Below are positions 1-64,000 of a stretch of 64,000 nt of DNA, one piece after another. The stretch is from contig CANTUZ010000025.1 in assembly GCA_947846985.1 (NCBI GenBank), positions 7,128,100 to 7,192,099 of the forward strand, in the 5' to 3' direction. The notes beneath the pieces were generated by a model. It was not told the DNA's origin and did no database searches. It worked only from the letters and a program-made list of their open reading frames with translations. The DNA is from Fratercula arctica. Taxonomy: Eukaryota; Chordata; Aves; Charadriiformes; Alcidae. The position numbers were made by a program, and so were the translations under genes. Within the stretch, counting starts at the first letter, position 1. Every line of letters begins with the position of its first letter.

Positions 1-64
1 ATGGTTATGGCTTGAGCAGGAGCCGGGGGGGGGAAGGGGGAAAAGGGGAGAGCACATCGCCACA
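1..64 (-). mobile_element. Edge of an LTR-like element
   Basis: The first 64 bases are a near-perfect reverse complement of 38410-38474, including the purine/G-rich run and the segment around GGCTTGAGCAGG. Similarity stops at the TGTGGC end of the element, so this is the terminal part of a second, oppositely oriented copy that runs off the left edge. The family is not recognised. The end has the TG..CA form of an LTR, but no target duplication can be checked. Confidence 0.5.
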
Positions 65-3000
65 GTGTTCCTTGTCTCCAAAAACAGTCTGTAAGGAGCA
101 AGTAGTGTAATCTGTTATGTAAGGAGCCAATTTACTAAGGAAGAAAGAATGACCTTATATTATCTGCATTTCCATTAACTATCTTACAGGTCATTGAAAG
201 GGTAGATTAAACTTCCTCCTGCATGCATCATGTCTGTATTCTTCCCATATACTGTAATGCTTACTACTGCTGTGTGATTCATAGCAGAGTTGTTCTGGAC
301 TCTGACTCTCTGGCTATGGGAGCTGCTTTAAAATCCTGTGCAAAAATCTTGAGAAGTTGAACAGAGTATAACTTACAGTCTGAACTTCCTAGATGCAGTT
401 TAAAGAGAGACAGGAACTCCAAAATGTAAACATGATAATTTACTTCCTTGCTTTATTATATTAATGAATTAGCAGAAATGCATTGCTAATGTCACTTTAA
501 CAGTGAAATGTCAGTGGTACATATAAATTAAATACTTCTTCAACTCTGAAAATAAATGACAGTGGTGCCTCTCCCCAGTAAGTAGCCTTGATTGCTTTTT
601 CACAGTGTCATAGGATTGACATGTTTTCATTGCTGCTATTTGAGACTTCAGAAACCTCCTTTCTGCACTGTTTTGTTTTCAGACTTTTTGCAAGAGAAGA
701 TAGCAAGCATGTCATTTAAATAGTTGAACTGCGGGAGGTTCAGGTGGACTCTGTAGATCTACTGTTGGAGGTAACCTCTACATTTGTGATTTTTTTTGTC
801 TTCTACAGCCTGATTTGTGAGATAAGTCATTTGCAGAGAAGATTGTTATTTGTTGTATAGTACTTGTGTATGTTCCTGTTTAAGGTTCTGAAATTGGCAA
901 CTCCAGCAGAGCACTGAGGGGCACTATTAAAAGTGCCTTTATTCAGTAAGCTTCTTGGGTCACTGTAACTTGTGTTAGCGACACGCAAACTGTTGATTTA
1001 CAGCTGTCGCTTCTGCTGCCACTCCTTATGGAAAGATCTTTGCAAAGAAATAGACTGCTGTCACTATTCCAGAAATTAAATAGTGTCCCAGCAATGGACC
1101 CTGAAAGCTGGATCTGTATTTTCTCCCAGTGCAATTTCTTTGGCTTCTATGAACTTAAATTTTCTATATAAAAGGTATGTGGACAAAAGATATAAATTTG
1201 AAAAATAATAGAACTAGAAATTAGAAAATATGAAGATTGAGATATTGATCTGAATTAGGATTAAGACACTGCTTAGATAATGATGGGTGATAACATCCAT
1301 GTAAAATTAGGATGTTAAAATGGTAGCTGACATTCAGCACAAGCAAGGCTTCAGTTTTCCTGGCTAAGCCCTAAAAGGCACTGGCAAATTTTCTGCATTG
1401 TCCTGCAGCAAACAAGCTGGTTAAATCTGCTTTCTATTTAGTCTGATTTTGCATAATTTAATTCCTTTCTCAGTAAGGAATTGTAAATTACAAGTGTTTG
1501 ATAGTGTAATTGACTCATTAAAATTGTCATGGTGTTGCCCACTTATATTCCATTTAATTTTGTTCTTCATCTTCCCATTAACTCCAAGCTTCGGGACGTG
1601 TTGGTGATGCTTCTGCAAATTAGAGTGTAAATTTGCTATATGGTTGATTAACACATTCCTCTGTATTATCACATTCCACACACAGAAGAGCTATTAAATG
1701 ACTTTATTCTCACAGGTATCTCAGCAAAAACTAATTTTATATTCTCCACAGACCCCTTTGAATGCAGAAATGTTACTAGCTTGAATCAGAGCTTCTGAAT
1801 AGTCTGCAACAGATATATGGGAAGAGTCCTGAATACATCCCTAGTTATTCAGTATTCATTGATGTTAGCTTTGGTTCAGAAATTATCTGCATTTAGCACT
1901 AATATAATGCTTGGGAGCTGCAGCAGTTGGTTAGGTTGCTGGTTGAGAAATGGACACTGAAAGGCATGAATAATGCACATCTGTCAACTGAGAACATATT
2001 GATTTTGCTAGATAATATTTTAATTTGTTCTTACAACAGAAACAAAATTAATGACTGTTTTATGAATGTCCTGCTGCAGTTGCTGCTAGACTTTCTGCGA
2101 TAGTCCTGAAAAGTTTGCAAAAGAGAATTATCCAGATTTGTATCTTAAAGGAGCCTTTGCTCTTATGCCTTTCCTCTCTTCCTTGTTTTCTTATTTTATT
2201 GTTATATTGAGTATAATTGATCTTTTAACATTGTTCCTTACTCTGGCATAATTTCTTTTAGTTATGGAGATGGAGAAAGGTTTTGGAACTTTGTATTTTG
2301 TGTGTAACTTTCTGGATAACAGTACCCATCTATTACATGAGAAAGCGAAATTTTAAAAGAACACAACAAATAGTCAATTCCATGAATCTCTTAGATTATG
2401 TCTGTAGTCTTACTTTCTTTCATTTCTGCCATACTTCTGCTTTTAATTTTATAGTTTGGATAATTTGCAAATCAGAGTGAATGTGCAATGCAACAACTTC
2501 TTACCTGCAGTATGCTCTCTAAGCTCCATAGTGTCACTGCAAGCAAGTCCATATAGAAAATTTTGAAATAAACATGTGAAGGGAACCAGTCTAACTTAAC
2601 ATCTGCCTTGCACCAGATTTCAAGGCTGTAACAAACCATTCCTCCTAATGTAACCTCGTCTTAGGAGGACAAAATCTCTTTCTGAGAGATTATGATTTTA
2701 TTTAAAATTTGCTTGGATTTTGTCACACTTATTTTAAAGGTGATTTTGAAGGGGGGAAAAGAACATAGCACAGGAGCTACTGGAGTCAATTCATAATACT
2801 CTCAATCTCTTGCTATCATCCAAATCCAAATTAAAGACACAGCCAACAGGACATTTAGAAGGTAAGACTAGAAGTGGGAGCGCTCAGAGCTCAGGGACAT
2901 ACAGGAGGCAAACAAAGAGGAGATGCTGATTTTGTGAGCAGCTGTGAGTTAAATCAGAAGATAGGTCTGAACCCTTTGACAATTTTCACAGTCCGTTCTC

Positions 3001-3768
3001 TGTTCCCAGGGAGAGTGCTTAAGTCACGTCTGTGAGAGGTTTGTCAAACTTGTTTGTAAAAATTTCCAGTGAAGGAGTTTGGCAATCAAATCAATCCCTT
3101 CATCTTCAGTGTTAGAAAGCTTTTCCTGTCTGGCGTTAATCTGGCCAAAGGTAGATGTCTGCAATGGACATATCCACATGTGAGCTCGTCACCTTTGAAG
3201 TCAGTAGAAAGAAATAGACATTTCTGGCATCCAATTCATGCCATTCTGCAGTCACCTAAATTAGGTCAGATGGATTTGCCCCTCAAAGCACCTCTGTCCT
3301 GTAAATGACTACAAAGGGAGCCTGGGATGACCAGCCCAGGTGGAGATGACTCCATTAGAGTTGTTTGCCTTTGGTCAGAGGAATTCTAGTAACTCACCTA
3401 AACCTCCCTGATAATTTGAGAGTGTGACTCTGATGTTATCTGCAGTAGATAAAAAGAGCAGTTTACTTCCTCCTGTAGGAGCCGTTTTACATATATGAAG
3501 ACTGTAATTGTGCCTCTTATCAGTCATCTTTTCTCTAGACTAAACAACCCCAAGAAATAGGTCTGAGGAAAGAGGTCTAGGTCTCTACATTATTGCTGAG
3601 TGTCAAAAAACCATGCTGACATATCCTTCCAGCAACAATGATGCAGTCTTACTTCCCAGGATCTTCTTTTAAATACAAGGCAAAATGGAAGAGTCACAAA
3701 TAGTGGAGAGAGGAAAAGGCAGAACAGGCAGGCTTAGAAACAGAAGCGTATATGGTTATGTAAGTGTT
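65..3768. other. AT-rich DNA, no gene recognised
   Basis: Only short open frames occur here and none resembles a known protein family. No LTR, CR1 tail or tandem array was recognised. It could be intronic or intergenic host sequence. The last ~80 bases run into CR1 sequence. Confidence 0.6.
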
Positions 3769-4294
3769 CCCCAGGGGTCAGTACTGGGTCCAGTCTTATT
3801 GAATATATTCATCAATGACCTGGATGAGGGGACAGAGTGCACCCTCAGCAAGTTTACTGATGACACAAAACTGGGAGTAGTGGCTGACACACCAGAAGGC
3901 TGTGGAGCCATTCAATGAGACCTGGACAGGCTGGAGAGTTGGGCAGAGAGGAACCTAATGAAATTCAACAAGGGCAAGTGTAGGGTGCTGCACCTGGGGA
4001 GGAATAACCCCATGCACCAGTACAGGTTAGAGGTTGACTTGCTGTAAAGCAGCTCTGCAGAGATGGACCTGGGAGTCCTGGTGGACAACAGGATGACCAT
4101 GAGCCAGCAACGTGCCCTTGTGGCCAAAAAGGCCAATGGTCTCCTGGGGTGCATCAAGAAGAGCATGGCCAGCAGGTCAAGGGAGGTCATCCTCCCCCTC
4201 TACTCTGCCCTGGTGAGGCCGCATCTGGAGTACTGTGTCCAGTTCTGGGCCCCCCAGTTCAAGAAGGACAGGGAACTGCTGGAGAGAGTCCAGC
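3769..4294 (+). mobile_element. CR1 LINE fragment (RT C-terminal half)
   Basis: Translation shows the CR1 reverse-transcriptase signature [10 protein letters not shown], then a decayed catalytic box FTDDTKL (family form FADDTKL), then the C-terminal block ending in [12 protein letters not shown]. An in-frame stop sits near 4045 between the two readable parts. The 3' end is cut at 4294 by the 5' LTR of the ERVL-like provirus. CR1 is the dominant LINE of birds; this copy is 5'-truncated, as most are. Confidence 0.9.
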
Positions 4295-4644
4295 TGTCCT
4301 GGTTCCGGTGGGGACAGGGTTAAGTATTCCATGCCATGTGAGCCACGCCCACTCTGAGATTAAGAGGAGGGGAAGGGGCAGGCAGTCGGGTTTGGAGCAG
4401 GCTGGCGCGTCCTGGGACCGGTTGGTGAGCGGCGGGGAGCGGCAGTTCCGTAACCGCGTTTGTATATTCCTCTATCCGTGTTATTGTTGCTGGCTTTTTT
4501 TTTCGTGTTCCCTCTGCTGTTCTGTTAAACTGCCTTTGTCTCAATCCAAGAGTTTTGCCTTTTTCTTCTGATCCTTCCCGTATTGGGAAGACCCAAGTGA
4601 GCGGCACGTGGTTCTTTGTTGCCATCTGAGGCCAAACCACGACA
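4295..4644 (+). mobile_element. 5' LTR of ERVL-like provirus, plus copy
   Basis: The LTR begins TGTCCTGGTTCCGG and ends CCAAACCACGACA, directly followed by a primer-binding site. It interrupts a CR1 at 4294. The minus-strand copy at 12906-13274 and the shortened 3' LTR at 56821-56980 share both ends. About 350 bases. Confidence 0.85.
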
Positions 4645-4652
4645 GTCCTTTC

Positions 4653-4670
4653 TGGCGCCCAATGTGGGGC
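4653..4670 (+). promoter_or_regulatory. Primer-binding site, tRNA-Lys1,2 type
   Basis: TGGCGCCCAATGTGGGGC starts eight bases after the LTR end. It differs at one position from the classical tRNA-Lys1,2 primer site of lentiviruses and betaretroviruses (a C to T change). This fixes the 5' boundary of the internal region and the orientation. Confidence 0.8.
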
Positions 4671-4748
4671 TTGAAGGGTTGAGATAACGACAGAATCCAA
4701 CTAGAGCTTGAAAAAACGAATTTGTTAGGTAAATAGTCACCAGTCACT

Positions 4749-5168
4749 ATGTTGCTTAGTTTGTTCTCATGGCTGTGTTATGTAAATTCCTATGTGTCTT
4801 ATGCACTCCCCGTGATGATATTTGTTACTTCTGGGAGGGGGATGAGGATTATCTTTTTACTGTCCTGTGCAATATCGGCTTATGATATGATAACATCACT
4901 TGTTAGACAGTTACTTTGGGGCATTTATGTGGTATTGCTGTCCTGTCTGTACATTGGGCACCACCTCTCAGAATTTATTAATAATTACACCCAGTCTATG
5001 GGGGAAACAGGGGGGGACACTTTCCCCAGCTCTTTTGCCTCCCTTTTCTCCTTTGGGCCACGTATGACAGCTTTTGAGAATTTTGAATATCCTTGGGATG
5101 CTCAAACCAGCATGTTCCTAGTGTTATGTCTGCTGAATATGTTCCAGGTCTCGTTTAGGGTTAAATGA
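4749..5168 (+). pseudogene. Hydrophobic leader in frame with ERVL-like gag
   Basis: A 139-codon frame beginning MLLSLFSWLCYV carries several hydrophobic stretches suggestive of membrane segments, then a polar part with INNYTQSMGE and a further hydrophobic stretch. It ends at a TGA where the minus copy has a glutamine codon and reads on into gag, so in the ancestor this was probably the N-terminal part of one long Gag (about 670 codons to 6770). The same leader, open to a stop partway, is present in the minus copy, and a diverged version lies at about 20945-21188. The role is unknown; membrane targeting of Gag is inference. An alternative is a small separate protein. Confidence 0.55.
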
Positions 5169-5240
5169 CTATTTAAGACTACCACCCAGAGATCTGCTCC
5201 AAGGCTGGACAGTCAGGGGTGGCATGGCAGGTGGGAGAAC

Positions 5241-6770
5241 ATGGGCAGGTACTTAGAGAACTTCTCGCCTCCAATGGTCTGGGACTTCACCCCTGAACAA
5301 TTACAGGACCCTGATAGAATAGTAGAATATCTGAAGGGAAAATGCTGTGGCTATTCTAGAGAGGCAGAACTCACCGCACTGTGCTGGGCCCTGGCTAGTA
5401 TCTACCAGGCACTGCTCAGTGCTATGCAGCACCCTCAGGAGAAAGAGACAGAGACCAGACCAGCAGGCACTGTGGCTGCTGCAGATCCTGCAACAGGCAC
5501 TGCGGCTGCTGTGGCCCCTGTGGCAGGTACTGCGGCTTCTGCAGCCGCTGCGGCGGGCACTGTGGCTACTCCAACCCCTGTGACAGGCACTGCAGCTACT
5601 CCAACCCCTGTGACAGGCACTGCAGCTACTCCAACCCCGGTGACAGCCACTGCTGCTGAGCCAGGGAACCAACCCGTGCCAGTATCCGTTGCCCCCATAC
5701 AAAAGAAGAAGTACACAAAGAAATCGGTTAGCTTAGTAAGAGATGACGATGAACCAGGGCCATCACAAGGACAGGAGGAAGAGGCAGAACCAGAGATAAT
5801 TACCTGATCCCTATCCCTGAGTGAGCTGTGGGATATGCGAAAAGATTTTAGCCGACTTTCAGGCGAGCACATTGTCACCTGGCTGCTTCGCTGTTGGGAT
5901 AACGGGGCCAGTAGCCTGGAATTAGAGGGTAGGGAAGCCAGGCAGCTGGGATCCCTGTCTAGGGAAGGCGGCATTGACAAGGCAATTGGGAAGAAGACCC
6001 AAGCCCTCAGCCTCTGGAAACGACTCCTGTCAGGCGTGAGGGAGAGGTACCCCTTCAGTGAAGATGTTGTATGTCAACCAAGCAAGTGGACCACCATGGA
6101 AAGAGGTATCCAGTACCTGAGAGAATTAGCCGTGCGGGAGATGATTTATTATGACTTGGACAACACAGACTTGCCCACGGACCCTGATGAGGTGCACTGC
6201 ACAAGGCCCATGTGGCGGAAGTTTGTACGGAGCGCACCACCATCATCATATGCCAACTCACTGGCAGTAATGGAATGGAAAGGTGAAGAAGGACCAAGGG
6301 TGGATGAGGTGGCTGGCCGGCTCCGGCGATATGAAGAAAGCCTCTCTTCCCCCCTTGTCTCAGCTGTGGAGAAACTGTCCCAGAATGTCCAGCAACTTGA
6401 AGAGAATATATCCTACTCCCCACCTGTACGGGCCAGCATCTCAGCTATTAGGAGCAGGCATTTCCCCACTCAAGAGAGAGAGTACAGAGGGTGCACACCA
6501 CGAGGCTCCCTGTGGTTCTACCTGCGAGACCATGGAGAGGACATGAGGAAGTGGGATGGACAACCTACTTGGATCCTGCGGACACGGGTACAGGAGTTGC
6601 AAGGAAGGACAACCACAAAAGGGGATCCCTCCAGGAAAAGTGCCGCCCCAGTTTCCAGCGGGCAGTTCCCCAGACAGAGCATAAGGCCTGATCTTGCTTC
6701 TGATCCTCTTGAAGGAACCTCCAAGTCATTTCTGCAAGAAGTGAGTACCGGATACCATGACCAGTATTAG
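5241..6770 (+). pseudogene. gag: gag of ERVL-like provirus, one nonsense break
   Basis: Structural polyprotein reading. The first segment (5241-5807) starts MGRYLENFSPPMVWDFTPEQ, contains an Ala/Thr/Pro-rich tandem repeat (about 5457-5655) and a basic linker KKKYTKKS, and ends at a TGA where the minus copy has CGA. This is consistent with decay of a CpG. The second segment (5835-6770) continues in the same frame with the capsid-like region, but I recognise no CCHC zinc knuckle in it. The protease frame starts just after, at 6792. Broken here; the equivalent stretch is open for 407 codons in the minus copy. Confidence 0.75.
5457..5655 (+). repeat. In-frame ~30-base repeat inside gag
   Basis: About seven imperfect units translate to GTAA...PVT-type decapeptides (for example GTAATPTPVT twice in a row). 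The minus copy at about 12055-12145 has only around three units, so the array length varies between copies of one family. Confidence 0.75.
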
Positions 6771-6791
6771 AGGGGCCCTGCCTCCGGCCAG

Positions 6792-8066
6792 GTGGAGGAA
6801 AGGGACAACCGGGTTTATTGGGCAGTGTGGATTCGATGGCCTGGCACATCAGACCCACAGGAGTATAAGGCTCTAGTGGACACAGGAGCACAGTGCACTC
6901 TGATACCATCAAGCTATAGAGGGGCAGAACCCATTTGTATTTCTGGGGTCACAGGGGGATCCCCAGAGTTGACTGTATTGGAGGCTGAAGTGAGCCTAAC
7001 TGGGAATGAGTGGCAAAAGCATCCCATTGTGACTGGCCCAGATGCTCCATGCATCCTTGGTATAGATTACCTCAGGAGAGGGTATTTTAAGGACCCAAAG
7101 GGGTACCGGTGGGCCTTTGGCATAGCTGCCTTGGAGACGGAGGAAGTTAAACAGTTGTCTACCTTGCCTGGTCTCTCGGAGGACTCTTCTGTTGTGGGGT
7201 TGTTGAGGGTCGAAGAACAGCAGGTGCCGATTGCTACCACAGCGGTGCATCGGCGGCAATATCGCACTAACCGAGACTCTCTGATTCCCATCCATAAGCT
7301 GATTCGTCAGCTAGAGGTTCAAGGAGTGATCAGCAAGACTCGCTCACCCTTTAACAGCCCCATATGGCCAGTGCGAAAATCTAATGGAGAGTGGAGGCTA
7401 ACTGTGGACTATCGTGGCCTGAATGAAGTCACGCCACCGCTGAGCGCTGCTGTGCTGGACATGCTAGAACTCCAGTATGAACTGGAGTCCAAGGCAGCCA
7501 AGTGGTATGCCACGATTGATATAGGGAATGCATTCTTCTCAATCCCTTTGGCAGCAGAGTGCAGGCCAGAGTTTGCTTTCACTTGGAGGGGCATCCAGTA
7601 CACCTGGAATCGACTGCCCCAGGGGTGGAAACACAGCCCCACCATTTCCCATGGACTGATCCAGACTGCACTGGAACAGGGTGAAGCCCCAGAACATCTG
7701 CAGCACATTGATGACATCATCGTATGAGAAACACAGCCGAAGAAGTTTTTGAGAAAGGGGATAAAATAGTCCGAATCCTTCTGAAAGTTGGTTTTGCCAT
7801 AAAACGAAGTAAGGTCAAGGGACCTGCACAGGAGATCCAGTTCTTAGGAATAAAATGGCAAGATGGACGCCGCCAAATCCCAATGGATGTGATCAACAAA
7901 ATAGCAGCTATGTCTCCACCAACTAGCAAAAAGGAAACACAAGCTTTCTTAGGCATTGTGGGTTTTTGGAGGATGCATATCCCAGATTACAGTCTGATTG
8001 TAAGCCCTCTGTATCAAGTAACCCGGAAGAAGAACGATTTTAAATGGGGTCCTGAGCATGTGAAGG
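6792..8066 (+). pseudogene. pol: Protease and reverse transcriptase of ERVL-like provirus
   Basis: The 311-codon open part has the aspartic protease site VDTGAQCTL near residue 30, followed by the RT fingers/palm (LIRQLEVQGVI, SPFNSPIWPVRK, VDYRGLN) and the catalytic box HIDDIIV at its end. A TGA replaces a Trp codon right after it, and the frame continues (overlap at 7724) through the RT thumb to KNDFKWGPE. It differs from the minus-copy frame at 9 of 311 residues by my count, so the two are close relatives. Reading is lost at about 8062, where a deletion joins the thumb to RNase H sequence out of frame. Confidence 0.85.
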
Positions 8067-8085
8067 GGTTCGAGCTGCTTCGGAG

Positions 8086-8945
8086 GTGGTTGGTACAGAA
8101 GCGCAGCTCCTCTTAGCACCTCGACTGCCGGTTCTGGGTTGGATGTTCAATGAAAGGGTCCCCACCACACATCATGCAACTGATGCTACATGGAGTAAGT
8201 GGATTGCACTGATCACACAGCGAACACGAATGGGAAACCCCAGTCGCCCAGGAATTCTGGAAGTGATCATGGACTGGCCAGAAGGCAAGGATTTTGGAAT
8301 GTCACCAGAGGAGGAGGTGACGCGTGCGGAAGAGGCCCCACCATATAATAAACTGCCAGAAAATGAGAAGCAATATGCCCTGTTCACTGATGGGTCCTGC
8401 CGGATTGTGGGAAAGCATCGAAAGTGGAAGGCTGCTGTGTGAAGTCCTACACGACAAGTGGCAGAAGCCAGTGAAGGACAAGGTGAATCGAGCCAGTTTG
8501 CAGAGGTGAAAGCCATTCAGCTGGCTTTGGACATTGCCGAGCAAGAAAAATGGCCAGTACTTTATCTCTGTACTGACTCATGGATGGTGGCAAATGCTCT
8601 GTGGGGATGGTTACAGCAGTGGAAGCAGGGCAACTGGCAGCGCAGAGGCAAACCCATCTGGGCTGCTGAACTATGGCAAGATATTGCTGCCCGGATAGAG
8701 AATCTGGTTGTGAAAGTACACCACGTAGCTGCCCACGTACCGAAGAATCGGGCCACGGAGGAACATCAGAACAACCAGCAGGTGGATGGGGCTGCTAGGA
8801 TTGGAGTGGCTCAGGTGGATCTGGACTGGCAACATAAGGGTGAACTATTCCTAGCTCGGTGGGCCCATGACACCTCAGGCCATCAAGGAAGAGATGGGAC
8901 ATATAGATGGGCTCGTGACCGAGGGGTGGACTTGACCATGGACAC
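8086..8945 (+). pseudogene. pol: RNase H and integrase zinc region, ERVL-like
   Basis: The frame contains LFTDGSC and CTDSWMVANALWGWL, the acidic motifs of retroviral RNase H, then the start of integrase with the H..H part of the HHCC zinc-binding region (HDTSGHQGRDG). A TGA interrupts it at about 8440 (Trp in the copy at 55031). The reading frame is lost by a 7-base deletion near 8946 relative to the third copy. Confidence 0.8.
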
Positions 8946-9341
8946 AGGTCATCCATGAATGTGAGACATGCACTGCAATCAAGCAAGCCAAGCGTTTGAA
9001 GCCTCTTTGGTATGGAGGACGATGGTTGAAATATAAATATGGGAAGGCCTGGCAGATTGATTATATCACACTCCACTCCCACAAACTTGTCAAGGCAAGC
9101 GCCATGTGCTCACAATGGTGGAAGCAACCACTGGATGGCTGGAAACATTACCCTGTGCCCCATGCCACTGCCCGGAATACTATCCTGGGCCTTGAAAAGC
9201 AAGTCCTGTGGCGACATGGTACCCCAGAGAGAAGTGAGTCGGACAATGGGACTCATTTCCGAAACAGCCTCATAGACACCTGGGCCAAAGAGCATGGTAT
9301 TGAGTGGGTATATCACATTCCCTATCACGCACCAGCCCAGA
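8946..9341 (+). pseudogene. pol: Integrase core fragment, ERVL-like
   Basis: The readable part includes the CETC half of the zinc finger region and the core motif SESDNGTHF (second catalytic Asp), ending at YHIPYHAPA. The catalytic Glu region that follows in the copy at 55920 is absent, because the sequence joins the inverted minus copy here. Frame shifts relative to the third copy occur near 9060-9090. Confidence 0.8.
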
Positions 9342-9493
9342 ACAGGCAGTCGAGGTGCTAAGAGGAGCTGCGCTTCTGTACCAACCACCTCCGAAGCAGC
9401 TCGAACCCCTTCATATGCTGCCAATATCTCCTTTTCTGTTGGAGTGTAGTGGACTTCGGATCCTCTGTATCCCCGACTCCAAAACCCTAGGGG

Positions 9494-10924
9494 TCAACCC
9501 CGGGTCTCCCCTGGTGCTTTCTGCCAGAGGCTCCGGGTAGGGCCATTCTCCCCGGCTGCAGTGTAGAGCACGTTTTTAACATCTTGTCCTGCCTGGACTG
9601 GCCCCAGGGCTACTGCATGGACTATTTCCTGTTTGATTTGTTCAAAAGCTTGTCGTTGCTCAGGACCCCATTTAAAATCGTTCTTCTTCCGGGTTACTTG
9701 ATACAGAGGGCTTACAATCAGACTGTAATCTGGGATATGCATCCTCCAAAAACCCACAATGCCTAAGAAAGCTTGTGTTTCCTTTTTGCTAGTTGGTGGA
9801 GACATAGCTGCTATTTTGTTGATCACATCCATTGGGATTTGGCGGCGTCCATCTTGCCATTTTATTCCTAAGAACTGGATCTCCTGTGCAGGTCCCTTGA
9901 CCTTACTTCGTTTTATGGCAAAACCAACTTTCAGAAGGATAAGGACTATTTTATCCCCTTTCTCAGAAACTTCTTTGGCTGTGTTTCCCCATACGATGAT
10001 GTCATCAATGTGCTGCAGATGTTCTGGGGCTTCACCCTGTTCCAGTGCAGTCTGGATCAGTCCATGGGAAATGGTGGGGCTGTGTTTCCACCCCTGGGGC
10101 AGTCGATTCCAGGTGTACTGGATGCCCCTCCAAGTGAAAGCAAACTGTGGCCTGCACTCTGCTGCCAAAGGGATTGAGAAAAATGCATTCCCTATATCAA
10201 TCGTGGCATACCACTTGGCTGCCTTGGACTCCAGTTCATACTGGAGTTCTAGCATGTCCGGCACAGCAGCGCTCAGCGGTGGCATGACTTCATTCAGGCC
10301 ACGATAGTCCACAGTTAGCCTCCACTCTCCATTAGATTTTCGCACTGGCCATATGGGGCTGTTAAAGGGTGAGCGAGTCTTGCTGATCACTCCTTGAACC
10401 TCTAGCTGACGAATCAGCTTATGGATGGGAATCAGAGAGTCTCGGTTAGTGCGATATTGCCGCCGATGCACCGTTGTGGTAGCAATCGGCACCTGCTGTT
10501 CTTCGACCCTCAACAACCTCACAACAGAAGAGTCCTCCGAGAGACCAGGCAAGGTAGACAACTGTTTAACTTCCTCCGTCTCCAAGGCAGCTATGCCAAA
10601 GGCCCACCGATACCCCTTTGGGTCCTTAAAATACCCTCTCCTGAGGTAATCTATACCAAGGATGCATGGAGCCTCTGGGCCAGTCACAATGGGATGCTTT
10701 TGCCACTCATTCCCAGTTAGGCTCACTTCAGCCTCCAGTACAGTCAACTCTTGGGATTCCCCTGTGACCCCAGAAATACAAATGGGTTCTGCCCCTCTAT
10801 AGCTTGATGGTATCAGAGTGCACTGTGCTCCTGTGTCCACTAGAGCCTTATACTCCTGTGGGTCTGATGTGCCAGGCCATCGAATCCACACTGTCCAATA
10901 AACCCGGTTGTCCCTTTCCTCCAC
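9494..10924 (-). pseudogene. pol: Protease-RT frame of ERVL-like minus copy
   Basis: A 476-codon open frame with protease site VDTGAQCTL, RT palm and box HIDDIIVWGN, thumb, and the connection toward RNase H. It is longer than the plus-copy frame because the Trp codon after the box is intact and the ~0.3-kb deletion is absent. It ends at a stop near 9494. The RNase H start (YTPTEKEILAAYEG) is readable beyond it before the copy is cut off at 9342. Confidence 0.85.
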
Positions 10925-10945
10925 CTGGCCGGAGGCAGGGCCCCT

Positions 10946-12169
10946 CTAATACTGGTCATGGTATCCGGTACTCACTTCTTGCAGAAATGACTTGGAGGTT
11001 CCTTCAAGAGGATCAGAAGCAAGATCAGGCCTTATGCTCTGTCTGGGGAACTGCCCGCTGGAAACTGGGGCGGCACTTTTCCTGGAGGGATCCCCTTTTG
11101 TGGTTGCCCGTCCTTGCAACTCCTGTACCCGTGTCCGCAGGATCCAAGTAGGTTGTCCATCCCACTTCCTCATGTCCTCTCCATGGTCTCGCAGGTAGAA
11201 CCACAGGGTGCCTCGTGGTGTGCACCCTCTGTACTCTCTCTCTTGAGTGGGGAAATGCCTGCTCCTAATAGCTGAGATGCTGGCCCGTACAGGTGGGGAG
11301 TAGGATATATTCTCTTCAAGTTGCTGGACCTTCCGGGACAGTTTCTCCACAGCTGAGACAAGGGGGGAAGAGAGGCTTTCTTCATATCGCCGGAGCCGGC
11401 CAGCCACCTCATCCACCCTTGGTCCTTCTTCACCTTTCCATTCCATTACTGCCAGTGAGTTGGCATATGACGATGGTGCGCTCCGTACAAACTTCCGCCA
11501 CATGGGCCTTGTGCAGTGCACCTCATCAGGGTCCGTGGGCAAGTCTGTGTTGTCCAAGTCATAATAAATCATCTCCCGCACGGCTAATTCTCTCAGGTAC
11601 TGGATACCTCTTTCCATGGTGGTCCACTTGCTTGGTTGACATACAACATCTTCACTGAAGGGGTACCTCTCCCTCACGCCTGACAGGAGTCGTTTCCAGA
11701 GGCTGAGGGCTTGGGTCTTCTTCCCAATTGCCTTGTCAATGCTGCCTTCCCTAGACAGGAATCCCAGCTGCCTGGCTTCCCTACCCTCTAATTCCAGGCT
11801 ACTGGCCCCGTTATCCCAACAGCGAAGCAGCCAGGTGACAATGTGCTCGCCTGAAAGTCGGCTAAAATCTTTTCGCATATCCTGCAGCTCACTCAGGGAT
11901 AGGGATCGGGTAATTATCTCTGGTTCTGCCTCTTCCTCCTGTCCTTGTGATGGCCCTGGTTCATCGTCATCTCTTACTAAGCAAACTGATTTCTTTGTGT
12001 ACTTCTTCTTTTGTATGGGGGCAACGGATACTGGCACGGGTTGGTTCCCTGGTTCAGCAGCAGTGCCTGTCACAGGGGCCACAGCAGCCGCAGTGCCTGT
12101 TGCAGGAGCTGCAGCAGCCACAGTGCCTGCTGGTCTGGTCTCTGTCTCTTTCTCCTGAGGGTGCTGCAT
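10946..12169 (-). pseudogene. gag: gag of ERVL-like minus copy
   Basis: A 407-codon open frame from MQHPQEKETE through a short Ala/Thr repeat, the KKKYTKKS linker and the capsid-like region. Upstream gag (MVWDFTPEQ region, about 12185-12320) is in another frame because about 22 bases are missing near 12210 compared with the plus copy. The two copies are thus broken at different places. Confidence 0.8.
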
Positions 12170-12184
12170 AACACTGAGCAGTGC

Positions 12185-12828
12185 CTGGTAGATACTACGA
12201 GTTGTGCCTCTCTAGAATAGCCATAGCATTTTCCCTTCAGATATTCTACTACTCTGTCAGGGTCCTGTAATTGTTCAGGGGTGAAGTCCCAGACCATTGG
12301 AGGCGAGAAGTTCTCTAAGTACCTGCCCATGTTCCCCCACATGCCATGCCACCCATGACTATCTAGCCTCAGGGCAGATCTCTGGGTGGTAGGCTTAAAT
12401 AGTTGCTGAACCCTGAACAAGAACTGAAACACATTCAGGAGACCTAGCAATAGGATCAGGCTGGTTTGAATGTCCCAAGGATATTCAAAATTCTCAGAAG
12501 CTGTCATACCTGTCCCAAAGGAGAAAAGGGAGGTGAAAGAGCTGGGGAAAGTATCCCCCTCTGTTTCCCCCATAGACTGGGTGTAATTATTAATAAATTC
12601 TGAGAGACGGTGACTGAGGTATGGGCAGGACAGCAATGCTGCATAAACACTCTAACATAGATGTCTGAAGGGTGATGTTATCATATCATAAGTTGATATC
12701 ACACAGGACAGCAAAATTATAATCCTGATCCCTTTCCCAGAGGTGATAAAGAGCATCCCAGGGAGTACATAGAGCATATAAGAATTTACATAACACAGCC
12801 ATGAGAACAAACGAAGCAACATTGTTAC
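12185..12828 (-). pseudogene. Gag N-terminal part and hydrophobic leader, minus copy
   Basis: Reading from about 12820, the leader (start MLLRLFSWLCYVNS) is open for about 57 codons, then meets a TAG. It resumes as LSEFINNYTQSMGE and runs without a stop through the leader/gag join into MGRYLENFSPPMVWDFTPEQ. This shows that leader and gag share one frame, unlike the plus copy, where a TGA separates them. Confidence 0.6.
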
Positions 12829-12879
12829 CAGTGACTATTTAACTAATATAATAAATGCACACAACAAATTCATTTTAAC

Positions 12880-12897
12880 ACCTCACATTGGGTGCCA
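12880..12897 (-). promoter_or_regulatory. Diverged Lys-type primer-binding site
   Basis: On the minus strand TGGCACCCAATGTGAGGT lies eight bases after the LTR end. It matches the plus-copy site with two further changes. Confidence 0.65.
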
Positions 12898-12905
12898 AAA
12901 AAGAC

Positions 12906-13274
12906 TGTCATGGTTTAGCCTCAGATGGCAACAAAGAACCATGCCGCCACTCTCTCAACCCCTCCACCACCGTGGGGAGAATCGGAAGAAAAAGGCAAAA
13001 CTTGTGGGTTGAGACAAAGGCAGTTTAACAGAACAGCAAAGGGAATAGGAAAAAACAACAATAACACGGATAGAGGAATGTAGAAACACAATTATGGTAC
13101 CACTGCTCACCAACCAGACCCGGGATGCCCCAGCCAGCTCCCAGGCAGTGACTTCCTGCCCCCTCCCCCGGCAGCTCCCTGCTACAGACTGGGCATGGCT
13201 CACATGGGATGGAATAACTGTGTCCCTGCCACAGCCTGGGAAAAATTAACCCTATCCCTGCCAGAACCAGGACA
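12906..13274 (-). mobile_element. 5' LTR of ERVL-like minus copy
   Basis: On the minus strand it runs TGTCCTGGTTCTGGCAGGG ... AAACCATGACA, about 369 bases, somewhat longer than the plus-copy LTR and clearly diverged from it. The two proviruses are therefore probably separate insertions, not the product of one event. Confidence 0.8.
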
Positions 13275-13374
13275 CTCACTTTTACCCTTCCAATTCTCTC
13301 CCCCATCCCACTGGGTGGGGAGTGAGCGAGTGGCTGTGTGGGGCTTAGCTACTGGCTGAGGTTAAACCACAACA
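13275..13374 (+). mobile_element. 3' end scrap of a solo-LTR family
   Basis: The 100 bases match the last part of the LTR at 51204-51835, including the segment around GTGGGGAGTGAGCGAG and the end TTAAACCACAACA. The rest of that LTR is missing on the left, where the ERVL-like minus copy starts. Confidence 0.65.
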
Positions 13375-13650
13375 ATGGCTAATCTAAAAGAGTCAAGATA
13401 ACAAACTGTATCTGTAGATAGTAATGAGTAACAGGTATCAAGGAGCTCTATGTGGATGCCTCTGGCAGTCAATACCATATAGTCTTGTAAAGTATTGGCT
13501 TTCTGTCTCTGGCCAGATACTTAACTCTGCTCCACTAGACAGACTCTTTATTTACCTGCTGGTACAGGCTGTAAATCCTTTGCACTTACAGTCAATGTTG
13601 GATGCAGTAAGGTCTTGCATATCTGGAGAAAAATTCCAAAACCAACCTAC

Positions 13651-14102
13651 CTTTCTTTTCCCTTTTATCCTTCCCCTTCCTTTCCCTTCTTCCCCCTTCC
13701 CCCCACCCCCTTCCCCTTCCCCCCATCCCCCCTTCCCCTTCTCCTTCCCTTTCCTGTTCCCTTCCCCTAATCCCCCCTTCCCCCTTCCTTCCCCTTCTCC
13801 CCTTCTTCCCCTTTCCCCTTCCTTCCCCTTCCCCTTCTCCAGCCTTCCCCTTTCTCTTCCCCCTTCCCCCCTTTCCTTTTCCCTTCCCCACCCCTTTCCC
13901 CTTCCCCTCCCCTTTCATGCTTCCCTTTCCCTTTGCCCCTTTTCCCTACCTCCCTCTTCCCCTTCCCCCCACCTTTCTCCCCATCTTCCCCCCCTTTTCC
14001 CCCTTCCCTTCCCCACCTCCCTTCCCCCTTCCCTTCCCCCCCATTTCCCCCCCACCCTTCCCCTTCCCCTCTTCCCCTTTCCCCCTCTTCCCTTTCCCTA
14101 TC
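13651..14102 (+). repeat. Pyrimidine tract, CCTT-rich, ~450 bases
   Basis: The plus strand is almost pure C and T with runs of CCCC, broken by only a handful of purines. It is not a clean tandem array. The minus strand is G/A-rich with many GGGG runs, so triplex or G-quadruplex structure is possible. Long open frames here (Pro/Phe/Ser-rich, or Gly/Lys/Glu-rich on the other strand) result from the composition and are not genes. Confidence 0.95.
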
Positions 14103-17100
14103 CATATTAATTCAAAGTATTAATCAATAAATTCTTAGATGTTTGTATTGTGTTAGACCAAAAGTGGGATTTTTTTTTCCTATGGGATGTCACACATTTA
14201 AATATTGAGTAATGTTATGTTCATTATTTTAAAATGTATAGGCTGTCAACTAGAAATATAATTAGAGCCTTTTGGTTTATATTTTTCAATTCTTTGGTAG
14301 TTAGAAGATCTGCATTTGGCTTTAATCTCATGCTAATTTTTACGCATTTTACAACTTCTGATTTTTAAAATGCAATTGTTTTGGCCTCTTGTCTTGGAAG
14401 ACTGATATAAGCCTGAGAGTGTTGCTAAGAAAATCATTAAACAAGAAAAGAGTAACTGACCCCACAGAGCTCTCAAGCTCACAGACAGACTGAGAGGTTT
14501 TTTTGACTCGTCTTTCAGAGGGAATGATCAGATATGTTAGCTAAAACAGTGTATACAAATGTTTCACACAGAATTCAAATTTTGCTTTGTTAATTGTGGC
14601 ACACTATTTTCCATTATTATTATTAGTAGTAGTTAATAAGCTATTTGTTATAACTTTTATAATAGCGCTTAAAGGTCTCATCCTTGCCCTAGAATGTCAT
14701 TGTAATGGGTACTGTGCAGAGAGAACAAAAGACTTCCTGACTCACTCATCTCAGTAAGTACAAAAGATGACAGAGTGGCAGGGGAGTAAAAAGAAACAAT
14801 GAGACAGTATTGACCAGCACTATAGGTAGTGGCTTCAGCAAGATGAGAGGCCTGAATTTTAATTTTACCTTTCTTGAAGTCTGTCAAATTCTGCAATAAA
14901 GATCATCCTATTTCATATTTATGAATGAATTACAAACTGCTTCAGAAATTTTATTCCTTGCTTAATTTGACAGTAGCAGCTGAAAACACCTATAAACTAA
15001 GAGGAAATCCACATAAAATGACACATTTTACGTCCTATGCAAGATTTAATAATTTTACTATTAAATGTTAGTGGTAAAAATGTTGAAACTAAAGGTCTTT
15101 CTGTAACACAGATTTGGTTTATGGTTATGGAATGAGTAGAATTTGCTGGTGGGAAAAAAAGATGTTTATGCACTTGTTGGACTTTAGTCATGCTGCTAAA
15201 TTCTGAATTAATTTTTAAGAATATGCAGTACTCAAAGTAACCTTTGCTTCATCCCCTCCCAGGGCATGTGGATGCACCTTTTATTTCCCAAACCAGGCCC
15301 TCATCTCTGTCATTCTCACTTCCTTACAATCTAACTGCATGCCTTATTTCTTCAAGCTAGAATTTGAGTTCCATGCCTTAACTTTTTCTCCACTATTTTT
15401 CTCCACTCTTCACTACACACCCCAGCTCCAAAAACAGGGATGGAAACTGTCCAGCTAATATTTTTTTCTCATAAAACTGGAACAATAATCCACATCATTC
15501 AGTTCAAGAACTCTGCCTCAGCTGTACATTAACATACTGAATTGGGAGTGCAAATAAGTCTGCCAACTTCAGAATAATGTTTCTATGGTTTACGGCTTCA
15601 TGGTCTACATATATTTAAAGGTTTTTACAAGAGCTAAAAGACACATATTTGTAGGCTCCTAAGTGTCTACATACATGCAAGGACCGGAGTGACTCAGTTA
15701 CTACAGTTTTGTAATTTCTGCTGAATAATAAGTTTAAAAAACACTCCAAGATCTTCATCTCACATGAAGGAAATTTCCTTTATTTGTACTCAAATGATGT
15801 CTCAGATGCAGAGAATGGAAAGGAAGTTACACAGCATAGCTTGTTTTATTTCTAGAAATGCCATCATTATACATTTATAGTCAGTACTATTACAGTATAA
15901 TGTTGCTAACTTTTCTCCTATAATAAAGAGGATGACTAACATTTGAGAAGCAAAACCAGTGGTTTTGTAGCATTGGATAAAGAACAGAGACATTTGAGTA
16001 CTGAACATTCACCTTCATCTAAATTTCTAATACTGAGGAATATTTGCACAATGTGATTGCATTGACTTCAAAGGAATCTATTTTCCATTCCAGAGGCATT
16101 GACATATTAGTGAGAATAGTTTATAATTCTTTTGCTGGAAATTCTGTCCTAAGAAAATGCAGCAAAATTGTAAACCAAGTGGAATAGGGAAAGAATGCAT
16201 CACTCCAAATAATGCACATGATATAAGTTGCTCTTAATGGTAACTTACTATTTGGATTTTTGATGGAGGAAAGAATTAAAAAAAGAAGTAGGAAAGTGCT
16301 ATTAGATCAAAAGTGCAATTTTTGAAGCTAATAGTTAAATTAGACTGGTTAGAGTAAAATTTGTAGTTCAGATTACATTGAGATGATTGCTAAGTGCCAT
16401 GTTTAACTACTGGAGAAAAAATGCAGCACTTTTGAGTGGAAACTTGGCATTTCTTTTTTTTTTCCTAATGATTAAATGAGATACAACATTTTTGCTTGGG
16501 AGAGAGTCCACTGAGTGGGAATGTAGGAAAAGCTTGTAAAATTGTGAGTGGAATGCAGAAGGTAAACAACTGGCGGCACACATGCCTTGTTTGTAGTATT
16601 GTAGAGAAATGATGGCACAAAATGTTCTTCCTTAAAAGTAGTACATGGTGAAAGTAAGGATAGCTCATTTATTTTATCATTTTGTCTTTTAGTTGACTTT
16701 AAGCCTCATGCCAGCATGGACACTGTTACTCTTTGGATGCAATGAACCCTCTTCTACTGAAAATTACTGGTAAGAGTTGCAGGCTTGCATTTGTTATTGT
16801 ACCGAACTTTTCCTGTGTTGATTATCTCCAAATAAATCTTTTAAAATGCCACATTTTTTTGTGAAGAGTGGAAAAAATCAGAAGGAAGAAGAAATATATA
16901 ACATTCTTTCCACACTTCAGGGTTTTTTTAACTGATCCCTCTGTAAGGTGGAGGAAAAGATTTGTTTTCTTATTCTTCATGCCTAATTGACTGTCTCTGA
17001 GAAGGAGACAGAAGCTATAGTGGGCTGGATACCACTGGATATCAAGAAATCTAGGTTTCTAATTCATATTTAGGACCCTAAATAAATGACCTGTTTTTCA

Positions 17101-17310
17101 GAAGAAATGAGTACTGAGAAGCCACCCCTGGAGCCACTGAGGAAATTAAATTTTCCAAGGGAATTGTTAAGCAGGATATACCTTCTTCTCCAAAAGATTC
17201 GCAATGTTGCTGGTTTGAAAGTGTGGATAAAAATGTTAAGCTTTTCATTTGTTCACTTATTCTATGTAAAGTTGCGAGTTAAACTTTAATGCAGCTGTAG
17301 CTCCTCTAAT
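14103..17310. other. No gene recognised
   Basis: AT-rich sequence with short frames only. I see no LTR ends, CR1 tail, splice-bounded exon or tandem repeat I can support. Confidence 0.55.
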
Positions 17311-17661
17311 TAATTAGATAAATATAGAGCTATATATAAAAAAGACAATAGGGCTGACTAAAGGTGCTGAATAGTGCTGAATAGTGCTCGGTAGGCATAG
17401 GCCAGGCCCCAACACAGTGCCTCTCTTTGGAATTGCCAGGGTCAGGACATCCTTTTTCAAACATTCTATCACTTCATCAGGATCCCACTCTTGTTCAGGG
17501 GTAAAGTCCCAGACCATCGGAGGTGACAATCATTCCAGGTATCTGCCCGCATTCTCACACATGCCTTGACACCTATAACCACACTGCCTCGGGGCATATC
17601 CCTATGTGATATTCCTAAATATTTAGTTAACCTTAGAAAAAGCCAAAACCATATTTGCAAG
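17311..17661 (-). mobile_element. ERVL-like gag fragment
   Basis: The minus strand encodes SPPMVWDFTPEQ and a following segment like that at the gag start of the proviruses at 5241 and 12320, with in-frame decay. It is interrupted at 17662 by a solo LTR, and weak similarity to the upstream leader region resumes at about 18315-18360. It is a third or fourth member of the family, much older in appearance. Confidence 0.7.
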
Positions 17662-18309
17662 TGTTATGGTTTGAGAAAGCCCATAACAATTTATTGTCAT
17701 TTAGACAATTATTCTATCACCCGATGACTCCTCTCCACCCAGGAAGGGGAATCAGGGAAAGCAAGGAAAAATGAGGGTTGAAATATAAATAGATTTAATA
17801 GGATAAAACTAAATAATTAACAATAATACTAAAGAACCAGTATTAATCCTGATACTAATATAAGATATACAAGAATTATACTCAACCAATTCTATCAGTA
17901 GGAAGCTGTGCACTCCCAGCAGTGGACAGCAAATGTCGGACACTGCGAGTGCTAAGTCTTCAGGAGGAAGGGAAGGCCTCCGGGGTCCGTCACGGGGGCA
18001 AGAAGTTCTCAGGATCACAGCCATCAAGGAAGAGAGAGAAACTATGCAGCAAACTTTCTAATTGATATTGAATGTGATGTTCGTGGTATGAAATAATCCT
18101 GTTGGCCAGCCTGGGTCAAATGCCCAGGTCTCACTCCTCCTCATCCCTGCATCTGTCAAGGCTTGAAAACACTGAGACCTTGAATCCCACATAGCCTAGC
18201 TGGCTATAAAGTAAATATTTTCATGAATTCAGACACTAGAGTCTTCTAAAAGTGCAGTTTTCCCAAGCATTAGAAGAGAAATTAGTCCTGTGTCGCTCAA
18301 ATCAAGACA
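17662..18309 (-). mobile_element. Solo LTR, ~650-base family, copy 1
   Basis: Bounded by TGTTATGGTTTGAG and CAAGACA on the plus strand, flanked by GCAAG and GCGAG (4 of 5 match, likely target duplication). Orientation is minus, judged against the copy at 22370, which it matches almost exactly. A 72-codon open frame inside the LTR (MMAVILRTSC...) is identical in both copies; I take it as chance within a young LTR. It is nested in the ERVL-like gag scrap. Confidence 0.85.
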
Positions 18310-18472
18310 GCGAGAAGTACCAATAGGAGTATTTTGGTTACTCAAGTGTTCAAGATACTGAAGAGTTATTATAACAAGGGAGAAAACATCTACCCCCCAG
18401 GAGAAGAAGGGAAAGATGCCATTCTGTATTTCCTCCACTGATTAGCTCTCGGAGGAGAAAAGGGAAAAAGTG

Positions 18473-20945
18473 TAGAATCATAGAATATCCTGAGTTAGAA
18501 GGGACCCATGAGGATCATCGAGTCCACCTCCTGACTCCACACAGAGCAACCAAAAAGTTAAACCATATATCTAAGAGCATTGTTCAAATGCCTCTTGAAC
18601 ACCAACAGGCTTGGGGCCATGACCACTTCCCTGGGGAGCTTGTTCCAGTGCTTGACCACCCTCTCAGTGAAGAACTTTTACCTAATATCCAATCTGAACT
18701 TCCTCTGATGCATCTTTAAGACATTCCCTCATGTCCTATCACTGGACACCACGGAGAAGAGATCAGCACCTCCTTCTCTGCTCCCCCTCATGAGGAAGCT
18801 GTAGACAGCAATGAGCTCAACCCTCAGTCTCCTCTTCTCTAAACTGAACAAACCTAGTATCCTCAGCCACTCCTCATAAGTCATGCCCTCTAGTCCTTTC
18901 ACCATCTTTGTTGCCCTCCTTTGGACACATTCTAATATTTCTACATCCTTCTTATATTGTAGAGCCCAAAACTGCACATAGTACTTGAGGTGAGTCCACA
19001 CCAATGCTGAGTATAGCGGGACAATCACTTCCTTCAACTGGATAGCTATACTGTGCCTAATGCACCCCAGGATATGGTTGGGCCTTTTATCTGCCAAGGC
19101 ACATATTGAGCTTATCATCAATCAAAACCCAAACTGCATTCCAGCCTCTTGACCTTCAGTCTATATGTACATCCAGGATTACACCATCCCAGGTGCAAAA
19201 TCTGGCATTTGTCCTTGTTAAATTACATGTGGTTGGTGATTGTCCAGCACTCTAATCTATCAAGATCGCTCTGTAATGCCTCTCTACCCTCAAGGGAATC
19301 AATGACTCCTAATTTAGTATCATCGGCAAACTTAGTGTGTGCTTAACTCCTGTGTCCATGTCATTGATCAAAACATTGAAGAGAACTGGACCTAAAATTG
19401 AGCCCTGGGGAATACCACTAGTGACTGACCTCCAGCCAAATGTTACCCCATTTACTACAACTCTTTGAGCCCAACCCTTCAGCCTATTTTTCACCCATCG
19501 TATTGTGTACATGTCTAGCTGTATGCTGGATATTTTGTCCAGAAAGATACTGGGAGAGACAGTATCAAAAACTTTGCTAAAAAAAAACCCACAAAAAAAT
19601 GCCTTCCCTTTGTCCACTACATGGGTAAGTTTGTCATAAAAGGATATTAAGTTAGTAAGGCATGACTTTTCCTTCATGAACCCATGTTGACTTTGACCAA
19701 TGACTGCATTGTCTTTCAATTGTATTTCAGTAACTCCTAGAATAACTTCTCCATCATTTTACCAGGCACCAAAGTGAGACTGACAGGCCTATAATTATCA
19801 GGGTTTTCTTTCTTGCCCTTCTTTAAAATGGGAATAATGTTTGCTAGCTTCTAGTCAACTGGAACCTCTCCAGATTCCCAAGGCCATTGATAAATAACTG
19901 AAAGAGGTCTCGCAATAACATTGGCCAATTCTTTCAGTACCCTGGGATGAATCCCATCAGGCCCCACAGACTTATGTGCATTAAGCTGCAGCAGCAAATC
20001 CCATACAAGTTCAAAGTCAGATGGGAACTTATCACTCCCCCAGTCACGGTCCTCCAACCCAGGGATCCAGGTGTCCCAGGGCCCATCATTGGTGTTAAAG
20101 ACAGAGGCGAAGGCGGCATTAAATGTCTCTGCTTTATCTTCATCCTTATTTGTGAGGTGACCAACCTCATCAAGTGATGGACCAATGTTTTTTGTAGTCC
20201 TCCCTTTGTTGTTAACATACTTTAAAAAGCCTTTTTTGTTATCCACCACAGTACTGGACAGTTTCAACTCCAACTGAGCTTTGGCCATACAAATTTTCTC
20301 CCTACAGTGGCAAACAGCATCTCTATAGTCCTCCTGGGTAGCCTGACCTTGCTTCCAATGTCCATACACTTTCTTTTTCTGCCTAAGTTCCAGAAGGAGA
20401 TCCTTGTTCATCCAGGCCAGCCTTCTGCCCCACTTGCTTGACTTCTGACACATTGGAATTGCCTGCTCCTGCACTCTTAATAGATGGTTCTTAGAAAGTG
20501 ACCAGCATTTATGGATCCCAGTTCCCTCAAAAGCAGATTCCCAAGGGACCTTACTAACTCGTTCCTTGAGCAGCCTAAAGTCTGCTCTCACAAAATTCAG
20601 GGTAGTAGCTCTGCTGACAGTTTTTCTCATATCACCAAAGATTTTAAACTCAACCATTTCATGATCACTGTGGCCAAGACAGCCACCAATCATCACTTCA
20701 CTCACCAGACCATCTCTGTTCACAAACAATAGATCTAGGAGGTCATCTTTCCTAGTCGGCTCCCTTAGTACCTGTATCAAAAAGTTATATTCAATGTGCT
20801 TCACGAATTTCCTGGACCTGTTCGTGTCTGCTGTATGATAGTTCCAGTTAGCATATGGGAAGCTGAAGTCACCCATAAGGACAAGGGCAACTGATCTAGA
20901 GATTTCCCTTAATTCCTTATAGAATAACACATTAGTGTAATTGTT
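18473..20945 (-). mobile_element. CR1 LINE, endonuclease C-terminus to 3' end
   Basis: The 3' end at 18473 has the CR1-type end with AGAATCATAGAAT. Minus-strand reading from about 20945 gives the end of the endonuclease (VLMGDFSFPYANW, GHSDHEMVEF), then the RT N-terminal part (DGIHPRVLKELAN), an RT segment at 19309-19719 with [12 protein letters not shown], and a C-terminal block at 18729-19121. Several frameshifts and stops separate them. The 5' end is replaced by ERV-derived sequence. Confidence 0.9.
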
Positions 20946-21188
20946 AATCATCCCCATAAGATGGATCCCGAAGTACATCACTGCAGGGGACAAAAACAAG
21001 ATCAGGCTCAAGGCCAGTCCGTTTATCATAATTCTCCCAAGCAAAGCACCACCAAATGCTACATAGCACAGCAAACTGCAAAAGCCAAACTCAGCCTTTA
21101 ACAAGCTCTCAAATTTGATATACAGCAAAAAACGGAGCATGGCATGGATCAGATTAATCAATATCAAGAACAGATAAGTCATCATCAT
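19851..21188 (-). pseudogene. CR1 ORF2 part fused in frame to ERV leader
   Basis: A 445-codon open frame. Residues 1 to about 82 are strongly hydrophobic and end in GIHLMGMINNYTN, which parallels the ERVL-like leader motif GHHLSEFINNYTQ at 4966. From about residue 83 (VLFYKELREISRS) it is CR1 endonuclease C-terminus followed by the RT N-terminal linker. The endonuclease N-terminus and the RT catalytic box are absent, so it cannot act as either enzyme alone. Probably a chance fusion at an old insertion or rearrangement joint; expression is unknown. Confidence 0.6.
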
Positions 21189-21237
21189 GACCAGCTGTTA
21201 AACAGATATAATAATTATAAGTTCCCTCCTCCTGAAA
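20946..21237 (-). mobile_element. ERVL-like leader fragment between two CR1s
   Basis: Hydrophobic coding sequence resembling the pre-gag leader of the ERVL-like proviruses, squeezed between a minus-strand CR1 and a plus-strand CR1. The similarity is at the protein-pattern level (hydrophobic run, then INNYT) and not long, so the assignment is moderate. Confidence 0.45.
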
Positions 21238-23194
21238 ACTCTGCTAAGGCACATGGAAAATAAGGAGGTGATCGGTGACAGCCAACATGGCTTCACCAAG
21301 GGCAAGTCATGCCTGACAAATTTGATGGCATTCTATGATGGGGTTGCAGCACTGGTGGATAAGGGGAGAGCAACTGACGTCATCTACCTGGACTTGTGCA
21401 AAGTGTTTGATACTGTCCCACATGACATCCTGGTCTCTAAATTGGAAAGGCATGGATTTGATGGATGGACCACTCGGTGGATAAGGAACTGGCTAGATGG
21501 CCGCACTCAGAGGTTTGTGGTCAATGGCTCAATGTCCAAGTGGAAACCAGTGACGAGTGGCATTCCTCAGGGGTCAGTACTGGGACTGGTGCTGTTTAAC
21601 ATCTTTGTCGGTGACATGGACAGTGGGATTGAGTGCACCCTCAGCAAGTCTGATGATGACACCAAGCTGTGTGGCACGGTCAACACGCTGGAGGGAAGGG
21701 ATGCCATCCAGAGGGACCTGGACAGGCTTGAGAGGTGGGCCCATGCGAATCTCATGAAGTTCAACCAGGCCAAGTGCAAGGTCCTGCACTTGGGTCAGGG
21801 CAATCCCAAGCACAAATACAGGTTGGGCGGAGAATGGCTTGAGAGCAGCCCTGAGGAGAAGGACTTGGGGGTGCTGGTGGATGAGAAGCTCAGCATGAGC
21901 TGGCGATGTGTGCTTGCAGCCCAGAAAGCCAACAGCATCCTGGGCTGCATCAAAAGAAGCATGGCCAGCAGGTCGAGGGAGGTGATTCTGCCCCTCTACT
22001 CTGCTCTGGTGAGACCCCACCTGGAGTACTGTGTGCAGCTCTGGAGTCCTCAGCACAAGAAGGACATGGACCTGTTGGAACAGGTCCAGCGGAGGGCCAC
22101 GAAGATGATCAGAGGGCTGGAGCACCTCTGCTATGAGGACAGGCTGAGAGAGTTGGGGTTGTTCAGCCTGGAGAAGAGAAGGCTCTGGGGAGACCTTATA
22201 GCGGCCTTCCAGTACCTAAAGGGGGCCTACAGGAAGGATGGGGAGGGACTCTTTATGAGGGAATGTAGTGATAGGATGAGGGGTAATGGTTTCAAAATGA
22301 AAGAGGGGAGATTTAGATTGGATATTAGGAAGAAATTCTTTACTTGAGGGTGGTGAGGCACTGGAACAGCGTCCTAGGTTGAGCGACACAGGACTAATTT
22401 ATCTTCTAATGCTGGGGAAAACAACTCTTTTGGAAGACTGTAGTGTCTGAATTCGTGAAAATATTTACTTTATAGCCAGCTAGGCTATGTGGGATTCAAG
22501 GTCTCAGTGTTTTCAAGCCTTGCCAGGTACAGGGAGAAGGAGGAGCCAGGCCTGGGCATTTGACACAGGCTGGCCAACAGCATTATTTCATACCATGAAC
22601 GTCACATTCAATATAAATTAGAAAGTTTGCTGCATAGTTTCTCTCTCTTCCTTGATGGCTGTGATCCTGAGAACTTCTTGCCCCCGTGACGGACCCCGGA
22701 GGCCTTCCCTTCCTCCTGAAGACTTAGCACTCGCAGTGTCTGACATTTGCTGTCCACTGCTGGGAGTGCACAGTTTCCTACTGATAGAATTGGTTGAGTA
22801 TAATTCTTGTATATCTTATATTAGTATCAGGATTAATACTGGTTCTTTAGTATTATTGTTAATTATTTAGTTTTATCCTATTAAATCTATTTATATCTCA
22901 ACCCTCATTTTTCCTTGCTTTCCCCGATTCCCCTTCCTGGGTGGGGAGGAGTCATCGGGTGATAGAATGATTGTCTAAATGACAATAAATTGTTATGGGT
23001 TTTCTCAAACCATAACAAACAGGTTGCCCAGGGAGGTTGTGGATGCCCCATCCCTGGAAGTGTTCAAGACCAGGCTGGATGGAGCTTTGAGCAGCTTGGT
23101 CTAGTGGGAGGTGTCCCTGCCCGTGGCAGGGGGGTTGGAACTAGATGATCTTTAAGGTCCCTTCCAACCCAAACCATTCTATGATTCTATGATT
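21238..23194 (+). mobile_element. CR1 LINE, RT to 3' end, split by a solo LTR
   Basis: The open frame at 21253-22347 (364 codons) holds RT from [14 protein letters not shown] through [13 protein letters not shown] and a diverged catalytic box KSDDDTKL (family FADDTKL) to the C-terminal [20 protein letters not shown]. The 3' UTR is interrupted at 22370 by a solo LTR and resumes at 23018 with GGTTGCCCAGGGAGGTTG, ending in the ATTCTATGATTCTATGATT tail. Confidence 0.92.
22370..23017 (+). mobile_element. Solo LTR, ~650-base family, copy 2
   Basis: Flanked by a perfect 5-base target duplication AACAG (22365-22369 and 23018-23022) inside a CR1. It starts CGTCCTAGGTTGAGCGAC (family TGTCCTGGTTTGAGCGAC, so the first T has mutated) and ends CTCAAACCATAACA. 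It is almost identical to the inverted copy at 17662. Confidence 0.93.
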
Positions 23195-24171
23195 AAATTA
23201 ATCACCCTTTCAGGGTACATTGAATTCTGGTGTTTCTCAGTTGAAGAGAGTGGAGACCTGGTACCTTATGAATGCCTGCCCTGTGTTTATTAGTGTTTCT
23301 CATTTATTTTTACGCCCACCAAAAAGGATTAGTTTTCAGGGAAACTGCATTTTGCAAATTGAGGTGCAAAATACAATTACACTAACTCAGTGAAAGTCTA
23401 AACAGGGTAGCTGTGGAGCCACAAATTCTCATCCCCACATACATTGTGCAAAGGGGGAAAGAACCTGAGAAATATGAGTTAAGCACTCAAAGAAATGCAA
23501 TGTTAGATATCTTCTATGATGCACCAGCTAAAAGTAAAATAACAGCAAATCCCCACGCTTCCATTCTTCACACAGTTCAGGGAACAGAGAGTTGTAAACT
23601 CATACTAATAAAATCTTAACAATTCTGAAATCATAAAAAAACCCTGGGAGTTACAAGAAAGTGTAGATAAAACACTTAGGTACTATTTCCCAGAGAACCT
23701 GATGTGATTTATAAGAAGAATGCCTGGGTTTTGGATTCTCAGAGGATGTAAATTGGCATCCTTCCATTGTCTGACATTAGTACAATATCTGATTTACCAT
23801 AGCTGTTTGTCTGGACTGCTCTCCCAAGCACTTGCTTTCCTTGGACAGAAGTATTTCTTAATGGGTATGTTTTTTAATGCAAAGATAATAAATAACCTTG
23901 CAATATGAAGGAGTCATAGCAATGTACCAGTGATTTTCATGTTCTTAAAACTTTCCATGTCCAACAGCAGCAACACTCTTTGTTCCTCCAGTGAATTAAT
24001 TCTGTAGTAACTTAAAGCAAAGCAAAAACTTTACAGTCAGTGATGGAAATAAAGTAATAAATGAAAATATCTGAGATGAGAGTGGAACATATATAGAATC
24101 TGAACACGTGAATTAATTAAGCAACCTCCTGCCTTAAAAGACTGCACCCATGAATCCCTTAATACATTTAA
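23195..24171. other. No gene recognised
   Basis: AT-rich DNA between a CR1 tail and a nested LTR cluster. Only short frames; nothing I recognise. Confidence 0.55.
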
Positions 24172-24176
24172 GTGCC

Positions 24177-25751
24177 TGTATTGGGTGTATGTGGCAAGGT
24201 TTTGGTAGTGGTGGGGGACTGCAGGGGTGACCTCTATAAGAAGAGATAAGGGGCTGCCCTGTGCCAGAGACAGTTGATTACAGCTGCAGGCAAAAACTGA
24301 GCCTATCAGCAAAGTGAAAGAATCTGTGAAAGAATATTTAAGAAAGGGGAAAACGCTGCACAGCAGTATGAGGAAAAAAAGTGTGAGAAATAACCCTGTG
24401 AACACCAAGGTTAGAGAAGGAGAGGGAGGAGGTGCTCCAGGAGCCAGAGCAGATATTCTCTTGAAGCCTGTGGAAGAGACCAAGGTGGAAGAGGTATTTC
24501 CCTGCAGCCCATGGAGAGGACCACACCAGAGCAGATATCCACAGTGCAGCCTGTGGAGGACCCCACGCTGGAGCAGGTGGATTTTTCCCAATTGACCAAA
24601 GCGATATCCCATACCATATGACATCATGCTCAGCAATAAAAGATGTGGGGAAAGAAGGTGGAAGGGGGACATTTGGAGTTATGGCATCTGTCTTCCTGTC
24701 CTGGTTTGAGGTAAAACAGAACCAAACTTCTGTTCAGTAATTTTACTTCTTAGCTAGGCCTCTTCTAACTCTCTGAAATTAACAGCATGTTGTGCAGAAA
24801 ACTGTTCGTTCTCAGAGTGATAAGACCAATGTTTACAGTTAGTGCCAAGGAATGGTATGCAGAGAGGCTCTTGCTTATACTTGTTGCTATAACAACCAAG
24901 GTCAGCTAATTTCATTATTTGCCCCATTGGAGGGTTGGAAGCGGAAAAGCGTAGAGGGGTCGCACCTGCAGGGAGGAGCGGACAGGACAGGTGACCCAAA
25001 ATTGACCAACAGGGGTATTCCATCCCATCTGCCCCGTGCTCAGTATAAAAGCTGAGGGATCAAAGGGTCAGTCTCTTTCTTCAATGGCTGATGTCCAAGG
25101 AGGACTTTGTCTGTTCACCTGCCTTTGATCCCAATCCATGTGTTCCTGACTCCATCTGTGGAATCCAGTTCCCACCCATCGCTGAGTCCAGTCTGGGACT
25201 TCCCCAGTGCCTGCTGGTGATGTCATCCTGGGAGCTTGATAGGGTTTTGTATGCACTGTATCTATTTCATTATTTCCTTTTTATTTTATTATTAATATTT
25301 CATTAAAGTAGTTTAGTTTCTTCTAAACTCATAAATCTCTTTATCTCTCCTCCTCCTCTCCATGTGCAAGAGGTGGGGGGAGAGCATCTGTTGCTGGCCA
25401 TTGGCCGATTTGGCCAAAACCACAACACTTCCCAAGTAACTGTTACACATCATGAAGCCCTGCTTTCCTGGAAATGGCTAAACATCCGCCTGCCAATGGG
25501 AAGTAGTGAATTAATTCCTTATTTTGCTTTGCTTGCACGCGCAACTTTTGCTTTCCCTATTAAACTGTCTTTATCTCAACCCATGAGTTTTTGCACTCTT
25601 ACCCTTCTGATTCTCTTCCCCATCCCTCTGTGGGGGAGTGATCAAAGGGCTATGTGGTGTAGCTGCCTACCAGGGTTAAACCACAACAGGAAGGGGAGTG
25701 AGACAGCAACTGGGCGGACATCTGGCAGCCAGCCAAGATCAATCCACCACA
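24177..25751 (+). mobile_element. Triple-nested LTR cluster
   Basis: Outer LTR: start TGTATTGGGTGTATGTGGCAAGG at 24177 with its end CAATCCACCACA at 25751, flanked by GTGCC and GTGTC (4 of 5). Middle LTR: 3' part of the 51204-type family, from about 24570 to 25688. Inner LTR: 24697-25427 with a perfect duplication. The 5' part of the middle LTR is missing, and both families share a GGAGCAGGTGGAT segment, so that joint may be a recombination. Confidence 0.75.
24697..25427 (+). mobile_element. Solo LTR, ~730-base family, plus copy
   Basis: Starts TGTCCTGGTTTGAGG, ends CCAAAACCACAACA, flanked by a perfect CTTCC duplication (24692-24696, 25428-25432). It has a TATA box (CAGTATAAAAGCTGAGGG near 25045) and is nested in a 51204-type LTR. 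Nearly identical to the inverted copy at 28470. Confidence 0.93.
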
Positions 25752-25756
25752 GTGTC

Positions 25757-26094
25757 ATTCACTCTATTTTTGTCCTAGAAGCCCAACTTCGATTAATCTT
25801 TTGAATTGTTACTTATGATAAATACTAGAGGTAATTATTCAAAATAAGAATTGACCAACAGCTCCTTTTATCCATCATTCATGGTTTAGAAGTGTTGCCT
25901 GTTTCTCTGGAGGTTATCTGTCAACCACAGATAGCACTTCCAATCTCTTTTATGTACACAGCTGCACTTTAGACAGAGTTCTAAAGAACTGTGTATGGCT
26001 GTATATAGCACCTATAGACACCCAGAGATATATATACGTATTTTCCTGAGATGAGGCAGCCTCCAGAACTCCGGATTATATAAGGCAGGTAAAG
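25757..26094. other. No gene recognised
   Basis: Short AT-rich stretch between LTR pieces with nothing recognisable. Confidence 0.5.
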
Positions 26095-26274
26095 TGGGTT
26101 TATGTGGCAAGGTTTTGGTAGCGGTGGGGAGCTGCAGGGGTGGCTTCTGTGAGAAGACAGCAGAAGCTGCCCCCATGTCTGACAGGGCCAGTTCCAGATG
26201 ACTCTAAGAAGGACCTGCCACTGCACAAAGCTGAGCTAATCAGTGATGTTGGTAGTGCCTGTGTGGTAACATAT
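26095..26274 (+). mobile_element. 5' fragment of the 24177-type LTR
   Basis: Matches the beginning of the LTR at 24177 and 62690 (GTTTATGTGGCAAGGTTTTG, then the GGGGAGCTGCAGGGGTGGCTTC type segment), truncated at both ends. Confidence 0.75.
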
Positions 26275-26389
26275 TGTCATGGTTTAACTCCAGCCGACAA
26301 CTAAGACCACACAGCCATTCACTCACTCCCCCCCCCCAGGATAGGGAGAAGAGGGACAAAAAGGGGAAAAAAACCCAAAACAAACAAAC
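26275..26389 (-). mobile_element. LTR end fragment, minus orientation
   Basis: Begins TGTCATGGTTTAACTCCAGC and continues into a segment with ACTCACTCCCCCC, the reverse of the 3' ends at 13275-13374 and 51730-51835. Cut off at about 26389 by CR1 sequence. Confidence 0.6.
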
Positions 26390-26945
26390 AGCACTCCAGT
26401 CGTGGTTCATTCCACCACGTTTCAGTGATAGCAATTAGATTGTAGCTTTCTAGCTGCACAGCTGGCTTCCAGCTCCTCCTGTTTGTTACCCATGCTGTTT
26501 GCATTGGTATAGAGGCACTTCAGCTGGGCTATTGACCATGTTACCTTTTTAGAGGAACAAGCCCTAATTCCTTTGAGGTGTTTCACAGGTGTTTCCCTGT
26601 TGGTTCGTAATATATCAGCAGCCCCTGGCTCTTCTCTGTTGCTCAAAACTCCATCCCCTTCCCCCACTAAATCTACTTTAAAGCTCTCCTTATAAGTCTG
26701 CCCAGCTTATTGGCAAAGACCCTCTTGCCCCGCTTGGTCAGGTGAATCCCATCAGCTCCCAACAGGCCTGGCTTCTCAAAGGTAGATCCGTGATCATAGA
26801 AGCCAAAACCTTGAGTATGGCACCAGTCACGCAGCTAGGCATTCACCTGTTCAACTCTTGGCTGAGCTCCTCTGGTTGAGGACTCCTCACATGTACGTAA
26901 TGTGGGTGACTGTTGTCAAATATCAAACCCCTGTCAAAGTGAAAA
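26390..26945 (-). mobile_element. CR1 LINE fragment, ORF1 end and endonuclease start
   Basis: The minus strand carries the endonuclease start LKCLYTNANSMGNKQEEL, followed by IAITETWWNE in another frame. Further upstream on that strand (26700-26900) is the ORF1 C-terminal region also found at 36120-36330 in the near-complete copy. Both ends truncated. Confidence 0.85.
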
Positions 26946-28038
26946 CATTGGGCCTTTGGCTTGCTCAGCATCTCCTGCATCATGCTGAACGCTCTTGATC
27001 AACACAGTAAGCAGTTGTATGAACTCAGTATCTTGCTGGGAACAGCACCTCGGCAATGTATATGTTTGGGTACCCTGAAAGCTAGTGTGATAGAAAGGAA
27101 AAGCCAAATGACATAGCAAATGGGAACTTTGAAACAAAACAAAGAAAAACATTAAGACTAGCTCTTTTGCTGACAGCTTTAATGCTGCTGTGAAGCTGTA
27201 CTCGTGTATTATAGCACAGAGCTATACATTACAAACACCAGAAAATGCTACTTGGCAGAACACACAGTTCTGTTTATTCATGGATTATTTTTTTTACACA
27301 TTATCCATGGTGATACTGTCTCAGAAGTTGATCCTTTGCCTACTTATCCTTTTCCTGAGGCATTTCTAAATTGCTATGGTGTAAGGAAGATGAAAATCAG
27401 GCCTTCAGGGTATGTAATACAGGTTAGTTTGTGGTGTAAATGCTTGCCTTTTACCTAGAAATTCCATAGGGTTTCTCATTATAAGCAAATTGCAACCCAG
27501 TGCTCATCCAACAATTCCTATTGATATTCTGATGTATTTCTTATTTTCTAGTGACACCTATTCAGTTTTTTGTATTCAGGAGAATGAAAATGTTGCTTTT
27601 CAAATTATATATATTTCTGTCACATTTACAGGCCCTGGAGTCTAAATGGATCAAAATTCCATTGTGTGAGATGTTACACATAATAAGTTATAGTCTCAGT
27701 CCCAAAGGGTTTACAGTCTAAGTTTCCAATGCAGACAAAGTGGGGAGAGAGAGCCATTGGGGAACATTTTCAAATGTCCTACATTCAACAATGACTTAGG
27801 AGGCTAAAGCTCCTAAGGCAACAGACTTCAGATTCTTTGTCACTTTTACATTTACAACTCATTGTATATATGCCCCACCCAAATCATGTCAAATGTCAGA
27901 GTATCAGCTATCAGAAACCCAAGCCATAAAATCCATAAAATGCCCTAAAGGATTTTAAAACTACTTTAAATGTTACCGTAGTAGACAGTGTGTCTATTTC
28001 ATTGCCACATTGTAACCCAAGTATTTTGTTAGTCCTCT
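26946..28038. other. No gene recognised
   Basis: AT-rich, short frames only; no repeat boundary recognised. Confidence 0.5.
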
Positions 28039-28310
28039 TGTTGTCCCAAAGTGGGGTCGTTTACCCAGAGTGCAAGACACCAATATACACACAGAGTAGA
28101 GGTGTTTATTGAAATCATTTCTGCAGAGAGGGATGCTAGGTGGTAATCCACAAAGCTAGCACACCGGCCTACAAACTCCTCGTAATATTTATACGGTTCA
28201 AAACACAGAAACACACACCCATAATTATAATTATTGGTTAGTACCTTATCTTAATTTCTATTGGTTAGTACAGTCTCTCACTTTCTGTGAGAGAGTCTTT
28301 GGCAGGGATG
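28039..28310 (-). mobile_element. Partial LTR, TGTTGTCCCAAA family, copy 1
   Basis: Starts TGTTGTCCCAAAGTGGGGTC and contains the reverse complement of a poly(A) signal near 28110 (GTTTATTG). It matches the start of the fuller copy at 29723. The other end is unclear; I place it near 28310. Confidence 0.6.
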
Positions 28311-28469
28311 GAAATTGTTACTTAGACCTTTCATTTGGGGAGGAATCTATTTTTTTTTATTGGATTCCAGGAGTGCAAGTGTAAATTTGACTACTTAAAG
28401 AGTACTATGACCTGAAATAGATCTATTCTGTTTTTTCAATTTACAAAACACGATACTTGGCTGATTTAT

Positions 28470-29196
28470 TGTCGTGGTTTTGGCCAAATCGGCCAATGGC
28501 CAGCAACAGATGCTCTCCCCCCACCTCTTGCACATGGAGAGGAGGAGGAGAGATAAAGTGAGTTACGAGTTTAGAAGAAACTAAACTAATGAAATATTAA
28601 TAATAAAATAAAAAGGAAAATAATGAAATAGATACAGTATATACAAAACCCTATCAAGCTCCCAGGATGACATCACCAGCAGGCACTGGGGAAGTCCCAG
28701 ACTGGACTCAGCGATGGGTGGGAACTGGATTCCACAGATGGAGTCAGGAACACATGGATTGGGATCAAAGGCAGGTGAACAGACAAAGTCCTCCTTGGAC
28801 ATCAGCCATTGAAGAAAGAGACTGACCCTTTGATCCCTCAGCTTTTATACTGAGCATGAGGCAGATGGGATGGAATACCCCTGTTGGTCAATTTTGGGTC
28901 ACCTGTCCTGTCCGCTCCTCCCTGCAGGTGCGACCCCTCTATGCTTTTCCGCTTCCAACCCTCCAATGGGGCAAATAATGAAATTAGCTGACCTTGGTTG
29001 TTATAGCAACAAGTATAAGCAAGAGCCTCTCTGCATACCATTCCTTGGCACTAACTGTAAACATTGGTCTTATCACTCTGAGAACGAACAGTTTTCTGCA
29101 CAACATGCTGTTAATTTCAGAGAGTTAGAAGAGGCCTAGCTAAGAAGTAAAATTACTGAACAGAAGTTTGGTTCTGTTTTACCTCAAACCAGGACA
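28470..29196 (-). mobile_element. Solo LTR, ~730-base family, minus copy
   Basis: Flanked by a perfect TTTAT duplication (28465-28469, 29197-29201). It is the reverse of the LTR at 24697 with very few differences, so the two form a long inverted repeat with about 3 kb between them. Confidence 0.93.
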
Positions 29197-29201
29197 TTTA
29201 T

Positions 29202-29722
29202 ACTGAAAAGAAGACAAGTCAGCTTCAGGATCATGTACCGCAGTGGCAGGCATTTTTAAAGTTGCCTTTCTTTAAGGAAGTTCCTTCCAAGCTTTCATCC
29301 AATTTAAGTGTCTAATGCTAGCAAGTGCTTAGCTTGGCCTGTTGAATCATTGTACTTACCACTGGATACTTACCACTGGAATGTGAATGTAATTCTGGCT
29401 GAACCAGAAGACTTAAGTCTTCTAATTTAAAATCTGCTTTACCTTGTAGAAAAGAGAGACTTGAATTATTTTTCATTCATCCATAGTCATCTTTAAAATA
29501 GTCTGACATTTCATTTTCCTTTAATTAAGTCTCTCTCTGTCACACACCAAGCTCTTTCACTGATGCCACAAATTCTAATTGGCCTTTTTCAGGGGAAACC
29601 ACACACACATGGAATTCTTTGTCTTCCACTTTAGAACAAGCAGCGCTGGATTTTTCTGCATTTCTGTGATTTGAGAGAAGCACAAAAGGATTCTCTGGGA
29701 GACGTTAGATGTCTCATTCCCC
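29202..29722. other. No gene recognised
   Basis: Host-like AT-rich sequence between two LTRs. Confidence 0.5.
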
Positions 29723-30372
29723 TGTTGTCCCAAATCTGGGTTCTTTACCCTGTGTGCAAGCCAATAACACACAGAGCAGAGGTATTTCCAAGTTTATTCC
29801 ATTAATGCGCAGAAATGGGGTGCTCGTCCCAAGGGAGCACACCTTAGTTTCAAAAATTTCCCTTTTTATACACTAATTGTTACATATTCTAACAATTAAT
29901 GCATATTCATTGTTATTCTCTTTAATAATTGGTCAAGGTTTCTTCGCTTCCTATGTAAATTAGTACACAGGCTCTGTCTTCTTCGTCCATTGTTCTCTTT
30001 TAAGTAGGTGGTATCATTTGGGTAGGTGGTCAATGAGTCGGTGGTCGCGATCTCCCCCTGCTGAAATTACCTTTTACCTACTCCTCCTCTAATCTTGGCA
30101 GTTCCAGGTGGTTTTCTCAGTTTACTGACCAGGCCTACAGTTCATCATTCTCTTGACAGAAATGTCCTGCTTATTAACAAAGCTACATTGTCTAGTAGTT
30201 AGTTGCTTAATTCAATCTTAGATGAATTATGTCTACTTACTATTTCTCTATAATTAATGAAGTATGGTTGGGGCTGTATAAATGACTTTTAGCAGCAGTG
30301 GCAGGTTCCCTTGGTGGCTTTGATTACATGTTACATTTCATTTTTCTAGTTAATATCAATTTTACTACAACA
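29723..30372 (-). mobile_element. Solo LTR, TGTTGTCCCAAA family, copy 2
   Basis: About 650 bases from TGTTGTCCCAAATCTGGG to TTTACTACAACA. On the minus strand a TATA-like GTGTATAAAAAGG (near 29870) and an AATAAA (near 29790) sit in LTR order. The flanking CCCC on both sides may be a target duplication but is too simple to be sure. Confidence 0.7.
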
Positions 30373-30432
30373 CCCCTATTCTGGAAGGATCTGTCAGATG
30401 GCTGACTGATCAGCTCCTCAAGGGCTGGCCAC

Positions 30433-30917
30433 TGTGGTAGTAAAATTATTAATATTTATGATTTGAGAGGTCTGACTAAGAAGTTTATCCTAACTAAAAG
30501 AACATTCCTTTTGATTAAAAACTAACAGTCTCTGATTGTTTTCAACTCCACTCTTCTGAGCTAAGATAATACTGTCACTTCTATAGGCTCCTCCAAGAGC
30601 CATCTCTCCTTATTGTCACATTATTTGCCGTTTGATTTGGCAGTTAGCAAGCTACTTAAGGAGTCCATCCCTCCCAGGGATGGATATCTGGCTTTGTTAA
30701 CATTAAAACGATTGTTTTCCACACCTCTTCCTTTGTTTTTCTGAAACAGTATATAGGCTGGGTCTCTGCAATCAATTGGCAGAGAACAGGGGAGCAGAGG
30801 GGGAAATGCTGTCTGAATGTTCTCTCTCTATGATCATAGTTAATAAATCTTCTCTATGATGTGTCCGAAATTGTACTTGTGTTATTATACACTTGGGAGT
30901 CCCCAGATTCTCTGACA
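30433..30917 (+). mobile_element. LTR-like element, family unknown
   Basis: Begins TGTGGTAG and ends TCTGACA, with a TATA-like AGTATATAGGC near 30750 and AATAAATC near 30841, in the order U3-R-U5. I found no matching target duplication and no second copy, so boundaries are tentative. Confidence 0.4.
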
Positions 30918-31571
30918 CTGCTAACCAAGCTGTGAGACCACTTTGAGCAGTTGCACTAGCTGAGAAAACAACATGGCCATGCTGGCAATGTATTATTCAG
31001 AATAAAACCTAAACTTCTGAGAAACTATTCTTAGTAGAATAGATACATTAGCACATCCTTCAGATCTGTCAGGAAGACGATAGAGTGTATAATAAAAAGA
31101 GACAAGTCAAAGGTACAAAACTTCTTTTTGGGAACTAAGGCCTCCTCCAACTGGAATTAGTGATAAAATCAGAATAAAGTTGCTTGCACTTGCAGGGCTC
31201 AGAAGAATACTGCATATACATTACATTGCCGTTAAATATAAAATGTAATTTGAAATATACAAAAATATATTAAAATATGGTTCTTTCATACCTTATAAAG
31301 GTTCATGCCTTTAAATGTAAATTAATATTAAACACAGAGTTAAGCAACATTTTTAGGCAGGCTTTTGAATGATTTCCTGGGTTCCGCACTGCTCTGCTCC
31401 TGCACTCCAAGGCTGATCACTAAAAGGCAGTACAAGCAGCGCAAGGACAGACTGACAGGCACATATTTTGTGTCTCATGCTGAAGATCCCAGTGAACGTT
31501 ATGTCTGTTGGACTGTCTTTTCAGACAATCAGCATCTCTCACTTCTGCAAATGTTGCTGATCCAGGTCTTA
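30918..31571. other. No gene recognised
   Basis: AT-rich, short frames only, up to the start of a CR1. Confidence 0.5.
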
Positions 31572-32955
31572 ACATTACATGGAGAAGGCTGAGGTACTGA
31601 ATGACTTGTTTGCCTCAGTCTTCACCAGCAAGTGCTCTAGCCACGTCATCCAATTCACAGAATACAAAGGTAGGGACTGTGAGACTGCCCACCATAGCAG
31701 AAGATCAGATTTGAGACCATCTAAGGAACCTGACTGTGCACAAGTCCATGGGACCTGATGAGATGCATCCAAGGGTTCTGAGGGAACTGGCAGATGAAGT
31801 TGCTAAGCCACTATCTATCATACTTGGAATATCGTGGCAGACTGGTGAAGTTCCCATGGACTGGAAAAGGGGAAACATTACCCCCATTTTCAAAAAGGGA
31901 AAAAAGGAAAACCCAGGGAACTACAGGCTGGTTAGTCTCACCTCTGTGCCTGGCAAGATCATGGAGCAGATCCTCCTGGAAACTCTGCTAAGGCACATGG
32001 AAAATAAGGAGGTGATTGGTGACAGCCAACATGGCTTCACTAAGGGCAAATCATGTCTGACAAACTTGTTGGCCTTCTACGATGGGGTTACAGCATTGGT
32101 GGATAAGGGAAGAGCAACTGACATCATCTACCTGGAGGGGCATGGATTTGATGGATGGACCACTCAGTGGATAAGGAACTGGCTAGATGGCCGCACTCAA
32201 AGGGTTGCGGTCAACAGCTCAATGCCCAAGTGGCGACCAGTGACGAGTGGCATTCCTCAGGGGTCAGTACTGGGACCAGTGCTGTTTAACAGCTTTGCTG
32301 CTGACATGGACAGTGGGATTGAGTGCACCCTCAGCAACTGTGCTGATGACAGCGAGGTATGTGGTGTGGTCAACACACTGGAGGGAAGGGATGCCATCCA
32401 GAGGGACCTGGACAGGCTGGAGAGGTGGGGCCGTGCAAACCTCATGAAGTTCAACCAGGCCAAGTGCAAGGTCCTGTGTCTGGGTCATGACAATCCCAAG
32501 CCCAAATATAGGCTGGGCAGAGAATGGCTTGAGAGCAGCCCTGAGGAGAAGGACTTGGGGGTGTTGGTGGATGAGAAGCTCAACATGACCCAGCAATGTG
32601 CACTTGCAGCCCAGAAAGTCAACCATATCCAGGATACAGTTGACTTTCTGAGCTGCATCAAAAGAAATGTGGCCAGCAGGTCGCTTCTCAGGGAGTGGAG
32701 CGATAAGACAAGGGGTAACGGTTTTAAACTTAAAGAGGGGAGATTTAGATTAGATATTAGGAAGAAAGTCTTTGCTGCCAGGGTGGTGAGACACTGGAAT
32801 GGGTTGCCCAGAGAAGTTGCGAATGCCTCATTCCTGGAAGTGTTCAAGGCCAGGCTGGATGAGGCTTTGAGCAACCTGGTCTAGTAGAAGGGGGTTTGGA
32901 ACTAGGTGATCTTTAAGGTCCCTTCCAACCCAAACCATTCTATGATTTTGTGATG
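31572..32955 (+). mobile_element. CR1 LINE fragment with internal deletions
   Basis: An open frame of 382 codons (31736-32884) runs from [15 protein letters not shown] through RT ([29 protein letters not shown]) with a decayed catalytic box (CADDSEV). It is shortened in two places: around 32135 ([10 protein letters not shown], dozens of bases missing) and near 32630-32680, where most of the C-terminal block is lost. It ends at the CR1 tail near 32955, tail to tail with the next CR1. Confidence 0.9.
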
Positions 32956-33234
32956 TTATGGAGCAAGAAGACATGGCATGGAAATACATTTCTATAGGAA
33001 ATCCTCCAGTGGGGCTACATTATAGAGCCATAGTAAATAGAGTGGAATGGGAACCTCTAGAGATCATCTAGTCCAACTCCCCTGCTAAAGCAGGATTGCC
33101 TAGAGCACATTACTCAGGACTGCATCCAGGCGGGTCTTGAAAGTCTCCAGAGAAGGGGACTCCACAACCTCCCTGGGCAGCCTGTTCCAGTGCTCTGCCA
33201 CCCTCACCGTAAAGCAGTTTTTTCTCATATTTGA

Positions 33235-34446
33235 TCAGAACTTCCTGTGTTCCAGCTTGTGCCCATTACCCCTCGTCCTGTTACTGGGAACCACTGAAAA
33301 GAGTCTGGCTCCATCCTCCTTAAACCCACCCTTTAGATATTTGTAAGCATTAATAAGGTCTCCCCTCAGCCTTCTCTTCTCCAGGCTAAAGAGTCCCAGC
33401 TCTCTCAGCCTTTCCTCATAAGGGAGATGCTCCAATCCCTCAGTCATCTTTGTTGCCCTACGCTGCACTCTCTCCAGTAGTTCCCTGTCCTTCTTGAACT
33501 GGGGAGCCCAGAACTGGACACAGTATTCCAGTTGTGGCCTCACCAGTGCAGAGTAGAGGGGGAGAATGACCTCCCTTGACCTGCTGGCCACACTCTTCCC
33601 TATGCAGCCCAGAATTCCGTTGGCCTTCTTGGCGACAAGGGCACATTGCTTGCTCATGGATAATTTACTGTCTACCAAGACCCCCAGATCCTTTTCTTCA
33701 GAGCTGCTTTCCAGCAGGTCCACCCCTAACTTATACTGGTGCCTGACATTCTTCCTCCCCAGGTGCAGGACCCTACACTTGTCCCTGTTGAACCTCATTA
33801 GGTTCTTCTCTGCCCAGCTCTCCAGCCTGTCTAGGTCACGCTGGATGGCAACATGGCCCTCTGGGGTGTCAGCCACCCCACACAGTTTGGTATCATCAGC
33901 GAACTTGCTGAGGATACACTCTGTCCCCTCATCCAGGTTGTTGATGAATATGTTAAACAATACTGGTCCACCCCCCCCCCACTGGGGGACACCACTGGTT
34001 ACAGGCCTCCAACTCGACCCTGCTCCATTAATCACAACCCTCTGAGTCCTGTCACACAGCCAGCTCTCTATCCACCTCACTGTCCCCTCGTCTAGTCCAC
34101 ACTTCCTCAGTTTCCTAAGGAGGATGTTATGAGAGACAGTGTCAAAAGCCTTGCTGAAGTCAAGGTAGATGACATCTGCTGCTCTGCCCTCATCTAGCCA
34201 ACCACTTATAACATCATAGAAGGCTATGAGATTGGTCAAGCATGATTTACCCTTGGTAAATCCATGTTGACCACTTCCAATAACTTCCTGCTCTTGACTG
34301 TGCTTGGATATGACATCCAGAACGAGTCGCTCCATTACTTTCTCAGGGATGGAGGTGAGACTAACCAGTCTGTAGTTCCCTGGGTCCTCCTTCTTGCCCT
34401 TTTTGAAGACTGGAGTGATATTGGCCTTCCTCCAGTCCTCAGGCAC
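33235..34446 (-). pseudogene. CR1 ORF2 reverse transcriptase domain
   Basis: An open frame of 403 codons with [42 protein letters not shown] (first catalytic Asp), a decayed [15 protein letters not shown] (PQGS motif damaged by a homopolymer) and the box FADDTKL intact, followed by the C-terminal block. An N-terminal linker (34489-34983) lies upstream in another frame. Confidence 0.88.
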
Positions 34447-35126
34447 CTCACCTGTTCTCCAGGACCTTTCAAAGATGATGGAGAGTGGTCAAGCAATAAC
34501 ATCTGCCAGCTCTCTCAGCACTCGCGGGTGCATCTCATCAGGGCCCATGGACTTATGGATGTCCAGATTGGCCAAGTGGTCTCTAACCTGATCTTCCTCT
34601 ACTGGGGAAAACTCTTCCTCTCTCCAGACCTTCCCCCTTGCCTCCAGGGCCTGGGATTCATGAGGGACAGCTTTAGCAGTGAAGACTGAAGCAAAGAAGG
34701 CATTCAGTAGCTCTGCCTTCTCTGTGTCTTCCACCACTAGGGCACCCATCTCATTCATTAGTGGGCCTACATTTTCCCTAGTCTTCCTTTTTCTATTGAT
34801 ATACTGAAAGAACCTCTTCTTGTTATCTTTAACCATGGTAGCCAAGATGAGTTCTGCTTGAGCTTTGGCCCTTCTAATTTTCACCCTGCATAGCTTCACT
34901 ACATCTTGGTATTTTTCATAAGTAGCCAACCCCCTTTTCCAAAGATCATAAACTTTCTTTTTTTTTTCCTGAGGTCCAGCCAAAGCTCTCTATTTAGCCA
35001 GGCTGGTCTTCTTCCCTGTCTGCTCGTTTTTTGGGACTTGGGGATGGCCTTCTCCTGAGCTTTTAAGAGTTCCTCCTTGAAGTAAGACCAGCCTTCCTGG
35101 GCACCTTTGCCCTTCAGGACTGTCCC

Positions 35127-36093
35127 CTAAGGGACACTCTCAACTATGCTCCTAAGCAGGCCAAAGTTTGCCCTTCGGAAATCTAAGGTGGCAGTTCTGC
35201 TGGCTCCCCGCCTTGCTTCACCAAGAATTGAAAATTCTATCATTTCATGGTCACTCTGCCCAAGACGACCTCCAGTCTTTACATCCCCTACAAGACCTTC
35301 TCTGTTAACAAGCAGCAGGTCCAGTAGGGCACTTTCCCTAGTTGGCTCCTTCACCAGCTGTGTCAGGAAGTTGTCTTCCACACACTCCAGGAACCTCCAG
35401 GACTGTTCCCTCTCTGCTGTATTGTATTTCCAGCAGACATCTGGAAAGTTGAAGTCCCCCACAAGAACAAGGGCGAGCGATCGTGAGATCTCTGACAGCT
35501 GCTTATAGAATATTTCATCAGCCTCTACATCCTGGTTGGGGGGGTCTATAACAAACTCCCACCATGATGTCCGACTTATTGGCCTTCCCCTTGATCCTTA
35601 TCCATAAACACTCAAGAATGTCGTCATGCACATTGTTAAGTTCTTGGCATTCAAAACTGCCCCTGACATAGAGGGCCACCCCACCACCTCTCCTTCCTTG
35701 CCTATCCCTTCTGAAGAGTTGGTAGCTGTCAATCACCGCACTCCAGTTGTGCGTGTCTTCCCACCACGTTTCTGTGATGGCAACTATGTCATAGTTTCCC
35801 TGCTGTACAATGGCCTCCAACTCTTCCTGTTTGTTGCCCATGCTGTGTGCATTTGTGTAGATGCACTTCAGCTGGGCTAATTGCCTTGCCACTTTATTGG
35901 GGGGACAAGCCCTTATTCCCACCTGTCCACGCTCAGACATTTCTGCAGTTGCCAAACCATCACTACTCCTCATGTCTTTGCTAGCACATGGTTCATCTTC
36001 TCCCACCTCCACTGCAACAACAGGCTGCAAGGCCTTGCTAGCACTTTTACCCACCAGCACTGGCATGCTGCTCCCAGGCACCACTTTAGTCAC
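35127..36093 (-). pseudogene. CR1 ORF2 endonuclease domain, broken
   Basis: AP-endonuclease-type domain in two frames: IYTNAHSMGNKQEELEA and IVAITETWWED (Asn and Glu of the active site) in the first, MGDFNFPDVCW and GQSDHEMIEF (Asp/Asn and the terminal SDH) in the second. All expected motifs are visible. A frameshift near 35510 separates them. Confidence 0.85.
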
Positions 36094-36119
36094 TCTGATT
36101 ACATTCCCGTCCCCCTTAA

Positions 36120-37332
36120 AACCTAGTTTAAAGCCCTTTCAATGAGTCCTGCTAACTCCTGTCCCAGAATCCTTCTTCCCCTTTTGGTTAGGCTTTCCCC
36201 ATCTGTTGCCAGCATGCCTGGTGTCCTGTATATCAATCCATGATCAAAGTAACCAGAGTTCTGTCGGTTGCACCAGTCTCTGAGCCAGGAGTTAATCTCC
36301 TGACTCCTCCCATTTATCCCCTCATCAATCCCTGCAACTGGTGGGATAGAGGAGAACACTACTTGTGCTCCTGATCCCTTAACCAGCCGTCCCAGGGCTC
36401 TCTTCATTGCCCTTAGACTTCTGGTAGCTATCTCATCGTTACCTACTTGAAATATCAGTAGTGGATCTGAGGGCGGAACCAGGGTAGGGAGTTTCCTACA
36501 TATGTCCTTGATCCTGGCCCCAGGGAGGCAGCTGACTTCTGTGGGATGGGTCAGGTCGACAGATAGGGCCCTCCATTCCCCTCAGAAGGGAGTCACCTAC
36601 TACAATTACCTTCCTTTTTTTCTTGGTTGAGGAGGTCATGGGGGTGAGTGATTAACCCTGTGTGACTCACTAGATGGACAATCCTCCCCATCCTCATTTG
36701 CCTGGCCCTCAGATTCCAAAGCCCCAGTGACTACAACCCCTCTTTTCTTCCTTGTGGCTGTGGTAATAATACAGGCAGTACATCTTTCTGACTGTGGAGA
36801 TGTCTCTAGTGTAGATTGCACATCATCCACATCCTCATTCAACTGGCCTTCCTCATTCAGTACCTCATATCTGTTGTTCAGAGGTACCGGGGGGGGGGGG
36901 CAAGGAGAGGGTTTGCCCACTGCCCTGACCATGAACTCTTCTGCATTCACTCCCTTCATTAAGGCTTCTGCCTTCTGCATGGCAGGAGCAGGGTACAGGG
37001 GCCTCTAGATCCCAGCTGCTTCCTGCTGGGTGCTTCTGTTTCAAGGAGGGCAGAGCCTGGCTCCACCAGTCTATTTCTTCCTCAGTCTCTCTGATGCTCC
37101 TTAACCTTTCAACTTCCTCTCTCAGCTCTGCCACCAGGCTGAGCAGATCATTTACCTGTTCACAACATATGCAGCAGTTCTCATAGCTGCCTCCCGTTGT
37201 CAGTGAAAGGCTCCGGCACTCCCTGCAGCCGGTGACCTGGACAGCTGCATGTCTCTGTGGGAGCTCCATCTGGGTTCCCACATCCTTTCTGGTTGAGGTT
37301 GAGCACACCACCTTCTTCCGGGTGGAAGCCAT
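36120..37332 (-). pseudogene. CR1 ORF1 (RNA-binding/esterase-type), broken
   Basis: N-terminal segment 36865-37332 begins MASTRKKVVC and includes CRECRSL and CCICCEQV followed by a coiled coil (VAELREEVERLRSIRE). The middle segment is 36636-36980. The C-terminal segment (to 36123) contains LIFQVGNDEIA and an SIPPV motif, then WLRDWCNRQNSGYFDHG, in the style of the SGNH-esterase domain reported for CR1 ORF1. Frames are split by at least two shifts. Role by family: RNA binding and an esterase of unclear function in retrotransposition. Confidence 0.7.
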
Positions 37333-37700
37333 AGCTAATCTTCACTAAGCACAGCTAATCTTTACTTGAGTGAAGTGCAGCAGCTCACGTCCTGCCCAAC
37401 AAGCTGCAAACAGTTACAGCACCCCACCCAGGGCACCCACACTCAATTTGCTTGCACTGTAGACAGCAACTAGTCACTTCTCAAAGGTTTCTTATAGTCT
37501 GATGAACGGTGTGTGTTGCTGGGTCTGCCCACGCTAGCTTAGCAGGCCCGCCCACAAGCTGTCAGCCCCCAGCACGGGCACACTGCTTTTCCCGGCTTCT
37601 AAGAACCCCCAAAAGAGCTTTTCAACTTCAGATCGCTTCCCCAGAGCAGACTTACCTGCCCTGAAGCTCGTCTCCGCAGCAAAACCACATATTAACTCTA

Positions 37701-38409
37701 GTTCAGCGACCTAAATGAGAATAAATCTAGGGAGGGCTGTCTAGTAGTTAGAGCTGGAAACTATTTCTTTAGAACCCCTGGAGTGTCTTTATGCTTTTGT
37801 GTCAATCCTACTTCATAACTTTAAATATATGTATTAGCTCTATCCCTCTGATTACTTTCTCAGACAAGGTGACTATAATTGCATTGTAAATTGTTGCACA
37901 TCATTTAAATTGTTTTACTATTATTTGAGCTAATACTTGAAAAGCTAATGTCTGATAAAAGCTGGCTATACGATAAATCACTGCCTTCATGCAGATATAT
38001 GCTGCTTCCCACAAGAAAAATGAGTGACTTAGCATGTAGTTACATGCTCAAAATGGAGAGCAAGACTAAAACTGATGCATAAGGCTCACAGGGGACTCAG
38101 TGAATCAAGAAGTCTCTTCCAGTCCTAATTTTTATGTTCTGTATTTCCTATGTTTTCTTTAAATAATGTAAGAGATTCCCTTGGAACACAGATCACTATA
38201 TATAATAATGAGAATCTCAGCCCCAAGTAGTAATACCCATAAGAAATGATACCAAAAGACCAGGCATGAAGTAGGTGGCGTGATGAAAGGATTAACTGCT
38301 GAGCCTAGACTTCCAGATAACAATCCTAAGAAGACACATGAGCAGGACGCCCTAAGGAGAAGAAGAAGAAACATTAACCTGTGTTTGTCAAGGGGAATAT
38401 CTGGACCTC
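37701..38409. other. No gene recognised
   Basis: AT-rich sequence between a CR1 5' end and an LTR-like element. Nothing recognised. Confidence 0.5.
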
Positions 38410-38669
38410 TGTGGCAGTGTGCTCTCCCCCTTTCCCCCTTCCCCCACCCCGGCTCCTGCTCAAGCCATAACCATCAGTGGGAGTTGTTATGAGTTGCACC
38501 TGGACTTTGGGGGATGGCTGGCAACACAGCCAAAACACTGTCTGGAGTGGGGACCTAGATATTTTGTTTCAATGTGAATATGACTATTCATATTACTCTA
38601 TAAATAGCGGACAGCCCAAGAGCCCTTTGAGCTCTCCTGCACGGCGATTGGAATAACCTTACTCTAACA
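38410..38669 (+). mobile_element. LTR-like element, inverted partner of window start
   Basis: Starts TGTGGCAGTGTGCTCTCC with a C-rich run, has a TATA-like CTCTATAAATAGCGG near 38600, and a possible end CTCTAACA at 38669. Its first ~65 bases recur reversed at 1-64. The right boundary and the lack of a target duplication leave the LTR call tentative. Confidence 0.45.
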
Positions 38670-39256
38670 TATAAGGGGAAATCAGTGCAGTTGTAACTTA
38701 AGAAAATTATTGGAAGTGCCCATTTTCTGAAACAGTACATCTTTAATACTGTACCTGAAATCTTCCATTATGCTTATTCATCATAGAATCATAGAATCGT
38801 TTTGGTTGGAAGAGACCTTTAAAATCATCGAGTCCAACCGTTAACCTAACACTGCCAAGTCCACCACTAAACCATGTCGCCAAGCACCACAGCTACATGT
38901 CTTTTAAATACCTCCAGGGATGGTGCCTCAACCACTTCCCTGGGCAGCCTGTTCCAATGCTTAACAACCCTTTCAGTGAAGAATTTTTTCCTAATATCCA
39001 GTCTAAACCTCCCCGGCGCAACTTGAGGCCATTTCCTCTTGTCCTATCGCCTGTTACCTGGGAGAAGAGACCAACCCCCACCTTTCAGGTAGTTGTAGAG
39101 AGCAATAAGGTCTCCCCTCAACCTCCTTTTCTCTGGACTAAACACCCCCAGCTCCCTCAGCTGCTCCTCATAAGACTTATTCTCTAGACCCCTCACCAGC
39201 TTCATTGCCCTTCTTTGGACATGCTCCAGCACCTCAATGTCTTTCTTGTAGTGAGG

Positions 39257-39938
39257 TCTCTCTGGCATCTTGGACCACTTGGGCCAGCAAGGTAGGCGTT
39301 GCTCCCGAGAACAGGATATCATCCATGTAGTGGTAACAAATGATGTCGGGATTGTTTCGTCGAACTTCAGATAAGGCTTTCGCCACGTATAGTTGGCATA
39401 TAGTAGGACTATTCTTCATTCCTTGTGGTAATACAGTCCAGTGGTATCTTTGCATGGGCGCTTGACGGTTCACCGTTGGCATGGAAAACGCAAACCGCTG
39501 AGCATCTTCCGGCGCTAATGGTATCGTAAAGAAACAGCCTTTTAAGTCCATTACTACGATGCTCCAGTTCTTTGGTAGCATAGTCGGCGATGGCATTCCA
39601 GGTTGCAGTGCACCCATGGTCTCTATTACAGCATTCACTTGCCGTAGGTCATGTATTAGTCTCCACTTTCCGCTTTTCTTTTTTATCACAAAGACAGGCG
39701 TATTCCAGGGGCTAGTAGTCGGCTTCAAGTGTCCTTGGCGGACTTGCTCGTCAACTAATTCCTGTAATGCTTCGGCCTTTTTCGTCGTCAGGGGCCACTG
39801 CTCTACCCAAACTGGTGTGTCTGTTAGCCAAGTTAGGCGGATAACAGGCTGTAAGACAGTGGCCCCCTCTAAAAAGGCCTCTGTGGGTCCGAAGTTTGTA
39901 TGGTCATGCCCCAGGCTCCAAGTACATCTCCCCCCCAT
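39257..39938 (-). pseudogene. pol: Class II ERV reverse transcriptase, truncated
   Basis: Contains PVWVEQWPLTTKKAEAL, SPWNTPVFVIKKKSGKWR, LRQVNAVIETMG, the first Asp in [27 protein letters not shown], and the box YHYMDDILF. The YMDD form and surrounding blocks are those of class II (betaretrovirus-like) RT. It is cut about 20 codons after the box by the insertion boundary, so thumb, RNase H and integrase are missing. Confidence 0.9.
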
Positions 39939-40141
39939 AGATTAAGGGGAACATTAACAATGTATGGGCGAACAGTTGCAACTTGACCTTCCGGCCCTAT
40001 TATCTGAATAACATGTAAGCTTTGTCGAGAGGTGGAAACTCCCTCAATTCCAGCAAGCCCGCCACTGGCAGAGGCAGTGGGCCACTGAGGAGGCCAACGC
40101 TGGAAAGAGATCACAGTCACGTCAGCCCCTGTGCCAATCAT
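39869..40141 (-). pseudogene. pro: Class II ERV protease, active-site Asp lost
   Basis: Retroviral aspartic protease region: MIGTGADVTVISFQRWP occupies the site normally read as a DTGA motif; here the Asp codon position reads Gly, so the enzyme would be dead. It is in the same frame as the dUTPase upstream, separated by a stop near 40205. It overlaps the RT frame by about 70 bases, as expected for a pro-pol frameshift arrangement. Confidence 0.8.
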
Positions 40142-40204
40142 TCCTTTGACTGTGATTGACTCTGGCTTGTGACCCCCGTTACATAGCTGACAGGTTAATG
40201 TTGG

Positions 40205-40612
40205 TCATGTGGCTTGAATTTGGTGTGCCCAATAGATCACTGGAGTTCCTGTGGAGCCAAAGCCTCCTGCCCCTCTCCTTTTGAGCTTGGCACATGGCAC
40301 TGAGCTCAAGAAAGGGACTAGCTGGGCAATGCAGCTTTCTGCCGGTATGGAGACTGGTGGGGATGGCGTCCATACCATAGCTTGAATCTGTCCTGTATAA
40401 TCTGCATCTATTACTCCGGGTAAAACAAATAGTCCTTGGGAGGTGGTGCTAGATCGTCCTATTAACAGTGCAGTAAGACCTCTTCCCAGTGGTCCATATA
40501 GTGCGAGAGGCACACGATGTACCTTTTGGTCTCTTATTGTGACGTCGATGGCTGTGGCAACATCCATACCGGCACTTCCGGTGGTCTGTGCTCGGAGGCT
40601 GTCCAGACCCAT
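40205..40612 (-). pseudogene. Class II ERV dUTPase domain
   Basis: Motifs of the trimeric dUTPase are visible in order: GSAGMDVATAID (motif 1), GRSSTTSQGL (motif 2), LPGVIDADYTGQIQ (motif 3), ESCIAQLVPF (motif 4) and GAGGFGSTG (motif 5). It lies between gag and protease, the betaretrovirus position, and overlaps the end of gag by about 80 bases in another frame. Complete as a domain, apart from the stop at its end. Confidence 0.88.
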
Positions 40613-42196
40613 GATGTCCGCGGGCGCATGCCTAATAGGCTTGGGTTGCGGGGCATTTGTGTCGAGGCGTGCCCCTGCTTCGCGCTGGTCCTCCCGTTTC
40701 CCGAATGCGGGGATAGCAGTTGCCCGACCTTATTATATCTTGAACGGCATTGATTTGCAAAATGTTTGCCTTTATCGCAGCGTGGACAGATATCTGGGGT
40801 CAGATCATTGGTTCCTGTCCCTTGCGGACAACTACGCTTAAAATGACCTGGTTTGCCACAACGGAAGCATATTTGCTCTTTTGTTGCAACGGCGGCAGCG
40901 AATGACGCCGCAAGCATATCGGTTTGATAGGAAATGGATCCCACTCTATTACAAGCCTCTATCATGTCTATTAGGCCTGGATTCTTTAGGGGTTGCAAAA
41001 TACATTTACAATCAATATTAGCATTTTCCACTGCTAGTTTTAGCATCAGAGCTTCTTTGGCCTCTAGATTATCCACTTGCTTATGAATAGCTTCTTGTAA
41101 ATGATCAATAAATGTCATGTATGGTTCATTGGGACCCTGCTTGATAGTTGTGAAAGATTGGGTTGCCTTGCCTGTGTCAGGGACCTTAATTATAGCTTTC
41201 AGGGCAAGGTCTGCCGACCGCTTTAAAATTTCTGGTGCTAGCCGCGCTTGGAGCTGCGGAGTATCGACGGGTGACTCCCCCAACAATTGAGGGAGACCTG
41301 CCCTCTGTAGAGGATCTCCATCTTCTCTAGACAAATTATCTATTGCGGCAAAACTGCATGCGTCTCTCCAGCGTGCCATAAAGAGAACACGCTGCGTGGG
41401 GGTAAAGATAACATCTGCCAATTGTCTGATATCAAACGGAGTTAGTATGTGTCCCTTCATAATGGTATTTAATAATCCTTGCACATACGGGGAAGTTAGT
41501 CCATGCTGCATAATCGTTTTTCGCATTTCTTTAACTAGCTCCCAGCTCAGCGGTTCCCAAGTCTTTGGTCCTTGTCGAGTGATTTTCACAGGACACACGA
41601 GGGCAGTAGCGGCTTCTAAATCGCCGTCTTGTATTGCCTGTTTACGTAACTTCTGCCAGTGCTGGGCGGGATCGTAAGTCGTGGGAACTGCCTGACTTGG
41701 CGGAGGATCCTCTCAGCCCGGTAAATCCCTTTCCTGCAAGCACTGTCGTATTCGAACTAGAGGCTCGGACCCGGGGGGCTGCGGCGGTGCTGCCGCCGAA
41801 TCTAATGGGAGTGCTGAAGACGTAGCAGGATGGCCCGGGGGCTCGAGCTTCTCCCCCCACTTTTCCTCTATATGAGCGGCAGCTGGGCTGTCCGGCGTCA
41901 CTGCGGCCCGTTCTGATTTCATCTGCTGTAATGTGTCCTGAATTAACCTCCAGGTTGTTAAGATCTTCGTAGCTACCGCATCCCCTTTCGTTGCTGCCTC
42001 AAACAAAGTTTCACCGGCTTGCTCCCAACTTGATAATTGGAAAGCTGTTGTAGAATCAGCGGGAAGGCCCTTGCTTTTTAGCCATGCTTAGCAAAAGCCG
42101 AAGAGTTCCTTCATCATATTGTATACCCCTTTTACTTAAAAACTTTTCTAATATACATACAATCGCCTTTTCCTCTGAGGACATTTTTGACCCCAT
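40534..42196 (-). pseudogene. gag: Class II ERV gag with frameshift and stop
   Basis: The start codon near 42196 (MGSKMSSEEKAIV) opens a short frame that shifts near 42090. The main frame then runs LFEAATKGDAVATKI (about 42003), meets a TGA at 41713, and continues through capsid (LSWELVKEMRKTIMQHG, TLTPFDIRQLAD-like region) to two CCHC zinc knuckles, CFRCGKPGHFKRSC and CPRCDKGKHFANQC, near 40750-40860. Two knuckles and the overlap with dUTPase fit class II. The early frameshift is also present in the second provirus at about 49010. Confidence 0.85.
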
Positions 42197-42322
42197 TCTC
42201 ACACGTTCCCGGCTGCTCACCTTTCCTTGGTGATTAGTCGTCCGGACTGCAGCTCTCAGATACCGCTGCTTTTTTTTGTTCAGCCGGGCTGCTCCACCAG
42301 TTGTATCTTCCTACAATTCAAG

Positions 42323-42340
42323 TCCCGATTCGGGCTGCCA
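42323..42340 (-). promoter_or_regulatory. Primer-binding site of the class II ERV
   Basis: On the minus strand TGGCAGCCCGAATCGGGA lies two bases after the LTR. It resembles the tRNA-Lys3 primer site with an inserted base and two changes; another tRNA may fit better, so I do not fix the primer. Confidence 0.6.
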
Positions 42341-42342
42341 TT

Positions 42343-42652
42343 TGTGGAGCATTAATTCACGGACTCTGGCAGGGTATGGACCAAAGACCTTTATTATAAC
42401 AATTTCCCGAGTTTTATAGGTACAGGTACCCTCCACGCGCAGGCAGCATCCTGCTGATAGGTTGAAGGTCGATTGCCACGCACTTCTCGGTGTCTTCCGA
42501 TTGGTCGTCTCTATCTGTTCACGCGGAGTAGCAGCTTTGCTTTCACATTCCTTTTCTTGCTGATATCTCCTGACGCTTGCTTATCTTTTCTCTCAAGGCG
42601 CCTCTCAAGGGTACAGCTTTGTCTCATCAAGGCCAAACTCTCTATCTCCACA
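42343..42652 (-). mobile_element. 5' LTR of class II ERV (first provirus)
   Basis: About 310 bases bounded by TGTGGAGCATTAATTC and CTATCTCCACA on the plus strand. The half nearest the internal region is essentially identical to the 5' LTR at 49258; the other half is more diverged and slightly shorter. Confidence 0.88.
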
Positions 42653-43616
42653 GTGAGGGGCCCAAAACCGAACACAGTACTCAAGGTGGGGCCTCACCAG
42701 TGCTGAGTACAGGGGGACGATCACTTCCCTAGTCCTGCTGGCCACACTGTTCCTGATGCAAGCCAGGATGCCGTTGGCTGCCTTGGCCACCTGGGCACAC
42801 TGCTGGCTCATATTCAGCCAGTTGTCGACCAGCACCCCCAGGTCCTTTTCTACCAGGCAGCTCTCTAGCCACTCTTCCCCAAGCCTGTGTCGCTGCATGG
42901 GGTTGTTGTGACCCAAGTGCAGGACCCAGCACTTGACCTTGTTGAACCTCATACAGTTGGCCTTGGCCCATCAGTCCAGCCTGTCCAGATCCCTCTGCAA
43001 AGGCTTTCTACCCTCAAGCAGGTCAACACTCCTGCCCAACTTGGTGTCATCTGCGAACTTACTGAGGGTGCACTCAATCCCCTTGTCCAGATCATTGATA
43101 AAGATATTACAGAGAACTGGTCCCAGTACTGAGCCCTGGGGAACACCACTCGTGACTGGCTGCCAACTGGATTTAACTCCATTCACCACAACTCTTTGAG
43201 CCCAGCCCTCCAGCCAGTTTTTTACCCAGTGAAGCATATGCCCATCCATGCCATAAGCAGCCAGTTTCTCCAGGAGAATGCTGTGGGAAATGGTGTCAAA
43301 GGCTTTACTAAAGTCCAGGTAAACAATATCCACAGCTTTTCCCTCATCCACTAAGCGGGTCACCTTGTCATAGAAGGAGATCAGGTTAGTCAAGTAGGAC
43401 TTGCCTTTCATAAAGCAATGCTGACTGGGCCTAATCACCTGCTTGTCCTGTACATGTTGCGTGATGGCACTCAAGATGATCTGCTCCATAACATTCCCCA
43501 GCACCGAGGTCAGACTGACAGGTCTGTAGTTCCCCAGATCATCCTTCTGGACCTTCTTGTAGATGGGCATCACATTTGCTAACTTCCAGTCTAATGGGAC
43601 CTCCCCACTTAGCCAG

Positions 43617-44090
43617 CCACAAGTTTTTCAAAATGCTGTATGTTCTAGAACTACCTTTATATTGTTTAAGCAGCAGCAGGTCAAAGAGCCACAGACAGTG
43701 CTGTTCAACTATTACTTATTCCTCAGATTTCCACAGAAACCTTGAATCCAGCCCTCTGATATTATTAGAATCGATAGTATCATCGTCGATATTTGTCAAG
43801 TACAAAAAGGATATCCTGTTCTTAGAATTTGGCAGAATGACTTTTTTTGGCTTTTAATCTTCCCTGATTTGCAGTGGGCTACAAAAGCAATATTTTCAGT
43901 AGTATATTTTTGTAAAACTTTTGAGTTCCTTAATGATGTTCCACAGAGTTGTTATGAAGTACAGGGACAACGGAGGTGAATGTTTTGAAGTTTGCTTGGT
44001 TCAAACAAAAAACAAATTAGAACTTCAGTCAGAACTGAAGTTGAAGAAACTCAAAATGCCTACAAATTCAAAGCCTTGTCTTAATGTGCC
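43617..44090. other. No gene recognised (host flank of provirus)
   Basis: AT-rich stretch between a CR1 and the second provirus. If the DAPK1 reading is right, it would be intron upstream of the exon at 50121, continuing at 49590. Confidence 0.45.
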
Positions 44091-44096
44091 TTTAGA

Positions 44097-44422
44097 TGTG
44101 GAGCATTAATTCACGGACTCTGGCAGGGTATGGACCAAAGACCTTTATTACAACAATTTTCCGAGCTTTATAGGTACAAGCACTCTCCACGCGCAGGCAG
44201 CATCCTGCTGATAGGTTGAAGGTCGATTGCCACGCACTTCTCGGTGTCTTCCGATTGGTTGTCTCTGTCTGTTCCCGCAGAGTAGCAGCTTTGCTTTCAC
44301 ATTCCTTTTCTTGCTGATATCTCCTGATGCTTGCTTATCTTTTCTCTGAAGGCATCTCTCAAGGATACAGCTTTGTCTCGCCCAGGTCAAACAGATCCCC
44401 TATGCTATTCCCTATCTCTACA
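44097..44422 (-). mobile_element. 3' LTR of mosaic provirus
   Basis: Preceded on the minus strand by a polypurine tract AAAAAAGGGGGAATTG. It differs from its own 5' LTR at about a dozen of 326 positions by eye. Confidence 0.9.
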
Positions 44423-44440
44423 ATTCCCCCTTTTTTATTT
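44423..44440 (-). promoter_or_regulatory. Polypurine tract of mosaic provirus
   Basis: The minus strand reads AAAAAAGGGGGAATTG directly upstream of the 3' LTR, the usual second-strand primer position, which supports the orientation. Confidence 0.8.
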
Positions 44441-45373
44441 TTCTACAACAAAAGCTTGATTAATCATTTTTTGCACTACTTTCCATAAGCAGCCTAAAAT
44501 ACAGGGCACGACAAGCATTAAGGCACACACAATTAATAACAACAATCCAACCTTTACAGTTGATAATAGCCATCCTGAAATACCCCAACTGTTAAAAAGG
44601 TTATCCAGCCATTCCCAACTTCCCTCTATTTGTAATTTCTGCACATTTCGCTCTAACTGTTGTATACTTTTATGGATCGATTCAGAGTGGTCTGATAAAT
44701 TCATACAGCACATGCCATCAAAATCTTCACATCCATGGCCGTGCGCTAATAACAGGAAATCGATGGCTGCCCTATTTTGCAGAGTTGCGTGGCGTATGGA
44801 ATCTACATCTAATAAAAGGCCAGAAAGCGCTAATGAAGTAGCGTTACTTTGTTTTGCAAGCCAACAACCTAGCTTTTTGAAGAGCGTGAGCGCTTTCGCT
44901 GAAGCCACACCGGGGGCAAGGAAAGAAGAAATGGCAACCACGGGTGGCTGCCAAAAGTGTACTTGGTCGTTACAATCTGACTCGAAAGCATGAGTTACCG
45001 AGCATTTATTTCTGTGGTAGTCTTTTGCATGAGTGTGACTTAGTATCATTGTGATATTAGGTGTCAGCATGGTTAATTTTCCTAGAGTACAAGGCCCTCC
45101 CGTAATCCGAGAAGGAATCCCTGACCAGGCACAATCTCCACAAATAAAAAACACGCCCTGGGGCAGTTTCCAGGGTACCGAATCCGCAGGGGCAACATGA
45201 GTGGATGTCCAATTGCACCATTTTGATTGATTCTGATATATACTATCAAGAGGGGTGACCTTTTGGAGATATGTTGCGTTTCGAGGGTATTTGGTGAAGT
45301 TAAAATATTTACAAGCATTGGATGACAAAGACGACATGTTTAGAAAATTTAAAACATAAGTTGCTTTATACAT
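44435..45373 (-). pseudogene. env: env remnant: SU end and complete TM
   Basis: A 312-codon open frame. It holds the C-terminal part of a surface subunit with N-glycosylation sites (for example NATSL, NITM), then a transmembrane subunit with a heptad region, a segment beginning [17 protein letters not shown], the CX6CC motif CEDFDGMCC, a membrane anchor (VGLLLLIVCALMLVVPCIL) and a short tail. The CX6CC type is that of alpha/gamma-like Env. The signal peptide and most of SU are missing, because an internal deletion joins it directly to the integrase end. Confidence 0.85.
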
Positions 45374-45730
45374 TTACTCTTGAGGTGTCATACCTATGGG
45401 ATTCCCCCTTTTTCGTTTATCAAGCATGGTTTTTAAAGTATGATGCATACGTTCCACAATTGCTTGCCCAGTTGGGGAATGAAGAATACCGGTGACATGT
45501 CTTTTATCAGTTTTTACAGTTTTCGGTACTCCCATGACTGCAATGCATTGCAACCCATGTCGAATAACATCACGAGCCTTCTCTCCTGTAGGAGCAGTAG
45601 CTACAACAAGGTGAGAAAACAAATCAACTGAAACCATGTACATAGCGCAAACATCCAAATTCCATAATGTGCGTAACCTCGGATTGCCAAAGTTCATCAG
45701 GTGTAAGCCCTCGCGGGTTAACCCCCGCAA
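45374..45730 (-). pseudogene. pol: Integrase fragment with core deletion
   Basis: Retroviral integrase core: first Asp in MVSVDLFSHLVV, second Asp in VKTDKRHVTG, Glu in GQAIVERMHHTLK. Only 17 residues separate the second Asp and the Glu, against the usual 35, so about 18 residues are deleted in frame. The upstream LTPDELWQ-like motif is readable in another frame at about 45700-45735. Non-functional. Confidence 0.8.
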
Positions 45731-45979
45731 ATGATGGCAGAGGAGCCAGCTGCTGACAACACAAACGACCCTGCAAAATCAATCATGCTAACATTTCAAT
45801 CATCATAGTTACTGTTTTTGAAAAGGTATGTGGCAAAAATACCCACTCTAATGCAGTCAGGCTCTTTGCGAGCGCATCATCCCACTGTCATATCAGGGTG
45901 TAAGGTTGAAATTCTTGATGTATCATAAACAAATCTGCAATGTGCTGTAATGCTTTCTGAGCTGTTGGGGTTAATGAAC

Positions 45980-46226
45980 GTGGAACCTACAGGGGAGGGG
46001 GAGACAGACACAGCGCTTCAGGGCATCCCCTGTATCTTCAAAGTGCGCTCATGTCTCTTCCCCTCTCTCCAACCCGAGACAGCCCCCTTATATCCTGTCC
46101 CGGATTGAGTGGAAAAGTACAGGCTAGAGTCGCTACATGTGTGGCCAGCGCATGCAGCGAGCCTCACCAGACTCATGATCCAGCTTTGCTAACCACGGAT
46201 GTCTGATACCTGACTACATTGTTGCA
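45980..46226 (-). mobile_element. LTR-like stretch inside mosaic provirus
   Basis: The minus strand begins TGTAGTCAGGTATCAG after env-like sequence and has a TATA-like AGGATATAAGG near 46090. This is the position expected for a 3' LTR of the inner element. Its 3' end is not clear. Confidence 0.35.
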
Positions 46227-46362
46227 CTCCCTTCTTGTTATCTTCTTCTTTGAAGGTCAGGTTCTCATGGATGCACACATAGTTTTTGCAGCAACAGTAC
46301 TGAGTCCCTTTTTCCCAACATGTATACTGGGTTTGGTTCAACTAGTAATTTTCCATTGTGTC

Positions 46363-46950
46363 TCACTCAGACCATCCTCTATTATCCCTTACACATGCCA
46401 TCCCGTGGTCCATAGTTGGGACATGACGATATTCTACAACTCGTACAAGGGTGTGATGCAAAGCGGCATCTACAACTGATCGTATAATGCTTATTAAACA
46501 TGGCAAACAGCATACTAAACATAACAGACAGATTCCTTCCACACAGGCAATGAGTATAATTTCCTTCAACCAACCCCACCCCCAAGTCCATCCAGCAAAG
46601 AGATTTCACCCAGTGGTCTCCACAAGTTGCTGTCTCGGTCGGTGCAGTTCTTGCAACTGGGCATGGATGGATGTGGAGTGGTCACTTAGATTCATACAAC
46701 AAAGTCCTTTAAAATCTTGACAACCGTGTCTGTGAGCTAAAAGCAAAAAATCAATAGCAGCTCTGTTTTGCAGCGTCGCATGTTGAATACTATCTACATC
46801 TAGCAATAACTCAGAAATAGCTGTACTAGTAGCATTACTAAACTTATCCTTGGCAGCGAAAGAGTCCTTGTTAGCAAGAGCGCATGCGGACTCCCTGTTC
46901 TTGCTGGTACTGTGCTTTGATCTTCTTCCACAACAGGCCAGGATTCTCAA
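46363..46950 (-). pseudogene. env: Second env TM fragment, different lineage
   Basis: The region 46606-46950 has [18 protein letters not shown] and the CX6CC form CQDFKGLCC, related to but distinct from the TM at 44435. A following frame (46363-46569) has a hydrophobic anchor (GICLLCLVCCLPCLIS) and tail. Two TM genes in one provirus indicate that two related viruses contributed. Confidence 0.75.
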
Positions 46951-46999
46951 GCAGCTAGATAAGGTGTCCCTGAGTCCATTACAGACTTATGTCATCCAA

Positions 47000-48145
47000 G
47001 TGTTTTTCTTGCAAGCACCTGAGACTGAATAACAATTAGTGTGATAGATGTGTTTTCCAGCACCCAGGTGCGAGTCCCTTGAGCGTATTTACAATCCTCC
47101 TTGCTGATCTTCCGTTGCTTTCCCATATTCCACCCCCCCACTCAAGAGACTGCTTCTGCTGGGGTTCATTTAGTCTCGCAGAGTATAACACAGAGTAATT
47201 TACAAAGGCGTGCAATAACATATATACATATAGGAAAAAAAACCCCAAAACATATCTCTATAGTACTGCTTGAATCAGGTGTCCTATTTCTCTTTTTCTG
47301 CCGCTTTCTCGTAGCACATATGGCATACTTTTGTGCTAATGCGGCACATTTCCCTTCTAATTGTTCCTTTTTTTTTTTTTTCCCCATCACTTACGGCTGA
47401 CATAAAAGTCTGCCTTTGCAACAAGAGCTCACCCTTAAGTTTCTCATTTTCCTACAGAGCATCCTATAGATTTTGGCTCAACTCCTTTTCCCAATCATCC
47501 ATGATCTTATAGGCAAACAACAAACAACCAGCCATACGCCCTGCATGGGTAAGCCGTTCCCGAGAGTGTAAGCATGTCAGCTGGTGAAAACTCCCCCAAT
47601 ATTTCAGGACTTCCATCAGTTCTACGGCCCATCATGGTCTATCTACCTGGGGTGCGCTCGCCTTACGTCTAAACATTGTGTATATACAAACTTCTTCGCT
47701 TGACAGTGTGTCAGCCCTAGTCACCTACGAGAACAGTACCACACTGGGCAGAACACCTGCTCAAGCAGAGTCACCAAACGACACTGCACACAGCAACAAA
47801 CAAACAGTAGCACAGATGCTGATCAGCAGATATAAATTGGCGCCCACACACACTTACACAGCAGACATACAAAAACACCACTTCTATCTCAGGGAGACAG
47901 CTGGGGAGGGGGTGAGGCGGGCAGCGGCGGGAGCGAAGCGGCTCCGGCTCCGTCCTTCTCCACTGACATTCTGACAATACACTGCAATACCCCAATTCCA
48001 GCTGCGCACGCATAAGCGGTTGAGAAGGAGGAACAGACGCGGTACATGGCGCAAATGGAGGAGGGTTAAGAATGGAGGAACGCGATAACGACTTTCGTCT
48101 CTGTTGCTGTAAAATCTCCTCCGCAGTTGGAGCAGATGCAGCCAT
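47000..48145 (-). pseudogene. Degenerate gag-like region of inner element
   Basis: Pro/Gln-rich and charged segments in several frames: MAASAPTAEEILQQQ (48145), a segment near 47500 read as MDDWEKELSQN, and ENEKLKGELLLQ (near 47440), which looks like a coiled coil. No zinc knuckle seen. I infer gag from position after the MGQ-type start at 48673; the frame is broken many times. Confidence 0.45.
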
Positions 48146-48424
48146 AGCTTTAATCAGGGTTAAAGGTGGACATAAATCAGGTTCAGTCTCTGGATTTATT
48201 GGACCAGGATCAAAGGGATCTTCTGGCTCTTTGCCTCCCGAATTCTACTTTTGGTAATGTTCTTCAGGACTGGGAATTTGAGCATATTCAGGCTGAGGGT
48301 CTGCAACTGGGGGTATCATTTCAAAAGACTGAGGTTCCTCTGGGGGAGCTTGTGGTGCCCCTCCAGCAACCCCTTGCAGGGCTTGCGCTGCGGGATGCAG
48401 TGTTCGTATGGCAGTGTATACAGT

Positions 48425-48673
48425 TCACCAAGTAACTATTATTCCTTCTGGCAAGGACAAGTGCAGCATCTCATGCGTTTGCAATTCCTCCCCCACTTTT
48501 AGCTGCTGAGCCAAATTGTAGGACCCCCCTTCAGGGAACCATGAGCAATAATCACGTATCCATACAAGCAAAGTCACTAGTTTGACAGGGGCCACTTTAA
48601 AGCCCTGTTCTGTTAAAATGCACTGCAGAAGTTCAAGTTGCAATTTCTGTTCTCGAGTAGCTGTTTGCCCCAT
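48425..48673 (-). pseudogene. gag: gag N-terminus of inner class II element
   Basis: Starts MGQTATREQKLQLELLQ and contains CSWFPEGGSYN, a matrix-domain pattern typical of class II Gag (myristoylation-type MGQ start, WFPEGG). Upstream (48680-48790) is a leader unlike that of the outer element. The frame is lost near 48425. Confidence 0.8.
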
Positions 48674-48839
48674 TTTTAATGTCTACCCCGGCTACTCACC
48701 TTTTTCGTCCAGCAAACGGTGATGAAAGTAACTGTTAGAGAGCTCTCGGTATGAACTCCTCCGTCCAGCCGCAGGTACACCTCCGGATAATTAGTACTTC
48801 ATATCTCTGTTCCTTTTAATCCTTGTTCGGACTTCATCT

Positions 48840-49130
48840 GCTGCAATGTGTCCTTAATTAACCTCCAGGTTGTTAAGACCTTCGTAGCTACCGCATCCCC
48901 TTTCGTTGCTGCCTCAAACAAAGTTTCACCGGCTTGCTCCCAACTTGATAATTGGAAAGCTGTTGTAGAATCAGCGGGAAGGCCCTTGCTTTTTAGCCAT
49001 GCTTAGCAAAAGCCGAAGAGTTCCTTCATCATATTGTATACCCCTTTTACTTAAAAACTTTTCTAATATACATACAATCGCCTTTTCCTCTGAGGACATT
49101 TTTGACCCCATTCTCACACGTTCCCGGCTG
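48840..49130 (-). pseudogene. gag: gag start of outer class II element
   Basis: Near-identical to 41920-42196 of the first provirus, including the same early frameshift. Similarity stops near 48840, where another leader begins. Confidence 0.8.
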
Positions 49131-49237
49131 CTCACCTTTCCTTGGTGATTAGTCGTCCGGACTGCAGCTCTCAGATACCGCTGCTTTTTTTTGTTCAGCC
49201 GGGCTGCTCCACCAGTTGTATCTTCCTACGATTCAAG

Positions 49238-49255
49238 TCCCGATTCGGGCTGCCA
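49238..49255 (-). promoter_or_regulatory. Primer-binding site of mosaic provirus
   Basis: Same 18 bases as in the first provirus (TGGCAGCCCGAATCGGGA on the minus strand), two bases from the LTR. Confidence 0.65.
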
Positions 49256-49257
49256 TT

Positions 49258-49583
49258 TGTGGAGCATTAATTCACGGACTCTGGCAGGGTATGGACCAAA
49301 GACCTTTATTATAACAATTTCCCGAGTTTTATAGGTACAGGTACCCTCCACGCGCAGGCAGCATCCTGCTGATAGGTTGAAGGTCGATTGCCACGCACTT
49401 CTCAGTGTCTTCCGATTGGTCGTCTCTGTCTGTTCACGCGGAGTAGCAGCTTTGCTTTCACATTCCTTTTCTTGCTGATATCTCCTGATGCTTGCTTATC
49501 TTTTCTCTGAAGGCATCTCTCAAGGATACAGCTTTGTCTCGCCCAGGTCAAACAGATCCCCTATGCTACTCCCTATCTCTACA
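49258..49583 (-). mobile_element. 5' LTR of mosaic provirus
   Basis: 326 bases. In its first half it is closer to the LTR at 42343 than to its own 3' partner (for example the TATAACAATTTCCCGAG and GGTACAGGTACCC segments). Confidence 0.9.
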
Positions 49584-49589
49584 TTTAGA

Positions 49590-50120
49590 TGACTCAGGTT
49601 TCTAAGTACCCGAGTTACTTCCTACACTCCTAAATGATTTAGATGTGCTTTGAACATTGTTAGCAGAGTGATCTGCCTCAAACTGACAGTGTTGTGGGGT
49701 TTGTATTTCCTTGGTGAGTGATCTATTTTAAACACCGGATAAGTACCTCAGGACACAGGATGTAGAAGTTGCTTATGAATGAGGATGTGTTTTCAAGTAA
49801 GAGAACCAAGGTAAATAATTAGCTTTGGCAGCATGGAAACATCTAAACTAGTATTACTGACATACCAGGTATTGTCAATAGATAGTGATGAAAATCTAGT
49901 GAGTTATCACAGTCACCTAGTATGTCAGCAGGAATTATTCTTGCTTTGAGAATGTCATCATTAGAAATTACCACATCTCTTTAAAGGCCTTACTTAATAG
50001 ACTGTCTTTTTTCTTTCCCGTCACCTTCCTGTATTTCTAAGTTAAGCTGGGGAATAGTTTCTTCTAGCATTTGGCTTCATCATTTTTTTTTTATTTTATT
50101 TTCCTAATCCATGTTGATAG
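49590..50120. other. Putative DAPK1-like intron
   Basis: AT-rich, ends with a T-rich tract and the acceptor TTGATAG before the exon at 50121. No other feature seen. Confidence 0.5.
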
Positions 50121-50314
50121 GAAGAAGAAATCCCATTGCATTGCACTGCTTGGCATGGCTACTGCTTGCTAAAGCACTTTGTGAAGCAGGTTGTAATGTG
50201 AACACTGAAAACAAAGAAGGGGAGACTTTGCTCCCGACAGCATCTGCTAGGGGTTACCATGTTATTATGGAATGCTTGGCAGAATATGGAGCTAACCTTG
50301 ATGCAACAGACAAG
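50121..50314 (+). pseudogene. DAPK1: DAPK1 ankyrin exon relic (exon A)
   Basis: DAPK1 is a death-associated, calmodulin-regulated kinase with an ankyrin-repeat block. This stretch matches one of its two-repeat exons: it opens EEEIPLHCTAWHGY, then (after a frameshift) AKALCEAGCNVN, EGETLLPTASARGYH and ECLAEYGANLDA. A normal exon of this kind is 198 bases (66 codons); this one is 194, because four bases are missing near 50176, which puts the two halves in different frames. The acceptor AG at 50119-50120 is kept, but the donor reads AT (AAG|ATTAGT) where GT is expected. Intron position is preserved, so it is a decayed genomic copy, not a processed one. Confidence 0.9.
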
Positions 50315-51203
50315 ATTAGTAATGGGTGAACGAGTTGCTTTTAGTCAGGAATTATGTCCAGAGATCACAGATGTCGTAGAGCAGTACCTCTGAATTGCTT
50401 CATTTGAACGCTGCAAGCCATCATTACTTTTATGACATGGGTTTTTTGAGTGGTTCTACAGAGAATATTGATGACTCAAATATAGTCTTTAAAGTTGCTG
50501 ACTGTTTATTTTTCCATTATTTGGTTTATTTTGGTTCATTATCGCCTTATCAATTAGCACCTTATTAGCAACACACTCTCTATGGAAAATAGCAGGAACA
50601 CTGAATTCTGTAATTGGCAACAAGCTATTAACTTAAGAGAAAAAAAATCATTTACTGTTTGCCTTTGTACCTATGTGTCAGATAAATCGCACCTATTTGC
50701 AATAAGCTAAATACCAGCCTTTTAAAAATATAACTCTGATTCAGAATGATTTTTTGTCTTTCAGGATGTGATCTCAAGGAATAAACTTTGCATTTAATTC
50801 CTTATACTTACACTATGCTTGTCCTTATAGCTAGCTTTATTGCTCGTGGAATTGTCATTATATCTAAATAGTTACTAAAGCAAGTTCAGGAAAATGCTTT
50901 TTCTTCTAAAAGAATTACATTGATTTTTACAGCCACACTGCCTCTTTAAGTTATTCCACAGAGAGAAAGCTCTGTCTCTAAAGCTACTAATCTCTAAGCA
51001 GATTGTATGACTTTTATTTCACTAACTTCAGTCACCAAACTCTACAGGGGTTTAAGATACTCAACTGATTGTTACAGTTGGTCACTCTCCCATTCCTTCT
51101 GGAAGTCATCAGCATAGAATGTGTATTTGCACTTCATTCCAGTGAAAAGCTCAGTGGTTTAATGTAAATCTGCTTTCATCCTATAGTTGACTTGTTCTGA
51201 CAG
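50315..51203. other. Putative intron, left of solo LTR
   Basis: AT-rich DNA between the exon relic and a solo LTR; no gene or repeat recognised. Confidence 0.5.
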
Positions 51204-51835
51204 TGTACTGGTTTTGGCTGGGATAGAGTTAAATTTCTTAAAGGTAACTTGTAAAGTGCTATGTTTTGGATTTGTGATGAAAATAGTGTTGATAAGACAG
51301 GGATGTTTTAGTTACTGCTGAGCAGTGCTTACACAGAGTCAATGCCTTCTCTGCTTCTCACACCATTCCACCAGTGAGTAGGCTGGGGGTGCACAAGAAG
51401 TTGAGAGGGGACACAGCTGGGACAGCTGACCCCAATTGACCACACTGGAGCAGGTGGATATTTCCCAATTGACCAAAGGGATATTCCATACCATATGATG
51501 TCATGCTCAGCAATAAAACTGTGAGGAAGAAGGAGGAAGGGGGGATGTTTGGAGTGATGGCATTTGTCTTCCTAAGTAACCATTACGCATGATGGAGCCC
51601 TGCTTTCCTGGGGATGGCTGAACACCTGCCTGACGATGGGAAACAGTGAGTGAATTCCTTGTTTTGCTTTGCTTGCACATGCATCTTTTGCTTTACCTGT
51701 TTAACTGTCTTTATCTAAACCCACAAATTTTCTAACTTTTACCTTTCCGATTTTCTCCCCCATCTCACTGTGGGGGGAGTGAGTGAGCGAGCGTCTGTGT
51801 TGTGTTTAGCTGCCTACTGGGGTCAAACCATAACA
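51204..51835 (+). mobile_element. Solo LTR in the DAPK1-like intron
   Basis: About 632 bases, from TGTACTGGTTTTGGCTGGG to GTCAAACCATAACA, flanked by GACAG and GATAG (4 of 5). It contains AATAAAAC near 51511. It is the fullest copy here of the LTR whose fragments occur at 13275, 24570-25688 and 26275. Confidence 0.85.
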
Positions 51836-51999
51836 GATAGATACTGTGCATCTCCTTGCCTACACCCCAAAAGAAAAAAAACCATTGTGATTACTGAGGC
51901 AGGGAGATGCACAAAATTACCATGAATGATCATGAATGAAAAATACTTTGATTTTTAGCATTATTAAAATCTTGCTTAAAAGTTGTCTTGTGATTTCAG

Positions 52000-52197
52000 G
52001 ATGGTCATATAGCCCCACACCTTGCCATGAGAAGGCATCAAATGGAGGTGGTTAAAACTCTCATCAGTCAAGGATGTTTTGTAGATTTCCAAGACAGACA
52101 TGGAAACACTCATCTGCATGTGGCCTGCAAAGATGAGAATGTTGCTATTGTGATGGCACTCTGTGAAGCAAGTTATAATTTGGATGTCACTAATAAG
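52000..52197 (+). pseudogene. DAPK1: DAPK1 ankyrin exon relic (exon B)
   Basis: Exactly 198 bases and open throughout: DGHIAPHLAMRRHQMEVV, then LISQGCFVDFQDRHGN, VACKDENVAIV and ALCEASYNLDV. This is the two-repeat exon that follows exon A in DAPK1. The acceptor TGATTTCAG is intact; the donor is AAG|ATAAAT where GT is expected. Ankyrin-consensus positions have changed (the Pro of one TPLH motif reads His; an Ala-Leu-His site reads Ala-Pro-His), as expected with relaxed constraint. No other DAPK1 exon was recognised in the window. Confidence 0.92.
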
Positions 52198-52706
52198 ATA
52201 AATGGAATATGGGAACTGAAATACTTTGTTCAATAGCTCACCTATTGCATTAAATGACCTTTTCCATTTCTCTGATATTAAAAGTATTTTTCCTTTTTTC
52301 CTTTCTTTTATTTTTCGTCTCTTATTAAAGTGGCCAAATGCAAAGCATTAAATAATTCATCTTTCAAATTTACCTAAATTTGTTTTGGTTGAGTAAATGA
52401 TTAAAGATCTGTGAAGAGCCCAAGTGAATTAATTATCACAGTGTTCTTTGCTGTTCAGCTCTAATGTGGAAGTATATGCCAACCCACTTCCCTAGTTGCA
52501 TAGCTTTACTTTCTGCAGATTACATCTAGGCATTGAAGAACAGATGAAATGAATTTCTGCTGGCCTAAACAAGTACTGATTTGAAGTGATTTAATAAGAG
52601 TCATTTACTTACAGAATTGAAGACTGGCAACTTTTTATAAAAAATCTGCTTTGAATTCTTACAAACTATGTGAAAAGACTCACATTGTCATCTAACAAGC
52701 CCAAGT
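52198..52706. other. Putative DAPK1-like intron
   Basis: AT-rich sequence after exon B; nothing recognised before CR1 begins. Confidence 0.5.
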
Positions 52707-52950
52707 CACAGAAGGCAAAGACAGAGACTGGGAGAATAAGGAATTGTCTACTGTAGGAGAAGACCAGGATGGAGACCATCTAAGGAACCTGAAGGTGCAC
52801 AAGTCCATGGTACCTGATGAGATGCATCCACGGGTCCTGAGGGAACTGGCGAATGAAGTGGCTGAGGCACTATCCATCATAATTCAGAAGTCGTGGCAGT
52901 CCGGTGAAGTTCCCACTGACTGGAAAAGGGGAAACATAACCCCCAAGTGG
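52707..52950 (+). mobile_element. CR1 fragment, RT N-terminal linker
   Basis: Encodes [16 protein letters not shown] and [15 protein letters not shown], then stops abruptly where another CR1 piece starts. Confidence 0.85.
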
Positions 52951-54684
52951 GGGGTAGCCTTAGCTGCAGTGATCATGAAATGGTAGAATTCAAGATCCTT
53001 AGGACGGCAAGGAGGGTGCGCAGCAAACTCACTACCCTGGACTTCAGGAGAGCAGACTTCGGCCTCTTGAGGGACCTACTTGGCAGGGTAACATGGGAAA
53101 AAGTACTGGAGGGGAGAGGGGCCCAAGGAAGCTGGTTAGTATTCAAGGATCACTGCCTCCAAGCTCCGGAGCAGTGTATCCCAACAAAAGAAGAAGTCAG
53201 GCAAAAAAGCCAGGAGGCCTGCATGGATGAACAAGGAGCTCCTGGACAAGCTCAAAAGCAAAAAGGAGGCCTACAGAGGGTGGAAGCAAGGACAGGTAGC
53301 CTGGGAGGAATACAGAGAAACTGTCCGGGTGGCCAGGAACCAGATTAGGCAAGCTAAAGCCCAGATAGAATTAGATCTGGCCAGAGAAATCAAGGACAAC
53401 AGGAAAAACTTCTATGTCAGAGATAAAGGCAAGACTAGGGAAGACGTGGGCCCTGATCACCCAGGATATGGAGAAGGCTGAGGTACTGAATGACTTTTTC
53501 GCCTTGGTCTTCACCAGCAAGGGCTATAACCACACCACCCAAACTGCAGAAGGCAAAGGCAGGAGCTATGAGAATGAAGAACCGTCCAGTGTAGGAGAAG
53601 ATCAGGTTCAAGACCATTTAAAGGAAACAGAAGGTACACAAGTCCATGGGACCTGATGAAATCCATCCACAGGTCCTGAGGGAGCTGGCGGATGAAGTTG
53701 CTAAGCCGCTTTCCATTATATTTGAAAAGTCATGGCAGTCTGGTGAAGTTCCCGCTGACTGGAAAAGGGGAAACAGAACCCCCACTTTCAAAAAGGGAAA
53801 AAAGGAAGACCTGGGGAGCTACAGACCAGTCAGTGTCACCTCTGTGCCTGGCAAGATCATGGAGCAGATCCTCCTGGAATCTCTGCTAAGGCACATGGAA
53901 AATAAGGAGGTGATTGGCGACAGCCAACATGGCTTCACCAAGGGCAAGTCATGCCTAACAAATTTGCAGGCCTTCTACGATGGTGCTACAGCATTGTTAG
54001 GGGGGAGGAACTGACGTCATCTACCTGGACTTATGCAAAGCATTTGACACTGTCCCGCATGACATCCTGGTCTCTAAATTGGAAAAGCATGGATTTGATG
54101 GATGGACCACTCGGTGGATAAGGAACTGGCTAGATGGCCGCACTCAAAGGGTTGCAGTCAATGGCTCAATGTCCACGTGGAATCCAGTGATGAGTGGCAT
54201 TCCTCAGGGGTCAGTACTGGGACTGGTGCTGTTTAACATCTTTGTTGGCGACATGGACAGTGGGACTGAGTGCACCCTCAGCAAGTCTGACGATGACACC
54301 AAACTGTGTGGCACGGTCAACACGCTGGAGGGAAGGGATGCCATCCAGAGGGACCTGGACAGGCTTGAGAGGTGGTCACATGAGGTGGTCACATGCGAAT
54401 CTCATGAAGTTCAACTAGGCCAAGTGCAAGGTCCTGCATCTGGGTAGGGGCAATCCAAAGCCGAAATACAGGCTTGAGAGCAGCCCTGAGGAGAAGGACT
54501 TGGGGGTGCTGGCGGACGAGAAGCTCAACATGAGCAGGCAGCGCGCGCTCGCAGCCCAGAAAGCCAACCGCATCCTGGGCTGTATCAAAAGAAGCATGGC
54601 CAGCAGGTCGAGGGAGGTGATGCTGCCCCTCTACTCTGCTCTGGTGAGACCCCACCTGGAGTACTGCATCCAGCTTTGGTTCCT
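52951..54684 (+). mobile_element. CR1 fragment, endonuclease end to RT C-terminus
   Basis: Starts with the endonuclease end (CSDHEMVEFKIL), then linker ([16 protein letters not shown]), RT ([26 protein letters not shown], box KSDDDTKL) and the C-terminal block, with frameshifts near 54000 and 54390. Ends where the third ERVL-like copy begins. Confidence 0.9.
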
Positions 54685-55632
54685 ACAGAAGTACAGCTCC
54701 TCTTAGCACCTCGACTGCCGGTGCTGGGCTGGATGTTCAAAGAAAGGGTCCCCACCACACATCATGCAACTGATGCTACCTGGAGTAAGTGGATTGCACT
54801 GATCACACAGCGAACTCAAATGGGAAACCCCAGTCGCCCAGGAATTCTGGAAGTGATCATGGACTGGCCAGAAGGCAAGGATTTTGGAATGTCACCAGAG
54901 GAGGAGGTGACGTGTGCGGAAGAGGCCCCACCATATAATAAACTGCCAGAAAATGAGAAGAAATATGCCCTGTTCACTGATGGGTCCTGCCGGATTGTGG
55001 GAAAGCATCGAAAGTGGAAGGCTGCTGTGTGGAGTCCTACACGACAAGTGGCAGAAGCCAGTGAAGGACAAGGTGAATCGAGCCAGGTTGCAGAGGTGAA
55101 AGCCATTCAGCTGGCTTTCGACATTGCCGAGCGAGAAAAATGGCCAGTACTTTATCTCTACACTGACTCATGGATGGTGGCAAATGCTCTGTGGGGGTGG
55201 TTACAGCAGTGGAAGCAGGGCAACTGGCAGCGCAGAGGCAAACCCATCTGGGCTGCTGAACTATGGCAAGATATTGCTGCCCGGATAGAGAATCTGGTTG
55301 TGAAAGTACGCCACGTAGCTGCCCACGTACCGAAGAATCGGGCCACGGAGGAACATCAGAACAACCAGCAGGTGGATGGGGCTGCTAGGATTGGAGTGGC
55401 TCAGGTGGATCTGGATTGGCAACATAAGGGTGAACTATTCCTAGCTCAGTGGGCCCATGACACCTCAGGCCATCAAGGAAGAGATGGGACATATAGATGG
55501 GCTCGTGACCGAGGGGTGGACTTGACCATGGACACTATTGCACAGGTCATCCATGAATGTGAGACATGCGCTGCAATCAAGCAAGCCAAGCGTTTGAAGC
55601 CTCTTTGGTATGGAGGACGATGGTTGAAATAG
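54685..55632 (+). pseudogene. pol: RNase H and integrase zinc domain, third ERVL-like copy
   Basis: An open frame of about 315 codons with LFTDGSCRIVG, YTDSWMVANALWGWL, VRHVAAHVPKN (RNase H) and an HHCC zinc domain: HDTSGHQGRDG then ECETCAAIKQAKR. It ends at a TAG at 55630 (the plus copy reads Tyr there). The best-preserved RNase H of the three copies. Confidence 0.88.
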
Positions 55633-56304
55633 AAATATGGGGAGGCCTGGCAGATTGATTATATCACACTGCCACGAACCCGTCAAGGCAAGCGCCATGT
55701 GCTCACAATGGTGGAAGCAACCACTGGATGGCTGGAAACATACCCTGTGCCCCATGCCACTGCCCGGAATACTATCCTGGGCCTTGAAAAGCAAGTCCTG
55801 TGGCGACATGGTACCCCAGAGAGAAGTGAGTCGGACAATGGGACTCATTTCCGAAACAGCCTCATAGACACCTGGGCCAAAGAGCATGGTATTGAGTGGG
55901 TATATCACATCCCCTATCACGCACCAGCCTCTGGGAAGATAGAACGGTACAATGGACTGTTGAAAACTACACCGAGAGCAATGGGTGGTGGGACCTTAAA
56001 ACATTGGGATGCACATTTAGCAAAGGCTACCTGGCTAGTTAACACCAGGGGATCTACCAATCAGGCTGGCCCTGCCCAATCAAAACTTCCACGTACTGTA
56101 GAAGGGGATAAGGTCCCCGTAGTGCCCATGAAGAATATGTTGGGGAAGACAGTCTGGGTTAGTCCTGCCTCAGGCAAAGGCCAACCCATCCGTGGGATTG
56201 CTTTTGCCCAAGGACCTGGGTGCACTTGGTGGGTAATGCGGCAGGATGGGGAAGTCCGATGTGTACCTCATGGGGACTTGATTTTGGGTGAGAATAGCCA
56301 ATGA
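55633..56304 (+). pseudogene. pol: Integrase core and C-terminus, third ERVL-like copy
   Basis: From 55699 the frame reads TMVEATTGWLETYPVPHATA (first Asp position is upstream or altered), ESDNGTHFRNSL (second Asp), SGKIERYNGLLK (Glu), then a C-terminal domain ending at 56304. The preceding TAG (55630) and the frame change around 55675 separate it from the zinc domain. Confidence 0.85.
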
Positions 56305-56820
56305 ATCAAATTATATGATGTTAATTGCTAAATAACCCTGTCACTGTATATCCTCATTACTATAATTGCTATCAGTTGTACTACAGTAAGAATCACCCAA
56401 ATTAAGGACAGATGGGCTTTGATGAAAAACTGAGTAAAGCACAGCAGTGATGGGATCAGAACTGACCTCAGCAGCTGGCACCCAGCAACTTCCTCAAGAT
56501 CTACATCTTCAACCCATGGACTGTATGCATGAGCCACGCCAGGTACACCAGCCGCAAGCTCCGAAAACGCAGCATGCAACAGTCCAGCACCACACACCAT
56601 CTCACCTGCCCTGAGAGACTGTTCTAACAGATGGAGCCCAAAGCCGTGGATTAAATGAACTCACCAGACACTTTGGAGGGATGGCCCATAAAGTAAGGGC
56701 ATTATATCTGCATGAATATATATGTGTGTATATATATATGACAGGGGAAAGTGGTGGCAATTCCTTGGAACCTGTAAGATCTGGGCATGGCAAAAATGGT
56801 GTGGAATAAGGGGTGGATAA
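56305..56820 (+). other. 3' non-coding region of ERVL-like copy, no env
   Basis: About 515 bases between integrase and LTR with no env-like reading. A short alternating TATGTGTGTATATATATATG stretch lies near 56720. Confidence 0.6.
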
Positions 56821-56980
56821 TGTCCTGGTTCTGGTGGGGACAGGGTTAATTTTCCCCAGGCTCTGTCAGGGACACAGGTATTCCATCCCATGTGAGCCGT
56901 GCCTACTCTGAGCTGCCGGGGGAGGGGGCAGAAAGTCACCGGGGGCTTCCTGGGTTGCCGTCTGAGGCCAAACCACGACA
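56821..56980 (+). mobile_element. Shortened 3' LTR, ERVL-like
   Basis: Starts TGTCCTGGTTCTGGTGGGG and ends AAACCACGACA like the full LTRs, but is only 160 bases. Relative to the 4295 LTR the middle, including the poly(A) region, is deleted. Confidence 0.85.
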
Positions 56981-57574
56981 GGTGCATCAAGAAGAGTGTG
57001 GCCAGCAGGTGGAAGGACATCATCCTCCCCCTCTTCTCTGCCCTGGTGAGGCCGCATCTGGAGTACTGTGTCCAGTTCTGTACTCCCCAGTTCAAGAAGG
57101 ACAGGGAACTGCTGGAGAGGGTACAGCAAAGGGCTACCAAGATGATTAAGGCACTGGAACACCTCTCTCATGAAGAAAGGCTGAGGGATTTGGGTCTTTT
57201 TAGTCTGGAAAAAAGATGACTGAGGGGGGATCTTATCAATGCTTATAAATACTTAAAGGATGGGTGTCAGGAGGATGGGGCCAGGCTCTTTTCAGTGGTG
57301 CCCAGTGACAGGACAAGAGGCAATGGGCACAAACCTGAGCATAGGAAGTTCCACCTAAACATGAGGAGGTACTTCTTTACTTTGAGGGTGGCAGAGCACT
57401 GGAACAGGCTGCCCAGAGAGGTGGTGGAGTCTCCATCTCTGGAGACATTCAAAACCCACCTGGACACTGTTCCTGTGCAACCTGCTCTAAGGTGACCCTG
57501 CTCTGGCAGGGGGGTTGGACTAGATGATCTCCAGAGGTCCCTTCCAACCCCTACCATTCTGTGATTCTGTGATT
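56981..57574 (+). mobile_element. CR1 3' end fragment
   Basis: RT C-terminal block (RSHLEYC-type segment, [18 protein letters not shown]) to the tail ATTCTGTGATTCTGTGATT at 57574. Confidence 0.88.
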
Positions 57575-57695
57575 GGATGGGGCTTTGAGCAACCTGGTCT
57601 AGTGGACGGTGTCCCTGCCCATGGAAGGGGAGTTAGAACTACATGACCTTTAAAGGTCCCTTCCAACCCAAACCATTCCATGATTCTATGATTCT
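57575..57695 (+). mobile_element. CR1 3' tail fragment
   Basis: About 120 bases of CR1 3' UTR ending in CCATGATTCTATGATTCT, directly after another CR1 tail. Confidence 0.8.
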
Positions 57696-58243
57696 CCCCT
57701 TCTACTCTGCTCTTATGAGACCCCACCTGGAGTTCTACGTCCAGCTATGGGGTCCCTAACATAAGAAGGACATGGACCTGTTGGAATTGGCCCAGACGAG
57801 GGCCATGGAGATGATCAGAGGGCTGAAGCACCTCTCCTATGAAGACCAGCTGAGAGAGTTGGGGTTGTTCAGCCTGGAGAAGAGAAGGCTCTGGGGAGAC
57901 CTTATAGCAGCCTTCCAGTACCTAAAGGGGCCTACAGGAGGGATGGGGAGGGACTCTTTATGAGGGAGTGTAGTGATAGGACAAGGGGTAATGGTTTAAA
58001 ACTGAAAGAAGGTAGGATTTAGATTAGATATCAGGAAGACATTCTTTACTGTGAGGGTGGTGGGACACTGGCCCAGTTTGCCCAGGGAAGTTGTGGATGC
58101 CCCATCCCTGGAGGTGTTCAAGGCCAGGCTGGATGGGGCTTTGACCAATCTCGTCTAGTGGGAGGTGTCCCTGCCCATGGCAGGGGGGTTGGAACTAGAT
58201 GATCTTTAAGGTCCCTTCCAACTCTAACCATTATATGATTCTA
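57696..58243 (+). mobile_element. CR1 3' end fragment
   Basis: C-terminal RT block ([18 protein letters not shown]) and 3' UTR to the tail near 58243. Third CR1 3' end in a row. Confidence 0.88.
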
Positions 58244-58644
58244 ACAAGTGATTTAAATCAACTACAGATTCTACTACCAGTTATAAAAATACATGTCATA
58301 TTGGCTTGTTTGTGTTTTCATGGCTTGAGTTGATTTATCAAAATAAATCCTAATCAAACATTTATCTTAAAGTAAAATAGCTTTAAGTTTTTTATTAAAC
58401 CAGTTGTCACCAGTAGGGTACACTAAATCTCAGAAATAAAATGTTAAGTGTAAAAGTATTTTCACAAGTTGAAGACAGTAGGCTGAATAAGGTGCTTTGT
58501 GGAAACTTGTTGCTCTTGTTTCACATAGGCATGACAATCACAGAAACACTTGGCAAATTATGTACCTTTAAAAACATTGATTCCAGTGCATATTACTGTA
58601 TTAATGCCAGCTAAAAATGTGAAAAGTCCATAATTGTAGTAACC
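58244..58644. other. No gene recognised
   Basis: AT-rich stretch between CR1 relics. Confidence 0.5.
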
Positions 58645-58930
58645 TGTTCCAGTAGTCTGTCAGCCTCACAGTGAAAAAGTGTTTCCTGATGTTCAGACAG
58701 AACCTCCTGTGTTTCAGTTTGTGCCCATTGCCTCTTGTCCTGTCACTGGGCACAACTGAAAAGAGTCTGGTTCCATCCTCTTTACACCCTCCCTTCAGGT
58801 ATTTATATACATTAATAAGATTCCTCCAGAGCCTTCTCTCCAGTATGTCCATGTCTCTCTTGTACTGGGGAGACCAGAACTGGACACAGGACTCCAGGTG
58901 TGACCTCACCAGTGCTGAGTAGAGGGGAAG
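58645..58930 (-). mobile_element. CR1 fragment, C-terminal block
   Basis: The minus strand reads [20 protein letters not shown] and [17 protein letters not shown], the C-terminal CR1 pattern, with part of the block deleted near 58840. Confidence 0.85.
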
Positions 58931-59169
58931 GCTGTTTCTTCCTGGTAGTCTTGTGTGGTTTATGGTTAGGCAGACCAGGTCCTTTGCTTGAAGGCACATC
59001 TGGCTCCTCTTCAACTTTGAGGGCCATGAACCTATTTTGCAGTTGTAAGCCCTTACAAGTGGTAGGGCAAGAACCATCATCTTAGTGCCAAAAGTCACCA
59101 GCTTCCATCCCTTCCCTTCTCCAGAGGTTGCGCTTACTTTGATAGTGAGGGTAGACACTGCCTGCTTCT

Positions 59170-59480
59170 CTATTGCTGGTGCAGTCTGAGATTCTTCAAG
59201 CTGTTGCTTCTATCTCCCTTTCATCTTCTCTGATGCTGCGCAGCTTGCTCACTTCCTCCCATAACTCCTCCACTTGGTGGCACAGCTCCTTCAAGATGGC
59301 ACACTTCCTGCAAGACAGAGGGCCATCTCTCCTGGCATCAGAGAGAGGCCCCAGACACTCCCTGCAGCCTGGGACTTAGAGGGCTGCATCCACCATCTGA
59401 ATCTCAGTCTGTGTGGAAACCTCTGCCCTAGCAGGGAAAGCTGCTCCAACATCCACTGGGGAAAGTGTAGCATGTTACTA
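59170..59480 (-). mobile_element. CR1 ORF1-like fragment
   Basis: The minus strand resembles the ORF1 N-terminal and coiled-coil region of the CR1 at 37332 (Cys-rich stretch around CCREC-like codons near 59360). Short and decayed; moderate call. Confidence 0.5.
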
Positions 59481-59624
59481 CCATGTCTGAGACTATCAGT
59501 GGCACAATTTCAACTGAGACTGCATTACTTTGCCCCCTTCTTTGTGCCCTTTTGCACGAACTGCTGCTCAAACTGCTGCATCTGTTTGTCTGCCTGTTAG
59601 CTGCACTCTGTGCATGCTCATGGA

Positions 59625-59950
59625 TGTTATTGTCACCGAAATCATGAATGAACTTCCTAACACCAATGTAGTCTTAAGAAGCAGGCATTCTTTTATTCGG
59701 CGACAGGGATATGGGGGATCTCTCCACCTAACATGTCCACTGAATGCGAGATTCACAGAGATTTATATCCATACAGAATATGCATGGTCATTACATTTCC
59801 CAGCACTCATTGCCATATTCATTACATTTCCAGAACTCATATCCATATTCATTACATTTCCAGAACTCATTTCCATATTCACATCACCTTGGCACATGCA
59901 CATTAAGTCTGTTAGGGACTTCATGGCTGGTTTGAGCTGATAATAGAGGA
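59625..59950 (-). mobile_element. LTR-like region with minisatellite
   Basis: On the minus strand AATAAAAGAATGCC (near 59690) is followed about 70 bases on by a possible end GGTGACAATAACA at 59625, as in an LTR 3' end. The other boundary is not seen. Confidence 0.35.
59790..59880. repeat. Three 30-base tandem units
   Basis: Units of CATTACATTTCC..ACTCAT..CCATATT occur three times with few changes. Open on both strands over this length because 30 is a multiple of three. Confidence 0.9.
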
Positions 59951-60057
59951 ATCTCTTTGTATGGATTGGGGAAGATAAATGCAGAAGTTTTTGCAACTCC
60001 CCCATTTATTTTGCAAGCTTGTTATCGGTCCCTCCAGTCTCTATGAGAATGTGGTAT

Positions 60058-60633
60058 TGTTATAAATACTCAGAGTCTGTGAGGAGTTCAGTAACTGTTT
60101 ATTGGATAAGGAAGCAAAAGCAGCGCTGGGCGGCCGGGGAGTCGCAGCTCCACCAGGGCTCGCAACTTTACATATCGCAAGCGACTCCTTTTATCTTCGC
60201 GGAGGCGGGCTTCACCGTCGTCGATGGAATCTTGGTTTCCGTCGAATCACAATGTCGGTTAATATTTACACACAGGATATAAGCTTAACACATAAATTGT
60301 TGCAAAACAGGGTAAACGGATGGCTGCACAAGGGGTATCAGTTTCTATAGTAACATTATCTTGGGCCTCTTACTTCTATCCATATAAGGCCATGTCTTAT
60401 AGCCGCTTGTGGGGGGGATGTTTCCTGCTAGCCTTTGCGGTCAAACTTGATGAGCAGAACAGGATGCTCTGCTCCGCAGAGCGGGGCAGTTTCGCCATTT
60501 AGCTGGTTCAACAGTCACCTTATTTTATCAGCAAATTACTTCTCAAGTATCTATTACAGTATTCTCCGCTGTTTGTTCTTCACAAGGAGTTACATTAACC
60601 TATTTACCAGACTCTCAGTCCCTGGTTGTAACA
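60058..60633 (-). mobile_element. Probable solo LTR
   Basis: About 576 bases bounded by TGTTATAAAT and GGTTGTAACA, with inverted ends TGTTA/TAACA. On the minus strand AATAAACAG near 60097 lies shortly before the end. No clear target duplication. Confidence 0.55.
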
Positions 60634-61970
60634 TTATGACTGAGATAATATTTCAACCTGTCAGGAAACTTTCTATTAGCTGAACAGTTTACTAATATAA
60701 TATGTAACATAATATTTTTGAGAAAGGTAAACTGTATGTGGATCAAGGGGTGGAATATAGTGATCCTGACTGGGAGACCATTGTATATCGAGGAGTTAGT
60801 GATCCACATAACAGTCAATCTGAGTAGGCCCAGGCCTGTGCTGTGCTGAGCTGCGCTGCATGTACAGCTTGGACTTCGGGCCTGTGTAGTGTTCCACAAA
60901 CTCCTTGGCCACAGGATAAACTCAGCCAGCTCATTGTAACAGAGGAGCCTACCAGGAAGCTCCCACTTGGTACCAGTGATTACACCACCTGCGTGGCCTT
61001 GCCTTTATCTAAAAGTGCAGCAAGAAGTTCTCATGCGAACATCCTTTCTGTTTGGCGGTAGAAATTATGAATAGAGCTGTTTTCTTGTAAGAAAATCCTA
61101 TAATAGCTTGAATGACCAAAAAGGAAGAACCTCTCCACGGAAAGAATCTGTGCAGCGTGCCACGGGAAAATCCATCCGGGGTCCATACGATGCTGCGCAT
61201 ATGCAGGATTCCCAGTATCTGAAGGGATGTAAGATTTACTCACTATCTATATTCCTCTTTTTATTCTGTCTTATTAAAACAGCTATTGTATTAAGCCATT
61301 TGCCATTTGTTGTTGGGCCTTTCTTGTTGAGATCCAGAAAGAACCCTCCACTGTCTTTCTCTCACCTACCCTGCTGGTGCAGAACAATTTTACACAGATA
61401 CACAGGAAAGGTCTTGCAAAAACTGAAAGGAAAAGTATTTTTGATAACAGCTTGACCACAACTTCTTACGCTCAATTAAAAATGAAGGCTAGATTGACTA
61501 CTTTAAAAATGGGAAAATGTATCACTAAGTCCCTCATAACTGCAGAGGAATCCTTTATAGTTTTGGGCTGTATATGAGAATGTTTTTCCAATTCCCACTA
61601 AATTTAATTGCATTTTGCTTAATTAAATACGAATCAGTTCAGCAACTATAAGTCCTTAACCTTTAAAGCTCTGGATTATATTTAAAGCCAAGTGTTATTG
61701 AAGATTACATATATTCACTCTCTCCTTTCCCCTAGAAAAAGAAATAAAAGAGAAATGTTAAGAAGTCAGCCTAAAGGAGTTTGTTCTTTCAGTGGCAAAG
61801 AAATGTCCAGGGGCAAGAACTTCCAAGGGGGAAGTCGCTGCAAGTATTCCTTCCCCAAGTCTTGCTTTTTTCCCAAGCCTCTCTACTGAAAACAGGCCTT
61901 CATGACATCCACTTCTGGTCTTTCACATTCACATCTGTTATAAATACCACTACCATATACTCTCTGCTTT
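60634..61970. other. No gene recognised
   Basis: AT-rich DNA with short frames; no repeat boundaries or exon-like stretch that I can support. Confidence 0.5.
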
Positions 61971-62620
61971 TGTTATGGTTTGAGGAACCTACAACAATTT
62001 ATTGTCATTTAGACAATTATTCTATCACCCGATGACCCCTCCCCACCCAGGAAGGGGAATTGGGGAAAGCAAGGAAACACAAAGGTTGAAATATAAACAG
62101 TTTTAATAGAATAAGACTAAATAATTAACATTAATAACACTAAAGAGCCAATACTGATCCCGATACCAATATAAAATATACAAGGATTATACTCAGCCAA
62201 TTCTATCAGTAGGAAGCTGTGCACTCCCAGCAGTGGACAGCAAATGTCAGACACTGCAAGCGCTGTGGCTTCGGGAGGAAGGGGAGGTCTCCGGGGTCCG
62301 TCACGGGGGCAAGAAGTTCTCAGGATCACAGCCATCAAGGAAGAGAGAGAAACTACGCAGCAAACTTTCTAATTGATATTGAATGTGATGTTCGTGGTAT
62401 GAAATAATCCTGTTGGCCAGCCTGGGTCAAATGCCCAGGCCTCGCTCCTCCTCATCCCTGCACCTGGTAAGGCTTGAAAACACTGAGACCTTGAATCCCA
62501 CATAGCCTAGCTGGCTATAAAGTAAATATTTCCACAAATTCAGACACTAGAGTCTTCTAAAAGTGCAGTTTTCCCCAGCATTAGAAGAGAAATTAGTCCT
62601 GTGTCGCTCAAACCAGGACA
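61971..62620 (-). mobile_element. Solo LTR, ~650-base family, copy 3
   Basis: TGTTATGGTTTGAGG to AAACCAGGACA, flanked by GCTTT and GCTTC (4 of 5). Same family as 17662 and 22370 but more diverged from each than they are from one another. Confidence 0.88.
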
Positions 62621-62689
62621 GCTTCTGACTCCTGTTATTACTTATTCACACAATTCAATACTCTTCTCCCTATTTTAACCCTACATTCA

Positions 62690-63251
62690 TGTATTGGGTT
62701 TACGTGGTAAGGTTTTGGTGGCAGGGTGGCTGCAGGGGTGGGTTCTGTGAAAAGATGCCAGAAGCTTCCCCCATGTCCCATAGAGCCAGTGCCAGCCGGC
62801 TCCAAGAGTACCTGCCACTGGACAAACCTGAGCCAATCATCAGCAATGTTGGTAGCGCCTCTGTGATAACATATTTAAGAAAGGGTAAAAAACACTGGGC
62901 GACAGCAGCTGGGAGAGAAAGGAGTGAGAATATGTGAGAGAAACAACTATGCAGACACCAAGGTCAGTGAAGAAGGAGGGGGAGGAGGTACTCCAGGCAC
63001 CAGAGCAGGTGAAGACCATGGTGAGGCAGGTTGTTCCCCTGCAGCCCATGGAGGTCCACAGTGTAGCAGATATCCACCCTGCAGCCCGTGGAGGACCCTA
63101 CACTGGAGCAGGTGGATGTGCCCTGAAGGACTATGACCCTGTGGGGAGCCTGTGCAGGCTCCTAGCAGGAACTGTGGCCTGTGGAGAGGAGCCCATGCAG
63201 GAACAGATTTGCTGGCAGGACCTGTGACCCCATGGGGGACCCACACTGGAT
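62690..63251 (+). mobile_element. LTR of the 24177 type, 3'-truncated
   Basis: Starts TGTATTGGGTTTACGTGG and contains the ATATTTAAGAAAGGG promoter-like segment and repeated GGAGGACCC/CTGGAGCAG-type motifs near 63040-63240. Ends abruptly at about 63251. Confidence 0.75.
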
Positions 63252-63538
63252 GTTGTGTGAACAACATACTCAGGAAATGAAACAGTCAAATGAAGAAAAA
63301 TCGTATTTGAACCTCTTGGTGAAATGGTGAAGAGCAGCTTATCTTTATGGAAATAATGCGTCAAACGAGATTTCCGTATTTCTCTCTCAAGCAATTTCTG
63401 CAACGTGTTGCTTATAGTGTCATGAGAAAGGACATGAAATAAAAAGGTAAAAGAGATTGAAAGATACTTTTTTATGAACTGGAGAATTCATACAACTTGC
63501 TTGTCTGAGCGAGACATCACTCCATTTTTTGGACACCT
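63252..63538. other. No gene recognised
   Basis: Short unique stretch between an LTR and a possible DNA transposon. Confidence 0.4.
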
Positions 63539-64000
63539 ACAGGAGTGGTCTCCAAAGCAGGGTTTGTACAACCCCAGGGGGTGCACAAGATGATACATTG
63601 GAGTGCAAGAAGAAAATATTGGAACTTCTATTTAATTTTTATCAAAAAAAATAAGAAATAAATTAAGCTATACTAATATTTAATATATGCATTGACACTC
63701 GCACCCTCACTTAGTCCGTATGTCAGATGGTCATGTGTCACGTACAGTATGTGAGGTGTCCTGAGGGAAGAGTGGGTGTTCCACAACGTGGAGGGGTTGC
63801 TAGTGGTGCTCTCACTTGTTTGGTGGTTTCCAGCATATTGCAGTGTATTGCAACGTATTGCAGTTTATCTGTGCCTGGTTAAGTGGATTTATGGATTATA
63901 TTATCTGTTTTTAACTAAAGTAATCCTCACAAAATGGACAAGTGGCTTTAAAAGGTTCCTGCAAAGACACCACAGACTGAAGGTAATACTGATAATGCGA
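63539..64000 (+). mobile_element. Possible hAT (Charlie-like) transposon 5' end
   Basis: Starts CAGGAGTGGTCTCCAAAGCAG, similar to the CAGTGGTCTCCAAA-type terminal repeat of Charlie hAT elements. About 390 bases on, an ATG opens MDKWL, a common start of hAT transposases, but a stop follows at once and the element leaves the window. The 8-base target duplication cannot be tested here. Confidence 0.45.

Follow-up and report, generated by a model that had tools for sequence, protein, structure and literature searches.

The window analyzed here, a 64-kb stretch of Fratercula arctica DNA, carries two consecutive ankyrin exons of DAPK1 on its plus strand. Exon A (positions 50121 to 50314; 194 bases, frameshifted) corresponds to residues 477 to 542 of the human protein, and exon B (52000 to 52197; 198 bases, open) corresponds to residues 543 to 608. 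The window was searched by tblastn with human DAPK1 and with a penguin protein (P0127, Spheniscus). The human query matched exon A over residues 477 to 542 in two frames (50121 to 50314; E = 6.6e-24) and exon B over residues 542 to 608 (51997 to 52197; E = 3.7e-27), and the penguin query recovered both exons at identical places; further matches with low E values were the same two exons again, aligned against other DAPK1 ankyrin repeats. Pfam placed an Ank match in exon A (50165 to 50314; E = 4.6e-05) and an Ank_2 match in exon B (E = 1.9e-09). The searches with both queries thus bear out an earlier note, made from the sequence alone, that had recognized two successive DAPK1 ankyrin exons with an intron between them, exon B being open and exactly 198 bases long.

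The copy is genomic DNA, in which exons A and B are present with their intron. This intron (50315 to 51999, plus strand; 1,685 bases) includes a 632-bp solo long terminal repeat (LTR; 51204 to 51835, given without strand), a feature absent from the earlier note, and was compared with genome-assembly fragments in which intron had been translated as protein. Homology to one such fragment, P0237, extends over 51051 to 51137, 51833 to 51868, and 51898 to 51999, and from 51137 to 51833 the window has some 635 bases more than P0237. The 5-base flanks of the LTR, GACAG and GATAG, are alike at four of five positions, and when they are joined the frame reads LTCSDRYCASPCLHP, versus LICSDRYCASPCFQP in P0237, the only fragment that extends far enough to show the insertion site empty. 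This empty site and the match of the joined flanks therefore indicate that the LTR was inserted into an intron that already belonged to DAPK1. Pieces related to this LTR also lie at 24563 to 24697 and 25428 to 25689, on both sides of a 731-bp element (24697 to 25427; 98% identical, in inverted orientation, to 28470 to 29196), as if that element had been inserted in an LTR of the same family. On the 3′ side of exon B, positions 52198 to 52372 (plus strand) are homologous to the DAPK1 intron in fragments P0238, P0239, P0242, P0247, and P0248. Two more plus-strand stretches are presumed to be DAPK1 intron from their position: 49587 to 50120, between exon A and an LTR-like repeat that ends at 49586, and 52373 to 52700, which runs to a CR1-like repeat starting at 52701.

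Both exons bear the marks of decay. The frame of exon A is intact from 50121 to 50162 and picks up again at 50168; the 5 bases at 50163 to 50167 (plus strand) stand where 9 (three codons) are expected, and therefore 4 bases have been lost, in agreement with the earlier description of a 194-base exon with a 4-base deletion. Both donors read AT where GT had been expected. At the exon B donor (52198 to 52199, plus strand), the expectation is confirmed by the exon B fragments that continue into the intron, 22 of 22 of which have valine (GTN) after NK, so this donor has been lost in the window copy; at the exon A donor (50315 to 50316, plus strand), which no fragment spans, GT is expected from the 198-base exon length alone. 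All 22 of these fragments look functional, and no W copies of other species were found among them. The stretches preceding exons A and B end in GATAG and TTCAG, respectively, so that each acceptor reads AG and is kept, as had also been claimed. Altogether, two of the eight splice-site bases are altered. G-to-A change is a common substitution, and with so few of these bases changed, a shared cause behind the two donor changes is unneeded. The disabling lesions comprise the 4-base loss and the lost donor of exon B, that is, at least one donor gone.

Loss of constraint was assessed against a functional reference set of 40 DAPK1 rows (33 from birds and 7 others), from which Phalacrocorax, Crocodylus, and Callorhinchus had been left out because the anchor was not found. 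The window copy has 16 amino-acid changes that occur in none of the 40 rows, 13 of which fall in columns invariant across all 40 (86 of the 129 usable columns), where random placement would put about 10.7. Among functional bird rows, departures from the consensus range from 0 to 8 sites, and each row has 0 to 3 private changes in columns that do not otherwise vary. In a tree, the window copy has a terminal branch of 0.16, the median being 0.007, and over 387 exon bases it is at least 19 base changes away from a bird consensus in which site 81 is Met. Judged from these substitutions, the copy is dead and has accumulated changes as if unconstrained; it makes no DAPK1 protein. The intron homology around exon B, the lesions, and the private changes together uphold the description of the locus as a decayed, intron-containing copy of DAPK1. 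Among the reference rows, the two from Struthio (P0134 and P0182) differ at three sites in the exon A/B alignment, and P0182 is unusually low for a bird DAPK1, at 84% identity.

No other DAPK1 exon was found by tblastn within the 64 kb with the human and penguin proteins, the best match outside exons A and B having an E value of 2.1 (human) or 6.7 (P0127). As a control, random 33- and 66-residue pieces of P0127 (not real exons) were mutated, half of them were given a 4-base loss, and they were planted in a copy of the window, with recovery counted at an E value of 1 or better. At 10, 15, and 20% divergence, 35, 31, and 29 of 40 pieces of 33 residues were recovered, as were 37, 37, and 38 of 40 pieces of 66 residues. 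Since recovery was incomplete, a lone short decayed DAPK1 exon could have escaped the search.

A methionine codon at alignment site 81 (52042 to 52044, plus strand) bears on the time of the split and, taken by itself, points to a position outside the neognath copies. Methionine is the state at this site in 7 of 7 palaeognath and 7 of 7 non-bird rows. The 26 neognath rows (24 species) have Ile in 22 cases, Val in 3, and Met in 1, so that 25 of them have lost the Met state. The exception is Centropus (P0121), the only neognath with Met at this site among the functional bird rows, and its presence there indicates that the Met state can recur. The window copy is free of the passerine changes (nine rows; Arg at site 58, His at site 62, and Ser or Thr at site 126) and of the galloanserine Gly at site 124, and it has Tyr at site 57 in common with Upupa. 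A tree of 38 rows, in which three second rows of a species were omitted, was evaluated by the AU test. For groups that were picked after the alignment had been seen, the test rejected the grouping of the window copy with passerines (p-AU = 0.0146) and with galloanserines (p-AU = 0.0294) and returned p = 1 both for a neognath clade with the window copy and for one without it; the exon tree with other birds to which the earlier note had looked for an answer thus discards nesting in either of those two groups and accommodates a position inside or outside neognaths equally. In the free tree, the window copy came out next to palaeognaths, Centropus, and turtles; support for this position was weak, and the bootstrap was unsettled.

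Intron sequence gives a further view of the branching point. Minimum base differences from the window were 3 of 39 for P0247 and 7 of 66 for P0248; 6 of 45 for P0242; 12 of 69 for P0238; 6 of 48, 4 of 36, and 16 of 87 for P0237; and 10 of 45, 12 of 60, and 0 of 24 for P0239. Exon residues suggest that P0237 and P0238 may be galliform-like, P0242 anseriform-like, and P0239 passerine-like. The two closest fragments, P0247 and P0248, have Ile at site 81, and for this reason a split within neognaths fits mildly better than one before them. More tentatively, the copy could have split from the Z-linked gene before crown Neognathae, a possibility to which we give well under even odds; it would then be among the oldest recognizable W pseudogenes, with Met 81 being the state that preceded the Met-to-Ile change, and, in that case, strata could be dated from non-coding W relics for genes that left no living copy on the W. 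Whichever side of the neognath radiation it branched from, the copy looks old.

The surroundings of the two exons are mostly repeats, of endogenous retrovirus (ERV) and CR1-like types, and repeats make up at least 54% of the window. One ERV stretch (38403 to 49586) reaches to within about 530 bases of exon A; on the minus strand it includes Gag_p24 and zinc-knuckle domains (40537 to 41712) and an env open reading frame (44438 to 45373) matching Avian_gp85 and TLV_coat, and its LTR-like repeats (49258 to 49586 and 44097 to 44425) are 96.4% identical. Two retroelement copies lie in opposite orientations at 4325 to 13216, with inner arms (5584 to 8058 and 9657 to 12129) that are 97.9% identical and outer parts (4325 to 5537 and 12056 to 13216) that are only 80% identical, an unequal divergence that may reflect gene conversion or nested insertion. 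An LTR-like element of about 640 bp is present in three copies (17662 to 18300, 22379 to 23017, and 61971 to 62622; 91 to 96% identical), a 430-base tract, rich in pyrimidines and made up of degenerate CCTTCC-like units, occupies 13669 to 14098, and a 30-bp tandem repeat is found in 3.1 copies at 59788 to 59881. Pfam searches in six frames revealed no host genes at 1 to 3760, 13380 to 17360, 26600 to 31560, and 59020 to 64000, with one match, to DUF4186, below the cutoff; elsewhere, Pfam covered 49500 to 53000 in three plus frames and 56400 to 64000 in one frame. ARAGORN found no tRNA in the window, and no Rfam family in it reached the gathering score.

Taken as a whole, we hypothesize, with a probability of roughly 0.68, that the locus is what remains of a DAPK1 copy that has lost its function but kept introns, and that this copy is most likely the W gametolog of the gene on the Z. 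A W relic is the best reading because DAPK1 is listed on the Z, the natural second copy of such a gene is on the W, the repeat load is high, and the copy is apparently old. DAPK1 appears in Z listings for chicken (PMC1876622) and Kentish plover (PMC8792134), in line with the Z linkage in birds given in the earlier note; in the chicken listing, NTRK2 and CTSL are located close to DAPK1. Transposable elements make up 5.9% of the autosomes and 8.8% of the Z in the flycatcher, and the repeat load of the window is closer to what has been published for the W than to values for the Z or the autosomes, as the earlier note's picture of W-like, ERV- and CR1-rich surroundings would have it, with the caveat that the measures compared differ in kind. 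Met 81 and the rejected passerine and galloanserine groupings are also points for the W reading. From what had been proposed, the decayed, intron-containing copy therefore stands, and the W-linked gametolog is most likely but not proven. Under this hypothesis, recombination between Z and W would have ceased, the W copy of DAPK1 would then have lost function, neutral substitutions and retroelement insertions would have broken it up, and the remaining exons would have been deleted or pushed outside the window. Counting against a W location, no second Z-linked gene was seen beside the copy by Pfam in six frames of four of the window's unique stretches, and at this scale heterochromatin rich in repeats, on an autosome or on the Z, would present a similar picture.

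Such heterochromatin is where a partial copy of DAPK1 left by an old segmental duplication, with no connection to the W, would lie. Copies of this kind decay alike, and the finding of just two exons and no flanking host gene would suit one, but the repeat share of the window, set against the flycatcher figures for autosomes and Z, and the W as the natural place for a second copy of a Z-linked gene make this origin unlikely. Less probable still is a secondary transposition, in which the original W copy was lost and a Z segment with DAPK1 was subsequently duplicated onto the W, where it decayed. Z-to-W transpositions have been reported in songbirds (PMC7692361, the main text of which does not include DAPK1), but the copy looks old, given its long terminal branch, Met 81, and the rejected passerine grouping, and this argues against a transposition, leaving room mainly for an ancient event in another lineage.

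A functional DAPK1 segment marred by sequencing or assembly errors would be in keeping with the completely open exon B, but it would have to absorb 16 private changes, the 4-base loss, and at least one lost donor, and no adjoining exon was found with P0127 in the 50 kb upstream and 11.8 kb downstream of the pair; we regard it as very improbable. A processed (retrotransposed) pseudogene is rejected, with a negligible residual probability, because introns are retained: both the intron between exons A and B and that 3′ of exon B are present and homologous to the DAPK1 intron in the six fragments named above.

A W-linked relic of DAPK1 would have company in other birds. Five W pseudogenes were described in the collared flycatcher (IFNB, FCHO2, SMC2, NTRK2, and HOMER1; PMC4468903), and the puffin copy resembles them as an ancestral sex-chromosome gene broken on the W in CR1- and retrovirus-rich sequence; DAPK1 is absent from those five, and W linkage was established there from female and male reads, whereas here it is inferred. 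NTRK2 shares with DAPK1 a place on the chicken Z list and a human counterpart on 9q (PMC1876622). On the ancient W of the crested ibis, 36 of 339 genes are pseudogenes (PMC10891136), again decayed genes on a bird W; DAPK1 is not mentioned in the main text of that paper, the gene lists of which sit in its supplements. The songbird Z-to-W segments (PMC7692361) are likewise DNA-based copies of Z genes on the W, some of them decayed, but they are so young that reads from the W map to the Z, whereas the DAPK1 copy looks old. DAPK1 is also without mention in the main texts of PMC4468903, PMC7599627, PMC6735826, PMC8662655, and PMC7692361, and the supplements of these and of the ibis paper may list a W-linked DAPK1. 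In the literature searched, no paper joined "DAPK1," "W chromosome," and "gametolog"; "DAPK1" and "W-linked" do co-occur there. W pseudogenes are thus a known kind, to which the DAPK1 copy would add a further case.

Inventories of W genes are for the most part counts of those that survived. Broken W remnants reveal genes whose loss was recent enough for traces to persist, and the introns they hold might serve to time the separation of Z from W where a gene has no living copy on the W. In the brain of the Kentish plover, DAPK1 has been reported as one of the male-biased Z-linked genes (PMC8792134), which would fit the absence of a working W partner. As a fossil of sex-chromosome decay, the DAPK1 fragment is ordinary in kind yet informative, and it most likely lies on the female-only W.
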